Of a stretch of 46,197 bases of DNA, positions 1 to 46,197 are shown piece by piece; the first letter of the stretch is position 1, and every line of letters starts with the position of its first letter. The notes beneath the pieces are model-generated. The model made no database searches. It was not told the DNA's origin and worked only from the letters and a program-made list of their open reading frames with translations. Source of the stretch: Acidimicrobiales bacterium (GTDB lineage Bacteria > Actinomycetota > Acidimicrobiia > Acidimicrobiales > SZUA-35); assembly GCA_020629695.1 (NCBI GenBank), contig JAHDCV010000019.1, forward strand, positions 17,570-63,766, in the 5' to 3' direction. The translations under genes and the position numbers were made by a program.

Positions 1-154
1 AGGCGCTCACCGTGCCGGACGGGCAGTCACCAGAGGCGACGGCGTCACCAGAGGCGGCGGCGTCACCACTGGCGTCATCGGAGCCACCGCAGGCGGCGGC
101 GACGAGCGTGAAACTGAACAACAACGCCAACAGGCGCAGCATGGTCTTGGACAC
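1..154 (-). CDS. lipoprotein, likely PstS-type phosphate-binding protein (5' part only)
   Basis: Only the first 51 codons are in the window; the gene runs off the left edge. The protein starts with a lipoprotein signal peptide: a positively charged start, a hydrophobic stretch, and a VAAAC lipobox. The cysteine is followed by a long Gly/Ser/Ala/Asp-rich linker and then CPSGTVSA. I chose the GTG at 154 because GAGGAG sits 5 nt upstream; an in-frame ATG lies at 142. The linker ending in a short beta strand resembles the N-terminus of actinobacterial PstS, the high-affinity phosphate-binding protein of the Pst ABC transporter. A PHO-box-like array 90 nt upstream and the nearby ppk support this. 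The phosphate-binding residues lie outside the window, so another PhoP-controlled lipoprotein is possible. Confidence 0.6.
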   Translation of the reverse strand, partial: MSKTMLRLLALLFSFTLVAAACGGSDDASGDAAASGDAVASGDCPSGTVSA

Positions 155-232
155 GGTTTCTCCTCGATCGGCCCCGTTCGCGACCTCTCTGGCCAGCGAT
201 CCGGAGGCGCCGGGCGGACCGGCACAGTCGGC

Positions 233-287
233 AAGGTACGAGTGGCGGGTGAAGCGCAACCCCGACCGAGGTGAACGAGAGATGAAC
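233..287 (-). promoter_or_regulatory. PHO-box-like array of 11-nt repeats with overlapping promoter
   Basis: On the minus strand four consecutive 11-nt units lie in exact register at 287-277, 276-266, 265-255 and 254-244. They read GTTCATCTCTC, GTTCACCTCGG, TCGGGGTTGCG and CTTCACCCGCC. Units 1, 2 and 4 carry the TTCAC/TTCAT core and unit 3 is degenerate. Actinobacterial PhoP boxes are known to be 11-nt direct repeats of the type GTTCACC followed by four less conserved bases. A TACCTT -10 box follows at 238-233, which puts the -35 position inside the array, as expected for an activator site. The start codon is 79 nt further on. Confidence 0.7.
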
Positions 288-328
288 GAGTCCGGAATGC
301 TCGTGTGGGCGACGGATCGACCCCGAGT

Positions 329-1354
329 TCAGGGTGCGGACATGCGTCGGATCCGTTCCGCCGGCGTCGGATGAGGAGCCGTCGCCCGCTCCCACCACGT
401 CGGGGCCAGACGGGCCCGGGGGCCGCTGACGAGTGCCCGGACGACGGCCGGCTGCGGCCCGAGTGCGCCGGCGGCGGCGTCATCCGCGGCACGCTCGGCA
501 GAACGGCTCCGCGCCATCAGCACCAGCTGGGCGAGCAACCACGCCACCGAGGCGGCGACGAACACGGCGACGACACCACGAGCACCGGTGCGATCGACGG
601 ACTGACCGACGAGCACCCCGATCGACGAGGCGACGACCACCGCCATCAGCATCGTCGCCCGACCGCGGGCCACGTCCCTCCGGCGGACGTGGGCGAGCTC
701 GTGGGCGACGACCCACTCGACGAGGCGTCGGTCGGCGTCCTCGAGCGCATCGGTCACGACGATCCGGGGACGACGCACGCCGAGGGTCATGGCCGTCGGA
801 CCGGGAAAGGCCGGGCTCGACGTCGCCTGGACGAGCGGTGGAGTCGCACCCTGCCGTGCGGCCAGGTCGGCGACGATCGCCGCCATCGCGCCGCTCGAAT
901 CCGACGGCCGGTGCACGAGGTCGAACCAGCGCTCGGCCACGGTCAGCGAGACGGCCGACACCGCGGCGACGCCGATCACCAGCAGCCACCGCGCCCCTTC
1001 CGACGAGGCGGCCAGCACCACGGCACCACCGACCATCAGGCCGCGCAACGCCGCCACCGGGATCGACGACACGAGGAGGCGTCGGAGGGGCAACGGCGCC
1101 GCGCCGATCGACGGCTCGGCGACCCGGTCCATCACGAGATCGCCACCGATGGCCCGTGCGACGACGACGCCGGCCAACGTGCCGGCCGCCGCCGCGACCG
1201 GCGGATCCATCACCCAGATCAGCGCGAGGACGACCATCAGGACAGCATCGGCGACCTGTGCCGCCCGGCGGAGCGGGCGGTGATAGGAGACGGATCGGCG
1301 GAGTTCGTCCTCGGAGAACCACCGGCCCGGTGTCGCCGGAAGCGCCCGACTCAC
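329..1354 (-). CDS. M48-family membrane metallopeptidase
   Basis: A 341-residue integral membrane protease. The zinc-binding HELAH motif is at 218-222 and the third ligand is probably Glu287 in the SAERAADD segment, followed by HPTPAERIRRM near the C-terminus. This is the layout of HtpX/Ste24-like M48 peptidases, which degrade or process membrane and envelope proteins. Hydrophobic segments lie at about 34-68, 92-140 and 234-280. The GTG start at 1354 overlaps the TGA of the Nudix gene (GTGA), so translation is probably coupled; an extension further upstream would run into the Nudix gene. It is the last gene of the ppk operon. Its substrate cannot be inferred. Confidence 0.85.
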   Translation of the reverse strand: MSRALPATPGRWFSEDELRRSVSYHRPLRRAAQVADAVLMVVLALIWVMDPPVAAAAGTLAGVVVARAIGGDLVMDRVAEPSIGAAPLPLRRLLVSSIPVAALRGLMVGGAVVLAASSEGARWLLVIGVAAVSAVSLTVAERWFDLVHRPSDSSGAMAAIVADLAARQGATPPLVQATSSPAFPGPTAMTLGVRRPRIVVTDALEDADRRLVEWVVAHELAHVRRRDVARGRATMLMAVVVASSIGVLVGQSVDRTGARGVVAVFVAASVAWLLAQLVLMARSRSAERAADDAAAGALGPQPAVVRALVSGPRARLAPTWWERATAPHPTPAERIRRMSAP

Positions 1355-1752
1355 GATTCGAGCAGCGCGGCGGCTTCGACGAGGAGTTGGCGATCCCGGT
1401 CGTAGCTGACGAGGTCGACGGCGGAGCCGAGGTCGAGCCAACGGATCTCGTCGACCTCGTCGTTCGGCTCGAACCCGCCACCGTCCGGCTCCATCAGCCA
1501 GTACCGCACGATCTTGTCCCGCCCCCGATGGTCCACGTAGATCGAGGCCGAGAGTTCGACACCGAGGGGACCGGTGAACCCCGTCTCCTCCCGCACCTCA
1601 CGGACGGCCGTCTCCTCGTCGATCTCCCCCGGGTCGCGTTTGCCCTTCGGGTGGGACCAGTCGTCGTAGCGCGGTCGATGGGTCAGCAGGTACTCGATCG
1701 AGCCGTCCCCGTCTCGGCGGAACACGACGCAGCCCGCGGCTCGCACCGTCAT
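1351..1752 (-). CDS. Nudix hydrolase, MutT1-like
   Basis: A 133-residue single-domain Nudix hydrolase with a complete Nudix box (G-x5-E-x7-REVREETGF) at residues 37-59, so the Mg-binding glutamates are all present. The ATG at 1752 overlaps the TGA of ppk (ATGA), and its own stop overlaps the start of the M48 gene. In mycobacteria mutT1 also lies beside ppk; there the Nudix domain is fused to a histidine phosphatase domain, which is absent here. The likely substrates are nucleoside polyphosphates, dinucleoside polyphosphates or oxidised nucleotides; context alone does not separate these. Confidence 0.88.
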   Translation of the reverse strand: MTVRAAGCVVFRRDGDGSIEYLLTHRPRYDDWSHPKGKRDPGEIDEETAVREVREETGFTGPLGVELSASIYVDHRGRDKIVRYWLMEPDGGGFEPNDEVDEIRWLDLGSAVDLVSYDRDRQLLVEAAALLES

Positions 1753-3902
1753 CGGCGCCGAGGATCCCGATTGCCGAGCCGTCGCAGGCTCTCCAGGTGC
1801 AGGGTCTCGGCGTTGCCGCTCACCACCTGGGACTTCGTCCGCTCGAGCGCGAGCCGTGCGAGGTTGCGATGCGCGTCGGAGGTGCCGCCGGTCCGGCGGC
1901 GGTACACGCCGTCCGCATCCAGCTCCCACGCCAGCGTGTCGTCCTCGAGGTTGACCTGGAGGATCTCACGCAGACGGGCCTGGACGGCGGCGTCGGTCAC
2001 GGTGACCATGGCCTCCACGCGGGCGTTCAGGTTGCGGGGCATGAGGTCGGCAGAGCCGATGATGTACACGGGCTGGGAGTCCCCCGCGCCGTTCGCGAAG
2101 TAGAAGATCCGCGAGTGCTCCAGGTAGCGGCCGACGATCGAGCGGACCCGGATGTTCTCCGACTGACCGGCGATACCGGGCCGCAGGCAACAGATGCCAC
2201 GGATGATCAGATCGATCGACACGCCGGCCCGGGAGGCGTCGTACAGCTGGTCGATCAGCCCCGGATCGACCAGTGAATTCATCTTCATCACGATCCGGCC
2301 CCGGCCCGGTCCGGCCGCGATCTCGCCGTCGATGAGCTCTTCGATCGCTGGACGCAAGGTGGTCGGCGCCACGTGCAGTCGCTCGTATTCGATCCCCCGA
2401 CCGAAACCGGTCAGGTAGTTGAAGAGCTGGGACAGGTCGTTCCCGACCGCCGGGTCGGCGGTGAGCAATCCGACGTCTTCGTAGATGCGCGCCGTCTTCG
2501 GGTTGTAGTTCCCGGTGCCGACGTGGCAGTAGCGGCGCACGCCCGTGCTGTCCGACCGGACCACGAGCGTGATCTTCGAGTGGATCTTCAGTCCGACGAG
2601 TCCGTAGACGACGTGCACGCCGGCCTGTTCCAACCGCCGGGCCCAGTCGATGTTGTTCTGTTCGTCGAACCGCGCCTTCAGCTCGACGAGTGCGGCGACC
2701 TGCTTGCCGGCTCCTGCCGCGTCGATCAACGCCTCGATCACCGGGCTGTCACCCGACGTCCGGTACAGCGTCATCTTGATCGCGAGCACCTTGTCGTCCG
2801 CGGCCGCGGTCCGGATGAACTTGGTGACGGAGTCCGAGAAGGACTCGTACGGATGGTGCACGACGACATCGCCGCGGTCGAGCCGGGAGAAGAAGTCACC
2901 GCTGCCGGAGATCTCGAACAACTGCGGCGGCGTCACCGGCGACCAGGAGGGGTCCTTCAGATCCGGCCGCTTCATCCCATGGAGCTGCCAGAAGGAAGAG
3001 GCGTCGAGCAGTCCCTCCACGTGGTCGATCTCATCGGTGTCGAGCTCGAGTTCGTGGGTGAGCAGACCGAGGATGTGCGACGGTGTGTCGTGTGCGATCT
3101 CGAGCCGGATCGCCCGGCCGAACCGACGACGCCGCAGCTCCATCTCCACCGCCTCCAGCAGATCGTCGGCGTCTTCGTCGTTCAGGGTGAGGTCCGCGTT
3201 GCGGGTCACCCGGAACGGCCACGCACCGACGATCTCCATACCGGGGAAGAGATCGGGCAGATGCGCCGCGATGACCGCCTCGAGGGTGACGAAACGACCC
3301 TCGGCGACCTCGATGAAGCGCGGCAGCGAGGGCGGGACCTTCAGCCGGGCGAACCGACGGCGGTCGTCGACGGGGTCGATGCATTCGACCGCCAGATTGA
3401 GCGAGAGATTCGAGATGTACGGGAACGGGTGACCGGGGTCGACCGCCAGCGGCGTGAGCACGGGAAACACTCGATCGCGGAACTGTCCGGCGATGAAGGT
3501 CCGCTCATCGACCTCGAGATGGTCGGGGTGGACGATCTCCACACCCTCTGCGGCGAGCGCCGGGAACAGGTCGGTGGTGAGGAGTTGCTGGAGTCGCCCG
3601 TCGAGCTCCCGGACACGGTGCCGGATCTCGGCCAGCTGCCGGGGCGGTGACCATCCATCCGGCGGAGTCCTCGTGACACCGGCGGCGACCTGATCGGCGA
3701 GGCCGGCGACCCGCACCATGAAGAACTCATCGAGATTCGACGAATAGATGGCGCCGAACTTCAGCCGTTCCAGCAGCGGTTGGGTCCGGTCCTCGGCCAG
3801 GGCGAGCACACGCTCGTTGAACTGCAGCCACGAGAGCTCGCGATTCGTGAACCGCGACGCGGTATCCGTCCGCTCACTCGTCTCGTTCACAGGCACCGAC
3901 AC
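1749..3902 (-). CDS. ppk: polyphosphate kinase 1
   Basis: A full-length 717-residue PPK1, which reversibly makes inorganic polyphosphate from ATP at the membrane. The N-terminal domain has the typical SSNLDEFFMVR (54-64) and FPYISNLSLNL (160-170) segments. Both active-site histidines are visible: His441 in LKIHSKITLV, the autophosphorylated residue, and His596 in YLEHSRIFYF. YCHVGTGNYNPKTARIYED (458-476) is also typical. The start is GTG at 3902; the ATG at 3904 is in another frame. It is the first gene of a tightly overlapping ppk-Nudix-M48 operon, separated from the upstream ROK gene by a terminator. No PHO box is visible directly before it. Confidence 0.97.
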   Translation of the reverse strand: MSVPVNETSERTDTASRFTNRELSWLQFNERVLALAEDRTQPLLERLKFGAIYSSNLDEFFMVRVAGLADQVAAGVTRTPPDGWSPPRQLAEIRHRVRELDGRLQQLLTTDLFPALAAEGVEIVHPDHLEVDERTFIAGQFRDRVFPVLTPLAVDPGHPFPYISNLSLNLAVECIDPVDDRRRFARLKVPPSLPRFIEVAEGRFVTLEAVIAAHLPDLFPGMEIVGAWPFRVTRNADLTLNDEDADDLLEAVEMELRRRRFGRAIRLEIAHDTPSHILGLLTHELELDTDEIDHVEGLLDASSFWQLHGMKRPDLKDPSWSPVTPPQLFEISGSGDFFSRLDRGDVVVHHPYESFSDSVTKFIRTAAADDKVLAIKMTLYRTSGDSPVIEALIDAAGAGKQVAALVELKARFDEQNNIDWARRLEQAGVHVVYGLVGLKIHSKITLVVRSDSTGVRRYCHVGTGNYNPKTARIYEDVGLLTADPAVGNDLSQLFNYLTGFGRGIEYERLHVAPTTLRPAIEELIDGEIAAGPGRGRIVMKMNSLVDPGLIDQLYDASRAGVSIDLIIRGICCLRPGIAGQSENIRVRSIVGRYLEHSRIFYFANGAGDSQPVYIIGSADLMPRNLNARVEAMVTVTDAAVQARLREILQVNLEDDTLAWELDADGVYRRRTGGTSDAHRNLARLALERTKSQVVSGNAETLHLESLRRLGNRDPRRR

Positions 3903-3920
3903 ATCTTCGCAGGTCGGCCG

Positions 3921-3955
3921 AAAAAGAGCGCTCGTGAGCGAACCCGTCGGGTTCG
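3921..3955 (-). terminator. Rho-independent terminator after the ROK kinase gene
   Basis: Reading the minus strand past the ROK stop there is a perfect 7-bp hairpin (CGAACCC, loop GAC, GGGTTCG; 3955-3939), then a second small hairpin (CGCTC-AC-GAGCG) and a T5 run at 3925-3921. It separates the ROK unit from ppk. The T run is short but stands out in this GC-rich DNA. Confidence 0.65.
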
Positions 3956-3974
3956 GCCGACCCGACTCGAATCG

Positions 3975-4910
3975 TCAGGCCAACATGTCGGCAGCGAGGG
4001 CCGCTGCGCCCACCGCCCCGGCGTCGTCCAGGCGCTCGGCCATGACGAGCTCGACGACGTCGGCGCCGAAACCGCCGAGATCCAGGTGACCGCGGATCTG
4101 CTCGACGAACGCCTCGCCGAGTCGGTCGACGATCCCGCCACCGAGCACCACGAGCGGGAGATCGACCACGGTGGCCAACGACCCGATCGCCGAGCCGAGC
4201 GCCCGAGCGGCGTCGTCGAGCAGCGCGATGGTCGTTTCGTCCCCCGCCTCGATCGAGGCGGCCAGGTGGCGGGACTTGATCCGGCCGTCCTGGGCGAGGC
4301 CGATCAGATGATTCGGGCTCTCGGCGTGACGTCGCCGGGCTTCGGCCTCCAGGCCGGCCTTACCGGCGTAGGACTCGAGATGACCCCGGCCGCCGCACCC
4401 ACACCGACGACCGTTCTCGACGACGGTCAGGTGACCGAACTCGCCGGCCAGCCCACGCGGTCCGGTCCGAAGGCGACCATCGAGCACGAGGCCACCCCCG
4501 ACCCCTGTCCCGACGAACACCGCCAGCAGGTCATCGGTGCCACGACCCGCACCGAGTCGATGTTCGGCGACGGCGCCCGCGTCGACGTCGTTGACGACCA
4601 CGACGGGGCGATCGAGACGTTGCTCGAGCCGGTCGCGCAGCGGATAGGGCGCGTCCCATCCCGCGATGTTCGGGCATCGCAGCACGACCCCGTCATCGAC
4701 GGGACCAGGCACACCGACACCGACCGCACCGATCTCGCCGTCGGGGTCCAGGGTCGACACGGTGCCGACGATCGCGTCGACCACGTCGTCGATGCCGGTG
4801 CGCGGCGTCGGCACCTTCGCCCGACCCGTCGTCGCGCCGGTCGACGGATCCACGATCCGACTCAGCACCTTCGTTCCACCGAGATCGACACCGATCACCG
4901 GTGCCGACAT
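3975..4910 (-). CDS. ROK-family sugar kinase (glucokinase-like)
   Basis: A 311-residue ROK kinase. The ATP-binding DLGGTK is at 9-14, the catalytic aspartate is in VVVVNDVDA (Asp108), and EFGH at 157-160 is followed by CGCGGRGHLE (170-179). The ROK consensus there is CxCGxxGCxE; the third cysteine is His177 here, which could still bind zinc. Likely reaction: ATP-dependent phosphorylation of glucose or a related hexose in the cytosol. I chose ATG 4910 because it gives the usual short N-terminus; GTG 4919 is also possible. It lies a few nucleotides after the small gene at 4923-5216 and is probably cotranscribed with it. Confidence 0.9.
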   Translation of the reverse strand: MSAPVIGVDLGGTKVLSRIVDPSTGATTGRAKVPTPRTGIDDVVDAIVGTVSTLDPDGEIGAVGVGVPGPVDDGVVLRCPNIAGWDAPYPLRDRLEQRLDRPVVVVNDVDAGAVAEHRLGAGRGTDDLLAVFVGTGVGGGLVLDGRLRTGPRGLAGEFGHLTVVENGRRCGCGGRGHLESYAGKAGLEAEARRRHAESPNHLIGLAQDGRIKSRHLAASIEAGDETTIALLDDAARALGSAIGSLATVVDLPLVVLGGGIVDRLGEAFVEQIRGHLDLGGFGADVVELVMAERLDDAGAVGAAALAADMLA

Positions 4911-4922
4911 CACGACCACGGG

Positions 4923-5216
4923 TCAGCCGCGCTGATTGTGCGTGGACTCTGCGTCGTCCTCGCCGAGGTCCCAGTCGACGGTGATGCGCTCACGCTCGGC
5001 GTCCCGATTCACTCGCTCACGGTTCCGACGGAACTGCGGATCGTGCTTGGGGAGCAGCAGAAGGCGGGCCTGCACGCGCCGCCAGAACTCGGCGAGCATG
5101 TTCTCGTCGCCGTAATGAGTGCGCAACTCCCAATGGGGAGAGACCGGGCCGAGGTACACCATCGACACGTGCGCCACCGGCGGAAGATCTTCGAGTTCGG
5201 TGCCGAGATCGGTCAT
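4923..5216 (-). CDS. small hypothetical protein (97 aa)
   Basis: I do not recognise this protein. It is short and polar, with a Leu-rich helix in the middle, many Arg/Glu residues and an acidic C-terminus ending DLGEDDAES. It has no cysteines, no signal peptide and no membrane segment. The ATG at 5216 is preferred over GTG 5222 because a TATCGT box sits exactly 6 nt before it, so the mRNA would be leaderless. It is the promoter-proximal gene of a unit with the ROK kinase and is divergent from the Wbl gene. Reading-frame length, overlap-free placement and the promoter support a real gene. Confidence 0.65.
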   Translation of the reverse strand: MTDLGTELEDLPPVAHVSMVYLGPVSPHWELRTHYGDENMLAEFWRRVQARLLLLPKHDPQFRRNRERVNRDAERERITVDWDLGEDDAESTHNQRG

Positions 5217-5222
5217 CTCCAC

Positions 5223-5228
5223 ACGATA
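5223..5228 (-). promoter_or_regulatory. leaderless -10 box (TATCGT) for the 97-aa gene
   Basis: TATCGT on the minus strand, 6 nt before ATG 5216. It has the same position relative to the start codon as ten other boxes in this window. Confidence 0.5.
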
Positions 5229-5318
5229 GCCGAGGCCCTGTTCAGCCCACCTCGGGCGCCGGAACCCTGCCGAAGTGTGAAGAACGTGCGCGGATTCGGT
5301 GAGTACTTCGGATTACCG

Positions 5319-5344
5319 GGAACCAAATGGCTGGGTCATACGTC
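5319..5344 (+). promoter_or_regulatory. ECF-type promoter GGAACC-N16-CGTC for the Wbl gene
   Basis: GGAACC at 5319-5324, a 16-nt spacer and CGTC at 5341-5344, then 9 nt to ATG 5354. GGAAC(C/T) with a CGT(C/T) -10 element is the usual promoter signature of SigE-like ECF sigma factors. The ECF gene at 6280-6858 has the same -35 and spacer, with CGTT, in front of its own start. Inference: this ECF factor drives the Wbl gene. Confidence 0.6.
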
Positions 5345-5353
5345 TCACTACAC

Positions 5354-5599
5354 ATGGACATGAACTGGATGGCGACCGGCAACTGCAACAACCACCCGCC
5401 CGCCGTGTTCTTCCCGAGCGACGGCGTCGGGGTCGAAGTCGCGAAGAAGATCTGCGAGACGTGCCCGGTCGCCGGGCCCTGCCTCGAGTACGCACTCTCC
5501 CAACGCATCGATCACGGCGTGTGGGGTGGGACGTCCGAGCGGCAGCGTCGCCGGATCCTGCGTGCCCGTCGGGCCGAGGTGCCCAGCACCGTCGGCTGA
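5354..5599 (+). CDS. WhiB-like (Wbl) transcription regulator
   Basis: An 81-residue Wbl protein with the four iron-sulfur cysteines Cys11, Cys34, Cys37 and Cys43 (C-x22-C-x2-C-x5-C), GVWGG at 55-59 and a basic tail (SERQRRRILRARR). Wbl proteins bind a [4Fe-4S] cluster, usually contact the principal sigma factor, and regulate transcription in response to redox state or NO. I chose ATG 5354 over ATG 5327 because the ECF-like promoter places the transcription start just before 5354; the longer start would lie upstream of it. The paralogue at 7110-7391 is of the WhiB2/WhmD type; this one is a different subtype that I cannot name. Confidence 0.9.
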   Translation: MDMNWMATGNCNNHPPAVFFPSDGVGVEVAKKICETCPVAGPCLEYALSQRIDHGVWGGTSERQRRRILRARRAEVPSTVG

Positions 5600-5641
5600 G
5601 GCGGCCCCACGGTCATCGACCGGGTTCCCGCCCACGTCCGG

Positions 5642-6283
5642 TCAACTCGGGAAGCCCAACTCCCGCGTGAGGTCACCCACGAAGCCGCCGACGCGATCGG
5701 TGACCGACGACGGTGCGGGTTCGACCAACTCATCGACCTCCAGACCGACGACGACGAACACCTCGTCCTCGTGTTCGAACATCACGACGTCGGCATGCGT
5801 GACCCACACGTCCGTCGACCCGATCGTGCGTCGCTCCCCGGCGGCGCCGAGCTCGGCGACGTCGAGCGTCCCGGCCTGCCGGAACACCGAGGCGGCGCCT
5901 CCGGCTCGAGCCACCACCTCGTGATCCCAGGCACCGTCGTCGAGCCGGTCGACGAGGACGAAACCCTCGGGCACCCCGGGTGGCAGGTCACCCCGGGGAT
6001 CATCGACGACACCACTCGAGGTGGGGTCGACCGCACGGTGGCGGGTCTCGAGCGCGGTGAAGTCCGGCGAGATCGATCGGGCGGTGCCCGTCAGTCCCGT
6101 GGCGACCCCCACGGCCGCGAGCGCGACCACGGCGAACAGCAGGGCACCGACGGCACGGCCGGCCGCGGCGGGTCGGCGATCGACGGCCCGATCGAGGAAT
6201 CCCTCCGGCGGCTCGACCGACCCCATCGCACCGAGAAGCGAGGAGATCTCGGCTTCCCAGGGTTCTTCGTGATGGTCGATCAT
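5642..6283 (-). CDS. membrane anti-sigma factor of the adjacent ECF sigma factor
   Basis: A 213-residue protein with a short acidic N-terminal cytoplasmic part, one membrane helix at about 42-66 (GALLFAVVALAAVGVATG) and an extracytoplasmic C-terminal domain of about 140 residues containing VPEGFVLVDRL. That segment recalls RseB/MucB-like sensor domains. There is no HxxxCxxC zinc motif, so it is not a classical ZAS anti-sigma factor. The ATG overlaps the stop of the sigma gene (ATGA), which fits a sigma/anti-sigma pair with coupled translation. The assignment rests mainly on position and topology; the sequence itself is divergent. Confidence 0.7.
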   Translation of the reverse strand: MIDHHEEPWEAEISSLLGAMGSVEPPEGFLDRAVDRRPAAAGRAVGALLFAVVALAAVGVATGLTGTARSISPDFTALETRHRAVDPTSSGVVDDPRGDLPPGVPEGFVLVDRLDDGAWDHEVVARAGGAASVFRQAGTLDVAELGAAGERRTIGSTDVWVTHADVVMFEHEDEVFVVVGLEVDELVEPAPSSVTDRVGGFVGDLTRELGFPS

Positions 6284-6858
6284 CGGGCGAGTGCCTCTCT
6301 CAGCTTGGCGCGGCCCCGGTGGATGCGGCTTCTGACCGTTCCGATCGGCACCCCGAGGTGGTCGGCGATCTCGTCGTAGGAGTAGCCGAGCACGTCTTTC
6401 AGCACCACGGGAGCCCGGTATTCCGGAGCGAGTTCACCGAGAAGACGCTGCAGATGGTCCGGTAAGTCGCGAGATGCCGACTCCGCATCCGCGGATGGCG
6501 ACCCCATGAGCACCCGATCCGGGTCGTCGGGGAGCGCCACGGTCGGCCGCCGCTTCTTCTTCCGCGTCGTGTCGAGGAAGGCGTTCGTCGTGATGCGAGC
6601 CAACCAACCTTCGAGGTTGCCGGGCTGGTAGGTCCGCAGACCACGCCGCACGCGGAGGAGAACGTCCTGCACCAGGTCCTGGGCATCGGCATGGTTGCCG
6701 GTCAGCCGATACGCCACCGAATAGATGAACCCGCCATGTGAACGGGCGACGTCGTCCCACGTGGGGACGACCGGAGGAGCCTCAGCGCGGGTGTCCGACA
6801 CCTCCGGGGTCACCCGGAAGACGGACGGAGACAGCGTGGAAGGTGCAATGGTGAGCAC
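6280..6858 (-). CDS. ECF RNA polymerase sigma factor, SigE-like
   Basis: A 192-residue ECF sigma factor. Region 2 runs from GGFIYSVAYRLTGNHADAQD to the GWLARITTNAFLD segment; the latter is the typical W-L-x-x-I-x-x-N core binding element. Region 4 contains LAPEYRAPVVLKDVLGYSY, EIADHLGVPIGTVRSRIHRG and a basic end. It directs polymerase to GGAAC/CGTY promoters if it is SigE-like. Its own upstream DNA has GGAACC-N16-CGTT ending 8 nt before the GTG at 6858, which suggests autoregulation and a leaderless or nearly leaderless mRNA. The first 30 residues are poorly conserved, so a later start is possible. tatA lies 39 nt upstream on the same strand. Confidence 0.92.
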   Translation of the reverse strand: MLTIAPSTLSPSVFRVTPEVSDTRAEAPPVVPTWDDVARSHGGFIYSVAYRLTGNHADAQDLVQDVLLRVRRGLRTYQPGNLEGWLARITTNAFLDTTRKKKRRPTVALPDDPDRVLMGSPSADAESASRDLPDHLQRLLGELAPEYRAPVVLKDVLGYSYDEIADHLGVPIGTVRSRIHRGRAKLREALAR

Positions 6859-6866
6859 ATCGGTTC

Positions 6867-6892
6867 AACGCCACCCCGTGTTGCCGGGTTCC
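6867..6892 (-). promoter_or_regulatory. candidate autoregulatory ECF promoter (GGAACC-N16-CGTT)
   Basis: On the minus strand GGAACC occupies 6892-6887 and CGTT 6870-6867 with a 16-nt spacer. The start codon follows 8 nt later. The -35 element lies inside the hairpin 6883-6896 that follows tatA. Confidence 0.6.
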
Positions 6893-6896
6893 CGGC
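6883..6896 (-). terminator. hairpin just after tatA
   Basis: A perfect inverted repeat GCCGGG-AA-CCCGGC begins 1 nt after the tatA stop codon. No T run follows, so it may be a weak terminator or a 3'-end stabiliser. It shares bases with the -35 element of the ECF gene. Confidence 0.4.
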
Positions 6897-6897
6897 T

Positions 6898-7077
6898 TCA
6901 GGCGATTTCCGACTCGGCCTCTTCGGCGCCTTCGTCGATGCCCTTCTTGAATTCCTTCTGTGCCTGACCGAGGTTCCTGGCCAGCTGCGGGATCTTGGCA
7001 CCGCCGAAGACCACGAGCACGATGGCGAGGATGATGAGCAGCTCGGTCGGCTTGAGGCCGGCCACGTAAGCGAACAT
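6898..7077 (-). CDS. tatA: Sec-independent protein translocase subunit TatA
   Basis: A 59-residue TatA. It has a short N-terminal membrane helix (ELLIILAIVLVVFGG, about 12-26), the conserved FG hinge, then the amphipathic helix AKIPQLARNLGQAQKEFKK and an acidic tail (DEGAEEAESE). TatA oligomers form the pore of the twin-arginine pathway that exports folded proteins. The ATG at 7077 has a TACGCT box 7 nt upstream. tatB and tatC are not in the window. It stands alone between whiB2-like and ECF genes on the same strand. Confidence 0.93.
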   Translation of the reverse strand: MFAYVAGLKPTELLIILAIVLVVFGGAKIPQLARNLGQAQKEFKKGIDEGAEEAESEIA

Positions 7078-7084
7078 GGAGTTC

Positions 7085-7090
7085 AGCGTA
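7085..7090 (-). promoter_or_regulatory. leaderless -10 box (TACGCT) for tatA
   Basis: TACGCT on the minus strand, 7 nt before ATG 7077. Confidence 0.5.
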
Positions 7091-7109
7091 GCCGCGCTGC
7101 GGCCGGATC

Positions 7110-7391
7110 TCAGGCCGTGCCCGACTCGCGCTCGGCTCGGGCGAGGGCGCGCTGGCGCCGGATGCGACGGCGTTCGCGCTCGCTCATCCCACCCCAGATG
7201 CCGAACTTCTCGCCGTTCTGCAGTGCGAATTCGAGGCAGTCCTCACGAACGACACACCCACGGCAGACCTCTTTGGCCTCTTTGGTGCTCGCACCCCGCT
7301 CGGGAAAGAACAGGTCGGGATCCACACCGAGGCAGTTCGCTTCGTGTTGCCACGACGTATCCAGCATCAAGTGCTTCCGCCCGATCCGCAT
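7110..7391 (-). CDS. WhiB2/WhmD-type Wbl regulator
   Basis: A 93-residue Wbl protein with cysteines 20, 43, 46 and 52 and the motif FGIWGGMSERERRRIRRQR. The segments NCLGVDPDLFFPERG and STKEAKEVCRGC match WhiB2/WhmD, an essential regulator of septation and cell division in mycobacteria and streptomycetes. The start is ATG 7391, with GGAGGA 6 nt upstream; the frame stays open further upstream, but that region lacks conservation. A candidate sigma-70-type promoter lies about 130 nt upstream, leaving a long 5' leader, in contrast to the leaderless genes around it. Confidence 0.92.
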   Translation of the reverse strand: MRIGRKHLMLDTSWQHEANCLGVDPDLFFPERGASTKEAKEVCRGCVVREDCLEFALQNGEKFGIWGGMSERERRRIRRQRALARAERESGTA

Positions 7392-7704
7392 GCTGTTCCT
7401 CCGCCAGGGACCGGGCCGACGGGCCGGGTCCTCGCTCTCGTCCTCAGACTCCGTCGAGGTGACCGGGCGAGTCGAGGTAGGCCTCGATCCGGCGGTCACA
7501 CCCGTGGAATTACATCCCTGGAATCTTGCCGGGACTGCCTGCATCTGACAAGCGGATGGGCGCATTTGTTCGTGAATTCCCTGATCGCGGTCGATGACGC
7601 GACGTTCTCGCGACCTCAGCCACCACTCGACGCGTTCGGCGGTCACCACGCGCGTTTCCAGGTCCGGCGCGGGTGCGACGCGTCGGACGTGTGCCCCGGG
7701 CGGA
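7392..7704. other. intergenic leader region of the whiB2-like gene
   Basis: About 310 bases without a convincing gene, between the whiB2-like start and the stop of the VWA gene. It holds the candidate promoter at 7523-7551 and roughly 125 nt of leader. I see no tRNA, attenuator or terminator with a T run in it. Confidence 0.5.
7523..7551 (-). promoter_or_regulatory. candidate sigma-70-type promoter of the whiB2-like gene
   Basis: On the minus strand TTGTCA (7551-7546), a 17-nt spacer and CAAGAT (7528-7523). The -35 match is good, the -10 is imperfect. Confidence 0.35.
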
Positions 7705-9738
7705 CTATCGCCCGCGCCCCTGCAGCAACTTCCGTTTGTGCTCGATGAAGTCGACCAGCACGTAGTCGCCGAGGGTCTCGGGGGTCGTGTAGAACGCCCG
7801 ACCCTGGTTGAGCTCGGTGATCCGCTCGATGAACCGGCGGAGTCCGGCGTCCGGCTCGAGCATGAAGGTGTTGATGGTGATGCCCGCCTTCGTGCAGCGC
7901 ATCACCTCGGCCATCGTGTGTTCGATCGTGATCTGTGCCGGAGGGTACGAGAAGAAGGGATGCCCATCCGGCTCGAGGTGGGCGGTCGGCTCCCCGTCGG
8001 TGATCATGATGATCTGCTTGGTGCCGGTCTCGGCCGCGAGCATCTTCCGGGCGAGGGAGAACCCGTGGTGCATGTTGGTGCCGTAGACGAAGTCCCACGA
8101 GACCTCCGGCAACTCCTGCGGCTGCAGCACCCGCGCCGTCTCCGAGAAGCTCACCAGACCGAGGAAGTCGCGCGGGAACTGCGAAGAGATCAAGGAGTGC
8201 AGCGCCATCGCGACCTTCTTGGCCGGCAGGAAGTTGTCCCGCATGGGCATCGAGAGCGACAGGTCGAGCATCAGCACCGTCGACGATCGGACCTGTTTCT
8301 CGGTCTGCTCGATCTCGAAGTCGTCGGGGTGCAGACGCACCGGCGTGCCGCCGCCGGTCCGTCGGATGGCGTTGCGGACGGTCTCGCCGATGTGGAGCTG
8401 GAAGTTGTCCCCGAACTCGTAGGGCTTCGTCAGGTAGTTGCGCTCGTGTCCGACCCCCGAACGGCTCGTGTCGTGTTTGCCGATGGTCGACGGATCGAGC
8501 TTGGAGAAGAGATCGCCGAGTGCCTGCTGCCCCAAGCGGCGCAGCCCGCGCGGCGTCAGCTCGAGCTGACCTTCCTTCGTCCGGACGAGACCCGCGTCCT
8601 CGAGCATCTTGTTGAGCTCCGAGACACGCTCCAGCGACCGGGCGGCGTCGTCGCCGAGCAGCCGCCGGACCTGCTCCATGTCGACCTCGGCGAGTGCGGC
8701 CGGTGAGCTCGGTGACTGCAGGAACTGTTCGAGCTGATCGAGTTGGCCGAGCTCGGCCAGCATCTGGGAGGCGTCGGCCATGCCCAGCGGGTCGTAGCCC
8801 GAGAAGTCGTACTGCTGTCCCCAGTTCATCTGCGGGAACATCTGCTGCAGGTTCTGTCCGAGTCGACTCGCCTCGAAGTTGAGGTCCATGTCCTCCATGA
8901 GTTGGTTGGACAACTCCATCAACTGCTGACGCTGCTCGGGCGTCATCGAGTTCATCATCGCCTGCATGGCAGCCATGCGCTGGGCCATGGTCTCGAGCAA
9001 CTCGTCGAGGTTCTGCGGATTCTCCGGGAAGAAGTCGCCGAATCGCTCCATGAACCCGTCGAAGTCCGGTTCCTCACCGTTGGCCCGTTGCTCGAGCATG
9101 TGGTTGAGCTCGGCCATCATGTCCTTCATCCGGGACATGTCTTCGGGCGTCATGTCCTCCATGGCGCCGGCCATCTGGGAGAACTGCTGGTTCACGAGCT
9201 CCTGCCGGAGCTGATCGACCAGATCCTCGAAACGCTGCTGCGCCTCGGCCGAGTCGAAGTCGTAGTTCTGCAGGCTGCGGACCTGACCCGCCAGATCGGG
9301 CGGCAGCAGATCGAGCGCCATCTCCTTCTCGGTCGCCGTGGTGTCGGCGAGTTCGGCGTTCCGCTTCGCGCTCTCGGAGGCGTCCGGATCGCCCAGCTGC
9401 ATCTCGGCGAGGGTGTGCCGATCGGCCAGCGCCCCACGCTCCGTCTCGATGACCTCGGCGAGCTGCTCGGCGATGTCGTCGTAGACCCCACCCAGGCTGT
9501 GGTTCTCCAGCCGCTCGGCACGCTCCTGCCGGAGCTGTTCCATGAGCTCGCGCAACCCCTGGATCCGCTCACCGTTGCGATCGGTGAAGCCCTCCTGCAT
9601 CAACCGACGCAGTGCCGCGTTCGGGTCGCCGTGATACATGAGGTCGTCGGCGATCTCACCCAGGATGTCGTGGGCGTCGAGCTCGAATCCGACCTGCGAT
9701 CCGTCCCATCGTGAGTAGCGAAATCGCGAGCCCGTCAT
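7705..9738 (-). CDS. VWA-domain protein, partner of a MoxR-type ATPase
   Basis: A 677-residue cytosolic protein without signal peptide or membrane helix. The first ~450 residues are helical and rich in Met, Gln, Glu and Leu. The C-terminal ~200 residues form a von Willebrand factor A domain with a complete MIDAS: DLSLSM, the threonine of YGTNMH, and ITDGEPTA. Such VWA proteins usually work with MoxR or magnesium-chelatase-like AAA ATPases as chaperones or metal-insertion machines; a fitting ATPase lies at 12402-13802. The ATG at 9738 has a TAGTGT box 6 nt before it. Confidence 0.85.
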   Translation of the reverse strand: MTGSRFRYSRWDGSQVGFELDAHDILGEIADDLMYHGDPNAALRRLMQEGFTDRNGERIQGLRELMEQLRQERAERLENHSLGGVYDDIAEQLAEVIETERGALADRHTLAEMQLGDPDASESAKRNAELADTTATEKEMALDLLPPDLAGQVRSLQNYDFDSAEAQQRFEDLVDQLRQELVNQQFSQMAGAMEDMTPEDMSRMKDMMAELNHMLEQRANGEEPDFDGFMERFGDFFPENPQNLDELLETMAQRMAAMQAMMNSMTPEQRQQLMELSNQLMEDMDLNFEASRLGQNLQQMFPQMNWGQQYDFSGYDPLGMADASQMLAELGQLDQLEQFLQSPSSPAALAEVDMEQVRRLLGDDAARSLERVSELNKMLEDAGLVRTKEGQLELTPRGLRRLGQQALGDLFSKLDPSTIGKHDTSRSGVGHERNYLTKPYEFGDNFQLHIGETVRNAIRRTGGGTPVRLHPDDFEIEQTEKQVRSSTVLMLDLSLSMPMRDNFLPAKKVAMALHSLISSQFPRDFLGLVSFSETARVLQPQELPEVSWDFVYGTNMHHGFSLARKMLAAETGTKQIIMITDGEPTAHLEPDGHPFFSYPPAQITIEHTMAEVMRCTKAGITINTFMLEPDAGLRRFIERITELNQGRAFYTTPETLGDYVLVDFIEHKRKLLQGRGR

Positions 9739-9744
9739 GAACCG

Positions 9745-9750
9745 ACACTA
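9745..9750 (-). promoter_or_regulatory. leaderless -10 box (TAGTGT) for the VWA gene
   Basis: TAGTGT on the minus strand, 6 nt before ATG 9738. Confidence 0.5.
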
Positions 9751-9801
9751 ACCCCCGTCGACCGGCGGCCTGCCATCGGCGGTCGGCGCCGTCGGATCCG
9801 A

Positions 9802-10470
9802 TCAACCGAGCCGGGTGCCGAGGGAACCGATCGGCCCGGCATGGAGTCGGGCCTTGATGCCGGCGAGGTTGGCGCCACGTCGTCCGGCCGCCCCCAGGGC
9901 CACCTCCACCGCTGCGGGCAACAACTCGGCCTCGGGGTGAGCCGCATGGGCCACGCCGACACGGACCGCTCCCCCGCCGTCGAACCGGGTCGCCGTCGTC
10001 ATCGCGAACACCGCATCCGTCCGTCGCAGCGCACCCGTGATCAGATCCTGCATCCCCGGGGAGAACGGCATCCCGAGATCCGCCTCGGGGAGGCACCAGA
10101 AGCCGCGGTCGGAGCGCATCAACCGAACGTCGCCGGCGAGCGCGAACATCGCACCCATGCCGAACGCATGACCGTTGATCGCCATGACCACGGTGTAGGG
10201 AGCCGCCAGCAGTCGCCCGGCGATCGCCTCGGATCGGGCCACCAGCGCGGGCGCCTCGGTACCGAGCTCGGCCAGCACCTCGATGTCGAACCCGTTCGAG
10301 AAGAACTTGCCCGTGCCGGTGATCACGAGCGCACCGACGGCCGGATCGGCCTCCACGGCATCGAGTGCCTGCTCGAACGCGTTGCAGAACTCCGGGCGGA
10401 AGCGGTTGTCGCCGGCGTTCATGGTGAGCACGGCGATGCCGTCGTGGGTGGCGGTGTCCAGGTCGATCAC
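9802..10470 (-). CDS. enoyl-CoA hydratase/isomerase family protein (crotonase)
   Basis: A 222-residue crotonase-fold protein, somewhat shorter than the usual ~260. It shows the oxyanion-hole segments GKFFSNGFDIE and INGHAFGMGAMFALAGD, and LPEADLGMPFSPGM, whose glutamate corresponds to a catalytic residue in many family members. The latter segment and the short C-terminus resemble delta3,delta2-enoyl-CoA isomerases more than classical hydratases, but the reaction is uncertain. I chose GTG 10470, which gives the usual N-terminus; a TTG at 10506 is an alternative. No clear promoter is visible. Confidence 0.85.
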   Translation of the reverse strand: MIDLDTATHDGIAVLTMNAGDNRFRPEFCNAFEQALDAVEADPAVGALVITGTGKFFSNGFDIEVLAELGTEAPALVARSEAIAGRLLAAPYTVVMAINGHAFGMGAMFALAGDVRLMRSDRGFWCLPEADLGMPFSPGMQDLITGALRRTDAVFAMTTATRFDGGGAVRVGVAHAAHPEAELLPAAVEVALGAAGRRGANLAGIKARLHAGPIGSLGTRLG

Positions 10471-10558
10471 CGACGAAGTCTCGACGGCCCGACCGCTCTG
10501 GTTCAAGTACCGCTCGACGATGCGCGGACGATGCGTCGGGGAGCCGCCCCTCGAGCCG

Positions 10559-10564
10559 TAGCGT
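10559..10564 (+). promoter_or_regulatory. leaderless -10 box (TAGCGT) for the HAD gene
   Basis: TAGCGT, 7 nt before GTG 10572. Confidence 0.5.
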
Positions 10565-10571
10565 TCGGCAC

Positions 10572-11279
10572 GTGCACGACGAGTACGAAGTGGATCTCTC
10601 CGACTCCGCGGCCGACACCGATGATCGGGCGATCGATGCGGTGTTCGTGGACTGGGCCGGGACCATCACACGACCGATGATCGAGCTGTTCCGGAACGCC
10701 ATCGCCGGCGCGGCCCTCGACCAGCCCACGACCGACGCGGTCATCACGGGCCTGGCGCAGTACCTCACCGGGGACGACTCACCGCTGCACCAGGCCGAGC
10801 GCGGGGAGATCACCGACGACGAACTGTGGGACTGGCTGGACGCCCAGACCCCGACCGGTGACGCCCAAGCCGAGGAGCTGTTCGCTGGCGATCAGCCGTG
10901 GGCCTTCCTGAACGCCCCGGACCGACCGGAGATGGCGGAGCTGCTCGCCGATCTCATGGAGGCCGACGTCTTCGTCGCGATCACGACGAACAATTTCGCC
11001 GCAGCGCAGGATCGTCTGTCGGCCCGCTATCTCGGGGGGTTCCTCGCCAGTGCGGTGGTGAACTCGGCGCTCATCGGCATCCGCAAGCCCGACCCCGCCT
11101 TCTTCGAACTCGTCCTCGAGACCTTCGAGCTGGACCCGGGACGGGTGCTGGTGCTCGACGACAACGAGGCGAATCTGCGCTGCGCACGCCAGCTCGGCAT
11201 GCAGGCGATCGCCGTCGGCGACGACGCCACCGACGCCGTCCGCCAGACCCGACGGCTCATCGGCCTGTCCGATGCCTGA
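10572..11279 (+). CDS. HAD-superfamily hydrolase with atypical motif I
   Basis: A 235-residue HAD protein. Motif I is FVDWAGTIT: the nucleophile Asp is present, but the second Asp of DxD, the general acid/base, is Ala. Motif II is ITTNN, the motif III region is GIRKPDPAFF, and motif IV is VLVLDDNEAN. The DWAGT motif recalls phosphonoacetaldehyde hydrolase, but that enzyme needs a Schiff-base lysine in the cap and this protein has no lysine before the one in GIRKPDP. The substrate is therefore unknown. The gene ends by overlapping the start of the GH1-like gene by 8 nt, so the two are probably one unit. Confidence 0.85.
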   Translation: MHDEYEVDLSDSAADTDDRAIDAVFVDWAGTITRPMIELFRNAIAGAALDQPTTDAVITGLAQYLTGDDSPLHQAERGEITDDELWDWLDAQTPTGDAQAEELFAGDQPWAFLNAPDRPEMAELLADLMEADVFVAITTNNFAAAQDRLSARYLGGFLASAVVNSALIGIRKPDPAFFELVLETFELDPGRVLVLDDNEANLRCARQLGMQAIAVGDDATDAVRQTRRLIGLSDA

Positions 11280-12420
11280 CACCGCCCCCGTCGGGGCATG
11301 GCTCGGTTCGGCGCCGCTCGAAGGTGTGCCGCCCCGGGCCGACTGGGCCCGATGGATCCAGACCGGCCGAGCGCCCGACTCGGGTGACGGTGTCGGCTTC
11401 GGCGAACGCTGGGCCGAGGACCTCGACCTCCTCGTCGCCCACGGCGTGTCCGAGGTCGGACTGGAGATCCCGTGGGCCGCGGTCGAGCCCGAGATGGGAT
11501 CGAGCGACGAGGTCGCCTGGGCCACGGTCCGGGACCGATTCGTCCGGGCGCGGGAGCTGGGGCTGTCCGCCTGGGCCGTGCTCGTCGACACGACCCTGCC
11601 GGGTTGGTTCACCGACGACGAGGGTGGGTTCGACGACGACCGCGCTCGTGGTCTGCTCTGGCCTCGCCATGTCGACCGGGTCGGCGAGCGGGTCGGCGAT
11701 CTCGTCGACGGCTGGATCGCCCAGCGGGAACCGGTGCGGCGTGTGGTCCGTTCCCGGCTGCTCGGGCTCGCCCCACCGGGCCGGCGCGATGCCGAGGCGA
11801 CCGCCACCGGAATCCGCGACGCGTTGCTCGCCGACCTCGAAGCGTGGCGATTGCTCGCCGGAACGGCGCCCGTCGCGGCCTCGGTGACCGCGCGGCTCGT
11901 CGTGGCCGCGGACGACACGATCGAGGCGGCCCGCAACACCCGGATCGACGAACGCCTCTGGTGGGCGCCGGCGGCGTCGATGCTCGTCGACGGCCGGATC
12001 GAGGTCCCGAACCTGTCCGACCGTGCGCTCGACGGTCCCGCCGGCCGCCTGGTCGACCGGATCATCGCCTCGGTCCGCCCGACTCTCGTCGTGGCGGCCG
12101 ACGGATCCTGGCGATCCCGAACGGACCGCGCCGAGCAGGTGCGGGCCCTCGTTCGGGCGACGGAGACCTTCGACGAGCTACCCGTGCTCGGCTCGGCCGA
12201 CCTCGCGGGTGTGGCCGACGACGGTCAGCACCGGTCGGACCATCTCATGGCCCTACGCGAGGCCGCCCCGGCGGGCTGGTGGCAGGCCGACCCGATCGAC
12301 GGGTGGCGATGGGAACACGGGTTCACCCCGGGAGCGGGCGTGTTCGACGCGGATCGCAACGCCCGACCGGAGGTGGCGGCGCTGCGGGCGCCGGGCATCG
12401 ATCAGAATCGACCGCGATAG
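11272..12420 (+). CDS. GH1-like (beta-glucosidase fold) protein, nucleophile missing
   Basis: A 382-residue protein that follows the order of GH1 landmarks. FGERWAEDLDLLVAHGV matches the barrel start, IPWAAVEPE (66-74) matches the SWSRIEP motif, TTLPGWF (107-113) the TLPxW motif, and GWIAQREP (147-154) the WxTxNEP motif, with acid/base Glu153 kept. SDHLMALREA and GWWQADPIDGWRWEHGF match the late barrel segments. The nucleophile ITENG corresponds to about LGSAD (306-310), with no glutamate, and the His of the HH motif is also lost. It is probably a non-catalytic carbohydrate-binding homologue. It shares a unit with the HAD gene. Confidence 0.65.
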   Translation: MPDTAPVGAWLGSAPLEGVPPRADWARWIQTGRAPDSGDGVGFGERWAEDLDLLVAHGVSEVGLEIPWAAVEPEMGSSDEVAWATVRDRFVRARELGLSAWAVLVDTTLPGWFTDDEGGFDDDRARGLLWPRHVDRVGERVGDLVDGWIAQREPVRRVVRSRLLGLAPPGRRDAEATATGIRDALLADLEAWRLLAGTAPVAASVTARLVVAADDTIEAARNTRIDERLWWAPAASMLVDGRIEVPNLSDRALDGPAGRLVDRIIASVRPTLVVAADGSWRSRTDRAEQVRALVRATETFDELPVLGSADLAGVADDGQHRSDHLMALREAAPAGWWQADPIDGWRWEHGFTPGAGVFDADRNARPEVAALRAPGIDQNRPR

Positions 12421-13802
12421 GCGGCCTTGTTGCCGTCCAGGTCCTTGTTGAGGCGCTTCGAGAGGTGGAGACCCTCGAGGATGAACTCGATGGCGGCCGC
12501 CGTCGCCTCGTCTGAGTCGTCGTCGCCGTTCAACTCCGCGACCGGACCGGCGAGCGCCGGGATCTCGGCCATCATCGCGGCGTAGGCCGATGCCGGCATG
12601 TCGTCGCCGGTTCCGACGACGAGCTCCTCCTCGAAGGAATCGACGACCTGACGGAGCCCCTCGCCCGACACGAGCTCGCGGAAGACGGTCAGCACGCCGG
12701 CATTGATGAGGTGGTCGATGATCTCGCCGTCCCGGCCCTCGTCGAGGGCCTCGATCTCCACCTTGCCGGCGATGCTGGCCATGAGCGCATCGAGATCGGA
12801 GACCCGGGGGACGATCCGATCCTCACCCAGCCGGAGCGCTCGCCGTGTCGCCGACGCAACGAGCGTCTCGAGGTTCGAGACCGTCATCCGCACCGAGACC
12901 CCCGACCGCTGGTTGACCTGACTCGACGAGCGGGCCGCGTGGGTGATGGTCGTGATGATCCGCGCCATGTAGCCCGGCACCGAGATGTCGGCCTCGGTGT
13001 CGAGCGCCGCTTCCTGGGCCGCGATGGCCATCTCGATGTCGATGTCGCGTGGATAGTGGGTGCGGATCTGGGCGCCGAAGCGGTCCTTCAGCGGGGTGAT
13101 CATCCGGCCGCGGTTGGTGTAGTCCTCGGGGTTCGCGGAGGCGACGAGGATCACGTCGAGCGGCAGGCGGACCTTGTAGCCGCGGATCTGGACGTCGCGT
13201 TCTTCGAGCACGTTGAGCAGGCCGACCTGGATGCGCTCGGCCAGATCAGGCAGTTCGTTGATCGCGAACACGCCGCGGTTCGTCCGGGGCACGAGTCCGT
13301 AGTGGAGCGTCAATTCATCCGACAGGTAGCGCCCCTCGGCCACCTTGATCGGATCCACCTCACCGATCAGATCGGCGATCGAGGTGTCGGGCGTGGCCAG
13401 CTTCTCGCCGAAACGGCGATCCCGGTGGATCCACTCGATCGGGGTCTCGTCACCGTGCTCGGCGACGAGATCGAGGGCGTGGCGGGAGATGGGGTGGTAC
13501 GGATCGTCGTTGATCTCCGACCCGGCGACGATCGGCATCCACTCGTCGAGCAGCCCGGTCAGCGATCGGATCATCCGGGTCTTCGCCTGCCCACGTTCGC
13601 CGAGGAACACCACATCGTGTCCGGCGAGGATGGCGTGCTCGAGCTGCGGAACGACGGTGTCTTCGTAGCCGAGCACACCCTCGAACAGCGGGAGACCGGC
13701 CCGGATCCGGGCCGTGGCGTTGGCCCGTAGCTCGGTCTTGACGGGACGGGACTCCCATCCCGACGCTCGAAGGGCCCCCAATGTGGTCGGTCGATCGGTC
13801 AT
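12402..13802 (-). CDS. MoxR/ChlI-like AAA+ ATPase
   Basis: A 466-residue AAA+ ATPase. Walker A is GERGQAKT (68-75), with Ala where most P-loops have Gly, as in MoxR proteins. The Walker B region is GVFAINELPDL (177-187), with Asn182 in place of the usual Asp before the catalytic Glu183. Sensor 1 is ASANPEDY (221-228). It probably remodels a partner held by the VWA protein encoded at 7705-9738; the two genes are separated by three others here. The ATG at 13802 has a TAGGGT box 6 nt upstream. Its end overlaps the end of the convergent GH1-like gene by 19 bp. Confidence 0.88.
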   Translation of the reverse strand: MTDRPTTLGALRASGWESRPVKTELRANATARIRAGLPLFEGVLGYEDTVVPQLEHAILAGHDVVFLGERGQAKTRMIRSLTGLLDEWMPIVAGSEINDDPYHPISRHALDLVAEHGDETPIEWIHRDRRFGEKLATPDTSIADLIGEVDPIKVAEGRYLSDELTLHYGLVPRTNRGVFAINELPDLAERIQVGLLNVLEERDVQIRGYKVRLPLDVILVASANPEDYTNRGRMITPLKDRFGAQIRTHYPRDIDIEMAIAAQEAALDTEADISVPGYMARIITTITHAARSSSQVNQRSGVSVRMTVSNLETLVASATRRALRLGEDRIVPRVSDLDALMASIAGKVEIEALDEGRDGEIIDHLINAGVLTVFRELVSGEGLRQVVDSFEEELVVGTGDDMPASAYAAMMAEIPALAGPVAELNGDDDSDEATAAAIEFILEGLHLSKRLNKDLDGNKAAYRGRF

Positions 13803-13808
13803 GACCGG

Positions 13809-13814
13809 ACCCTA
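13809..13814 (-). promoter_or_regulatory. leaderless -10 box (TAGGGT) for the MoxR gene
   Basis: TAGGGT on the minus strand, 6 nt before ATG 13802. Confidence 0.5.
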
Positions 13815-13880
13815 ACCCCGCACCCGGCGCGGGGCCGCCTCGGCCGGCGGGGGCCGACCGGCCGACCCCGACGGACCCGG

Positions 13881-13886
13881 TAGCGT
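13881..13886 (+). promoter_or_regulatory. leaderless -10 box (TAGCGT) for the GH2-like gene
   Basis: TAGCGT, 7 nt before GTG 13894. It decides that start over the GTG at 13885, which overlaps the box itself. Confidence 0.5.
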
Positions 13887-13893
13887 GAGCATC

Positions 13894-16035
13894 GTGGAAC
13901 TGCGAGGTCCGTGGCGCGTCGCTCCGATCGACGGTGACCTGACCCGAACCGGCGCCGACCCGGACCTCGACGACGCCGGCTGGCCGACCCTCGAACTACC
14001 CGGCCACTGGGGTGAGCTGTCCGGCTTCGACCCCGCAGGGCGGGCCGTGTTGCATCGCCATCGGTGGTCCACGACCGAGTTGGCTCCGGGCGACCGACGA
14101 TGGTTGGTGCTCGACGGGGTGATCTCTCAGGCCGACGTCTGGCTCGACGGCAGCTACCTCGGCGACACCGAGGGTCCGCACGTGCCCGCCTGGTTCGACG
14201 TCAGCGATCGGCTCGGCGAACGCGCCGAACACCTCCTCGCCATCGAGGTCGACGCGCCCCGACCGAGCGACGGACAGGCGAAGCGGGTCGCGACCGGATC
14301 ACTGCAGGCCGGTCCGCTCGCACCGACCGATGACCCGGGTGGCGTGTGGCGTCCGGTCCGACTGGTCGACACCGGCCCGGTGACCATCCTCCACCGTCGC
14401 CTCACGTGCTTGCGGGCCGACACCGCACGAGCGGAGATCGGCGTGCATGTGGTGCTCGATTCGGCGGCCGCGACCGACGCCGAGGTCATCACGACCGTCG
14501 TGGGCGAGGACGGCCGGGTGACCCGAGACGAACGACGACACTCCCTCGCCGGTGGCGAGAACCGCCTCGACTGGACCGTCGACATCGACGAACCCGACCT
14601 GTGGTGGCCGGCCGCGCTCGGCCGACAACCGATGTCGCACGTCACCGTCGTCGTCCGGGTCGGAGGGCGATCATCGGACCGGGCGAGCTGGCGCACCGGT
14701 CTCCGCACGGTCGACGTCGACGGACTCCAGTGGCGGGTCAACGGCGAGCGGCTCTTCGTGAAGGGTGTCGGGCTCGGCCCGCAGAGCGCACATCTGGGCT
14801 CGGCGGACCCGCGTGCGCTCGTGGCCGACCTCCATCGAGCGGCCGAGGCCGGGCTCGATCTGGTGCGGATCCACGGTCATGTGACCCGCGACGAGGTGTA
14901 CGCCGCGGCCGACGAACTGGGGCTGCTCGTCTGGCAGGACCTGCCGTTCGTGGGCACCTACTCGACGTCGACCCGCGAACTCGCCCGGCAGGAGACCCGT
15001 GCCATCGTCGACCGATTGACCCATCACCCATCGGTCGCGCTGTGGTGCGTCCACGACGAACCGAACGCCGCTCCCGTTCCCGAGTCGACGACCCATCGGC
15101 GCCCGACGGGTGCCCTGGCCCGCCACCTCGGGCGACACCTCCTGCCGTCTTGGAGTCGTTCGGTCCTCGATCCGCTTCTCCGTCGGGAGCTGCGCGCCGC
15201 CGACCCAAGCCGCTCCGTGATCCTGCACTCGGGCGGGATCCCCGGCCTGACGACCGCGAGTGCGACCGACGCCCACCTCTGGCTCGGCTGGCGCACCGGC
15301 ACGGCCGAGGACCTCGGGCCCACGCTGCGTCGGTGGCCGAGCCTCGGCGCGTTCCTCGGCGGGTTCGGGGCACAGTCGGCCGCACTCGGACCGGACCGAC
15401 CCGACGGGCCGACCTTCGCCCGGGCCGAGATCGAGGCGTTCGACCGGACCACACCTCGAGCGGCGCACACCGACGGTGACGCCTGGGCCGAGGCGACCCA
15501 GGCGTACCAGGCCGAGTTGATCCGACACCAGATCGAGACCATCCGACGGTTGAAGTACCGCCCGGCCGGCGGGTTCTGCCTGACGGCCCTGATCGACGCA
15601 GAACGTGGCGGCGGATTCGGTGTCTACGACATCGAGCGCCGCCCGAAACGTGCGCTGGAGAGCCTCGTCGACGCCGCACGACCCGTCGTCGTGATCGCCG
15701 ATCGTCCACCCGCGACGTCGGCGAAGGGCACGTCGCTCAGCCTCGACATCCACGTGGTCTCCGACCTGCGTCGGGATCTCGGCGAGGCGACGATCCGTGC
15801 CCGGGCCACGCTCGGAGACGGGCGTGTGCTGGCCGAGTCGTGCTGGTCCGGCCGCATCATGGCGGATGACGTCGCGTTCATCGCGCCCTGGACCATCGAG
15901 CTGCCCGACGAGACCGGCGTGGTCACCCTCGACGTCGAGCTGGACGCCGGCGACACCGTCGTGTCCAACCGTTACCGCACGGTGTGCGTCGACCCCGCCG
16001 AGATCCCTTCACGACGTCGCGGCCGGCGCCGATGA
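13894..16035 (+). CDS. GH2-like (beta-mannosidase/galactosidase fold) protein, nucleophile missing
   Basis: A 713-residue protein with the GH2 domain order: a jelly-roll sugar-binding domain (DVWLDGSYLG), an immunoglobulin-like domain (LWWPAALG), a TIM barrel (WRVNGERLFVKGVG, DLVRIHGH, LLVWQDLPF), and a C-terminal beta domain. The acid/base region is WCVHDEPN with Glu389 kept, although the preceding Asn is Asp. The nucleophile motif SEFGxQS reads GGFGAQS, so the catalytic glutamate is Gly490. It lacks a signal peptide and is probably a non-hydrolytic or cytosolic carbohydrate-binding homologue. It is divergent from the MoxR gene. A short gap separates it from sdhC. Confidence 0.8.
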   Translation: MELRGPWRVAPIDGDLTRTGADPDLDDAGWPTLELPGHWGELSGFDPAGRAVLHRHRWSTTELAPGDRRWLVLDGVISQADVWLDGSYLGDTEGPHVPAWFDVSDRLGERAEHLLAIEVDAPRPSDGQAKRVATGSLQAGPLAPTDDPGGVWRPVRLVDTGPVTILHRRLTCLRADTARAEIGVHVVLDSAAATDAEVITTVVGEDGRVTRDERRHSLAGGENRLDWTVDIDEPDLWWPAALGRQPMSHVTVVVRVGGRSSDRASWRTGLRTVDVDGLQWRVNGERLFVKGVGLGPQSAHLGSADPRALVADLHRAAEAGLDLVRIHGHVTRDEVYAAADELGLLVWQDLPFVGTYSTSTRELARQETRAIVDRLTHHPSVALWCVHDEPNAAPVPESTTHRRPTGALARHLGRHLLPSWSRSVLDPLLRRELRAADPSRSVILHSGGIPGLTTASATDAHLWLGWRTGTAEDLGPTLRRWPSLGAFLGGFGAQSAALGPDRPDGPTFARAEIEAFDRTTPRAAHTDGDAWAEATQAYQAELIRHQIETIRRLKYRPAGGFCLTALIDAERGGGFGVYDIERRPKRALESLVDAARPVVVIADRPPATSAKGTSLSLDIHVVSDLRRDLGEATIRARATLGDGRVLAESCWSGRIMADDVAFIAPWTIELPDETGVVTLDVELDAGDTVVSNRYRTVCVDPAEIPSRRRGRRR

Positions 16036-16086
16036 TGGAAGTGTCCGCCAGATCCGCCGTATTGGGCCACGATGGCGGAGGATTGC

Positions 16087-16123
16087 TACCGTCCATGGAC
16101 GTTCCGTCACGCCCGACGGAACG
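16087..16123 (+). promoter_or_regulatory. sdhC promoter and 5' leader hairpin
   Basis: A TACCGT -10 box at 16087-16092 predicts a transcript beginning near 16099. At 16100-16123 lies a perfect 9-bp inverted repeat (CGTTCCGTC, 6-nt loop, GACGGAACG), so the mRNA would begin with this hairpin. AAAGGAG, the ribosome binding site, follows directly. Confidence 0.5.
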
Positions 16124-16138
16124 AAAGGAGCCACCCCG

Positions 16139-16909
16139 GTGACCACCACGACCCGGCCGCGACCGCAGGTCCAGCCGCTGCGCAAGCCGCCAAGGGATCT
16201 GCCCTTCCCGCTGTCGCTCTATCAGAGCGCCGTCGGCAAGAAGTGGGCCATGGCCCTGACCGGCATCGGCCTGCTCGGTTTCGTGCTCGCCCACATGTTC
16301 GGGAATCTGAAGCTCTACATCGGCTTCGTCGAGCACGACGGCGAGATGGTCCACGATCTCGACGTGTACGCCGAGGCGCTCAAGACCCTCGGCTCGCCCA
16401 TCCTGCCCGAGGGAGTCTTCCTCTGGGTCGCCCGCCTCGGCCTGCTCGCGATGGTGGCCATCCACATCCACGCCGCCTACTCGTTGACCCGCCTCAACCA
16501 GGCGTCGACGACCAAGTACGAGAACAAGTCGGACTGGGTGGCCTCGAACTTCGCCGGCCGCACGATGCGCGTGTCCGGCGTGATCGTGCTCTTCTACATC
16601 ATCTGGCACCTGTTGGACTTCACGATCGGCTGGAGTCTCGTCAACCCGGACTTCGTGAAGGGCAACGTCTACGACAACATGGTCGCCTCGTTCACCCGGT
16701 GGAACGGGCTCGTCGCGATCTTCTACATCGTCGCCAACATCCTGCTGTCGATCCACATCTTCCACGGTGCGTGGTCGATGTTCCAGAGCCTCGGGTGGAA
16801 CAACCCCCGCTTCAACGCAGCTCGGCGCTACGTCGCCGCCGGCATCGCCGGGCTGATCCTCGTCGGCAACATCAGCTTCCCGATCGCCATCATGGCCGAT
16901 CTCGCCTGA
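16139..16909 (+). CDS. sdhC: succinate dehydrogenase cytochrome b subunit
   Basis: A 256-residue membrane anchor of succinate:quinone oxidoreductase with five predicted helices ([89 protein letters not shown]). Histidines in the membrane segments fit heme ligation. This is the b558-like single-subunit anchor, which explains the absence of sdhD. The GTG start at 16139 follows AAAGGAG by 8 nt. It is the first gene of sdhCAB. The complex oxidises succinate in the TCA cycle and passes electrons to quinone. Confidence 0.93.
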
Positions 16910-16923
16910 GGAGTCAGACAACC

Positions 16924-18843
<1,920 letters not shown>

Positions 18844-18854
18844 GCGCCCCCGAC

Positions 18855-19637
18855 ATGAGCCACGCAGAACAGCTGAACCTCACCCTCCAGGTCTGGCGCC
18901 AGGACGGCCCCGATGCCGCCGGCACCTTCGAGACCTACGAGGCGAACGGCATCCCCGTCGACGCCTCGTTCCTCGAGATGCTCGACATCGTGAACGAGCG
19001 GCTCATCGAGGCGAACCGCATCCCGATCGAGTTCCCGCACGATTGCCGTGAGGGCATCTGCGGAACCTGCGGCGTGATGATCAACGGGCGGGCCCACGGC
19101 AAGGAGAAGGGCACGGCGACGTGTCAGCTCCACATGCGGAAGTTCTCCGACGGCGACACGATCGTGGTCGAACCGTGGCGGGCCCGGGCCTTCCCGGTCG
19201 TCCGGGACCTCGTCGTGGACCGGTCGGCACTCGACCGCATCATCGAGGCGGGCGGTTACATGTCGTCGGCCACCGGCAACGCTCCGGACGCCAACGAGAT
19301 CCTCATCCCGAAAGAGGCCGCCGACTCCGCCATGGACGCGGCGGCCTGCATCGGTTGCGGCGCCTGCGTCGCCGCCTGCCCGAACTCGGCCGGCCAGCTC
19401 TTCACCTCGGCCAAGCTGTGGCATCTCAACTCACTGCCACAGGGACAACCCGAGCGGTTCAAGCGAACCGAGGCCATGGTCGAGACGATGGAGCAGTTCT
19501 TCGGATCCTGCACGAACCACGGTGAGTGCTCCGAGGCGTGCCCCAAGGAGATCAGTCTCGACTTCATCGCCTACATGAACCGGGACTACGTGAAGTCGAA
19601 GCGTGTCAATCGGAAGCTCGCCGGACAGAAGAAGTAG
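18855..19637 (+). CDS. sdhB: succinate dehydrogenase iron-sulfur subunit
   Basis: A 260-residue iron-sulfur subunit that carries electrons from SdhA to SdhC. The [2Fe-2S] ligands are Cys64, Cys69, Cys72 and Cys90 (CREGICGTC then TATC). The ferredoxin-like part has CIGCGACVAACP, and CTNHGECSEACP supplies the remaining cysteines for the [4Fe-4S] and [3Fe-4S] clusters. ATG 18855 is listed; GTG 18840, which overlaps the sdhA stop, would add five residues and is equally plausible. A strong terminator follows. Confidence 0.95.
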   Translation: MSHAEQLNLTLQVWRQDGPDAAGTFETYEANGIPVDASFLEMLDIVNERLIEANRIPIEFPHDCREGICGTCGVMINGRAHGKEKGTATCQLHMRKFSDGDTIVVEPWRARAFPVVRDLVVDRSALDRIIEAGGYMSSATGNAPDANEILIPKEAADSAMDAAACIGCGACVAACPNSAGQLFTSAKLWHLNSLPQGQPERFKRTEAMVETMEQFFGSCTNHGECSEACPKEISLDFIAYMNRDYVKSKRVNRKLAGQKK

Positions 19638-19662
19638 CGCGTCGACTCGAACGCCGTGAACG

Positions 19663-19697
19663 ACGCCGGGCCGCAGGGCCCGGCGTTCGTCGTTTTC
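19663..19697 (+). terminator. Rho-independent terminator of sdhCAB
   Basis: A perfect 10-bp hairpin (ACGCCGGGCC, loop GCAG, GGCCCGGCGT) followed by TCGTCGTTTT. It lies in the gap between the convergent sdhB and giant HD-GYP genes and may also serve the latter. Confidence 0.8.
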
Positions 19698-19725
19698 CGT
19701 GGGTCGGCGACGCAGACCCGGCGGG

Positions 19726-22700
19726 TCAGTACTCCGAGGGCAGCGCCCCGGGGCACGGTGTGGCCGGCGAGGAGCTGTTCCGGGGCTGCGGTCGCCCCGT
19801 GTAGTCGAAGTCGTTCTGAACGGTGCCGGTGTCGAGGCAGCCCCCGAACCGACGGGCGTAGCCCTCGTCGGCCTCGCGGATCTGTGCCGGAAGCGTGCCG
19901 ACGCTCGTCCCGATCGACACCGCATCGATGATCCTGGCCTCCGCGGTGTGCCACAGCACGAGGTTGGTCGTCTCCACGAGACCGGCATAGGTGAGGTCAG
20001 CGACGGCGCCTCCATCGAAGTCAGGATGGGCGAGCAGGAACCGCTGTCCCGGCTGGAGCACGGTGGCCGGGAGCGACACCACGATGGCGCCGTTGCTCCG
20101 GATCTCGAACTGCCCGAGGTCGACGGGTGAGGACGTCGGGTTGAAGAGCTCGAGGAACTCGTCGGCGAGACCGCTGTCGCCGCGAGTCTGGATCATGGAG
20201 ATGACCGGGAACCGCGGCGGCGTCGGATCACTGCCGGTGAGACATCCGACGGGCGCACTCGCCGAGTTCTGCGGGTTGATCCCCGCCTCGGTCACGTTCT
20301 TCGTGAAGTCCGACGCGTTGTCCTGCGTGTCGAGGCAGTTGCCCAGGCCGCGCGAGCCGCGACGCTCGTAGCTGACGTCGAAGGGGGTCTGCGTGTCGAG
20401 AGGCACGACGCCGAGGCCTTCGTGGAACAGCGACTCGACGGTTCCGGGAATGGCCCGCGTCCCGACCTCGTCGATCGTGGTCGCCCCCGACTCCAACCGG
20501 ATGGCGATGTCGAGGGCCGACGGAATGGCGAGTTCCTCGTCGGCGGCGACCGGACCGGTCCAGCCGGGGCTGGCGACCAGGAAGTAGCCACCGGGCTGGA
20601 TGGTGTCGGGTCCGAACGGAAGGAAGTTCGTGATACCACCACCGCCGACCCGGAGCTGCATCGGGTCGAGGTCGACCGCGGCGCCGGTCGGGTTGTGGAT
20701 CTCGATGAAGTCACCGTGGTGGTACGACCCGTGGAACGCGAACTCGCTGATCACCAGACCATCGGCCAGGGGAAGCGCGCACGGCGTGGGAGGTTCGAAC
20801 GACGGGCGCGGGCGCGGCGCCCCGGTCCAGGTGAACTCGTTCAACGTACCGACGTCGTCGAGACATCCACCGTCCCATCGGATCCATGCCTGATCGAGCT
20901 GACCTCCGAGCTCGGGGAGCCCCGAGGCGACGTTACCGAGCAGCACTTGATCGATCACCGCGTTGTCGGCGGCCCTGACCAGGTTGATCTCGTCGTTGCC
21001 GTTGCCGAAGCCGCCGTGGTTGGCATCCACCGGGCCCGGATAGGCCGAGGCGCCGAGCAGATAGCGGCCACCAGGCGGAATCACGACATCGGCGAAGACG
21101 TGATTGACGTTGCCACCCGCCTCCTGCAATTCGAGCCCACCGGTCGACAGCGGCCCGGTCGAGGGGTTGAAGATCTCGACGAACTCGTCGCCGCCGCCAT
21201 TCGGCCCGTCGGTCCGCACCATCGAGATGACGAGGTGTCCGTGCGCTCCCGGGGCGGCCGGGGTCACACACGGTTCCGCCGGCGCCGAGGTGCCCTGCGG
21301 GTTCACCTGGGTGTCGAGGAAGTTCTGGAAGAAGTCCGCACCGTTGTCGTCGGTGTCGGTGCAGTTGCCGTCACCGCGACCGGGCAGCCGCTCGAACGAC
21401 ATCTCGAAGTCGCCGAGATTCTCGAGCCGCGCAAGCCCGCTGCCCTCCATGACCAACGAAGCCGAGTCACCGTCGGCCCGCGTGCCGACCGTGTCCATCC
21501 TGGACGCACCATCGCGGAGCACGAAGCCGAGCGAGTTGGGCAGGGTCGATGGCAGCAGCTGGTCGAGACCGCCCACCCCCGGGTCAGCGATCAGGAAGTG
21601 ACCACCCGGCGGGAGGAGTGTCGTCGCAGCGGCGATCGTGATCGAGTCGGTCACGCCGCCGTTGTCATAGACGTCGAGGGTCCACCCGGCGATGTCGACC
21701 GCCGAGTCGCCGGCGTTGTAGAGCTCGACGAAGTCGGTGTCGAGCCACGCATTCCGGTTGGAGAATTCGGAGATGACGACGGCCTGCTGAGCGGGCGCGT
21801 TCACACAGGGTTCGGCGGGATCGAGTGAGCTCCGTGGCGCGGTGGCGCCGGTCCAGCGGAAGTCCGACAGCGAGTCGTCGGTGTCCTGACAGCCACCGAA
21901 CCAGCGCAGGTACCCCTCGTCCGAGTTGCTGTTGTCGACGGGGAGCTCGTCGGCGACGTTGCCGATCCGGATCTCGTCGATGATCTCGTCCGTGGCGTTC
22001 ACCACGAGTTGCACGTCGGTGTTGGCGAGGAACGAGCCGGTGTCGTCCTTCGGTCCGGGGTAGTCGACCCCAGCCACCAACCAGGATCCACCGGCTGGGA
22101 TCGTGGCGTTGGTGAGACCGACACGACCCGTTCCGCCCGGACGCTGGACGGCCAGCCCGTTGGTGGTGAGTGGGCCATCGGTCGGGTTGAACAACTCGAC
22201 GAACTCGGTCACGGATCCACCGGCGCGGAATTGCTTGATCACGAGGTGGTTCGGCGGAATGGGATCGCCAGGAGTCGTGCACGGCTCCGGTGTGCTCGCG
22301 CTCGACTCCGGGTTCACGTGCCCGGCGAGATGGTTCCGGAAGAAGTCGGCGCCGTTGTCATCGGAGTTGGTGCAGTGCCCGAAGCCGCGACCGGGCAGAC
22401 GTTCGTAGGACAACTCGTGGGCCGGTGCGTCGTTCAGCGGGTTGAGGCCCGACCCGTGACGGAGGAACGCCGCCGGCTCACCGAGCCACGCACGCTGACC
22501 GGCGACGTCGGCCATCTGACCGATGTCGTTGGTGAGTCGGAACCCGAGGATGTCGGGGGTCGGCTGGGCGAACGACTGATCGGCGGCCGGGCCGCCGACG
22601 TAGTCGGTCGACCCGATCAGATAGAACCCGCCGACCGGCACGACGGTGTTCGGGCCGGTCAGGGTCAGGGCCTCGACGAGCCCGAGGTCGTTCGAGACCT

Positions 22701-23873
22701 GGACTTCCCAGCCCTCGACGTCGATCGGCGCAGACGAAGCGTTGAAGAGTTCGAGGAACCCGCCGACGGACGCCGCTCCGCGGTTCGAGTACTCCGAGAT
22801 GACCATCGAGAGCGCGCCGGCCGGCACGGCGCCGGGGCACGGCGTCGGTGTGTCCGCCGACGTTCGCGGCACCGCAGCTCCACTCCAGGTGAAGTCGTCG
22901 ATGGACCAGTCCGTGTCGAAGCAGCCGTCGCCCCGACGGACGTAGGCGATGTCGGCCGGCTCGGGAAGTGTCGGCAGCGCATCGGGTTCGTTCAACACGG
23001 TCAGATCGTCGACGATGTTGCCGGTCGCGACCTCCTCGATGAAGAGCGTCCGGTCGCGATGAACGCCGCCGGCCTGATCCGACGGACCGGGGAAGTCCGC
23101 TCCGGCGACCAGGTACCGTTGACCGGGCACGAGCATCGTGCCGGCGGTGAACGACGCACGGAGCTCGGCAGCGCTGTCGACGACGATGAAGTCCCCGAGG
23201 TCGATGCTGCTCGACGTCGGGTTGAACAGCTCGAAGAAGTCGTCTCCACCACCACCTGCGCCGTTGTTGTCACCCGTTGGTTGCCACATGGAGATCACCA
23301 GATGGTTCGGTGGGGTCGGCGTCGGCTCGGCGGCACAGGGTTCGAGCGGGGCGGCCGTCGACTGCGGATTGACCGCTGCGCCGGTGTGGTTCCGGAGGAA
23401 GTCCCGGCCGTTGTTGCCCGTGTCCTGGCAGTTGCCGAACCCGAGGGCGTCGCGCCGCTCGAACGACTGGTCGAAGCCGGCGGTCGGCTGCAGGGCGACC
23501 ACACCGATCGTCTCGGCGGCGACCGAGCCCGGCGTCGCACCGACGGACCGGGTGCCGACCAGATCGAAGTTCTCCCCGAAGTGGACGAGCTGGAGCGCCA
23601 GGGCCGATGGCAGTGTCGTCCCGAGGTCCTGGTCCGCCGAGAGCCCGGCAGCGGCGGGCGCGACGAGGAAGTGCTGACCGGGCTGGAGCACCGTGTTCGG
23701 ACCGGTGAGGACCTCGACGTGCTGGGTCCCGACCTCGTTCAGGACACCGAGCTGCACACCCTCGAGGTCGATGGCGTCGACGCCGGCGTTGTAGAGCTCG
23801 ACGAAGTCACCGACGACCGACGCTCCGTTGTTCGAGAACTCCGAGATCTTGAGGCCGATCGGATAGGCGGTGT
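19726..23873 (-). repeat. four A+B lamin-tail super-repeats within the giant gene
   Basis: Eight modules alternate between two types. A modules: 23873-23335, 22836-22279, 21804-21268, 20778-20242. B modules: 23334-22837, 22278-21805, 21267-20779, 20241-19726. A modules begin near ISEFSN and end with a GNCxDT ... EPC cysteine pair. B modules begin near HLVISM and end with a GGCxDT ... TPC pair. Each A+B unit is about 1 kb and 330 residues. Each module contains a (D/G)xxE(L/I)xNP or ELYNAG signature of lamin-tail domains. The DNA copies have diverged. Confidence 0.85.
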
Positions 23874-26800
23874 TGCGCCGGCCGAGCGAGGAGACGTGCC
23901 CGGTCGGGTCCCCGGCATCGGCGTCGACGGTCGGCTCGGACCCAGCGCACCGCGCCGTCGCGTCACCGCTTCCCGTCGGTTCCCAGCACGACGCCGTGTC
24001 GCCATCGACGCCCGGCACCGCCAGCGCGATCGACTGACCGCCGACGCCGGTGATGAGCGACGCCTGATGGGTGTCGTCCCAGAGCATCAGGTCGGCGGGA
24101 GGCGCCGCGGTCGCTCCCCCCCAGGCCACGTAGTCGACCAGGCGATCGGCGCCGTCGATCACCCAGATCGCGTCGGCGGTGGAATTGAGTACGCTTCCCG
24201 TACCGGCGAACTGGAACTCGAGACCGCTGCCGGGCGCGGTGTGATCCGGCAGTGTCTGGCCTTCGATGTTGATGAAGACGACCGCGTACGCGCCGGGTTG
24301 GAGCACACTCGCCGAGCCGTGCACATCGGTCGCCGGCAGGACCTGGTCGAACAGATCCGGTGCCTCGTTGCGGACGTCGCGATTCGCGAGTCGCCAACCC
24401 GAGAGGTCGATCGGCGCGGCACTCGAGTTGTAGAGCTCGACGAACTCGGCCACGAAGAGGCCTTCGCGCTTGAACAGCACCTCGTTCACCACCAGGTCCC
24501 CGGCGGCGGGTGAAACCACGTAGTCGGCGATCTCGAATCGGGAGGTCGCCGTTCCGAACTGACTGGGCGAACCGTCGTCGGTGACCTTCCATGTCACGTC
24601 GAACGCACCGCCTGCCGTGGGCGAACCGGACACCGCGCCCGTGGTCGGGTCGATGGTGATTCCCGGCGGCAGGCCGGTCGCGGAGAACGTGAGCCCGTCG
24701 CCCTCCACGTCGGACGCGACGATCGCGAAGGGCGTGATCGCCTGCCCGACGCCGCCGGCACGATCGGCCGGCGGCGTGACCGCCGGCGCATCGTTGTCGG
24801 GGTCGACGACGATCGTCACGGTGGCCGCGGCGGACTCGACGTTGTCGGCGTCTCGCACGGTGTATGTGAAGCTGTCGGTGCCGTGGAAGTCCAACGGCGG
24901 CGTGTATCGAACCGTGCCGTCACCGAGCGAGACGACGGTCGCACCACTGGCCGGAAGCGCGGTGATCGCCACCGTGGCGCCGTCGATCGTGCCGTCCTCG
25001 GCGTCGCTGTCGTTCGTCGTCAGATCCGGGGTCACGAGCACCGTGTCTTCGAGCACCGAGAACCCGATGCCGGCGTCATCGACCGCCACGGGAGGGTCGT
25101 TGGCCGGTGTGACCGTGATGGTCACGGTGGCCGGCTCGGAGCGGGCACCCCCGACGTCCGCCACCGTGTAGGAGAACTGATCGGTCCCGGAGAAGTCGGC
25201 GATCGGGTTGACGTTGAACGTCCCGTCACCGAGCGGGATCAGCAACGCATTGGTCATCGGCGACACGATCTCGATCGAGCCGGCATCGAGGGCGTCACCC
25301 TCGGGGTCGCCGTCGTTGTCGAGCACGTTGCCCGTGACGAACGGGGCGTCCTCGGTCGTGGTGAACGCCGGGCCGGCGTCATCGAGCGGGATCGGAGCAT
25401 CGTTGACCGCCGTGACGTCGATGCTGAGCGTCACCGGGGCCGACTCGTTCCCGGCGGGGTCGCGGACCAGATAGTCGACGGAATCGGGCCCGTTGTATCC
25501 GGGAAGTGGCGCATAGGAGAGGTCCCCGTCCACGACGGCGACCGAGACCCCCTGTGCCGACGGACCGGCGACGATCCACTCGAGCAACGCCCCCTCGGGA
25601 TCGGCGTCGTTCGCGCCGATCGCGATCGTGGCCGGCTCGTCCTCGACGACGGAGGCGAGCTCTCCGAGAGCGATCGGCGCCTCATCGACGTCGACCACCG
25701 TCACACTCACCGTGATCGTCTGCGTGTTCGTTCCGTCGGTCACCTCGATCGACAGCGTCCTGGTCGCGTCGGCTTCGTGATCCAGGCTCCCGATCAACCA
25801 GAGGTCCCCGGACCCTCCGATGGTGAAGTCACCGGCAGGGTCGCCGCCCACGATGGTGAAGTCGAGTGCTTCGTCGTCGGCGTCGGTGTTCGGCCAACTC
25901 GCGACGATCGTGTCCGAGGGTGTTGCTTCGGACACGGTCACGCTTCGGTTCTCGAGCTCCGGCGGGTCGTCGACGGCATCGACGGTGATCGTGACGGTGG
26001 AGGTGATCTCGTATTCGCCGTCGCTGATCGTGTAGTCGAACGACACCGTCCCGCTCCGTCCGGGCTCGGGCTGGAAGACGAGCTCGCCGCCGACGATCGA
26101 CACCTCTCCCCACTCGGGTGCACCCACGGCGACGATCTCGAGATCGTCGCCGTCGAGGTCGGCGTCGTTGGCCAGGGGGTCGATGCGTGTGACCGTGTCC
26201 TCGTCGGTCCGCACGGCGTCAGCGGACGCTTGCGGAGCCCGATTCGGCAGCGTGGTCGGCGCCACCGTCGTGGTGGTGGTCGGAGGCAGCGTGGTCGTGG
26301 TCGGAGGCACCGTCGTCGTCGGCGCCACCGTCGTGGTCGGCGCCACGGTCGTGGTCGGCGCCACCGTCGTGGTCGGCGCCGTCGTCGTGGTGATCACGAC
26401 CGGGTCCTCGAACGCCAGCTCCGCCGGTGGTTCCGGGGCGACGAACCCCCCGACCGACGCCACCGCGAATGCGGCACCCGTCGACGCGGTTGCCCAGCCG
26501 GTCGAGCCGACCGAGGCGGCCACCGGCACCGGGATGTTGATCGAACCGAGGGCGTTGGCGATCCAGCCGAGCGGGCCGACCACGCGCTGGAGTCGGCCGA
26601 GCCCGATGTTCAGGAAGGCGCGGACCACCCGCGGATCGAACTGCGAGCCAGCACAGTCCGTGAGCTCCTGGCGAGCGATCTCGGGCGAGAGCGGCTTCTT
26701 GTACGACCTGGTCGAGGTCATCACGTCGTAGGCGTCGGCCACCGCGACGATGCGGCCCGGCAGCGAGATGTCGTTCCCCCCGATCTTGAGCGGATAGCCG

Positions 26801-27558
26801 TTGCCGTCCCAACGCAGATGGTGCTGGTCGGCGGCGTGCACCCAGTCGCCGAGCCAGGGCCGCAACGGCTCGAGCATCACGCCACCGGCGCCCGGGTGGC
26901 CCTGGAGGATCGCCCACTCCGAATCGTCCGGGCGCCCGGCCTTGTTCAGGATCTCCGACGGCACGGTGAGCTTGCCCACGTCGTGCAGCAGGGCCGCCCA
27001 GCGGAGTTTGTCCATCTCCTCTTCGGGCAGGCCCATCTCCTCACCGAGGAGCTCGGAGTAGGCACGGACCCGCTCGGAGTGACCGCGGGTCATGCGGTCG
27101 TGTTCGTTCAGTGCCGAGAGCAGCGTGACGAGCATCTCGCCGTTCATGACGTCGCCGCGGTCCTCGCCGCGTGCCTTCGCCGCCTGCATGTCGCGGATGA
27201 GCGCGCGCCCGTTCGACGTCCGCAGGGCCGACTTCGCTCGTGAGGGTGCGTCGTCGGGGAAGACCAACGAGAGTCGCATGAGCGCAACCAGCGGCGTGAG
27301 CCGCCGGAAGGCGCGACCGGAGGCGATGAGCAGGGTGTTCGCGACCACGAACACACCGGCGAACCAGAGGTACCGGTGCACTCCGACGCGCTCGGGGGGA
27401 TAGGCCCGACCGATCCACCAGGTGAACACCACACCGATCAACACCGGACCGATGAAGATCAGCACTCGCAGCAACATGGCGGCGCGCGGATGCGCCTGCC
27501 ATCGATTCACGCCGGCAGCGTGACGCTCTGCACCCTGGGTCGGGCCCTTGCCGCTCAC
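19726..27558 (-). CDS. giant HD-GYP / cadherin-like / lamin-tail repeat membrane protein
   Basis: A 2610-residue protein. Two membrane helices lie at about 28-50 and 63-83. An HD-GYP phosphohydrolase domain follows at about 140-320 (RGHSERV, HDVGK with His192-Asp193, DGNGYP at 251-256); the usual HHE is HHL (Leu248). A hydrophobic small-residue segment at about 325-375 could be a third helix. Then come a Thr/Pro linker (387-443), cadherin/Ig-like modules (about 444-920), a putative-Ig module (920-1020) and nine lamin-tail-like modules (1020-2610). HD-GYP domains cleave cyclic dinucleotides in the cytosol; the rest should be outside. The GTG start is at 27558; no clear promoter. I know no characterised protein of this architecture. 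It could be a cell-surface adhesin linked to a signalling domain. Confidence 0.85.
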   Translation of the reverse strand: MSGKGPTQGAERHAAGVNRWQAHPRAAMLLRVLIFIGPVLIGVVFTWWIGRAYPPERVGVHRYLWFAGVFVVANTLLIASGRAFRRLTPLVALMRLSLVFPDDAPSRAKSALRTSNGRALIRDMQAAKARGEDRGDVMNGEMLVTLLSALNEHDRMTRGHSERVRAYSELLGEEMGLPEEEMDKLRWAALLHDVGKLTVPSEILNKAGRPDDSEWAILQGHPGAGGVMLEPLRPWLGDWVHAADQHHLRWDGNGYPLKIGGNDISLPGRIVAVADAYDVMTSTRSYKKPLSPEIARQELTDCAGSQFDPRVVRAFLNIGLGRLQRVVGPLGWIANALGSINIPVPVAASVGSTGWATASTGAAFAVASVGGFVAPEPPAELAFEDPVVITTTTAPTTTVAPTTTVAPTTTVAPTTTVPPTTTTLPPTTTTTVAPTTLPNRAPQASADAVRTDEDTVTRIDPLANDADLDGDDLEIVAVGAPEWGEVSIVGGELVFQPEPGRSGTVSFDYTISDGEYEITSTVTITVDAVDDPPELENRSVTVSEATPSDTIVASWPNTDADDEALDFTIVGGDPAGDFTIGGSGDLWLIGSLDHEADATRTLSIEVTDGTNTQTITVSVTVVDVDEAPIALGELASVVEDEPATIAIGANDADPEGALLEWIVAGPSAQGVSVAVVDGDLSYAPLPGYNGPDSVDYLVRDPAGNESAPVTLSIDVTAVNDAPIPLDDAGPAFTTTEDAPFVTGNVLDNDGDPEGDALDAGSIEIVSPMTNALLIPLGDGTFNVNPIADFSGTDQFSYTVADVGGARSEPATVTITVTPANDPPVAVDDAGIGFSVLEDTVLVTPDLTTNDSDAEDGTIDGATVAITALPASGATVVSLGDGTVRYTPPLDFHGTDSFTYTVRDADNVESAAATVTIVVDPDNDAPAVTPPADRAGGVGQAITPFAIVASDVEGDGLTFSATGLPPGITIDPTTGAVSGSPTAGGAFDVTWKVTDDGSPSQFGTATSRFEIADYVVSPAAGDLVVNEVLFKREGLFVAEFVELYNSSAAPIDLSGWRLANRDVRNEAPDLFDQVLPATDVHGSASVLQPGAYAVVFINIEGQTLPDHTAPGSGLEFQFAGTGSVLNSTADAIWVIDGADRLVDYVAWGGATAAPPADLMLWDDTHQASLITGVGGQSIALAVPGVDGDTASCWEPTGSGDATARCAGSEPTVDADAGDPTGHVSSLGRRNTAYPIGLKISEFSNNGASVVGDFVELYNAGVDAIDLEGVQLGVLNEVGTQHVEVLTGPNTVLQPGQHFLVAPAAAGLSADQDLGTTLPSALALQLVHFGENFDLVGTRSVGATPGSVAAETIGVVALQPTAGFDQSFERRDALGFGNCQDTGNNGRDFLRNHTGAAVNPQSTAAPLEPCAAEPTPTPPNHLVISMWQPTGDNNGAGGGGDDFFELFNPTSSSIDLGDFIVVDSAAELRASFTAGTMLVPGQRYLVAGADFPGPSDQAGGVHRDRTLFIEEVATGNIVDDLTVLNEPDALPTLPEPADIAYVRRGDGCFDTDWSIDDFTWSGAAVPRTSADTPTPCPGAVPAGALSMVISEYSNRGAASVGGFLELFNASSAPIDVEGWEVQVSNDLGLVEALTLTGPNTVVPVGGFYLIGSTDYVGGPAADQSFAQPTPDILGFRLTNDIGQMADVAGQRAWLGEPAAFLRHGSGLNPLNDAPAHELSYERLPGRGFGHCTNSDDNGADFFRNHLAGHVNPESSASTPEPCTTPGDPIPPNHLVIKQFRAGGSVTEFVELFNPTDGPLTTNGLAVQRPGGTGRVGLTNATIPAGGSWLVAGVDYPGPKDDTGSFLANTDVQLVVNATDEIIDEIRIGNVADELPVDNSNSDEGYLRWFGGCQDTDDSLSDFRWTGATAPRSSLDPAEPCVNAPAQQAVVISEFSNRNAWLDTDFVELYNAGDSAVDIAGWTLDVYDNGGVTDSITIAAATTLLPPGGHFLIADPGVGGLDQLLPSTLPNSLGFVLRDGASRMDTVGTRADGDSASLVMEGSGLARLENLGDFEMSFERLPGRGDGNCTDTDDNGADFFQNFLDTQVNPQGTSAPAEPCVTPAAPGAHGHLVISMVRTDGPNGGGDEFVEIFNPSTGPLSTGGLELQEAGGNVNHVFADVVIPPGGRYLLGASAYPGPVDANHGGFGNGNDEINLVRAADNAVIDQVLLGNVASGLPELGGQLDQAWIRWDGGCLDDVGTLNEFTWTGAPRPRPSFEPPTPCALPLADGLVISEFAFHGSYHHGDFIEIHNPTGAAVDLDPMQLRVGGGGITNFLPFGPDTIQPGGYFLVASPGWTGPVAADEELAIPSALDIAIRLESGATTIDEVGTRAIPGTVESLFHEGLGVVPLDTQTPFDVSYERRGSRGLGNCLDTQDNASDFTKNVTEAGINPQNSASAPVGCLTGSDPTPPRFPVISMIQTRGDSGLADEFLELFNPTSSPVDLGQFEIRSNGAIVVSLPATVLQPGQRFLLAHPDFDGGAVADLTYAGLVETTNLVLWHTAEARIIDAVSIGTSVGTLPAQIREADEGYARRFGGCLDTGTVQNDFDYTGRPQPRNSSSPATPCPGALPSEY
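26300..26389 (-). repeat. 18-nt tandem repeat encoding the Thr-rich linker
   Basis: Five tandem 18-nt units (plus-strand form GTCGGCGCCACCGTCGTG and close variants) encode repeated APTTTV. Similar but less regular units continue to about 26260. It lies between the membrane part and the extracellular modules and is the one slippage-prone tract in the gene. Confidence 0.8.
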
Positions 27559-27603
27559 CCGGTACAGATCGGCAGATACGCACCCTGAACTGAGGGCTTT
27601 TCG

Positions 27604-30600
27604 CTAGGTAGGACGACCCGGTTCGATCACGAGGATGAGATCGGCCGCGTCCACGTTGCGTGGGCCATCGACGACCACCCGCGAGACGGTCCCGTCGATC
27701 GGGGATCGGACGACGGTCTCCATCTTCATCGCCTCGATCACCGCCACCTGATCGCCGACCTCGACGACGGTGCCGACGGCGACCCGAGCCGAAGCGACAC
27801 CACGGAACGGGGCACCGACGTGGCCGGGGTCCGACGGGTCGACCCGCTCGACCGCCGGCGTCTCGTCCGCGACCGAACGGTCACGGACATCGAGCGGACG
27901 GAGCTGGCCGTTGAGCCGGAACATGACGGTCCGGTCGCCCCGTTCGTCCGGTTCGGAGACCGCGTCGATCCCGACCAGGAGACGCACCCCGAGGTCCAGG
28001 CTCACCGCCACGTCGCGTTCACCCGGCTCGAGGCCGTAGAAGAACAACCGGCTGGGCAGCACCGAGGTGTCGCCGAAGCGCTCCTGATGCTCGTTGAAGT
28101 CGGCCCACGGCTTCGGAAAGAGCAACTGGTTGAGCGTCGCCCGTCGCCGTTCCGAACCCAGATCGGCACGTGCGTCATCGGGAAGCGGATCGTCGGGCTT
28201 CGCCTCGCGCCGACCGGCCAGCGCCTGGCTGCGGAACGGCTCGGGCCAACCCGCGGGCGGTGTCCCGAGCTCGCCGCGGAGGAAGCCGACGACGGAATCG
28301 GGGAGATCGACACCCGCCGGGTCAGCCAGCAGCGCCTCCGGCGAGGTGCCGGTGGCGACGAGATGGAGCGCCAGGTCACCGACGACCTTCGACGACGGCG
28401 TGACCTTGATCAACCCGCCGAGGACGGCGTCGCAGCCGGCATAGGCCGCCTCGATCGCCTCGAAGCGATCTCCCAGGCCGAGCGCGATCGCCTGTGTGCG
28501 CAGATTCGACAGCTGCCCACCAGGGATCTCGTGGTCGTAGACGGCACCCGTGGGGGCTCGGAGCCCCGCCTCGAACGGTTCGTAGAGCCGCCGGACGGCT
28601 TCCCAATACGGCTCGAGCGACCGGATGGCCGACTGTTGCAATCCGGTGGGACGGGCCCCGTGATCGGTCGCGGCGACGAGGGCCGGCATCGAGGGCTGCG
28701 ACGTCATGCCCGACAGCGGCGCCGACGCGACGTCGACGGCGTCGACACCAGCGTCGATCGCGGCCAGATAGGTGGCGAGCTGCCCACCGGCGGTGTCATG
28801 GGTGTGGAGGTGGACCGGGGCGTCGAACGCCGAGCGCAGCGCCTCGATCAGGCGCTGCGCGGCCGGCGCCCGGAGCAGACCGGCCATGTCCTTCACACAC
28901 AACACGTGCGCACCGGCATCGACCAACTCCTCGGCCCGACGGAGGTAGTAGTCGAGGTCGTACGGAGTGTCACCCGGATCCAGGAGGTCGCCGGTGTAGC
29001 AGATGGTGCCCTCGACCAGCTTCTCCGCCGCCGCCGCGGCACGGATCGCCGGTTCCATCTGTTCGATGTTGTTGAAGGCGTCGAAGATCCGGAACACGTC
29101 GATGCCCGTCTCGGCCGCCTCCTCGATGAAGGCCTCGGCCACCGCATCGGGATAGCGCGAGTAGCCGACGGTGTTCCGACCGCGCAGCAGCATCTGCAGG
29201 CAGAGATTCGGCGCCGCGGCACGGATCCGCTCGAGCCGTTCCCACGGGTCTTCCCGCAGGAACCGCATCGAGGTGTCGAACGTCGCGCCGCCCCAACACT
29301 CGAGACTCAGCAGCTCGGGAAGCAGGTGCGCGTGATGTCGGGCGCCGAGCACGAGGTCGTGGGTTCGCACCCGGGTCGCCAGGATCGACTGATGGGCGTC
29401 GCGCAACGTGGTGTCGGTGACCGCGACCTCGTGCGCCGACCGGAGTTCGGCGGCGAAGGCTGCAGGCCCGAGAGCGTCCAGCCGCTGTTTCGATCCAGGT
29501 GGTGGGGCCACGGTCGGACGTGTGGGGAGCTTCTCGGCCGGGTCCACCAGCGTCGGCGCACGTCCGTGGGGGCGGTTCACCGTCACGTCGCCGAGGTGAC
29601 GCAACAACTTCGTCGCCCGGTCGCCGGAGGCGGACGCGACCATCAGCTCGGGCCGGTCACCGATGAACGACGTCGTGACACCACCGGCCACGAACTCCTC
29701 GTCGTCGAGCACCGCCTGGAGGTAGCCGAGGTTGGTCGACACGCCGCGTACCCGGAACTCCGCCAGCGCCCGGCTCATCCTGCGCACCGCAGCGGGAAAG
29801 TCCGGGCCCCGTGCCGTCACTTTGACGAGGAGGGAGTCGAAGTAGGGCGAGATCTCGGCGCCCGCGTAGCCGCCACCACCGTCCAGTCGGATGCCGGCGC
29901 CACCCGGCTGGCGATAGGCGACGATCCGACCGGTGTCCGGCCGGAAGTCGTTGGCCGGATCCTCGGTGGTGATCCGGCACTGGAGGGCTGCGCCGCGCTG
30001 GCGGATCCGGTCCTGGGTGAGACCGAGTCCCTCGAGGGTCGCTCCCCCGGCGATCAACAGCTGGGTCTGGACGAGGTCGACGTCGGTCGTCTCCTCGGTG
30101 ACGGTGTGCTCCACCTGGATCCGCGGGTTCATCTCGATGAAGACGTGGCGGCCCGCCTGGTCGACGAGGAACTCGACGGTGCCGGCATTGACGTAGCCGA
30201 TCGCTTCGCCGAAGGCGACCGCGTCGGCGCAGAGCCGGTCACGCAGGTGCGGGTCGAGGGCGGGCGCGGGAGCGATCTCGACGACCTTCTGGTGGCGACG
30301 TTGCACCGAGCAATCCCGCTCGAACAGGTGCACCACCCGCCCGGAGGTGTCGCCGAGCAACTGGACCTCGATGTGACGGGGTCGGAGCACGGCCGATTCG
30401 AGGAACACCGTCGGGTCACCGAAGGCACTCTCGGCCTCGCGGATGGCGGTCTCGACCGCACCGGCCAGATCGGCGCGATCGTCGACGACGCGGAGTCCGC
30501 GGCCGCCACCTCCGGCCGCGGCCTTCACGAACAGCGGAAAGCCGATCTCGTCACCTGCGGCGACCGCGGCGGCGACCGAGTCGATCGCCTCGGACTGGGC

Positions 30601-30996
30601 GAGCACGGGGATACCCGCCGCCTCGGCGGCGCGTTGGGCCCGCAGCTTGCTGCCCGCCAGCGTGAGGACGTCTCCCGGAGGCCCCACGAAGGTGATCCCG
30701 GCCTCGGCGCAGGCCTCCGCGAGCTCCGGATTCTCCGACAGGAAGCCGTAGCCCGGATAGACCGCATCCGCTCCGGAGCTGATCGCGATCTCGACGATCC
30801 GCTGCGGGTCGAGGTAGTTCCGGATCGGTTGCCCGGGATCACCGAGCTGGTACGCCTCGTCGGCCTTCAAGCGGTGCAGGGAGTGCCGGTCCTCCCAGGT
30901 GTGCACGGCCACGGTGGCGATGCCCAGTTCGTTGGCGGCCCGGAACGCACGGACGGCGATCTCCCCGCGGTTGGCGACCAGCAGCTTCGCGATCAT
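27604..30996 (-). CDS. pyc: pyruvate carboxylase
   Basis: A 1130-residue three-domain enzyme that makes oxaloacetate from pyruvate, bicarbonate and ATP. The biotin carboxylase part opens with KLLVANRGEIAVRAFRA and has the ATP-grasp glycine loop KAAAGGGGRGLR. The carboxyltransferase part begins at DTTLRDAHQS and includes CVKDMAG and HLHTHDTAG. The C-terminal biotinyl domain carries the biotinylation site EAMKMETVV. Length and order match alpha-type (single-chain) pyruvate carboxylases. The ATG at 30996 is preceded by GGAGG. It replenishes the TCA cycle served by the sdh and mdh genes of this window. It is divergent from the DUF368 gene. Confidence 0.97.
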   Translation of the reverse strand: MIAKLLVANRGEIAVRAFRAANELGIATVAVHTWEDRHSLHRLKADEAYQLGDPGQPIRNYLDPQRIVEIAISSGADAVYPGYGFLSENPELAEACAEAGITFVGPPGDVLTLAGSKLRAQRAAEAAGIPVLAQSEAIDSVAAAVAAGDEIGFPLFVKAAAGGGGRGLRVVDDRADLAGAVETAIREAESAFGDPTVFLESAVLRPRHIEVQLLGDTSGRVVHLFERDCSVQRRHQKVVEIAPAPALDPHLRDRLCADAVAFGEAIGYVNAGTVEFLVDQAGRHVFIEMNPRIQVEHTVTEETTDVDLVQTQLLIAGGATLEGLGLTQDRIRQRGAALQCRITTEDPANDFRPDTGRIVAYRQPGGAGIRLDGGGGYAGAEISPYFDSLLVKVTARGPDFPAAVRRMSRALAEFRVRGVSTNLGYLQAVLDDEEFVAGGVTTSFIGDRPELMVASASGDRATKLLRHLGDVTVNRPHGRAPTLVDPAEKLPTRPTVAPPPGSKQRLDALGPAAFAAELRSAHEVAVTDTTLRDAHQSILATRVRTHDLVLGARHHAHLLPELLSLECWGGATFDTSMRFLREDPWERLERIRAAAPNLCLQMLLRGRNTVGYSRYPDAVAEAFIEEAAETGIDVFRIFDAFNNIEQMEPAIRAAAAAEKLVEGTICYTGDLLDPGDTPYDLDYYLRRAEELVDAGAHVLCVKDMAGLLRAPAAQRLIEALRSAFDAPVHLHTHDTAGGQLATYLAAIDAGVDAVDVASAPLSGMTSQPSMPALVAATDHGARPTGLQQSAIRSLEPYWEAVRRLYEPFEAGLRAPTGAVYDHEIPGGQLSNLRTQAIALGLGDRFEAIEAAYAGCDAVLGGLIKVTPSSKVVGDLALHLVATGTSPEALLADPAGVDLPDSVVGFLRGELGTPPAGWPEPFRSQALAGRREAKPDDPLPDDARADLGSERRRATLNQLLFPKPWADFNEHQERFGDTSVLPSRLFFYGLEPGERDVAVSLDLGVRLLVGIDAVSEPDERGDRTVMFRLNGQLRPLDVRDRSVADETPAVERVDPSDPGHVGAPFRGVASARVAVGTVVEVGDQVAVIEAMKMETVVRSPIDGTVSRVVVDGPRNVDAADLILVIEPGRPT

Positions 30997-31029
30997 GACC
31001 CCTCCATCGGCCCGATGGACCGCGAGTGG

Positions 31030-31054
31030 ACCGTAGTGATGTGTCGTCCGACAC
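31030..31054 (-). promoter_or_regulatory. candidate pyc promoter with palindromic operator
   Basis: On the minus strand a TACGGT -10 box (31035-31030) predicts a leader of about 27 nt including the GGAGG site. Just upstream, in the spacer, lies the palindrome GTGTCG-TC-CGACAC (31041-31054). Its position would suit a repressor. No regulator is identified. Confidence 0.35.
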
Positions 31055-31181
31055 GTCCACGGTCGATTCGGCGGATCCGGCCAGTGGTCAACTCGGACCG
31101 CTCAGCGGTCACGGATCCCCGCCGATGGGCATCGATGACCTCCGTTTCGGATGGAACCGATCGCCCGACCGACACCATCGC

Positions 31182-31187
31182 TAGCGT
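31182..31187 (+). promoter_or_regulatory. leaderless -10 box (TAGCGT) for the DUF368 gene
   Basis: TAGCGT, 7 nt before GTG 31195. Confidence 0.5.
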
Positions 31188-31194
31188 CAGACCC

Positions 31195-32088
31195 GTGGCT
31201 GTCCTGTTCCAGTTCGTGCGGGGGTTCTTCATGGGAACCGCCGACATCGTCCCGGGTGTCTCCGGAGGCACCGTCGCCCTGATCCTGGGGATCTACCACG
31301 ACCTGATCGCCAATGTCCGTGCCGGGGCCGGCGCGCTGCGACAACTCGTGACCGGCAACCTCGGCGACGGGTTCGACCGTCTCAAGGCCATCGACTGGCT
31401 GTTCCTGATCCCGCTCGGATCGGGCGTACTGGCTGCATTCGCACTGCTGCGTCATCCGATGGAGGACCTCCTCCACGACCACGCCGAAGGCACCGCTGCC
31501 GTGTTCTGCGGACTCGTCCTCGCCTCGTGCTGGTTGGTCTTCCGGACGATCACGAGCTGGACCGGAGCGACCATCGGAGCCGTCATCGGTGTCGCCGCGG
31601 CGGCGTTCGTGCTGCTCGGCTACCAGGCCGGTGCCGTGTCGGAGCCGGCCCTGCCCTTCTTCTTCGTGTCCGGCGCGATCGCGATCTGCGCCATGATCCT
31701 GCCGGGCATCTCCGGGTCGTTCATCCTGCTCATGCTCGGCATGTACGCCGCGGTCCTGGGTGGCTCGATCCCGGAGTTGGCCGTGTTCGGCGTCGGGGCG
31801 ACCATCGGTCTCGGCGCGTTCTCCTCGGTACTCAGCTGGCTGTTGGCCAAACACGAACAGCTCGTCCTCGCCTCACTGCTCGGGCTGATGATCGGTTCGT
31901 TCCGCGTGCTCTGGCCGTGGCCGAACGGGGTCGGCTTCATCTCCGACGAGGCGGACGAGGTGGTGAAGGGCACGGAACTCGCCTGGCCCGAGCCGGGGCA
32001 GTTGGTCGGTGGACTGGCCCTCGCCGGCGCCGCGCTCGTGGCGACGATGATCCTGGTCCGCGTCGCGGAGTCGAAGCCCGCCGATTGA
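31195..32088 (+). CDS. DUF368 membrane protein, polyprenyl-phosphate flippase (PopT-like)
   Basis: A 297-residue polytopic membrane protein. The opening FVRGFFMGTADIVPGVSGGT and the repeated MILPGISGSFILLMLGMY segment are the two family motifs of DUF368, which has an internal duplication. Members of this family have been shown to return undecaprenyl phosphate to the inner leaflet of the membrane, recycling the carrier used for peptidoglycan and surface polymers. The frame stays open far upstream because of GC bias, but the GTG at 31195 with its leaderless box gives the expected N-terminus. It ends convergently with the channel gene, 16 bp apart. Confidence 0.9.
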   Translation: MAVLFQFVRGFFMGTADIVPGVSGGTVALILGIYHDLIANVRAGAGALRQLVTGNLGDGFDRLKAIDWLFLIPLGSGVLAAFALLRHPMEDLLHDHAEGTAAVFCGLVLASCWLVFRTITSWTGATIGAVIGVAAAAFVLLGYQAGAVSEPALPFFFVSGAIAICAMILPGISGSFILLMLGMYAAVLGGSIPELAVFGVGATIGLGAFSSVLSWLLAKHEQLVLASLLGLMIGSFRVLWPWPNGVGFISDEADEVVKGTELAWPEPGQLVGGLALAGAALVATMILVRVAESKPAD

Positions 32089-32104
32089 TTCGACGGCCGC
32101 GGGC

Positions 32105-33199
32105 TCAGCGATCCTCGAGCGGCGCGATGCGGGCCCAGGGGGCCGGCTGGCCGATCTCTCTGGCCCAGAACCCGCGAGGGGCGACGAGTTCGTCGATCAG
32201 GTATTCGAGGTGGGTGTCGTAGCCGCGACGGACCCGCTCGGCCCGGGCACGCGCTTCGTCGATCGGGTAGACGTCGAACCCGTGTGCGGCGAGGAGTGTG
32301 TGGATCTCGCCGAGGATGTCGTCCGTGTCGCTGTCGTTCGCCACCGCGTCGAAGTGCGCCCGGTAGGTGCTGAGGTCGGCATCGCCGACGAGATCGTGCA
32401 GGAGCACCGTGGCCTGACGGAGCGTCCAGAACGGGGTCCGGTCGTCCGCGCCCCGGATCATCTGGCAGTGCAGGGCGGCATCGGCGACGAGACCGACCGC
32501 CGTCACCCAGTTCTGTCGGTATTCCTGCGATCGGAAGTACTGGAGCATCGGGAACGACGAGTGAGATTCGAGCACGGACGACATCCACTCGTTCCAGCCG
32601 TCGAAGTGGTGGATCAGCTCCTCCACCTGTGCGTTCGGTGACCAGGCCATCACGAGATTCGTCGGCACGATGCGCCCTTCCGAACCGTCATCGAGGGTCA
32701 TCAGCTTGCGCTCACGCTCGGAGTACGCCGTGTAGAGCGCCGGCAGATAGCCGATCACCAGCGCCGTGGTCAGCACACCGGTGAACGCTTCCACCAGAGC
32801 GCCGAACCTCGGGACCGTGCCGGCGGGAACGACCTCACCGAACCCCACGGTGAAGAACACGACGCCTGAGTAGTAGATGTGATCGACCAGGCCGACGGCG
32901 CCGTCGACACCACCGAGCCCCCACCAGATCAGACCGAATCCGACGATCTGGTGACCGACCCACACGACCAACAGACCGAGCACGGTGAGCGGGGCGTAGG
33001 TCGCCAGCAGTGTGTGTCGAGCGTTGCCGTCGGGAAGAGCCAGCGCGATCGTGCGCACGATCCGCCAGGTGCTCCGATAGAGCACCTTCGACAGCCACCA
33101 TCGGCCCTGGAGCGACGAGGTCGACACGAGCGTGCCGACCATGTCGGCGAGCACCCCGACCACCAGACCGACGCCGAGCACCACGGCGATCGCACTCAT
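32105..33199 (-). CDS. potassium-channel-like membrane protein
   Basis: A 364-residue protein. A membrane helix lies at about 3-25, then helices at about 68-95, a pore loop with the selectivity-filter motif FFTVGFGEVVP (115-125) and a pore-lining helix at 133-155. This is the two-helix potassium channel (Ion_trans_2) core. The C-terminal ~200 residues are cytosolic and helical, with no RCK/TrkA nucleotide motif that I can see. The ATG at 33199 has GGAGG upstream and overlaps the stop of the preceding gene (ATGA), so the two proteins are probably made together. Confidence 0.85.
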   Translation of the reverse strand: MSAIAVVLGVGLVVGVLADMVGTLVSTSSLQGRWWLSKVLYRSTWRIVRTIALALPDGNARHTLLATYAPLTVLGLLVVWVGHQIVGFGLIWWGLGGVDGAVGLVDHIYYSGVVFFTVGFGEVVPAGTVPRFGALVEAFTGVLTTALVIGYLPALYTAYSERERKLMTLDDGSEGRIVPTNLVMAWSPNAQVEELIHHFDGWNEWMSSVLESHSSFPMLQYFRSQEYRQNWVTAVGLVADAALHCQMIRGADDRTPFWTLRQATVLLHDLVGDADLSTYRAHFDAVANDSDTDDILGEIHTLLAAHGFDVYPIDEARARAERVRRGYDTHLEYLIDELVAPRGFWAREIGQPAPWARIAPLEDR

Positions 33200-33855
33200 C
33201 GTTCCTCCACCATCGCTCGCGGGTCTCGGGGGTCCGCCGAACGGCCGACGAGCAGACCCAGTTCGTCGCGCCCGACCCAGATCGTCTCGTCCTCGGGAAT
33301 GGCGAGCGCTCCGGCCGGAACACGCTCGGCCATCGGCACGGCGCCATCCCACCAGTGCACCCGGTGGGCGGGCCAACCCTCGATCTCGAGTTGATCGACC
33401 CCGAGGAGCACGACACCCGACACCTCACCGATCTGGATGTCGCTCGACTCGGCGGACACGAGATCGTCTCCGGCGACGAAGTCGAGCTCGAACCCGAACG
33501 CGACCCGGTGCCCCAGCCCCGCACCGAGCAGCGCTTCGGGATCGTCGAGTTCGAGCGCGAACGCCTCGAGTCCGTACGACCAGTGCTCGAACGGCACCTC
33601 ACACACCTGCTCGGCCCAGAGACCGTCGTGGCGGATCTCCCAGGACCTCCCGTTGTCGACCACGCCCCGCTCGGCCAGCACGACCGGGTCGCCGACCGAC
33701 GGCCACCAGATCGCGACGTAGCTGATCGTGCCGTCGACCGCGCGGCGGGTCTGGATCATCAGCTCGTCGCCTCCCGAGGCCGAGCCGGCGATCAGGCGAT
33801 GACCCTCGTCTCCCCCATCGATGGGGTGCCGGCGCTCGCGGTCGGCGGTCTGCAC
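33196..33855 (-). CDS. hypothetical protein coupled to the channel gene
   Basis: A 219-residue soluble protein that I do not recognise. It is rich in Trp, Gly, Glu and Asp and looks like a beta-rich fold (IQTRRAVDGTISYVAIWWP, VGDPVVLAERGVVDNG, HRVHWWDG). There is no signal peptide or membrane helix. The GTG at 33855 has a TAGGTT box 6 nt upstream, which supports the start. Its stop overlaps the start of the potassium-channel gene, so it may be a cytosolic partner of that channel; this is inference from gene arrangement only. Confidence 0.75.
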   Translation of the reverse strand: MQTADRERRHPIDGGDEGHRLIAGSASGGDELMIQTRRAVDGTISYVAIWWPSVGDPVVLAERGVVDNGRSWEIRHDGLWAEQVCEVPFEHWSYGLEAFALELDDPEALLGAGLGHRVAFGFELDFVAGDDLVSAESSDIQIGEVSGVVLLGVDQLEIEGWPAHRVHWWDGAVPMAERVPAGALAIPEDETIWVGRDELGLLVGRSADPRDPRAMVEER

Positions 33856-33861
33856 GGGGCG

Positions 33862-33867
33862 AACCTA
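33862..33867 (-). promoter_or_regulatory. leaderless -10 box (TAGGTT) for the 219-aa gene
   Basis: TAGGTT on the minus strand, 6 nt before GTG 33855. Confidence 0.5.
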
Positions 33868-33920
33868 CCTGTTCGTGTACTCGTGCCGATCGGTTCGCCG
33901 GTCACGTCCCGACCCCGGCG

Positions 33921-33926
33921 TAGTCT
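33921..33926 (+). promoter_or_regulatory. leaderless -10 box (TAGTCT) for the first dynamin-like gene
   Basis: TAGTCT, 7 nt before ATG 33934. Confidence 0.5.
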
Positions 33927-33933
33927 TCGGATC

Positions 33934-35646
33934 ATGGGCGAGCAGTTGGCTGAGAACCTCGGCGACGATGTGGACGCGCTGTCGCGGGCGCTCACACGCC
34001 TACGCGATGCCTTGACGGCCACGACATTGCGGTTGCCCTCCAGTGGTGTCGACGACGCCCGGGCCGAGCGAGACGAGCTGGCGAACCAGATCGACGATCA
34101 CCTCCTGCCGCGTCTGGCGTCGATGGACGCCCCGATGCTGACCGTGATCGGTGGGTCGACCGGGGCCGGCAAGTCGACGATCGTGAACACCATCGTGGGC
34201 ACCGAGGTGACCGCAGCCGGCGTGTTGCGTCCCACGACCCGGTCCCCGGTGCTGGTCTGCCATCCGGACGACCTTCCCGCGTTCGCCGACGAGCGCATCC
34301 TCCCCGACCTCCCGAGGACGACGGCGGCCGGCGCCACGGGCCGCCAACTCACCCTCGTCGGCGAGACCTCGATGGCCCGAGGCCTCGGCCTCCTGGATGC
34401 CCCGGACATCGACTCGGTGGAGGAGGCCAATCGCGATCTGGCCACCCAGCTGCTCGGCGCCGCGGATCTGTGGCTCTTCACGACGACGGCGGCGCGCTAC
34501 GCCGATGCCGTCCCGTGGGACTTCCTGCAGCGAGCCGTCGAACGCGGGGTCACACTCGCCGTCATCATCAACCGGATTCCCGCCGGCGCCGAGGACGAGA
34601 TCGCCACCCACCTCCGCTCGATGCTCGCCGAAGGTGGGCTCGGTGACGTCGAGGTCTACCCGCTCACCGAGACCGACCTCGTCGACGGCCGCCTGCCCAC
34701 CGAGAACATCGCTCCCATCACCGATCTCCTCGCAGGACTCGCAAGCGATGTCGATCAGCGGCGAGCGGTCATCCGTCGGACACTCGACGGTGCACTCGCG
34801 ACTCTCGACGTGCGCGCCGACCGGGTGCTCCGTGGCGCCCGATCGCAGGACGAACGGGTCGCCGACCTGCTCGAGGCCGTGACCTCCGAGGTCGGTCGCG
34901 CCCGTCAACGGCTCGAGGGCGACCTCTCCGGAGGAACGCTGCTGCGCGACGAGGTGCTGGACCGATGGCAGGAGCTCATCGGCACGAACGAGATCATGCG
35001 GGCCCTCCAGTCGCGTCTGTCGTCGATCCGCGACCGGGTCACGGCGACCCTGACCGGGCGAACCCGACAGACCCAGGAGGTCGCCGGGGAGCTCACCTCG
35101 ACCGTCGAGCGTCTCATCGTCGATCACGCGGACGCCTTGGCCGACGAACTCCATCGCAGCTGGCTCGATCAACGGATCGGCGCCCACCTCGTCGCCGACG
35201 ACCCTTCCCTGCGGCGGGCGTCGGCCGATGTCCGTGACCAGGCCGGGCGGGCGGTGCGCGACTGGCAGGGCGACGTGCTGGCGCTGGTGGCGGAGCGTGG
35301 AAGTTCGAAGCGGACCACCGCTCGAGTGCTCGCCGCCGGCCTGAACACGGCCGGGATCGCCCTCATGATCCTCGTGTTCTCCCAGACGGGCGGGCTCACC
35401 GGTGGCGAGGTGGCGGTTGCGTCCGGCACGGCCGGATTGTCGCAGACGCTGCTCAACGCCCTCTTCGGCGAGCAAGCGGTCCGGGACCTCACGAACGACG
35501 CCCGGACCATGCTGACCGATCGCATCGGCGTCCTGTTCGAAGAGGATGCGAACCGCTACAGGACGCTGCTCTGGTCTCATGCCACTCCCCCCGAGGTCAC
35601 CGCTGAGTTGGCCGAGGCGGTGGACGCCGTGCGGGCGCAACGGTGA
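33934..35646 (+). CDS. dynamin/YfjP-like membrane GTPase, first of a pair
   Basis: A 570-residue GTPase. The P-loop GGSTGAGKST is at 73-82, the switch-I threonine is in RPTTRSP (99-105) and the G3 region is LLDAPDID (153-160). The G4 motif NKxD reads NRIP (213-216), so the guanine-specifying Asp is missing. A long helical region follows, then a hydrophobic stretch (AGIALMILVFSQTGGL and the small-residue segment after it) that could insert in the membrane. Bacterial dynamin-like proteins act in septation, membrane remodelling or membrane repair; Streptomyces DynA/DynB are an operon-encoded pair. The start is set by the leaderless box. It overlaps the next gene by GTGA. Confidence 0.82.
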   Translation: MGEQLAENLGDDVDALSRALTRLRDALTATTLRLPSSGVDDARAERDELANQIDDHLLPRLASMDAPMLTVIGGSTGAGKSTIVNTIVGTEVTAAGVLRPTTRSPVLVCHPDDLPAFADERILPDLPRTTAAGATGRQLTLVGETSMARGLGLLDAPDIDSVEEANRDLATQLLGAADLWLFTTTAARYADAVPWDFLQRAVERGVTLAVIINRIPAGAEDEIATHLRSMLAEGGLGDVEVYPLTETDLVDGRLPTENIAPITDLLAGLASDVDQRRAVIRRTLDGALATLDVRADRVLRGARSQDERVADLLEAVTSEVGRARQRLEGDLSGGTLLRDEVLDRWQELIGTNEIMRALQSRLSSIRDRVTATLTGRTRQTQEVAGELTSTVERLIVDHADALADELHRSWLDQRIGAHLVADDPSLRRASADVRDQAGRAVRDWQGDVLALVAERGSSKRTTARVLAAGLNTAGIALMILVFSQTGGLTGGEVAVASGTAGLSQTLLNALFGEQAVRDLTNDARTMLTDRIGVLFEEDANRYRTLLWSHATPPEVTAELAEAVDAVRAQR

Positions 35647-37256
35647 TCGGTCGACGACGTGGCCCGGACATGGGCGAGATCGTCGATGCGGTCGACGTCC
35701 TCGCACTGGACGGTGCCGACCGACTGCCGACGGCGGTGCTCGAGCCGGCGGAGGCGCTGCGGTCCCGCCTCGACGGACGCCTGGCCGTGGGCGCCGACCA
35801 GACGGTCGTCGCGCTCCTCGGACCCACGGGGAGCGGCAAGTCGTCGCTGACCAACACCCTCGCCGGCACCGAGGTCGTGACCTCCGGCGTCACCCGACCC
35901 ACGACGTCGATCACGACCGGCATCGTGTGGGACGACGACAGTGCCGACCTGCTCGATTGGCTGGAGATCTCCCAGCGCCGGCGCGTCGACGGGGGGCACG
36001 GACAACCCGGACTCGTCCTGCTCGACGTCCCCGACTTCGATTCGATCGCGGCCGATCACGTTGCGGAGATGGAACGCATCGCCGCCCGCGCCGATGTGCT
36101 GCTCTGGGTCGCCGACCCCGAGAAGTACGCCGATGCGACCCTGCACCGACGCATCGCCGACGCTCACCGCGGCGAGACCGAGATCATCGTCGTGCTGAAC
36201 AAGATCGACCGGCTCACCCCCGACGAGGCGATGGCCGCCAGCGCCGACCTCGGTCGCCTCCTTCGCGCATCCGGCCTCACCGGCGCCGAGGTCCTGGCCG
36301 CCTCGGCGACGACCGGCGCGGGCATCGACGCCGTCGGTGCACGCCTCGCTCGCTCCGTCGAATCGCGTGCGGCCGGGATGGCAAGACTGCGGGCCGAGGC
36401 GACCCGGGTCGCCGACGACATCGGCCGCCACCTCGCCGACGACGAACTCGCCGACCGGGTCGACCGTCGTCGTGGCCTGCTGTTCGACGAACTGGCGGAT
36501 GCCGCGGGGATCGGCACCATCACCGACGCGATCGTGCGAGGTCATCGCCGCGACGGTCTCGCCGTGATGGGGTGGCCGGTGACGCGCTGGGTCCAGGGCT
36601 TCCGGGCGCATCCACTCCGACGCCTCGGTCTGGTGAGCGGCAACGCCGCGGTGACCAGTGCCGACGGACCCGTGCGGCGGGCCAACCTGCCCGAGATGAG
36701 CGGGGTGCAGCGCACCCGCGTCCACGGGGCGATCCGCACCACCGTGGATCGGGTCGCCGACGGTGTGCCTCAACCCTGGCCGACACGGTTCGACGCGCTG
36801 GCCACACCGGACGACGACGACCTCGGCAACGGCCTCGATGAAGCACTCGGTCGAGCCGCGCGCACCGCCGAGCTCCATCGCCGGTCTCCCCGCTGGTGGC
36901 GACCGGTCGGACTCGTGCAGCAGGTTCTCGCCGTGATCGCGCTCCTGGGTCTGCTGTGGCTCGCCGGACTGTGGGTGCTCGCCTGGTTCCAGATCCCGGA
37001 GCCTCCACTGCCGGAGTACCGCGGCTGGCCGTATCCGACGCTGATGGCGATCGGTGGTGCGGCAGTCGGCTGGCTCCTGGGGCTGCTGATGCGCCCGATC
37101 CTCACCCGGGCCGGCCGGTTCCGCGCCCGGCGGTTCCGCAAACTCGCGAGAGACGAGATCGAAACGGTGGCGGACACCTCGATCCTCCAGCCACTCCGGC
37201 TGGAAGCCGCCGCGCACGATCGTCTGCTCGACGCCGCCCGCGTGCTCCGTTCCTGA
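35643..37256 (+). CDS. dynamin/YfjP-like membrane GTPase, second of a pair
   Basis: A 537-residue GTPase with complete motifs: P-loop GPTGSGKSS (60-68), RPTTSI for switch I, G3 LLDVPDFDS (126-134) and G4 NKID (186-189). Two membrane helices lie near the C-terminus (QVLAVIALLGLLWLAGLWVL and LMAIGGAAVGWLLGLLM), followed by a basic tail. It starts by overlapping the stop of the first GTPase (GTGA); ATG 35670 is an alternative. Pairing and coupling suggest a heteromeric complex. It ends 4 bp from the convergent AEC gene. Confidence 0.82.
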   Translation: MIGRRRGPDMGEIVDAVDVLALDGADRLPTAVLEPAEALRSRLDGRLAVGADQTVVALLGPTGSGKSSLTNTLAGTEVVTSGVTRPTTSITTGIVWDDDSADLLDWLEISQRRRVDGGHGQPGLVLLDVPDFDSIAADHVAEMERIAARADVLLWVADPEKYADATLHRRIADAHRGETEIIVVLNKIDRLTPDEAMAASADLGRLLRASGLTGAEVLAASATTGAGIDAVGARLARSVESRAAGMARLRAEATRVADDIGRHLADDELADRVDRRRGLLFDELADAAGIGTITDAIVRGHRRDGLAVMGWPVTRWVQGFRAHPLRRLGLVSGNAAVTSADGPVRRANLPEMSGVQRTRVHGAIRTTVDRVADGVPQPWPTRFDALATPDDDDLGNGLDEALGRAARTAELHRRSPRWWRPVGLVQQVLAVIALLGLLWLAGLWVLAWFQIPEPPLPEYRGWPYPTLMAIGGAAVGWLLGLLMRPILTRAGRFRARRFRKLARDEIETVADTSILQPLRLEAAAHDRLLDAARVLRS

Positions 37257-37260
37257 CGAT

Positions 37261-38169
37261 TCAGGTCACGAGCGCCACGGCGACCAACAGCGTCGGGACG
37301 GCCGCCAACGTGCCGAGCACGAGGGCGGCGACGACCCGTTCGGGTTCGAGGTCCTCCTGGGTCGCCACGACCGAGGTGAACACCGCTGCCGGCATCGCCG
37401 ATTGCACGACGACGACGCCGAAGGCATCGCCCTCGAGGCCGAGGAGCCAGGCGGCGATGGCGGCGGCGACGGGTGCGATCAGCAGCTTCGAGCCGATCGA
37501 GACGCCGACATCGAAGGTTGGGGCACGGAACCCGGTTCGCTGGAGCTGTGCTCCGAGCGACAGCAACATGATGGGGATCAGCGCGGCCGACAGCAGCGCC
37601 ACCGGCCTCGTGACCACGAGCGGTGGCTGGACGCCGAGCATGTTGACCAGCACCGACGGCACGACGGCCAGGGTCATCGGTGCCCGCACTGCGCTGAGCA
37701 GTGAGCCGACGAGCGACCGATCCCGGCTCGAAGCCAGCCCGACACCGGTTGCGATGCCGGTCACGTTGATCACCAGCATCAGCACCGTCGCGAGCGGCAG
37801 CGCGGCCTCCCCGAACGCGAAGGCGCTGACCGCCAACCCCGTGTTCCCGACGTTGCCGTAGGACGCCGTCATCGCGGTCGCCGCGACGACCGCACGTTCG
37901 GCCCCACGCACTCGGACGAGCACGGCCGCGATCGTCCCTGCGGCCGCCATGCCAACCAGGCCCGCGACCGCCAGCCTTGTCACGAGGTCACGGTCGATCT
38001 CGGCGCCGACGATCAGGTCGAAGACGAAGGCGGGGCCGAGGACCCAATACGCCAGCGCGGCAAGGGTCGTGGTGTCCACCGGACGCCGGGCGCCGAGCAT
38101 CGCACCCGCGGCCACGATGAGGAACACGGGGGCCAGGACGTCGGCGAGAATGCGGAGCAGGTCGGCCAC
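37261..38169 (-). CDS. AEC-family (auxin efflux carrier-like) transporter
   Basis: A 302-residue polytopic membrane protein with about ten helices. SYGNVGNTGLAV in the first half and QSAMPAAVFTSVVATQ in the second are the two crossover segments of the AEC/BASS-like fold. Bacterial members export or take up small organic acids such as malate or malonate; the substrate here is unknown. The GTG at 38169 is only 26 bp from the divergent SCP2-like start, and a TACTGT box lies 9 nt before it. Confidence 0.85.
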   Translation of the reverse strand: MADLLRILADVLAPVFLIVAAGAMLGARRPVDTTTLAALAYWVLGPAFVFDLIVGAEIDRDLVTRLAVAGLVGMAAAGTIAAVLVRVRGAERAVVAATAMTASYGNVGNTGLAVSAFAFGEAALPLATVLMLVINVTGIATGVGLASSRDRSLVGSLLSAVRAPMTLAVVPSVLVNMLGVQPPLVVTRPVALLSAALIPIMLLSLGAQLQRTGFRAPTFDVGVSIGSKLLIAPVAAAIAAWLLGLEGDAFGVVVVQSAMPAAVFTSVVATQEDLEPERVVAALVLGTLAAVPTLLVAVALVT

Positions 38170-38178
38170 CGGGGCCGG

Positions 38179-38188
38179 ACAGTAGCCT
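38179..38188. promoter_or_regulatory. overlapping divergent -10 boxes (TACTGT / TAGCCT)
   Basis: The minus-strand box TACTGT (38184-38179) serves the AEC gene and the plus-strand box TAGCCT (38183-38188) the SCP2-like gene. They share the central TA pair at 38183-38184. The plus box is exactly 7 nt from GTG 38196; the minus box is 9 nt from GTG 38169. Confidence 0.5.
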
Positions 38189-38195
38189 CGCCTCC

Positions 38196-38573
38196 GTGAA
38201 GTACCTCAGCCCGGAGTGGCTCACCGAAGCCGGTCGCCGTCTCGCCGATCTGGAACCGTCACCCGACGAGGTCACCGTCGCCTACACCGTCACCGGTGAC
38301 GGGACACCCAGCCGCTACGCCATCCGCCTCGGCCCCGGACCGGTCGCCGTCGTGACCGATCCCGATGCCATCGACGCCGCAGACGTCTCGTTCACGCTCG
38401 ACCGCGTGCTGGCCGACCGCATCGCCCGAGGCGACCAGAGTGCATCATCGGCCTTTCTCGACGGCGAGCTCCGCCTCGGCGGCGACATCAACGTGCTGCT
38501 CGGCGAAGGCACACGACTCGCGAAGGTCGACGACCTGCTCGCCGAGATCCGACCCGAGCCGAGCGGGGACTGA
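38196..38573 (+). CDS. SCP2-like sterol-carrier-domain protein
   Basis: A 125-residue single-domain protein. The pattern YAIRLGPGPVAVV, then FTLDRVLADRIARG, then FLDGELRLGGDINVLL matches the SCP2 fold, where the last segment usually reads G-x-L-x-x-x-G-(N/D). These small proteins bind hydrophobic ligands such as lipids or acyl-CoAs; the ligand is unknown. The start is fixed by the leaderless box. The Fpg-like gene begins 2 nt after its stop, so the two form one unit. Confidence 0.75.
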   Translation: MKYLSPEWLTEAGRRLADLEPSPDEVTVAYTVTGDGTPSRYAIRLGPGPVAVVTDPDAIDAADVSFTLDRVLADRIARGDQSASSAFLDGELRLGGDINVLLGEGTRLAKVDDLLAEIRPEPSGD

Positions 38574-38575
38574 CC

Positions 38576-39427
38576 ATGCCGGAGATGCCCGAGGTCCAAG
38601 CGCATGCCGAGCGCATGACCGCGGCGCTCGCCGGGCGTCGCCTGGAACGTTTCGAGTTGTTGAACTTCGCGGCGCTGAAGACGTTCGACCCACCGGCGGA
38701 TGCGGCACACGGAGCGGAGCTCGTCGAGGTCGGTCGGCGGGCGAAGTATCTGCTGCTGCGCTGGGAAGGCGGCCTCACCCACGCCGTGCATCTCATGCAG
38801 GGTGGTCGGCTCCGACCCGACCCGAACGCATCGAGGAAGCCGCGTGGCGGGCTCGTCCGGTGGCGCTTCGGCGACGCCGACGGCGCCCCGCTCAACTGGC
38901 TGTTGACCGAGGCGGGGACCGAACGCAAGGCCGGGGTCTGGGCCATGCGCGGTCAGGTCGAGGGCAACGGTCCGCTCGAGGACCTCGGGCCGGACGCCGA
39001 CGCCGTCACCCTCGAGGGCCTGACCTCCATCTGCGGCGAGAACTCGATGCGCATCCACGGTCTCCTCCGGGATCAGCGGATCATCGCCGGCATCGGTCGG
39101 ATGCTGTCGAACGAGATCTGCTACGTCGCCAAGATCTCGCCGTTCGCCAACGCGGCGAAACTCGACGCCGACGAAGTCGCACGACTGCACGCCGCGATCC
39201 GTGTGGTGGTCGACGACGCCCTCGCCCACGAACGTTCCCTCGACGACATCGGCAAGTCGGCGGATCGACCATCACGGGTGTACCACCACGTCGGCGAGAC
39301 CTGCGCGGGCTGCGATGACACGATCCGCTCCGTCGAGTACCGCCGCTACACCGTCGTCTACTGCCCGACCGAGCAGACCGGCGGCAAGATCCTCGCCGAC
39401 AACACGACGTCGAAGTTCCTGAAGTAG
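38576..39427 (+). CDS. Fpg/Nei-family DNA glycosylase with altered zinc finger
   Basis: A 283-residue base-excision-repair glycosylase/AP lyase. It starts MPEMPEV, so the catalytic Pro2 and Glu3 are present. Lys57 (RRAKYLL) and the Asn of the helix-two-turn-helix region (GIGRMLSNE, Asn179) are conserved. The zinc finger has Cys243, Cys246 and Cys263, but the fourth ligand is Glu266 (YCPTEQTGG instead of YCPxCQ). The protein probably removes oxidised purines or pyrimidines; whether it is MutM-like or Nei-like is not decided. It follows the SCP2-like gene by 2 nt. Confidence 0.9.
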   Translation: MPEMPEVQAHAERMTAALAGRRLERFELLNFAALKTFDPPADAAHGAELVEVGRRAKYLLLRWEGGLTHAVHLMQGGRLRPDPNASRKPRGGLVRWRFGDADGAPLNWLLTEAGTERKAGVWAMRGQVEGNGPLEDLGPDADAVTLEGLTSICGENSMRIHGLLRDQRIIAGIGRMLSNEICYVAKISPFANAAKLDADEVARLHAAIRVVVDDALAHERSLDDIGKSADRPSRVYHHVGETCAGCDDTIRSVEYRRYTVVYCPTEQTGGKILADNTTSKFLK

Positions 39428-39455
39428 CTCCGCGGCCAACCCGTCCGGGCGCGAA

Positions 39456-39490
39456 CGAGCCCGCCCGGCACCCAGGACCGGACGGGCTCG
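39456..39490. terminator. bidirectional hairpin between convergent Fpg-like and mdh genes
   Basis: CGAGCCCG (39456-39463) pairs with CGGGCTCG (39483-39490), with a further CCGG/CCGG pairing inside. No T run follows on either strand. It is the only secondary structure in the gap. Confidence 0.5.
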
Positions 39491-39520
39491 AGAACGTCGC
39501 CGGCCGGAGCCGGGAGCCGA

Positions 39521-40510
39521 TCAGATCAGGCCGAGGCCCGAGACGGTGTCGCGCTCGGCGACCAGCTCGGCGGCCGAAGCGTCGATCTTGCCCCGGCTGA
39601 ACTCGTTGATGTCGAGACCCTGCACGATCTCGTACTCGCCGTTGCTGCACGTGCAGGGGAACGACGAGATGATGCCCTCGGGCACGTCGTAGCTGCCGTC
39701 GGACGGCACCGACATCGAGACCCAGTCACCCTCGGCGGTCCCGAGAGCCCAGTCGTGCATGTGATCGATGGCGGCGTTCGCCGCCGATGCTGCCGACGAC
39801 GCACCACGGGCCTCGATGATCGCCGCACCGCGCTTGGCGACGGTCGGGATGAAGGTGTTCTCGAGCCAGTCCTGATCGCCGACGGCCTCGGCGGCGTTCT
39901 GCCCGTTCACCTCGCAGTGGAACAGGTCCGGGTACTGCGTGGTCGAGTGGTTGCCCCAGATCGTCATCTTGGTGATGTCGTTCACCGTCACGTCGAGTTT
40001 GGCGGCGAGCTGGCTCATCGCCCGGTTGTGGTCGAGGCGGGTCATGGCGTGGAAGTTCCGGTTCGGCAGATCCGGTGCGGCCGACGACGCGATCAGCGCG
40101 TTCGTGTTCGCCGGGTTGCCGACGACCAGGACCTTGATGTCCCGGCTGGCGGCAGCGTTCATCGCCCGGCCCTGCGGACCGAAGATGCCGCCGTTGGCCT
40201 CGAGGAGGTCGGCGCGTTCCATGCCGGCCTTCCTGGGCATCGCACCGACGAGCAGCGCATAGTCGGCATCACCGAACGCGACCTCGGCGTCGTCGGAGCG
40301 GACCATGCCGGCGAGCAGCGGGAACGCACAGTCGTCGAGCTCCATCGCCACACCTTCGAGCGCACCGAGTGCGGGCGTGATCTCGAGCATCTGGAGGATG
40401 ACGGGCTGGTCCGGACCGAGCATCTCGCCAGAGGCGATCCGGAAGAGGAGGCTGTAACCGATCTGGCCGGCGGCACCGGTGACGGCGACTCGAACGGGGG
40501 GCTTGGACAC
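39521..40510 (-). CDS. mdh: malate dehydrogenase
   Basis: A 329-residue NAD-dependent malate dehydrogenase that converts malate to oxaloacetate. It has the Rossmann motif [12 protein letters not shown] near the N-terminus, VGNPANTNA, and the catalytic histidine in [12 protein letters not shown]. The length and these motifs fit the cytosolic-type MDH found in many actinobacteria. I chose GTG 40510, 9 nt after an AGGAG site; the frame continues upstream without conserved sequence. It complements sdhCAB and pyc in this window. Confidence 0.96.
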
Positions 40511-40568
40511 GACGAACGCTCCTGGGAGTTGGGGAGAACGGCCCGAACCGCCGGGCCGACCTCCGACC

Positions 40569-42401
40569 CTACCCCGTCGGACCGCTCGCCTCGGACTCCG
40601 TCGCACCGTCGGCGACCACCCGTGTGCCGCCGATCCAAGCGGCGTGGAGGCGGGTGTAGACACCGCCGGCGGCGACGAGCTCGGCGTGCGGACCGACCTC
40701 GACCAGCCGACCCTCGTCGAAGACGAGGATCCGGTCGGCCGCTTCGGCGGTGGCGAGCCGGTGGGCGATCGAGACCAACGTGCGCCCCTCGGCCAAGCGT
40801 CGCAGGGCAGAGGTCAGCGCCTGGTCGGTTTCGGGGTCGACCGCGGAGGTCGCCTCGTCGAGAATCAGCAACCCGGGATCGGCCAGTGACGCTCGAGCCA
40901 GCGCGACCAGTTGTCGTTCGCCGACGCTCAGCGCACCACCACGGTCACCGACGTGGGTGTCGATGCCCTCGGGCAGTCGTTCGAGCCACTCGTTCAGGCC
41001 CAACCGATCGAAGGCGTCGACCACATCGGCCCGTGTGGCACCGCGACGACCGTGGGCCACGTTGCGCTCGATGGTCGTGTCGAAGAGGAAGCCGTCCTGC
41101 GGGACGAGCCGCACGAGCCCGAGCCGGTCGGTGGAGGACAGCCCGGCGAGTTCGACCCCAGACACTTCGATCGAGCCCTCGGTCGGATCGGCGAGACGGA
41201 CGAGCAGCCGGGCGAAGGTCGTCTTCCCGGAACCCGTCTCGCCGACGACGGCGATGTTCTCGCCAGGTGCGACGTCGACCTCGACCCCTCGCAACACGTC
41301 GACGTCGTCGACGTAGGCGAAACGGAGATCGCGGACGCGGATCGAGGCCGGCCCGGCCGGCGGGGCGCCGACGGCATCGTCCGGTTCCGTCAGATCGATC
41401 GGCTCGTCGAGCAGCTCGAGGATCTTTCGCCAACCGGCCACGGCGGTCTGCGTCTGATCGAGGGTCTCCCCGAGTTCGCCGATCGGGCCGGCGAGCAGGT
41501 TGGCGAGGAAGACGCAGGCCAACAACTCGCCCGACGTGAGCCCGAGGTCCTCCCCGAAGAAGACCCCGATGACGATCACGACCACGGTGGCGATCGCCCC
41601 GAACAGGTCGCCGAGCACCGCGATCCCAGCCATGTAGCGATTGGCCTCCAGGCGCGTCTGATACCGCCGTTCGATCGTCGACTCGAGCCGCTCGGCCACC
41701 ACCGACTCGGAGCCATCGGCCCGGACCACCTCGGCACCGGCCACCGTCTCGCTGAAGGCGGCGAACATCTCGCCGACCCGGGTCCGGAACCGGTCGTAGG
41801 CCCGGAGCTGCCGGCTCTGGAGGAATCGGAGCACCGGCACGATGGGAGCGAACACCAGTGCCACGGCCACGGCGATCACCCACGAGTACCAGGCGAGCGC
41901 CACGAAGGTTCCGACGATCACGATCGGATTGACCGTCCAGGAGAACATGCCCCACTGGGCGAAGCGGGCCAGCGCCTCGATGTCGGAGGTGACCCTGGCC
42001 ACCAACACACCCTTCGGCCGGGCCGACTGAGCGGCCATCGACAGCTCGTGCACTTTGGCGAAACCGTCCCGCCGCAACCCGGCCAAGGCGATCTCGGCCC
42101 GATCGACGAGACGTCGCTGGGTCCACCACGAACCGGCCATCGCCAGAAGGACGACGGCCGCCGCGGCGAACGCCGCCCGCCAGACCGCACCCAGCTCCGG
42201 CCCGCCGTCGACGAGGATGCCGTCGTCCATCGCCCGCTGGATGAGAAGGGGCACGACCAGTCGTGCGGCGGCGACGAACAGGCCCAGGGCGACCGTCGTC
42301 TTCAAGCCGTCGCGCAGCGACGGCGAAGTCGCGAGGCCTCGACGGAGGACCCGGAGTGCACCCTTGCCGTCGTCACCGACGACATCACCCATGCCGATCA
42401 C
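40569..42401 (-). CDS. ABC exporter half-transporter with canonical ATP-binding domain
   Basis: A 610-residue half-transporter: six membrane helices (about 30-330), then a nucleotide-binding domain. Walker A is GETGSGKTT, Walker B is [12 protein letters not shown] with the catalytic Glu, and the H-loop is IAHRLA. The signature motif is LSVGERQ rather than LSGGQ. The gene overlaps the end of the other half-transporter (GTGA), so the two probably form a heterodimer. Together they define one full and one degenerate ATP site. The substrate (drug, lipid or peptide) cannot be inferred. Confidence 0.93.
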
Positions 42402-44215
42402 GAGGGCACCTCTTCGTTGCCGGCTTCCGCCCGGGCGGCTCGTTCGTAGGCCTCGACGATCGCGGCGTAGTCCGGATGCTCGAGCAGCTGTTCGTGGGTG
42501 CCGGTCGCCTCGACGGTGCCGTGCTGGAGGAACACGACCCGGTCCGCCAGACGGATCGTCGACAGCCGCTGGGCGACGACGAGCACCGACGCCCCGATGC
42601 CGTCATCGAGACCCGACAGGATCTCGGTCTCGACCCGGGGGTCGACCGCGGAGGTGGCGTCATCGAGGAGCAGGAGCCTCGGCCGGCGGACCAACGCCCT
42701 GGCCAGGGCCACCCGCTGGCGTTGCCCCCCGGACAACGTCACGCCACGCTCCCCGACCACAGTCTCCAGACCGGCCGGGAGGTCGTCGACCGTCTCCGCG
42801 ACGCGTGCCAGCTCGATGGCGGCCCGGATCTCGCCGTCGGACCGCACGCCGGTCGGGTCGATGTTGGCTCGAACCGTGTCGGCGAACAGAAAGGCCTCCT
42901 GGAACACCATCGACACCGCTGCGGCTCGGGCACCGGGATCGATCTCGTCCAGGTCGTGGCCGTCGAGGCACACGCTGCCCTTCGTCCGCTCGGTGAGTCC
43001 CGCCACGGCGTGGATGAGGGTCGACTTGCCCGACCCGGTCGAGCCCACCAGTGCGACCGTCTCGCCCGCCGCGACGTCGAAGCTGACCCCCACGACGCCG
43101 GGCGCTCCATCGTCGTGGCGACGCTCGAGGTCGGAGACGGTGAGTTCGAGCGGCCCGGTGCCCGGCAGGTCGGCGCCGCGCCGCCGGGGCGGCACGTCGT
43201 CGACGAGGATCTCGTCGATCCGATCGACGGCGACGACCGCCGGCGGCAGCGACGACAGGAAGAAGCTGACGATCCGGGTCGGGAGCACGAGGAGCTGGAA
43301 CAGCGAAACCACCTGCACGACGTCGCCGGTCGTGATCGCCCCGGCCTCGACGCGGATGGCGCCGACGACGACCACGACGACGGTGCCGAACGTGGGCAGC
43401 GCATCCATGATCGAGTCGAACGCCGCACGCAGGTATCCGACACGCACCCGGCGGTCCTGCAGGTGCGCGACCTCGGCGTCGAACCGCTCCTGCTCGTGCG
43501 CGGCCAACCCCAGCGTCTTCACCACCAGCGAGCCTTCGAAGCTCTCGTGGGCGACCGAGGACACGTCGCCGATCGCGTGCTGTACCTGTGCGGCCGGCCC
43601 TTCGATCTTCGCCGAGTAGATCCGGTTGGCGACGCCGAGCACGGGGAAGATCGCCAGTGCGATCAGTCCGAGCAGCGGATCGACGAGCAGGAGCGCAACG
43701 GCGGCACCGACGATCAGCACGATCACCCCGACGGCGAAGGGAAGCGGGTTGAGCGCGTTGGTGCCGACTTCGGTGTCGTTGTCGGCCCGGGCGAGGAGGT
43801 CACCCGCCGGACGCTGCCGTGTCCATCCGAGTGGCAGGTTGACGTAACGATCGGCCAGCTCTCGACGGATGTCGGCTTGGACCCGAGCGTTCAACATCGC
43901 GGCGAAGTAACGACGGAAGACGACCCCGACCGCACGGATGAGGGCCACCGCGAGCACGAGCGCCAGGAGGCCGGCCACCGTGCCATCGGCGGGCCGGCCG
44001 GTGTCGAAGGTGGGCAGGATGATCTCGTCGGTGACACGACCGAGCACGACGGTCGACACGATCGTCGCGACCGAGAACGCCGACGCTCCGACCATGGACA
44101 CCGCGAAGACCCACGGGTGCATCCGGATGAACCGGACCACGAGGCGGAAGCCACGGGCCAGCACCGTTCGACGATCCGTCGCCCCGGCTTCGCGCTGGTC
44201 GCCCCCGTGATCCAC
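42398..44215 (-). CDS. ABC exporter half-transporter with degenerate ATP-binding domain
   Basis: A 605-residue half-transporter with six membrane helices and a nucleotide-binding domain: Walker A GSTGSGKST and a canonical signature LSGGQRQ. The Walker B reads LLLLDDATSAVD, so the catalytic Glu is Asp519, and the H-loop reads VAQRLST, so the switch His is Gln549. These changes belong to the inactive ATP site of heterodimeric exporters such as TM287/288 and BmrCD. It is the promoter-proximal gene; the GTG at 44215 has a TAGCCT box 6 nt upstream. Confidence 0.93.
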   Translation of the reverse strand: MDHGGDQREAGATDRRTVLARGFRLVVRFIRMHPWVFAVSMVGASAFSVATIVSTVVLGRVTDEIILPTFDTGRPADGTVAGLLALVLAVALIRAVGVVFRRYFAAMLNARVQADIRRELADRYVNLPLGWTRQRPAGDLLARADNDTEVGTNALNPLPFAVGVIVLIVGAAVALLLVDPLLGLIALAIFPVLGVANRIYSAKIEGPAAQVQHAIGDVSSVAHESFEGSLVVKTLGLAAHEQERFDAEVAHLQDRRVRVGYLRAAFDSIMDALPTFGTVVVVVVGAIRVEAGAITTGDVVQVVSLFQLLVLPTRIVSFFLSSLPPAVVAVDRIDEILVDDVPPRRRGADLPGTGPLELTVSDLERRHDDGAPGVVGVSFDVAAGETVALVGSTGSGKSTLIHAVAGLTERTKGSVCLDGHDLDEIDPGARAAAVSMVFQEAFLFADTVRANIDPTGVRSDGEIRAAIELARVAETVDDLPAGLETVVGERGVTLSGGQRQRVALARALVRRPRLLLLDDATSAVDPRVETEILSGLDDGIGASVLVVAQRLSTIRLADRVVFLQHGTVEATGTHEQLLEHPDYAAIVEAYERAARAEAGNEEVPS

Positions 44216-44221
44216 CTCGTG

Positions 44222-44227
44222 AGGCTA
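44222..44227 (-). promoter_or_regulatory. leaderless -10 box (TAGCCT) for the ABC exporter operon
   Basis: TAGCCT on the minus strand, 6 nt before GTG 44215. Confidence 0.5.
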
Positions 44228-44312
44228 ACGACGTGGTGTGTCGGTCAGTGGGCCGTGGGTTGAGTCAGCGGCGGGCTCTCAAGAGCGACCAGAACCCGCC
44301 GACTCCTGCACC

Positions 44313-46121
44313 ATGGGTTGGGTCACTCGAATGCTTGTCGTCGGCTGCCTTGCGAGTCTTGCGGTCGCAGCCGGTGTCGGCGCGCAAGCAGCAGCAGCAA
44401 ACGGCACACACACGGTGGTGCTCCTCCGCAGCGACCTCAGCGACGAGGTCCGTCCGGGAGAACGACAAAGCTGGAGCGATCCCGTCGTGCAGGTCTCGTG
44501 GCCGAGTACCAACAGCGACCGCATCTGGCTGAAAATCGATGAGACAGCCGATGGTGGCGGGGAAATCGACCTCACCATCATGTCGAACGACGGTCCGCTC
44601 GCGGTCGGCGACACCCAAGACGACGCGGAACTGCGCGTGTCGATCAGCCACACGGGTTGTGGTGAAGCCGAGGAGTTCCTGATCCGCGAGGTCGAGGTCG
44701 TCGACGACGTGCTCGTTCGCCTCGCGGTGGACGCCCACAACCTCTGCTCGAACGGTGTCGGGCAACACCTGTCGATCCGAATCGGGTCGTCGGTCCCCGC
44801 CGACGCTGCATGGATCGACGACTATGACCCGTTCATCCGCCACGGGCGAGTGATCGTCGCCGAGCGAGGTGACGACCTCGAACAGGGCCGTCTCGTCGAG
44901 CTCGAACGCACCGTCTTCGCCTTCTCAGACACCTGGTCGCTTCAGCTGGACATCAGCCAACCAGATCCGTTCCGCCGTCAGGACCTGCTGAGACTCGACC
45001 TCGACGGCGTGGCTCCGCCGGGCCCGGGCCGATACGACAGCAATGACCTGCCGTCCACGTTCTGGAGTCTGGAGGCGAACGATCAGCATGTGGGTTGCGG
45101 TTCGGGCGACCTCGCCTGGCTCGATATCCATGAGTGGGAGACCGATCGATTCGGCGTCGTCACGAGTCTCGCGGTCGATCTCATGCACAGCTGTGGCGAC
45201 GCCATGTCAATTCGCCTGGCGTCCGACCACCCGGTAGATCAGGCATGGCTCGACAGCGTGTGGTTCAAAACGTTCGCCGAACTGCGACCATCCGATTGTC
45301 CGTTCATGACGGATTCCATTCTCCGTCTCTACACCGCCTACTTCGGTCGTGAACCCGATCTGGCGGGGTACGACTACTGGGTCGGAGCCTTCGGGCGCGA
45401 GCTCGCCGGACTCCCGACGATGTCACAGGCGTTCGCCGACTCCGAGGAATTCCGCGTGACGTATGGATCGCTCGACAACGCCCAGTTCGTCGACCTCGTC
45501 TACCGCAACGTCCTGGGGCGCGAGCCGGATCCCGCCGGGCTCGATCACTGGGTGCGAGCGCTCGACAGCGGCTACCCCCGCGGATCGGTCATGATCGCCT
45601 TCTCCGAATCCGAGGAGTATGTGATCCGAACCGAGACGGCACCGTCCCTCGCCGGCTATCTCCAGTGGTACGGGCATCACGTGGTCTACACCTGCGGCAC
45701 GTGGAACAACGTCGATCTCGGTGTCGGGCACCTCGACAATGTCCGGGCCGATCTCCTGCTCGTGAACCCGACCAACCAGCCGATCGGCTACGAGTTCGCC
45801 ATCCGCGGGCCAAACGGCGGCAAGACCGACGTGCTCACCGTGGAGCCCGACTCGTACGTGATCTGGTGGGACGTGCCCGTCTCCGAATGGGTGCCGGGCG
45901 CGTGGACGCTCCACCTCAGCCTCTGGGGCCCGCTCGAGTGGACGATGGTCGCCTACGACGGTTGGCCCGGTCCGTGGCGTTCGCCGTACACCGACTTCGT
46001 GCAGTTCGGCGACGGACAGGCCCTGGTGTCGGCCGGGCCGCTACGAGATCCCGAAACGGGCGTGCTGAGCCGCTCCGGCACCACGGTTGCCGAAAGCGGC
46101 AGCGTTGTTGTGCTCGACTGA
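44313..46121 (+). CDS. secreted DUF4214 protein with duplicated N-terminal module
   Basis: A 602-residue exported protein. The ATG at 44313 gives a signal peptide (MGWVTRMLVVGCLASLAVAAGVGAQAAA is divided by an alternative ATG at 44331). Two similar modules of about 130 residues follow, each with a GCG ... C pair, a LSIRI/MSIRL strand and (A/Q)AWID/AWLD at its end. Then come two DUF4214 units: YFGREPDLAGYDYWV and NVLGREPDPAGLDHWV, each followed by an (A/S)DSEEF/SESEEY segment. A further beta-rich domain has two Trp-rich segments near the C-terminus. DUF4214 domains occur in surface and S-layer-associated proteins; function unknown. Codon use is slightly less GC-biased than in neighbours. Confidence 0.8.
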   Translation: MGWVTRMLVVGCLASLAVAAGVGAQAAAANGTHTVVLLRSDLSDEVRPGERQSWSDPVVQVSWPSTNSDRIWLKIDETADGGGEIDLTIMSNDGPLAVGDTQDDAELRVSISHTGCGEAEEFLIREVEVVDDVLVRLAVDAHNLCSNGVGQHLSIRIGSSVPADAAWIDDYDPFIRHGRVIVAERGDDLEQGRLVELERTVFAFSDTWSLQLDISQPDPFRRQDLLRLDLDGVAPPGPGRYDSNDLPSTFWSLEANDQHVGCGSGDLAWLDIHEWETDRFGVVTSLAVDLMHSCGDAMSIRLASDHPVDQAWLDSVWFKTFAELRPSDCPFMTDSILRLYTAYFGREPDLAGYDYWVGAFGRELAGLPTMSQAFADSEEFRVTYGSLDNAQFVDLVYRNVLGREPDPAGLDHWVRALDSGYPRGSVMIAFSESEEYVIRTETAPSLAGYLQWYGHHVVYTCGTWNNVDLGVGHLDNVRADLLLVNPTNQPIGYEFAIRGPNGGKTDVLTVEPDSYVIWWDVPVSEWVPGAWTLHLSLWGPLEWTMVAYDGWPGPWRSPYTDFVQFGDGQALVSAGPLRDPETGVLSRSGTTVAESGSVVVLD

Positions 46122-46145
46122 CGACGAGGCGGTCGTTGCGGACGA

Positions 46146-46197
46146 TCAGTGGAGGAACTGACGCTCGCCGGTGAAGATCATGGCCACGCCGCGCTCG
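46146..46197 (-). CDS. C-terminal end of an unidentified gene (cut by window edge)
   Basis: The last 16 codons of a minus-strand frame, ending GVAMIFTGERQFLH and a TGA stop at 46148-46146. The rest is outside the window. The segment looks like a conserved protein tail, but I cannot name the family. It is convergent with the DUF4214 gene. Confidence 0.45.
   Translation of the reverse strand, partial: ERGVAMIFTGERQFLH

Follow-up and report, generated by a model that had tools for sequence, protein, structure and literature searches.

An HD-GYP Domain Protein With a Lamin-Tail and Ig/Cadherin-Like Region in Acidimicrobiales Belongs to a Family With Variable Tails

Results

Gene Organization and Orthology

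The reverse strand of the window (the whole 46,197-nucleotide stretch of Acidimicrobiales DNA analyzed here) carries a single open reading frame of 2,610 codons with a GTG start. Its product comprises, in this order, two membrane helices (TM1 and TM2), an HD-GYP domain, a weak third membrane segment (TM3), a Thr/Pro-rich linker, six Ig/cadherin-like modules, and nine lamin-tail domain (LTD) modules (Table 1). The uninterrupted frame and its series of modules, as proposed in a preliminary description made from the sequence, were confirmed by ORF calling, Pfam and an in-house HMM. The protein begins with MSGKGPT, which matches the consensus found across the family (MxxxGPT) and supports the GTG start.

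Table 1. Features of the fused gene and its product (window coordinates).
Feature	Coordinates	Strand	Evidence
Whole fused gene, 2,610 aa, GTG start	19726..27558	-	ORF call; syntenic 2,602-aa orthologue
TM1, residues 24-52	27403..27489	-	AlphaFold helix; family hydropathy peak
TM2, residues 60-85	27304..27381	-	AlphaFold helix; family hydropathy peak
HD-GYP domain, residues 149-311	26626..27114	-	Pfam HD_5; PDB relatives; metal and catalytic residues
Probable TM3, residues 354-374	26437..26499	-	Within charge-free stretch 326-375; AlphaFold low confidence
Juxtamembrane motif PEPPAELAF, residues 375-383	26410..26436	-	Family motif count vs. shuffles
Thr/Pro-rich linker, residues 390-436	26251..26391	-	DNA tandem repeat array; sequence
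Six Ig/cadherin-like modules, residues 439-1005	24544..26244	-	Pfam; in-house HMM; pI about 4.05
LTD module 1, with extension	23854..24516	-	Pfam; in-house HMM
LTD module 2, long type	23305..23853	-	In-house HMM
LTD module 3, short type	22807..23304	-	In-house HMM
LTD module 4, long type	22249..22806	-	In-house HMM
LTD module 5, short type	21784..22248	-	In-house HMM
LTD module 6, long type	21238..21783	-	In-house HMM; core modelled as lamin-Ig-like beta-sandwich
LTD module 7, short type	20761..21237	-	In-house HMM; structure model
LTD module 8, long type	20212..20760	-	In-house HMM
LTD module 9, short type, C-terminal	19729..20211	-	In-house HMM

An intact, full-length orthologue of 2,602 residues occurs in another genome from this genus. 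The two genes are syntenic, with a pyruvate carboxylase gene upstream and a succinate dehydrogenase iron-sulfur gene downstream at both loci. This orthologue ruled out an assembly or frameshift artefact. The preliminary description had also considered that homologues might carry the two halves as separate genes, and the homologues that we found were fused. Between the two orthologues, the HD-GYP domain was 92% identical, the TM3 segment 95%, and the tail 48-64%. The dN/dS ratio was 0.42 for the whole gene, 0.11 for the HD-GYP domain, and 0.39-0.56 for the tail; judged from the coding sequences, the pair is under purifying selection. Stronger conservation of TM3 than of the enzyme was rejected as a general rule, as it holds for this pair and one other group, but not for most close pairs.

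Other genes of the window were also noted. The SdhA frame (16072-18843, +) is over-long, its first ~300 residues being Arg/Pro-rich and resembling read-through of another frame, and its true start probably lies near 16.9 kb. A multi-membrane protein, DUF368/PopT-like by eye, is encoded next to the pyruvate carboxylase gene (about 31300-32088, +). Two adjoining dynamin-like GTPase genes (33010-37256, +) have an ion-channel gene alongside (32105-33376).

Ig/Cadherin-Like and Lamin-Tail Modules

From residue 439 onward, Pfam recognized Big_9, Cadherin_4, and Cadherin_5 modules (Big_9 E-value of 2.5e-59), with He_PIG at 924-999, as well as nine LTD stretches (E-value of 2.4e-90). The in-house HMM resolved the same region into six Ig/cadherin modules and nine LTD modules (residues 1015-2518), so that the cadherin/Ig-like and ninefold lamin-tail composition given in the preliminary description was borne out by both methods. 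After the first LTD module, long (about 183 aa) and short (about 160 aa) types alternate in four pairs. Each LTD module contains two cysteines and is acidic (pI 4.1-4.4). The top structural neighbors of the LTD cores, which were modelled with modest confidence, were lamin Ig domains. No LPXTG-type sorting signal was seen at the C-terminus.

In the window genome, LTD is found in this protein only, whereas in related genomes other proteins carry it too. LTD modules also occur on exported nuclease-linked proteins, such as the ExeM nuclease (PMC6085458, PMC4486849). The window protein resembles ExeM and similar prokaryotic lamin-tail proteins in having LTDs on a chain that is probably exported, but it has no nuclease domain and carries nine acidic LTDs in series. 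The nuclease link had raised the idea of a DNA-binding tail, which is disfavored by the low pI of the modules. The window protein likewise shares its acidic, DxD-rich repeats with bacterial Ig/cadherin adhesins (tandem-95 repeat proteins), but differs from them in that its probable anchor is an internal TM3 joined to a signaling enzyme.

The HD-GYP Domain

Pfam HD_5 matched the enzyme domain with an E-value of 6e-32 and 111 bits, against a curated cut-off of 27.2. The nearest sequences with solved structures were V-cGAP3 (5z7c), PmGH (4mcw), and PA4781 (4r8z), active phosphodiesterases that the window protein resembles in its fold, its HD and GYP motifs, and its catalytic Asp/Lys pair. Mutations abolishing or impairing PmGH activity (PMC4159591) define a set of residues that we mapped onto the window protein. 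Equivalents of PmGH D183, H189, H221, D222, K225, H250, H276, H277, and D305 are all present (D154, H160, H192, D193, K196, H221, H246, H247, and D275, respectively), and all nine are retained in 69 of 77 family members. Compared with PmGH, seven of the eight metal ligands are kept, while E185 is replaced by M156. This position is mostly Leu or Met in the family and the tri-metal (E/D-T-G) carboxylate is absent, so a two-metal center would be expected. The GYP motif, HHLRWDGNGYP(x7)I, differs from the full HHExxDGxGYP(x7)I only at the glutamate (residue 248, 26815-26817, -), which is replaced by Leu in the window protein and its orthologue and by Cys in four sister members. In the enzyme-part phylogeny, these replacements mark the clade of six to which the window protein belongs. 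The same glutamate is absent from the PmGH metal ligands listed (PMC4159591).

The window genome yielded 30 matches to GGDEF, 24 to EAL, and one to PilZ. This context makes c-di-GMP the most likely substrate, with cGAMP as an alternative, and the domain is predicted to break down c-di-GMP.

Membrane Segments and Location of the Tail

In the AlphaFold model, TM1 and TM2 formed a confident helical hairpin and the HD-GYP domain was also of high confidence. The N-terminus and the enzyme would lie in the cytosol behind this two-helix membrane hairpin. TM3 is less clear in the window protein itself. Residues 326-375 form a stretch of 50 residues without charge, but the best 19-residue Kyte-Doolittle average is a marginal 1.40, and the pLDDT of TM3 was under 50, the alignment there having few full-length relatives. 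If TM3 did not cross the membrane, the whole tail would be cytosolic. The segment was also considered across the family described below.

The segment after the HD-GYP domain is hydrophobic and mostly free of charge in nearly all of 83 frames. The run without charge is 38 residues long at the median, and a Thr/Pro-rich linker usually follows the segment. Its hydrophobicity is far above that of the soluble domain and below that of TM1 and TM2. Its flanks differ in charge, with 3.7 K/R and 1.0 D/E on the inside and 0.45 K/R and 4.6 D/E on the outside.

Cysteine count parity offered a topology test that does not depend on hydrophobicity. Among complete tails with any cysteine, 52 of 54 had an even number and two an odd number, as opposed to 26 even and 34 odd counts for the cytosolic and membrane N-terminal part of the same proteins. 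Tails of distant relatives were even in 13 cases and odd in none, and other frames at the same loci were split (124 even, 114 odd). The naive p-value of 1.6e-13 overstates independence, the sequences being related, but the within-protein contrast is plain. The window tail has 18 cysteines, in keeping with two per LTD module. Disulfide pairing, as suggested by even counts, indicates an oxidizing, exported location.

Together with the charge asymmetry and the module types, cysteine parity leads us to infer strongly that the tail, roughly 2,200 residues long in the window protein, lies outside the cell. Hence, the membrane segment proposed at residues 325-375, marginal when taken alone, looks like a true crossing in the light of the family. 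A cytosolic tail, or a gene that is an assembly artefact, is very improbable: the weak hydrophobicity and low-confidence model of TM3 speak for it, but the even cysteine counts, the charge flip, the Thr/Pro stalk, the exported-type modules, the intact syntenic orthologue, and purifying selection largely refute it. The combination put forward in the preliminary description, a cytosolic and apparently intact HD-GYP domain with an exported adhesin-like tail in a single polypeptide, is thus supported. Its further proposal, a surface filament or adhesin that reports to or is set by cyclic-dinucleotide metabolism, is a hypothesis, so that the interpretation as a whole is supported in part.

Just outside TM3, the pattern P-x(1-3)-[LIV]-A-[FMLVY] was found in 46 of 75 members, compared with 7.6 in shuffled sequences. 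This motif (P-x-E-L-A-F like) is kept in members with unrelated tails, and it could be a site for a protease, assembly, or a partner.

A Family With a Constant Enzyme and Variable Tails

Using the first 380 residues as query, we searched 61 related genomes and took 80 stretches for frame matching. About 83 frames matched the N-terminal query, with full-length relatives in many genomes, and the common architecture was TM1-TM2-HD-GYP-TM3-linker followed by a tail of tens of residues to more than 2,200. The fusion is kept across relatives, and the window protein is not an isolated curiosity but one of a large family whose tails are interchangeable. At class level, a 111-residue N-terminal signature was detected in 31 of 296 genomes, and at phylum level in 18 of 396. 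HD-GYP proteins in general, collected by the same approach, stop soon after the domain (median of 15 residues, more than 100 in only 2 of 81), whereas this family adds TM3 and a probably exported tail. GGDEF proteins were inspected for a comparable exported tail at the C-terminus; at the loci where the motif could be placed, the sequence beyond it was short or EAL-like.

The Pfam domains of 67 tails were Big_9 (30), LTD (17), pentapeptide (6), C-type lectin (2), FG-GAP (1), NHL (1), and PKD (1), while the tails of some members consisted of low-complexity sequence only. In locus L073 (2489-4330, -) and one further member, a C-type lectin domain ends the tail. L037 (2798-6724, -) and L055 (3064-8520, +) join the same HD-GYP module to FG-GAP (integrin-like propeller) and NHL/PKD tails. 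In another order, L248 (1251-9020, +) encodes an HD-GYP fusion of 2,590 residues, near the window protein in length but with a different tail composition of nine surface-Ig modules and four LTDs.

Tail changes were counted on the enzyme-part tree, for which only tails not truncated at the end of a contig were used. At least 7 changes in LTD presence were needed, where shuffled labels would give 15.9; for tail class, scored in three states, the count was 14 against an expected 29. The changes are fewer than for shuffled labels, yet many, indicating that tails are inherited but repeatedly exchanged.

It could be argued that enzyme and adhesin merely share an anchor, the tail placing the enzyme or using its anchor with no coupling between them. 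The low-complexity tails, in which the enzyme part is retained next to no recognizable tail domain, and the very different rates of evolution of enzyme and tail would fit this view. However, the fusion lasts over many paralogues and genera, and TM3 and the juxtamembrane motif are kept through tail exchange, which speaks against an uncoupled arrangement; we consider it unlikely.

Discussion

Tails that vary over a constant enzyme are the pattern that would be expected of one-piece surface receptors, and some of these tails carry domains of the recognition type, namely C-type lectin and FG-GAP. Our preferred reading, to which we give a probability of about 0.55, is a single-polypeptide surface receptor whose exported tail is coupled to a c-di-GMP phosphodiesterase. 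TM3 would carry the chain out of the cell, the Thr/Pro linker would form a stalk, and an acidic rod of Ig/cadherin and LTD modules with disulfide bonds would project from the cell surface. We infer that engagement of a ligand or surface by the tail may rearrange the transmembrane bundle or the HD-GYP dimer and, acting from outside to inside, alter cyclic-dinucleotide hydrolysis near the membrane. Counting against a receptor are the marginal hydrophobicity and low pLDDT of TM3, the Leu in place of the HHE glutamate, and the low-complexity tails, which have no obvious ligand-binding part. The tail modules, six Ig and nine LTD, might also have a purely structural role.

Signaling might instead run from inside to outside, with the HD-GYP domain sensing cytosolic c-di-GMP and altering how its own tail is displayed, clustered, or released. 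The precedent is DvhD, a catalytically dead HD-GYP protein that provides a c-di-GMP-driven switch over separate adhesins through a protease (PMC13090378). Like the window protein, DvhD and LapD connect large adhesins with a c-di-GMP domain on the other, cytosolic side of the membrane, and the conserved motif directly outside TM3 would suit such an output. However, adhesin and protease are separate in those systems and DvhD is inactive, having lost its metal ligands (PMC13090378), whereas the window protein has a fused tail and intact active-site residues, keeps all PmGH ligands but one, and does not show the degenerate catalytic domain of LapD/DvhD-type receptors. Tail release of the LapG type was rejected, as PF06035 was not found in the window genome (96.9% complete). 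We consider the inside-out direction unlikely.

Literature searches, which covered few subscription papers, returned no paper on HD-GYP with a lamin-tail domain, and nothing on HD-GYP with a transmembrane segment and C-terminal extracellular domain in Actinobacteria. Five papers on HD-GYP, cadherin, and extracellular domains were found, and judging by title and abstract none deals with a fusion of this kind. We know of no characterized HD-GYP protein with a TM3 and an exported variable tail; as a multi-paralogue family this combination is apparently undescribed, while its separate parts are already known.

Surface sensing via c-di-GMP is usually assembled from separate adhesins, proteases, and receptors, and the functions of prokaryotic lamin-tail and cadherin-like modules are mostly guessed. 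The actinobacterial group that hosts the window protein has many GGDEF/EAL proteins and almost no signaling studies in the literature searched. As a tentative generalization, Acidimicrobiia and related actinobacteria may possess a large family of one-polypeptide surface receptors. In these, TM3 and a mucin-like stalk would join a constant, membrane-bound HD-GYP phosphodiesterase to swappable exported recognition tails (lamin-tail, cadherin, C-type lectin, FG-GAP), with contact or ligand binding leading directly to c-di-GMP removal. If this is true, prokaryotic lamin-tail and cadherin-like modules would gain a signaling role, and coupling from outside to inside, or the reverse, would become testable in one protein via tail swaps.

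Follow-up and report, generated by a model that had tools for sequence, protein, structure and literature searches.

The array of nine lamin tail domains (LTD) encoded in the window, i.e., the whole stretch of 46,197 nucleotides analyzed here, is best read as the distal, outside half of a single-chain receptor spanning the membrane: a c-di-GMP phosphodiesterase with an adhesin-like rod as its sensor. We give this reading a probability of around 55%. The gene (19726..27558, reverse strand, as are all the features below) starts with GTG and encodes a protein of 2610 aa in a frame that is open without stop. The same protein, with 2602 aa, is found in a congener, where the same carboxylase gene lies upstream.

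The N-terminal end, on which the sequence-only reading was silent, comprises two transmembrane helices, an HD-GYP domain, a weak third transmembrane segment, a linker, and Ig/cadherin repeats. Near the N-terminus, the first two hydrophobic stretches (aa 26-51 and 63-81, 27316..27483) reach 2.52 and 1.66 on the Kyte-Doolittle scale. They are followed by the HD-GYP domain (aa 149-311, 26626..27114), which matches PF13487 with an E-value of 5.9e-32 and scores of 111.2 or 117.9 bits in two profile searches, for a cut-off of 27.2. Both signature motifs, HD.GK and HHxxxDGxGYP, can be read intact in the sequence (as HDVGK and HHLRWDGNGYP), and a sequence search gives 5z7c, 4mcw, and 4r8z as solved relatives. 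The domain is thus predicted to be a c-di-GMP phosphodiesterase. Since the genome has 30 GGDEF and four HD_5 matches, it is likely to have a c-di-GMP network. Further down the chain, a third hydrophobic segment (aa 356-374, 26437..26493) is the proposed exit through the membrane; it is weak, with a Kyte-Doolittle maximum of 1.4 at aa 356. Next come a linker rich in Thr and Pro (26245..26436) and Ig/cadherin-like repeats (aa 439-1018, 24505..26244) matching Big_9, Cadherin_4, Cadherin_5, Cadherin, and He_PIG. Five stretches of the protein also match NF012211, the family of Tandem-95 repeat proteins, with 218.4 bits for a cut-off of 90. With this topology, we infer that the LTD array makes up the outermost part of the ectodomain in an HD-GYP protein anchored in the membrane.

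The nine PF00932 stretches of the protein are all the LTD matches of the genome. The whole protein scores 298.6 bits for a curated cut-off of 34.3, and five of the nine stretches exceed this cut-off singly. The odd copy, L0 (23863..24504, PF00932 stretch at aa 1017-1147), comes first, and the others follow, from 23862 down to 19729, as A1 (23308..23862), B1 (22816..23307), A2 (22255..22815), B2 (21790..22254), A3 (21244..21789), B3 (20767..21243), A4 (20218..20766), and B4 (19729..20217), the C-terminal end of the protein. This bears out the earlier description of nine lamin-tail-like modules, eight of them in A-B alternation, and its estimated period of about 1 kb was right: the successive A-B units measure 1047, 1026, 1023, and 1038 nt. 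DNA identity between modules, compared within the array, was uninformative. At the protein level, modules of one type share 35-43% identity, for A as for B, and an A and a B module share 22-32%. In a tree of the nine modules, a branch splits A from B with a support of 92/96, while the grouping of A alone against all others, including L0, has just 69/79. Adding the modules of the congener raises the support for the A/B split to 100/99. Across families, the A and B labels need two changes on the tree, compared with 11.6 in shuffles, and one clade is not rejected (AU p 0.438). The claim that A and B are separate types is thus supported.

The N-terminal part belongs to a family with variable ectodomains. 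Its first 338 aa have a match in 45 of 61 relatives, with up to seven matches per genome; among 296 genomes across the phylum, 18 have one at an E-value of 1e-50. LTDs were seen in just 23 of the 66 family proteins, so whatever function the family has in common does not require them. Between the window and the congener, identity is 84% in the HD part, 54% in the linker and Ig-like repeats, 48% in L0, and 59% in the array. A scan of genome contigs matched one locus, that of the congener; the scan of viral contigs matched none.

The A-B end piece is found in several families, and relatives mostly have one copy of it. This is the case at the C-terminus of HD-GYP proteins in G011, G028, G024, G179, G269 (two), G113, G519, G597, and G559 (the latter protein being cut by a contig end). 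In the genus of the window there are four copies: the window and the congener carry them in the same order, with each congener module pairing with the window module at the same position. The eight A-B units of the two proteins form one group, with a support of 80/84. Comparison of the sequences thus shows the A-B pair to be an old C-terminal end unit of the receptor family, in agreement with the proposed growth of the array by duplication of an A+B pair. As the congener has the same four units in the same order, the expansion predates the split between the two species.

The cysteines are informative on the location and state of these modules. The protein has 19: one in the first 438 residues, none between 439 and 1018, two in L0, and 16 in the A-B array. 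Those of the array form eight pairs, with a gap of 31 in all four A modules (1377-1408, 1729-1760, 2066-2097, and 2408-2439) and of 28 in all four B modules (1546-1574, 1890-1918, 2232-2260, and 2574-2602). The sequence-only reading had nearly all cysteines paired, 25-35 residues apart, and this holds for every one of the 16. Its attribution of one terminal pair to each module stands for the eight A and B modules; the pair of L0 (1191 and 1204) is spaced by 13. When 16 positions were placed at random in the array, eight or more neighboring gaps of 25-35 were obtained in 1 of 200,000 draws, and never more than five equal gaps.

Across the family, the number of cysteines in the ectodomain is even in 64 of 65 members, which are related and thus not independent tests; 12 of these 64 have no cysteine, and without such members the count is 52 of 53. 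The exception is L146, with three. In the inner part, the number is even in 33 of 65. Among 46 tails, 36 have both cysteines, nine have neither (three of these, in L090, L093, and L094, being false pattern hits), none has the first alone, and one has the second alone. This table excludes tails cut at locus ends, allows the first cysteine four places further up, and uses a pattern requiring an Asn absent from the B modules of the window, which was itself not among the inputs. B modules with neither cysteine also occur in G028 and, as B-type modules in non-HD-GYP proteins of one family, in G588 (twice), G568, and G518. The fixed spacing, the paired keeping or loss, and the even parity outside make one disulfide per module the likeliest state: they strongly suggest that each A or B module has one, which would close its tail behind the Ig-like core. 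Hence, the disulfides proposed earlier are probable for A and B, and the outside location of the array is supported by topology and parity together. That the paired cysteines would instead bind a metal or stay reduced is very improbable given the even counts and the near absence of tails with a single cysteine.

Other explanations concern what the rod does. It could be a passive adhesin or wall stalk, whose only role is to attach the cell to surfaces or neighbors, with a constitutive HD-GYP domain whose fusion to the rod provides anchoring and not sensing. In favor of this, rods are typically built of Ig/cadherin and LTD repeats, and evolution is faster in the ectodomain than in the HD part. 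Yet, we find this unlikely: both HD.GK and HHxxx[DE]GxGYP are present in 64 of the 66 family proteins, including that of the window (the other two lack one motif), and genomes have several paralogues with differing ectodomains, both of which fit sensors better than anchors. Alternatively, the array might bind extracellular DNA, making the protein a receptor that senses a polymer. LTDs occur on secreted DNases and ExeM-like nucleases, and DNA binding has been proposed for them (PMC4486849), as has, alternatively, the direction of proteins to membranes (PMC6085458). However, a charge of about -137 and a pI of 4.1, as computed for the LTD part, argue against plain DNA binding unless ions bridge, and DNA was still degraded by ExeM lacking its LTD (PMC6085458), so that polymer binding seems rather improbable.

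In the favored reading, the receptor would be a one-component c-di-GMP phosphodiesterase in which contact, binding, or pull outside alters the activity of the inner HD-GYP domain, and hence c-di-GMP. With its extra A-B units, the rod would carry a binding tip past the cell wall and present it in several copies. The rod may be stiff, and the A and B modules may pack against each other, as proposed earlier. A more specific version is tentative: the disulfide-locked lamin-tail rod would grip a surface or partner, the pull or binding would be relayed directly across the membrane to the phosphodiesterase of the same chain, and contact would thereby reset the signal to attach or leave, the genus having tuned reach or grip by multiplying the ancestral A-B tip from one to four.

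The protein resembles known one-component membrane HD-GYP phosphodiesterases in its membrane helices and its HD-GYP domain with both motifs. It differs from them in its putative sensor, a very long outside rod of Ig/cadherin and LTD repeats placed C-terminal to the enzyme. The Lap system (LapD/LapA) also couples c-di-GMP, through the membrane, to a large adhesin at the cell surface, but it keeps the adhesin and the c-di-GMP protein on two chains and signals from inside to outside. Here, in contrast, an adhesin-like rod and a c-di-GMP domain share one chain. The main text of a review on c-di-GMP sensing (PMC8846402) names neither immunoglobulin nor cadherin. In open-licence full texts, which give weak evidence of absence, we found none on HD-GYP with lamin tail, on Ilumatobacter with cyclic di-GMP, or on an Ig-like ectodomain with c-di-GMP and surface sensing; those retrieved for HD-GYP with cadherin or with Acidimicrobi deal, by listing, with other subjects alone. 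The reading ties an outer array of LTDs, domains without an agreed role in bacteria, to an output that can be tested inside the cell. Members of the family share a conserved HD-GYP end, vary widely in their exchangeable outer ends, and occur several to a genome; they are a natural set for studying how c-di-GMP phosphodiesterases are switched from outside. The even-cysteine rule makes it simple to assign the sides of the membrane in such proteins.

Tandem LTD repeats have been mentioned in print (PMC6085458). The protein of the window differs from other LTD proteins by its regular A-B alternation, the fixed gaps of 31 and 28, and the presence of a transmembrane HD-GYP domain on the same chain. 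A tail cysteine pair, with a gap of 27, occurs too in some nuclease-like LTD proteins from the phylum. The modules share their Pfam domain with bacterial PF00932 proteins, and the predicted structures match lamin tails, mainly in the core of A, consistent with a lamin-type Ig fold. The AlphaFold model of an A-B unit has a mean pLDDT of 63.6, with poor tails; the ten-residue blocks with the paired cysteines are at 28-49 in this model and at about 68 in that of A3 modelled singly. A structure search with the A-B model retrieves the lamin tail 3gef (E-value of 1.2e-4, target TM of 0.67), to which the A3 model aligns over 103 residues (Z of 10.0). When solved structures were searched by sequence, using profiles of the A-B unit and of the modules, no LTD was retrieved (best E-values of 0.56 and 0.42, unrelated). 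The coiled-coil rod of lamin filaments is not seen, with no filament family among Pfam matches up to an E-value of 1. The best structural match to A3 is the DUF4876 protein BT_1938 (PDB 4q1z; Z of 12.9, rmsd of 3.2), with 12% identity over the aligned part. This alignment extends over 164 residues, so that the two proteins may also share what lies behind the LTD core.

In the protein of 2610 aa encoded at 19726-27558 (-), Pfam identified nine stretches matching the lamin tail domain (LTD, PF00932), and these account for all LTD matches in the source genome (121 contigs, 4.2 Mb). The first copy, L0, is divergent; the remaining eight alternate strictly between types A and B, forming four A-B units of 1047, 1026, 1023, and 1038 nt. 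Modules of the same type are 35-43% identical, versus 22-32% between A and B, and the two types are split with a support of 92/96 in a small tree of the window modules, or 100/99 once those of a second species of the genus (the congener, G001) are included. Each A and B module has a tail, behind its Ig-like core, with a pair of cysteines whose gap is 31 in every A and 28 in every B, with no exception. When we placed cysteines at random, eight gaps of 25-35 occurred once in 200,000 draws, and equal gaps never exceeded five in as many draws. The sequence-only reading had described nine LTD-like modules, eight of them alternating with a period of about 1 kb and carrying a terminal cysteine pair, and had set the separation of A and B into distinct clades as a test. 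Pfam, the module alignment, and the trees agree with it on all these points, and the pattern is more exact than first described.

The fusion of this array to a membrane HD-GYP domain is an important part of its context. The first 438 residues comprise two clear hydrophobic segments, a third, weak one (1.4), a Thr-rich linker, and an HD-GYP domain (PF13487) related to solved HD-GYP enzymes, with the motifs HDVGK and HHLRWDGNGYP. Residues 439-1018 are Ig/cadherin-like repeats with no cysteine, and the LTD part runs from there to the C-terminus. The simplest topology has the enzyme inside and the rod outside. The rod would then extend past the cell wall and bear repeated binding tips, and binding or pull might be relayed to the HD-GYP domain and alter c-di-GMP breakdown; the genome has 30 GGDEF and 4 HD_5 matches. 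LTDs on DNases have been suggested to bind DNA (PMC4486849), but the LTD part here is acidic, with a computed charge of about -137, which speaks against plain DNA binding by the array. Bacterial LTDs are described as tandem repeats and with membrane-associated hydrolases in PMC6085458, and we found no publication on HD-GYP combined with a lamin tail among the open-licence literature.

The N-terminal 338 aa were matched in 45 of 61 relatives and in none of the other 16; one genome can carry as many as 7 matches, some of them confined to the HD part. In a sample of 296 genomes of the phylum, 18 had a match at E 1e-50. We took 73 frames matching at E 1e-30 from fetched stretches, a selection of matches chosen for most of the long or near-full ones and for A-B matches. 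Eight were excluded, as they ran off the stretch end or had at most 60 residues after the HD-GYP domain; the other 65 proteins have outer parts of 162 to 2283 aa. Together with the window protein, 64 of 66 have both catalytic motifs intact and, by local profiles, 23 have LTDs and 21 an LTD of the L0 type, a common outer domain that carries a short cysteine pair of its own (23863-24504 in the window). The 2TM-HD-GYP N-terminus (26544-27558) occurs in several paralogues per genome with very different outer parts, which may be Thr/Pro-rich stalks at one extreme and Ig, cadherin, and LTD repeats at the other. In two genomes, two receptor genes of the family adjoin on the same strand (loci L055:869-6561 and L056:1035-5300).

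Predicted models of A3 (mean pLDDT 77.8, pTM 0.81) and of an A-B unit (63.6 and 0.53) both match lamin tails in structure comparison. The best match, the Bacteroides DUF4876 structure 4q1z (Z 12.9, 164 residues), extends through the tail. That a disulfide probably closes each A and B module, as proposed earlier, is well supported by three agreeing lines of sequence evidence, i.e., fixed spacing, paired loss, and parity. Among 46 tails of relatives, both cysteines are present in 36, neither in 9 (of which 3 are false hits), the second alone in one, and the first alone in none; B modules without either cysteine are found in genome G028 and in four units of proteins lacking HD-GYP. The cysteine count behind the HD-GYP domain is even in 64 of the 65 family proteins, although these are related and thus not 65 independent trials. 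It is even in 52 of the 53 having any cysteine there, with counts that include 12 to 26, and the exception is L146, with three. Before the domain, the count is even in 33 of 65.

A profile was built from all eight A-B units that the window and the congener carry together. It matched 12 of 39 genomes in the family (most weakly), 8 of 298 in the order (1e-15), 11 of 395 in the class (1e-12), and 10 of 396 in the phylum, where the matches, window aside, were mostly partial and in other proteins. A single A-B unit ends HD-GYP proteins of relatives G011, G028, G024, G179, G269 (two), G113, G519 (with an extra A-like LTD upstream), G597, and G559 (cut by the contig end). Seven further end units (a second G113 protein, G228, G322, G250 twice, G498, and G579) lie in frames that leave the stretch before any HD-GYP domain is visible. 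Across all of these end units, the cysteine gaps are mostly 31 and 28, ranging over 28-34 in A and 23-28 in B. In G011, neither an Ig domain nor L0 was found between linker and A-B unit. Copy number is four in the window and congener and mostly one elsewhere. The units of these two species form one group (support 80/84, not a starred branch), and in the tree of the two species' modules each congener module pairs with the window module of the same position. Since single end units occur in relatives, and given this grouping and pairing, a single A-B unit was likely the starting state, and the four copies likely arose within the genus before its two species split. The proposed growth by duplication of an A+B pair is thus well supported. 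In a cross-family tree of 17 of the 31 units, the A/B labels need 2 changes, whereas shuffled labels need 11.6. The A modules of G024 and G498 fall among B there, so that the tree has no strict A clade, although such a clade was not rejected (AU p 0.438). Loci L099, L100, L101, and L102, from another family, encode secreted-looking proteins without HD-GYP whose A-B unit lacks both B cysteines.

The LTD gene lies downstream of a carboxylase gene (27604-30996), whose product we take from its sequence to be a pyruvate carboxylase. The congener (contig JAHDBV010000074.1 of an Acidimicrobiales MAG, an assignment confirmed letter for letter over the A1-B1 stretch of G001) likewise encodes the LTD protein behind a carboxylase that is 79% identical to that of the window. 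Other neighbours are ordinary: a polyphosphate kinase (1749-3902, -), an ABC transporter (42398-44215, -), and an iron-sulfur protein (18756-19637, +) that presumably resembles a succinate dehydrogenase subunit.
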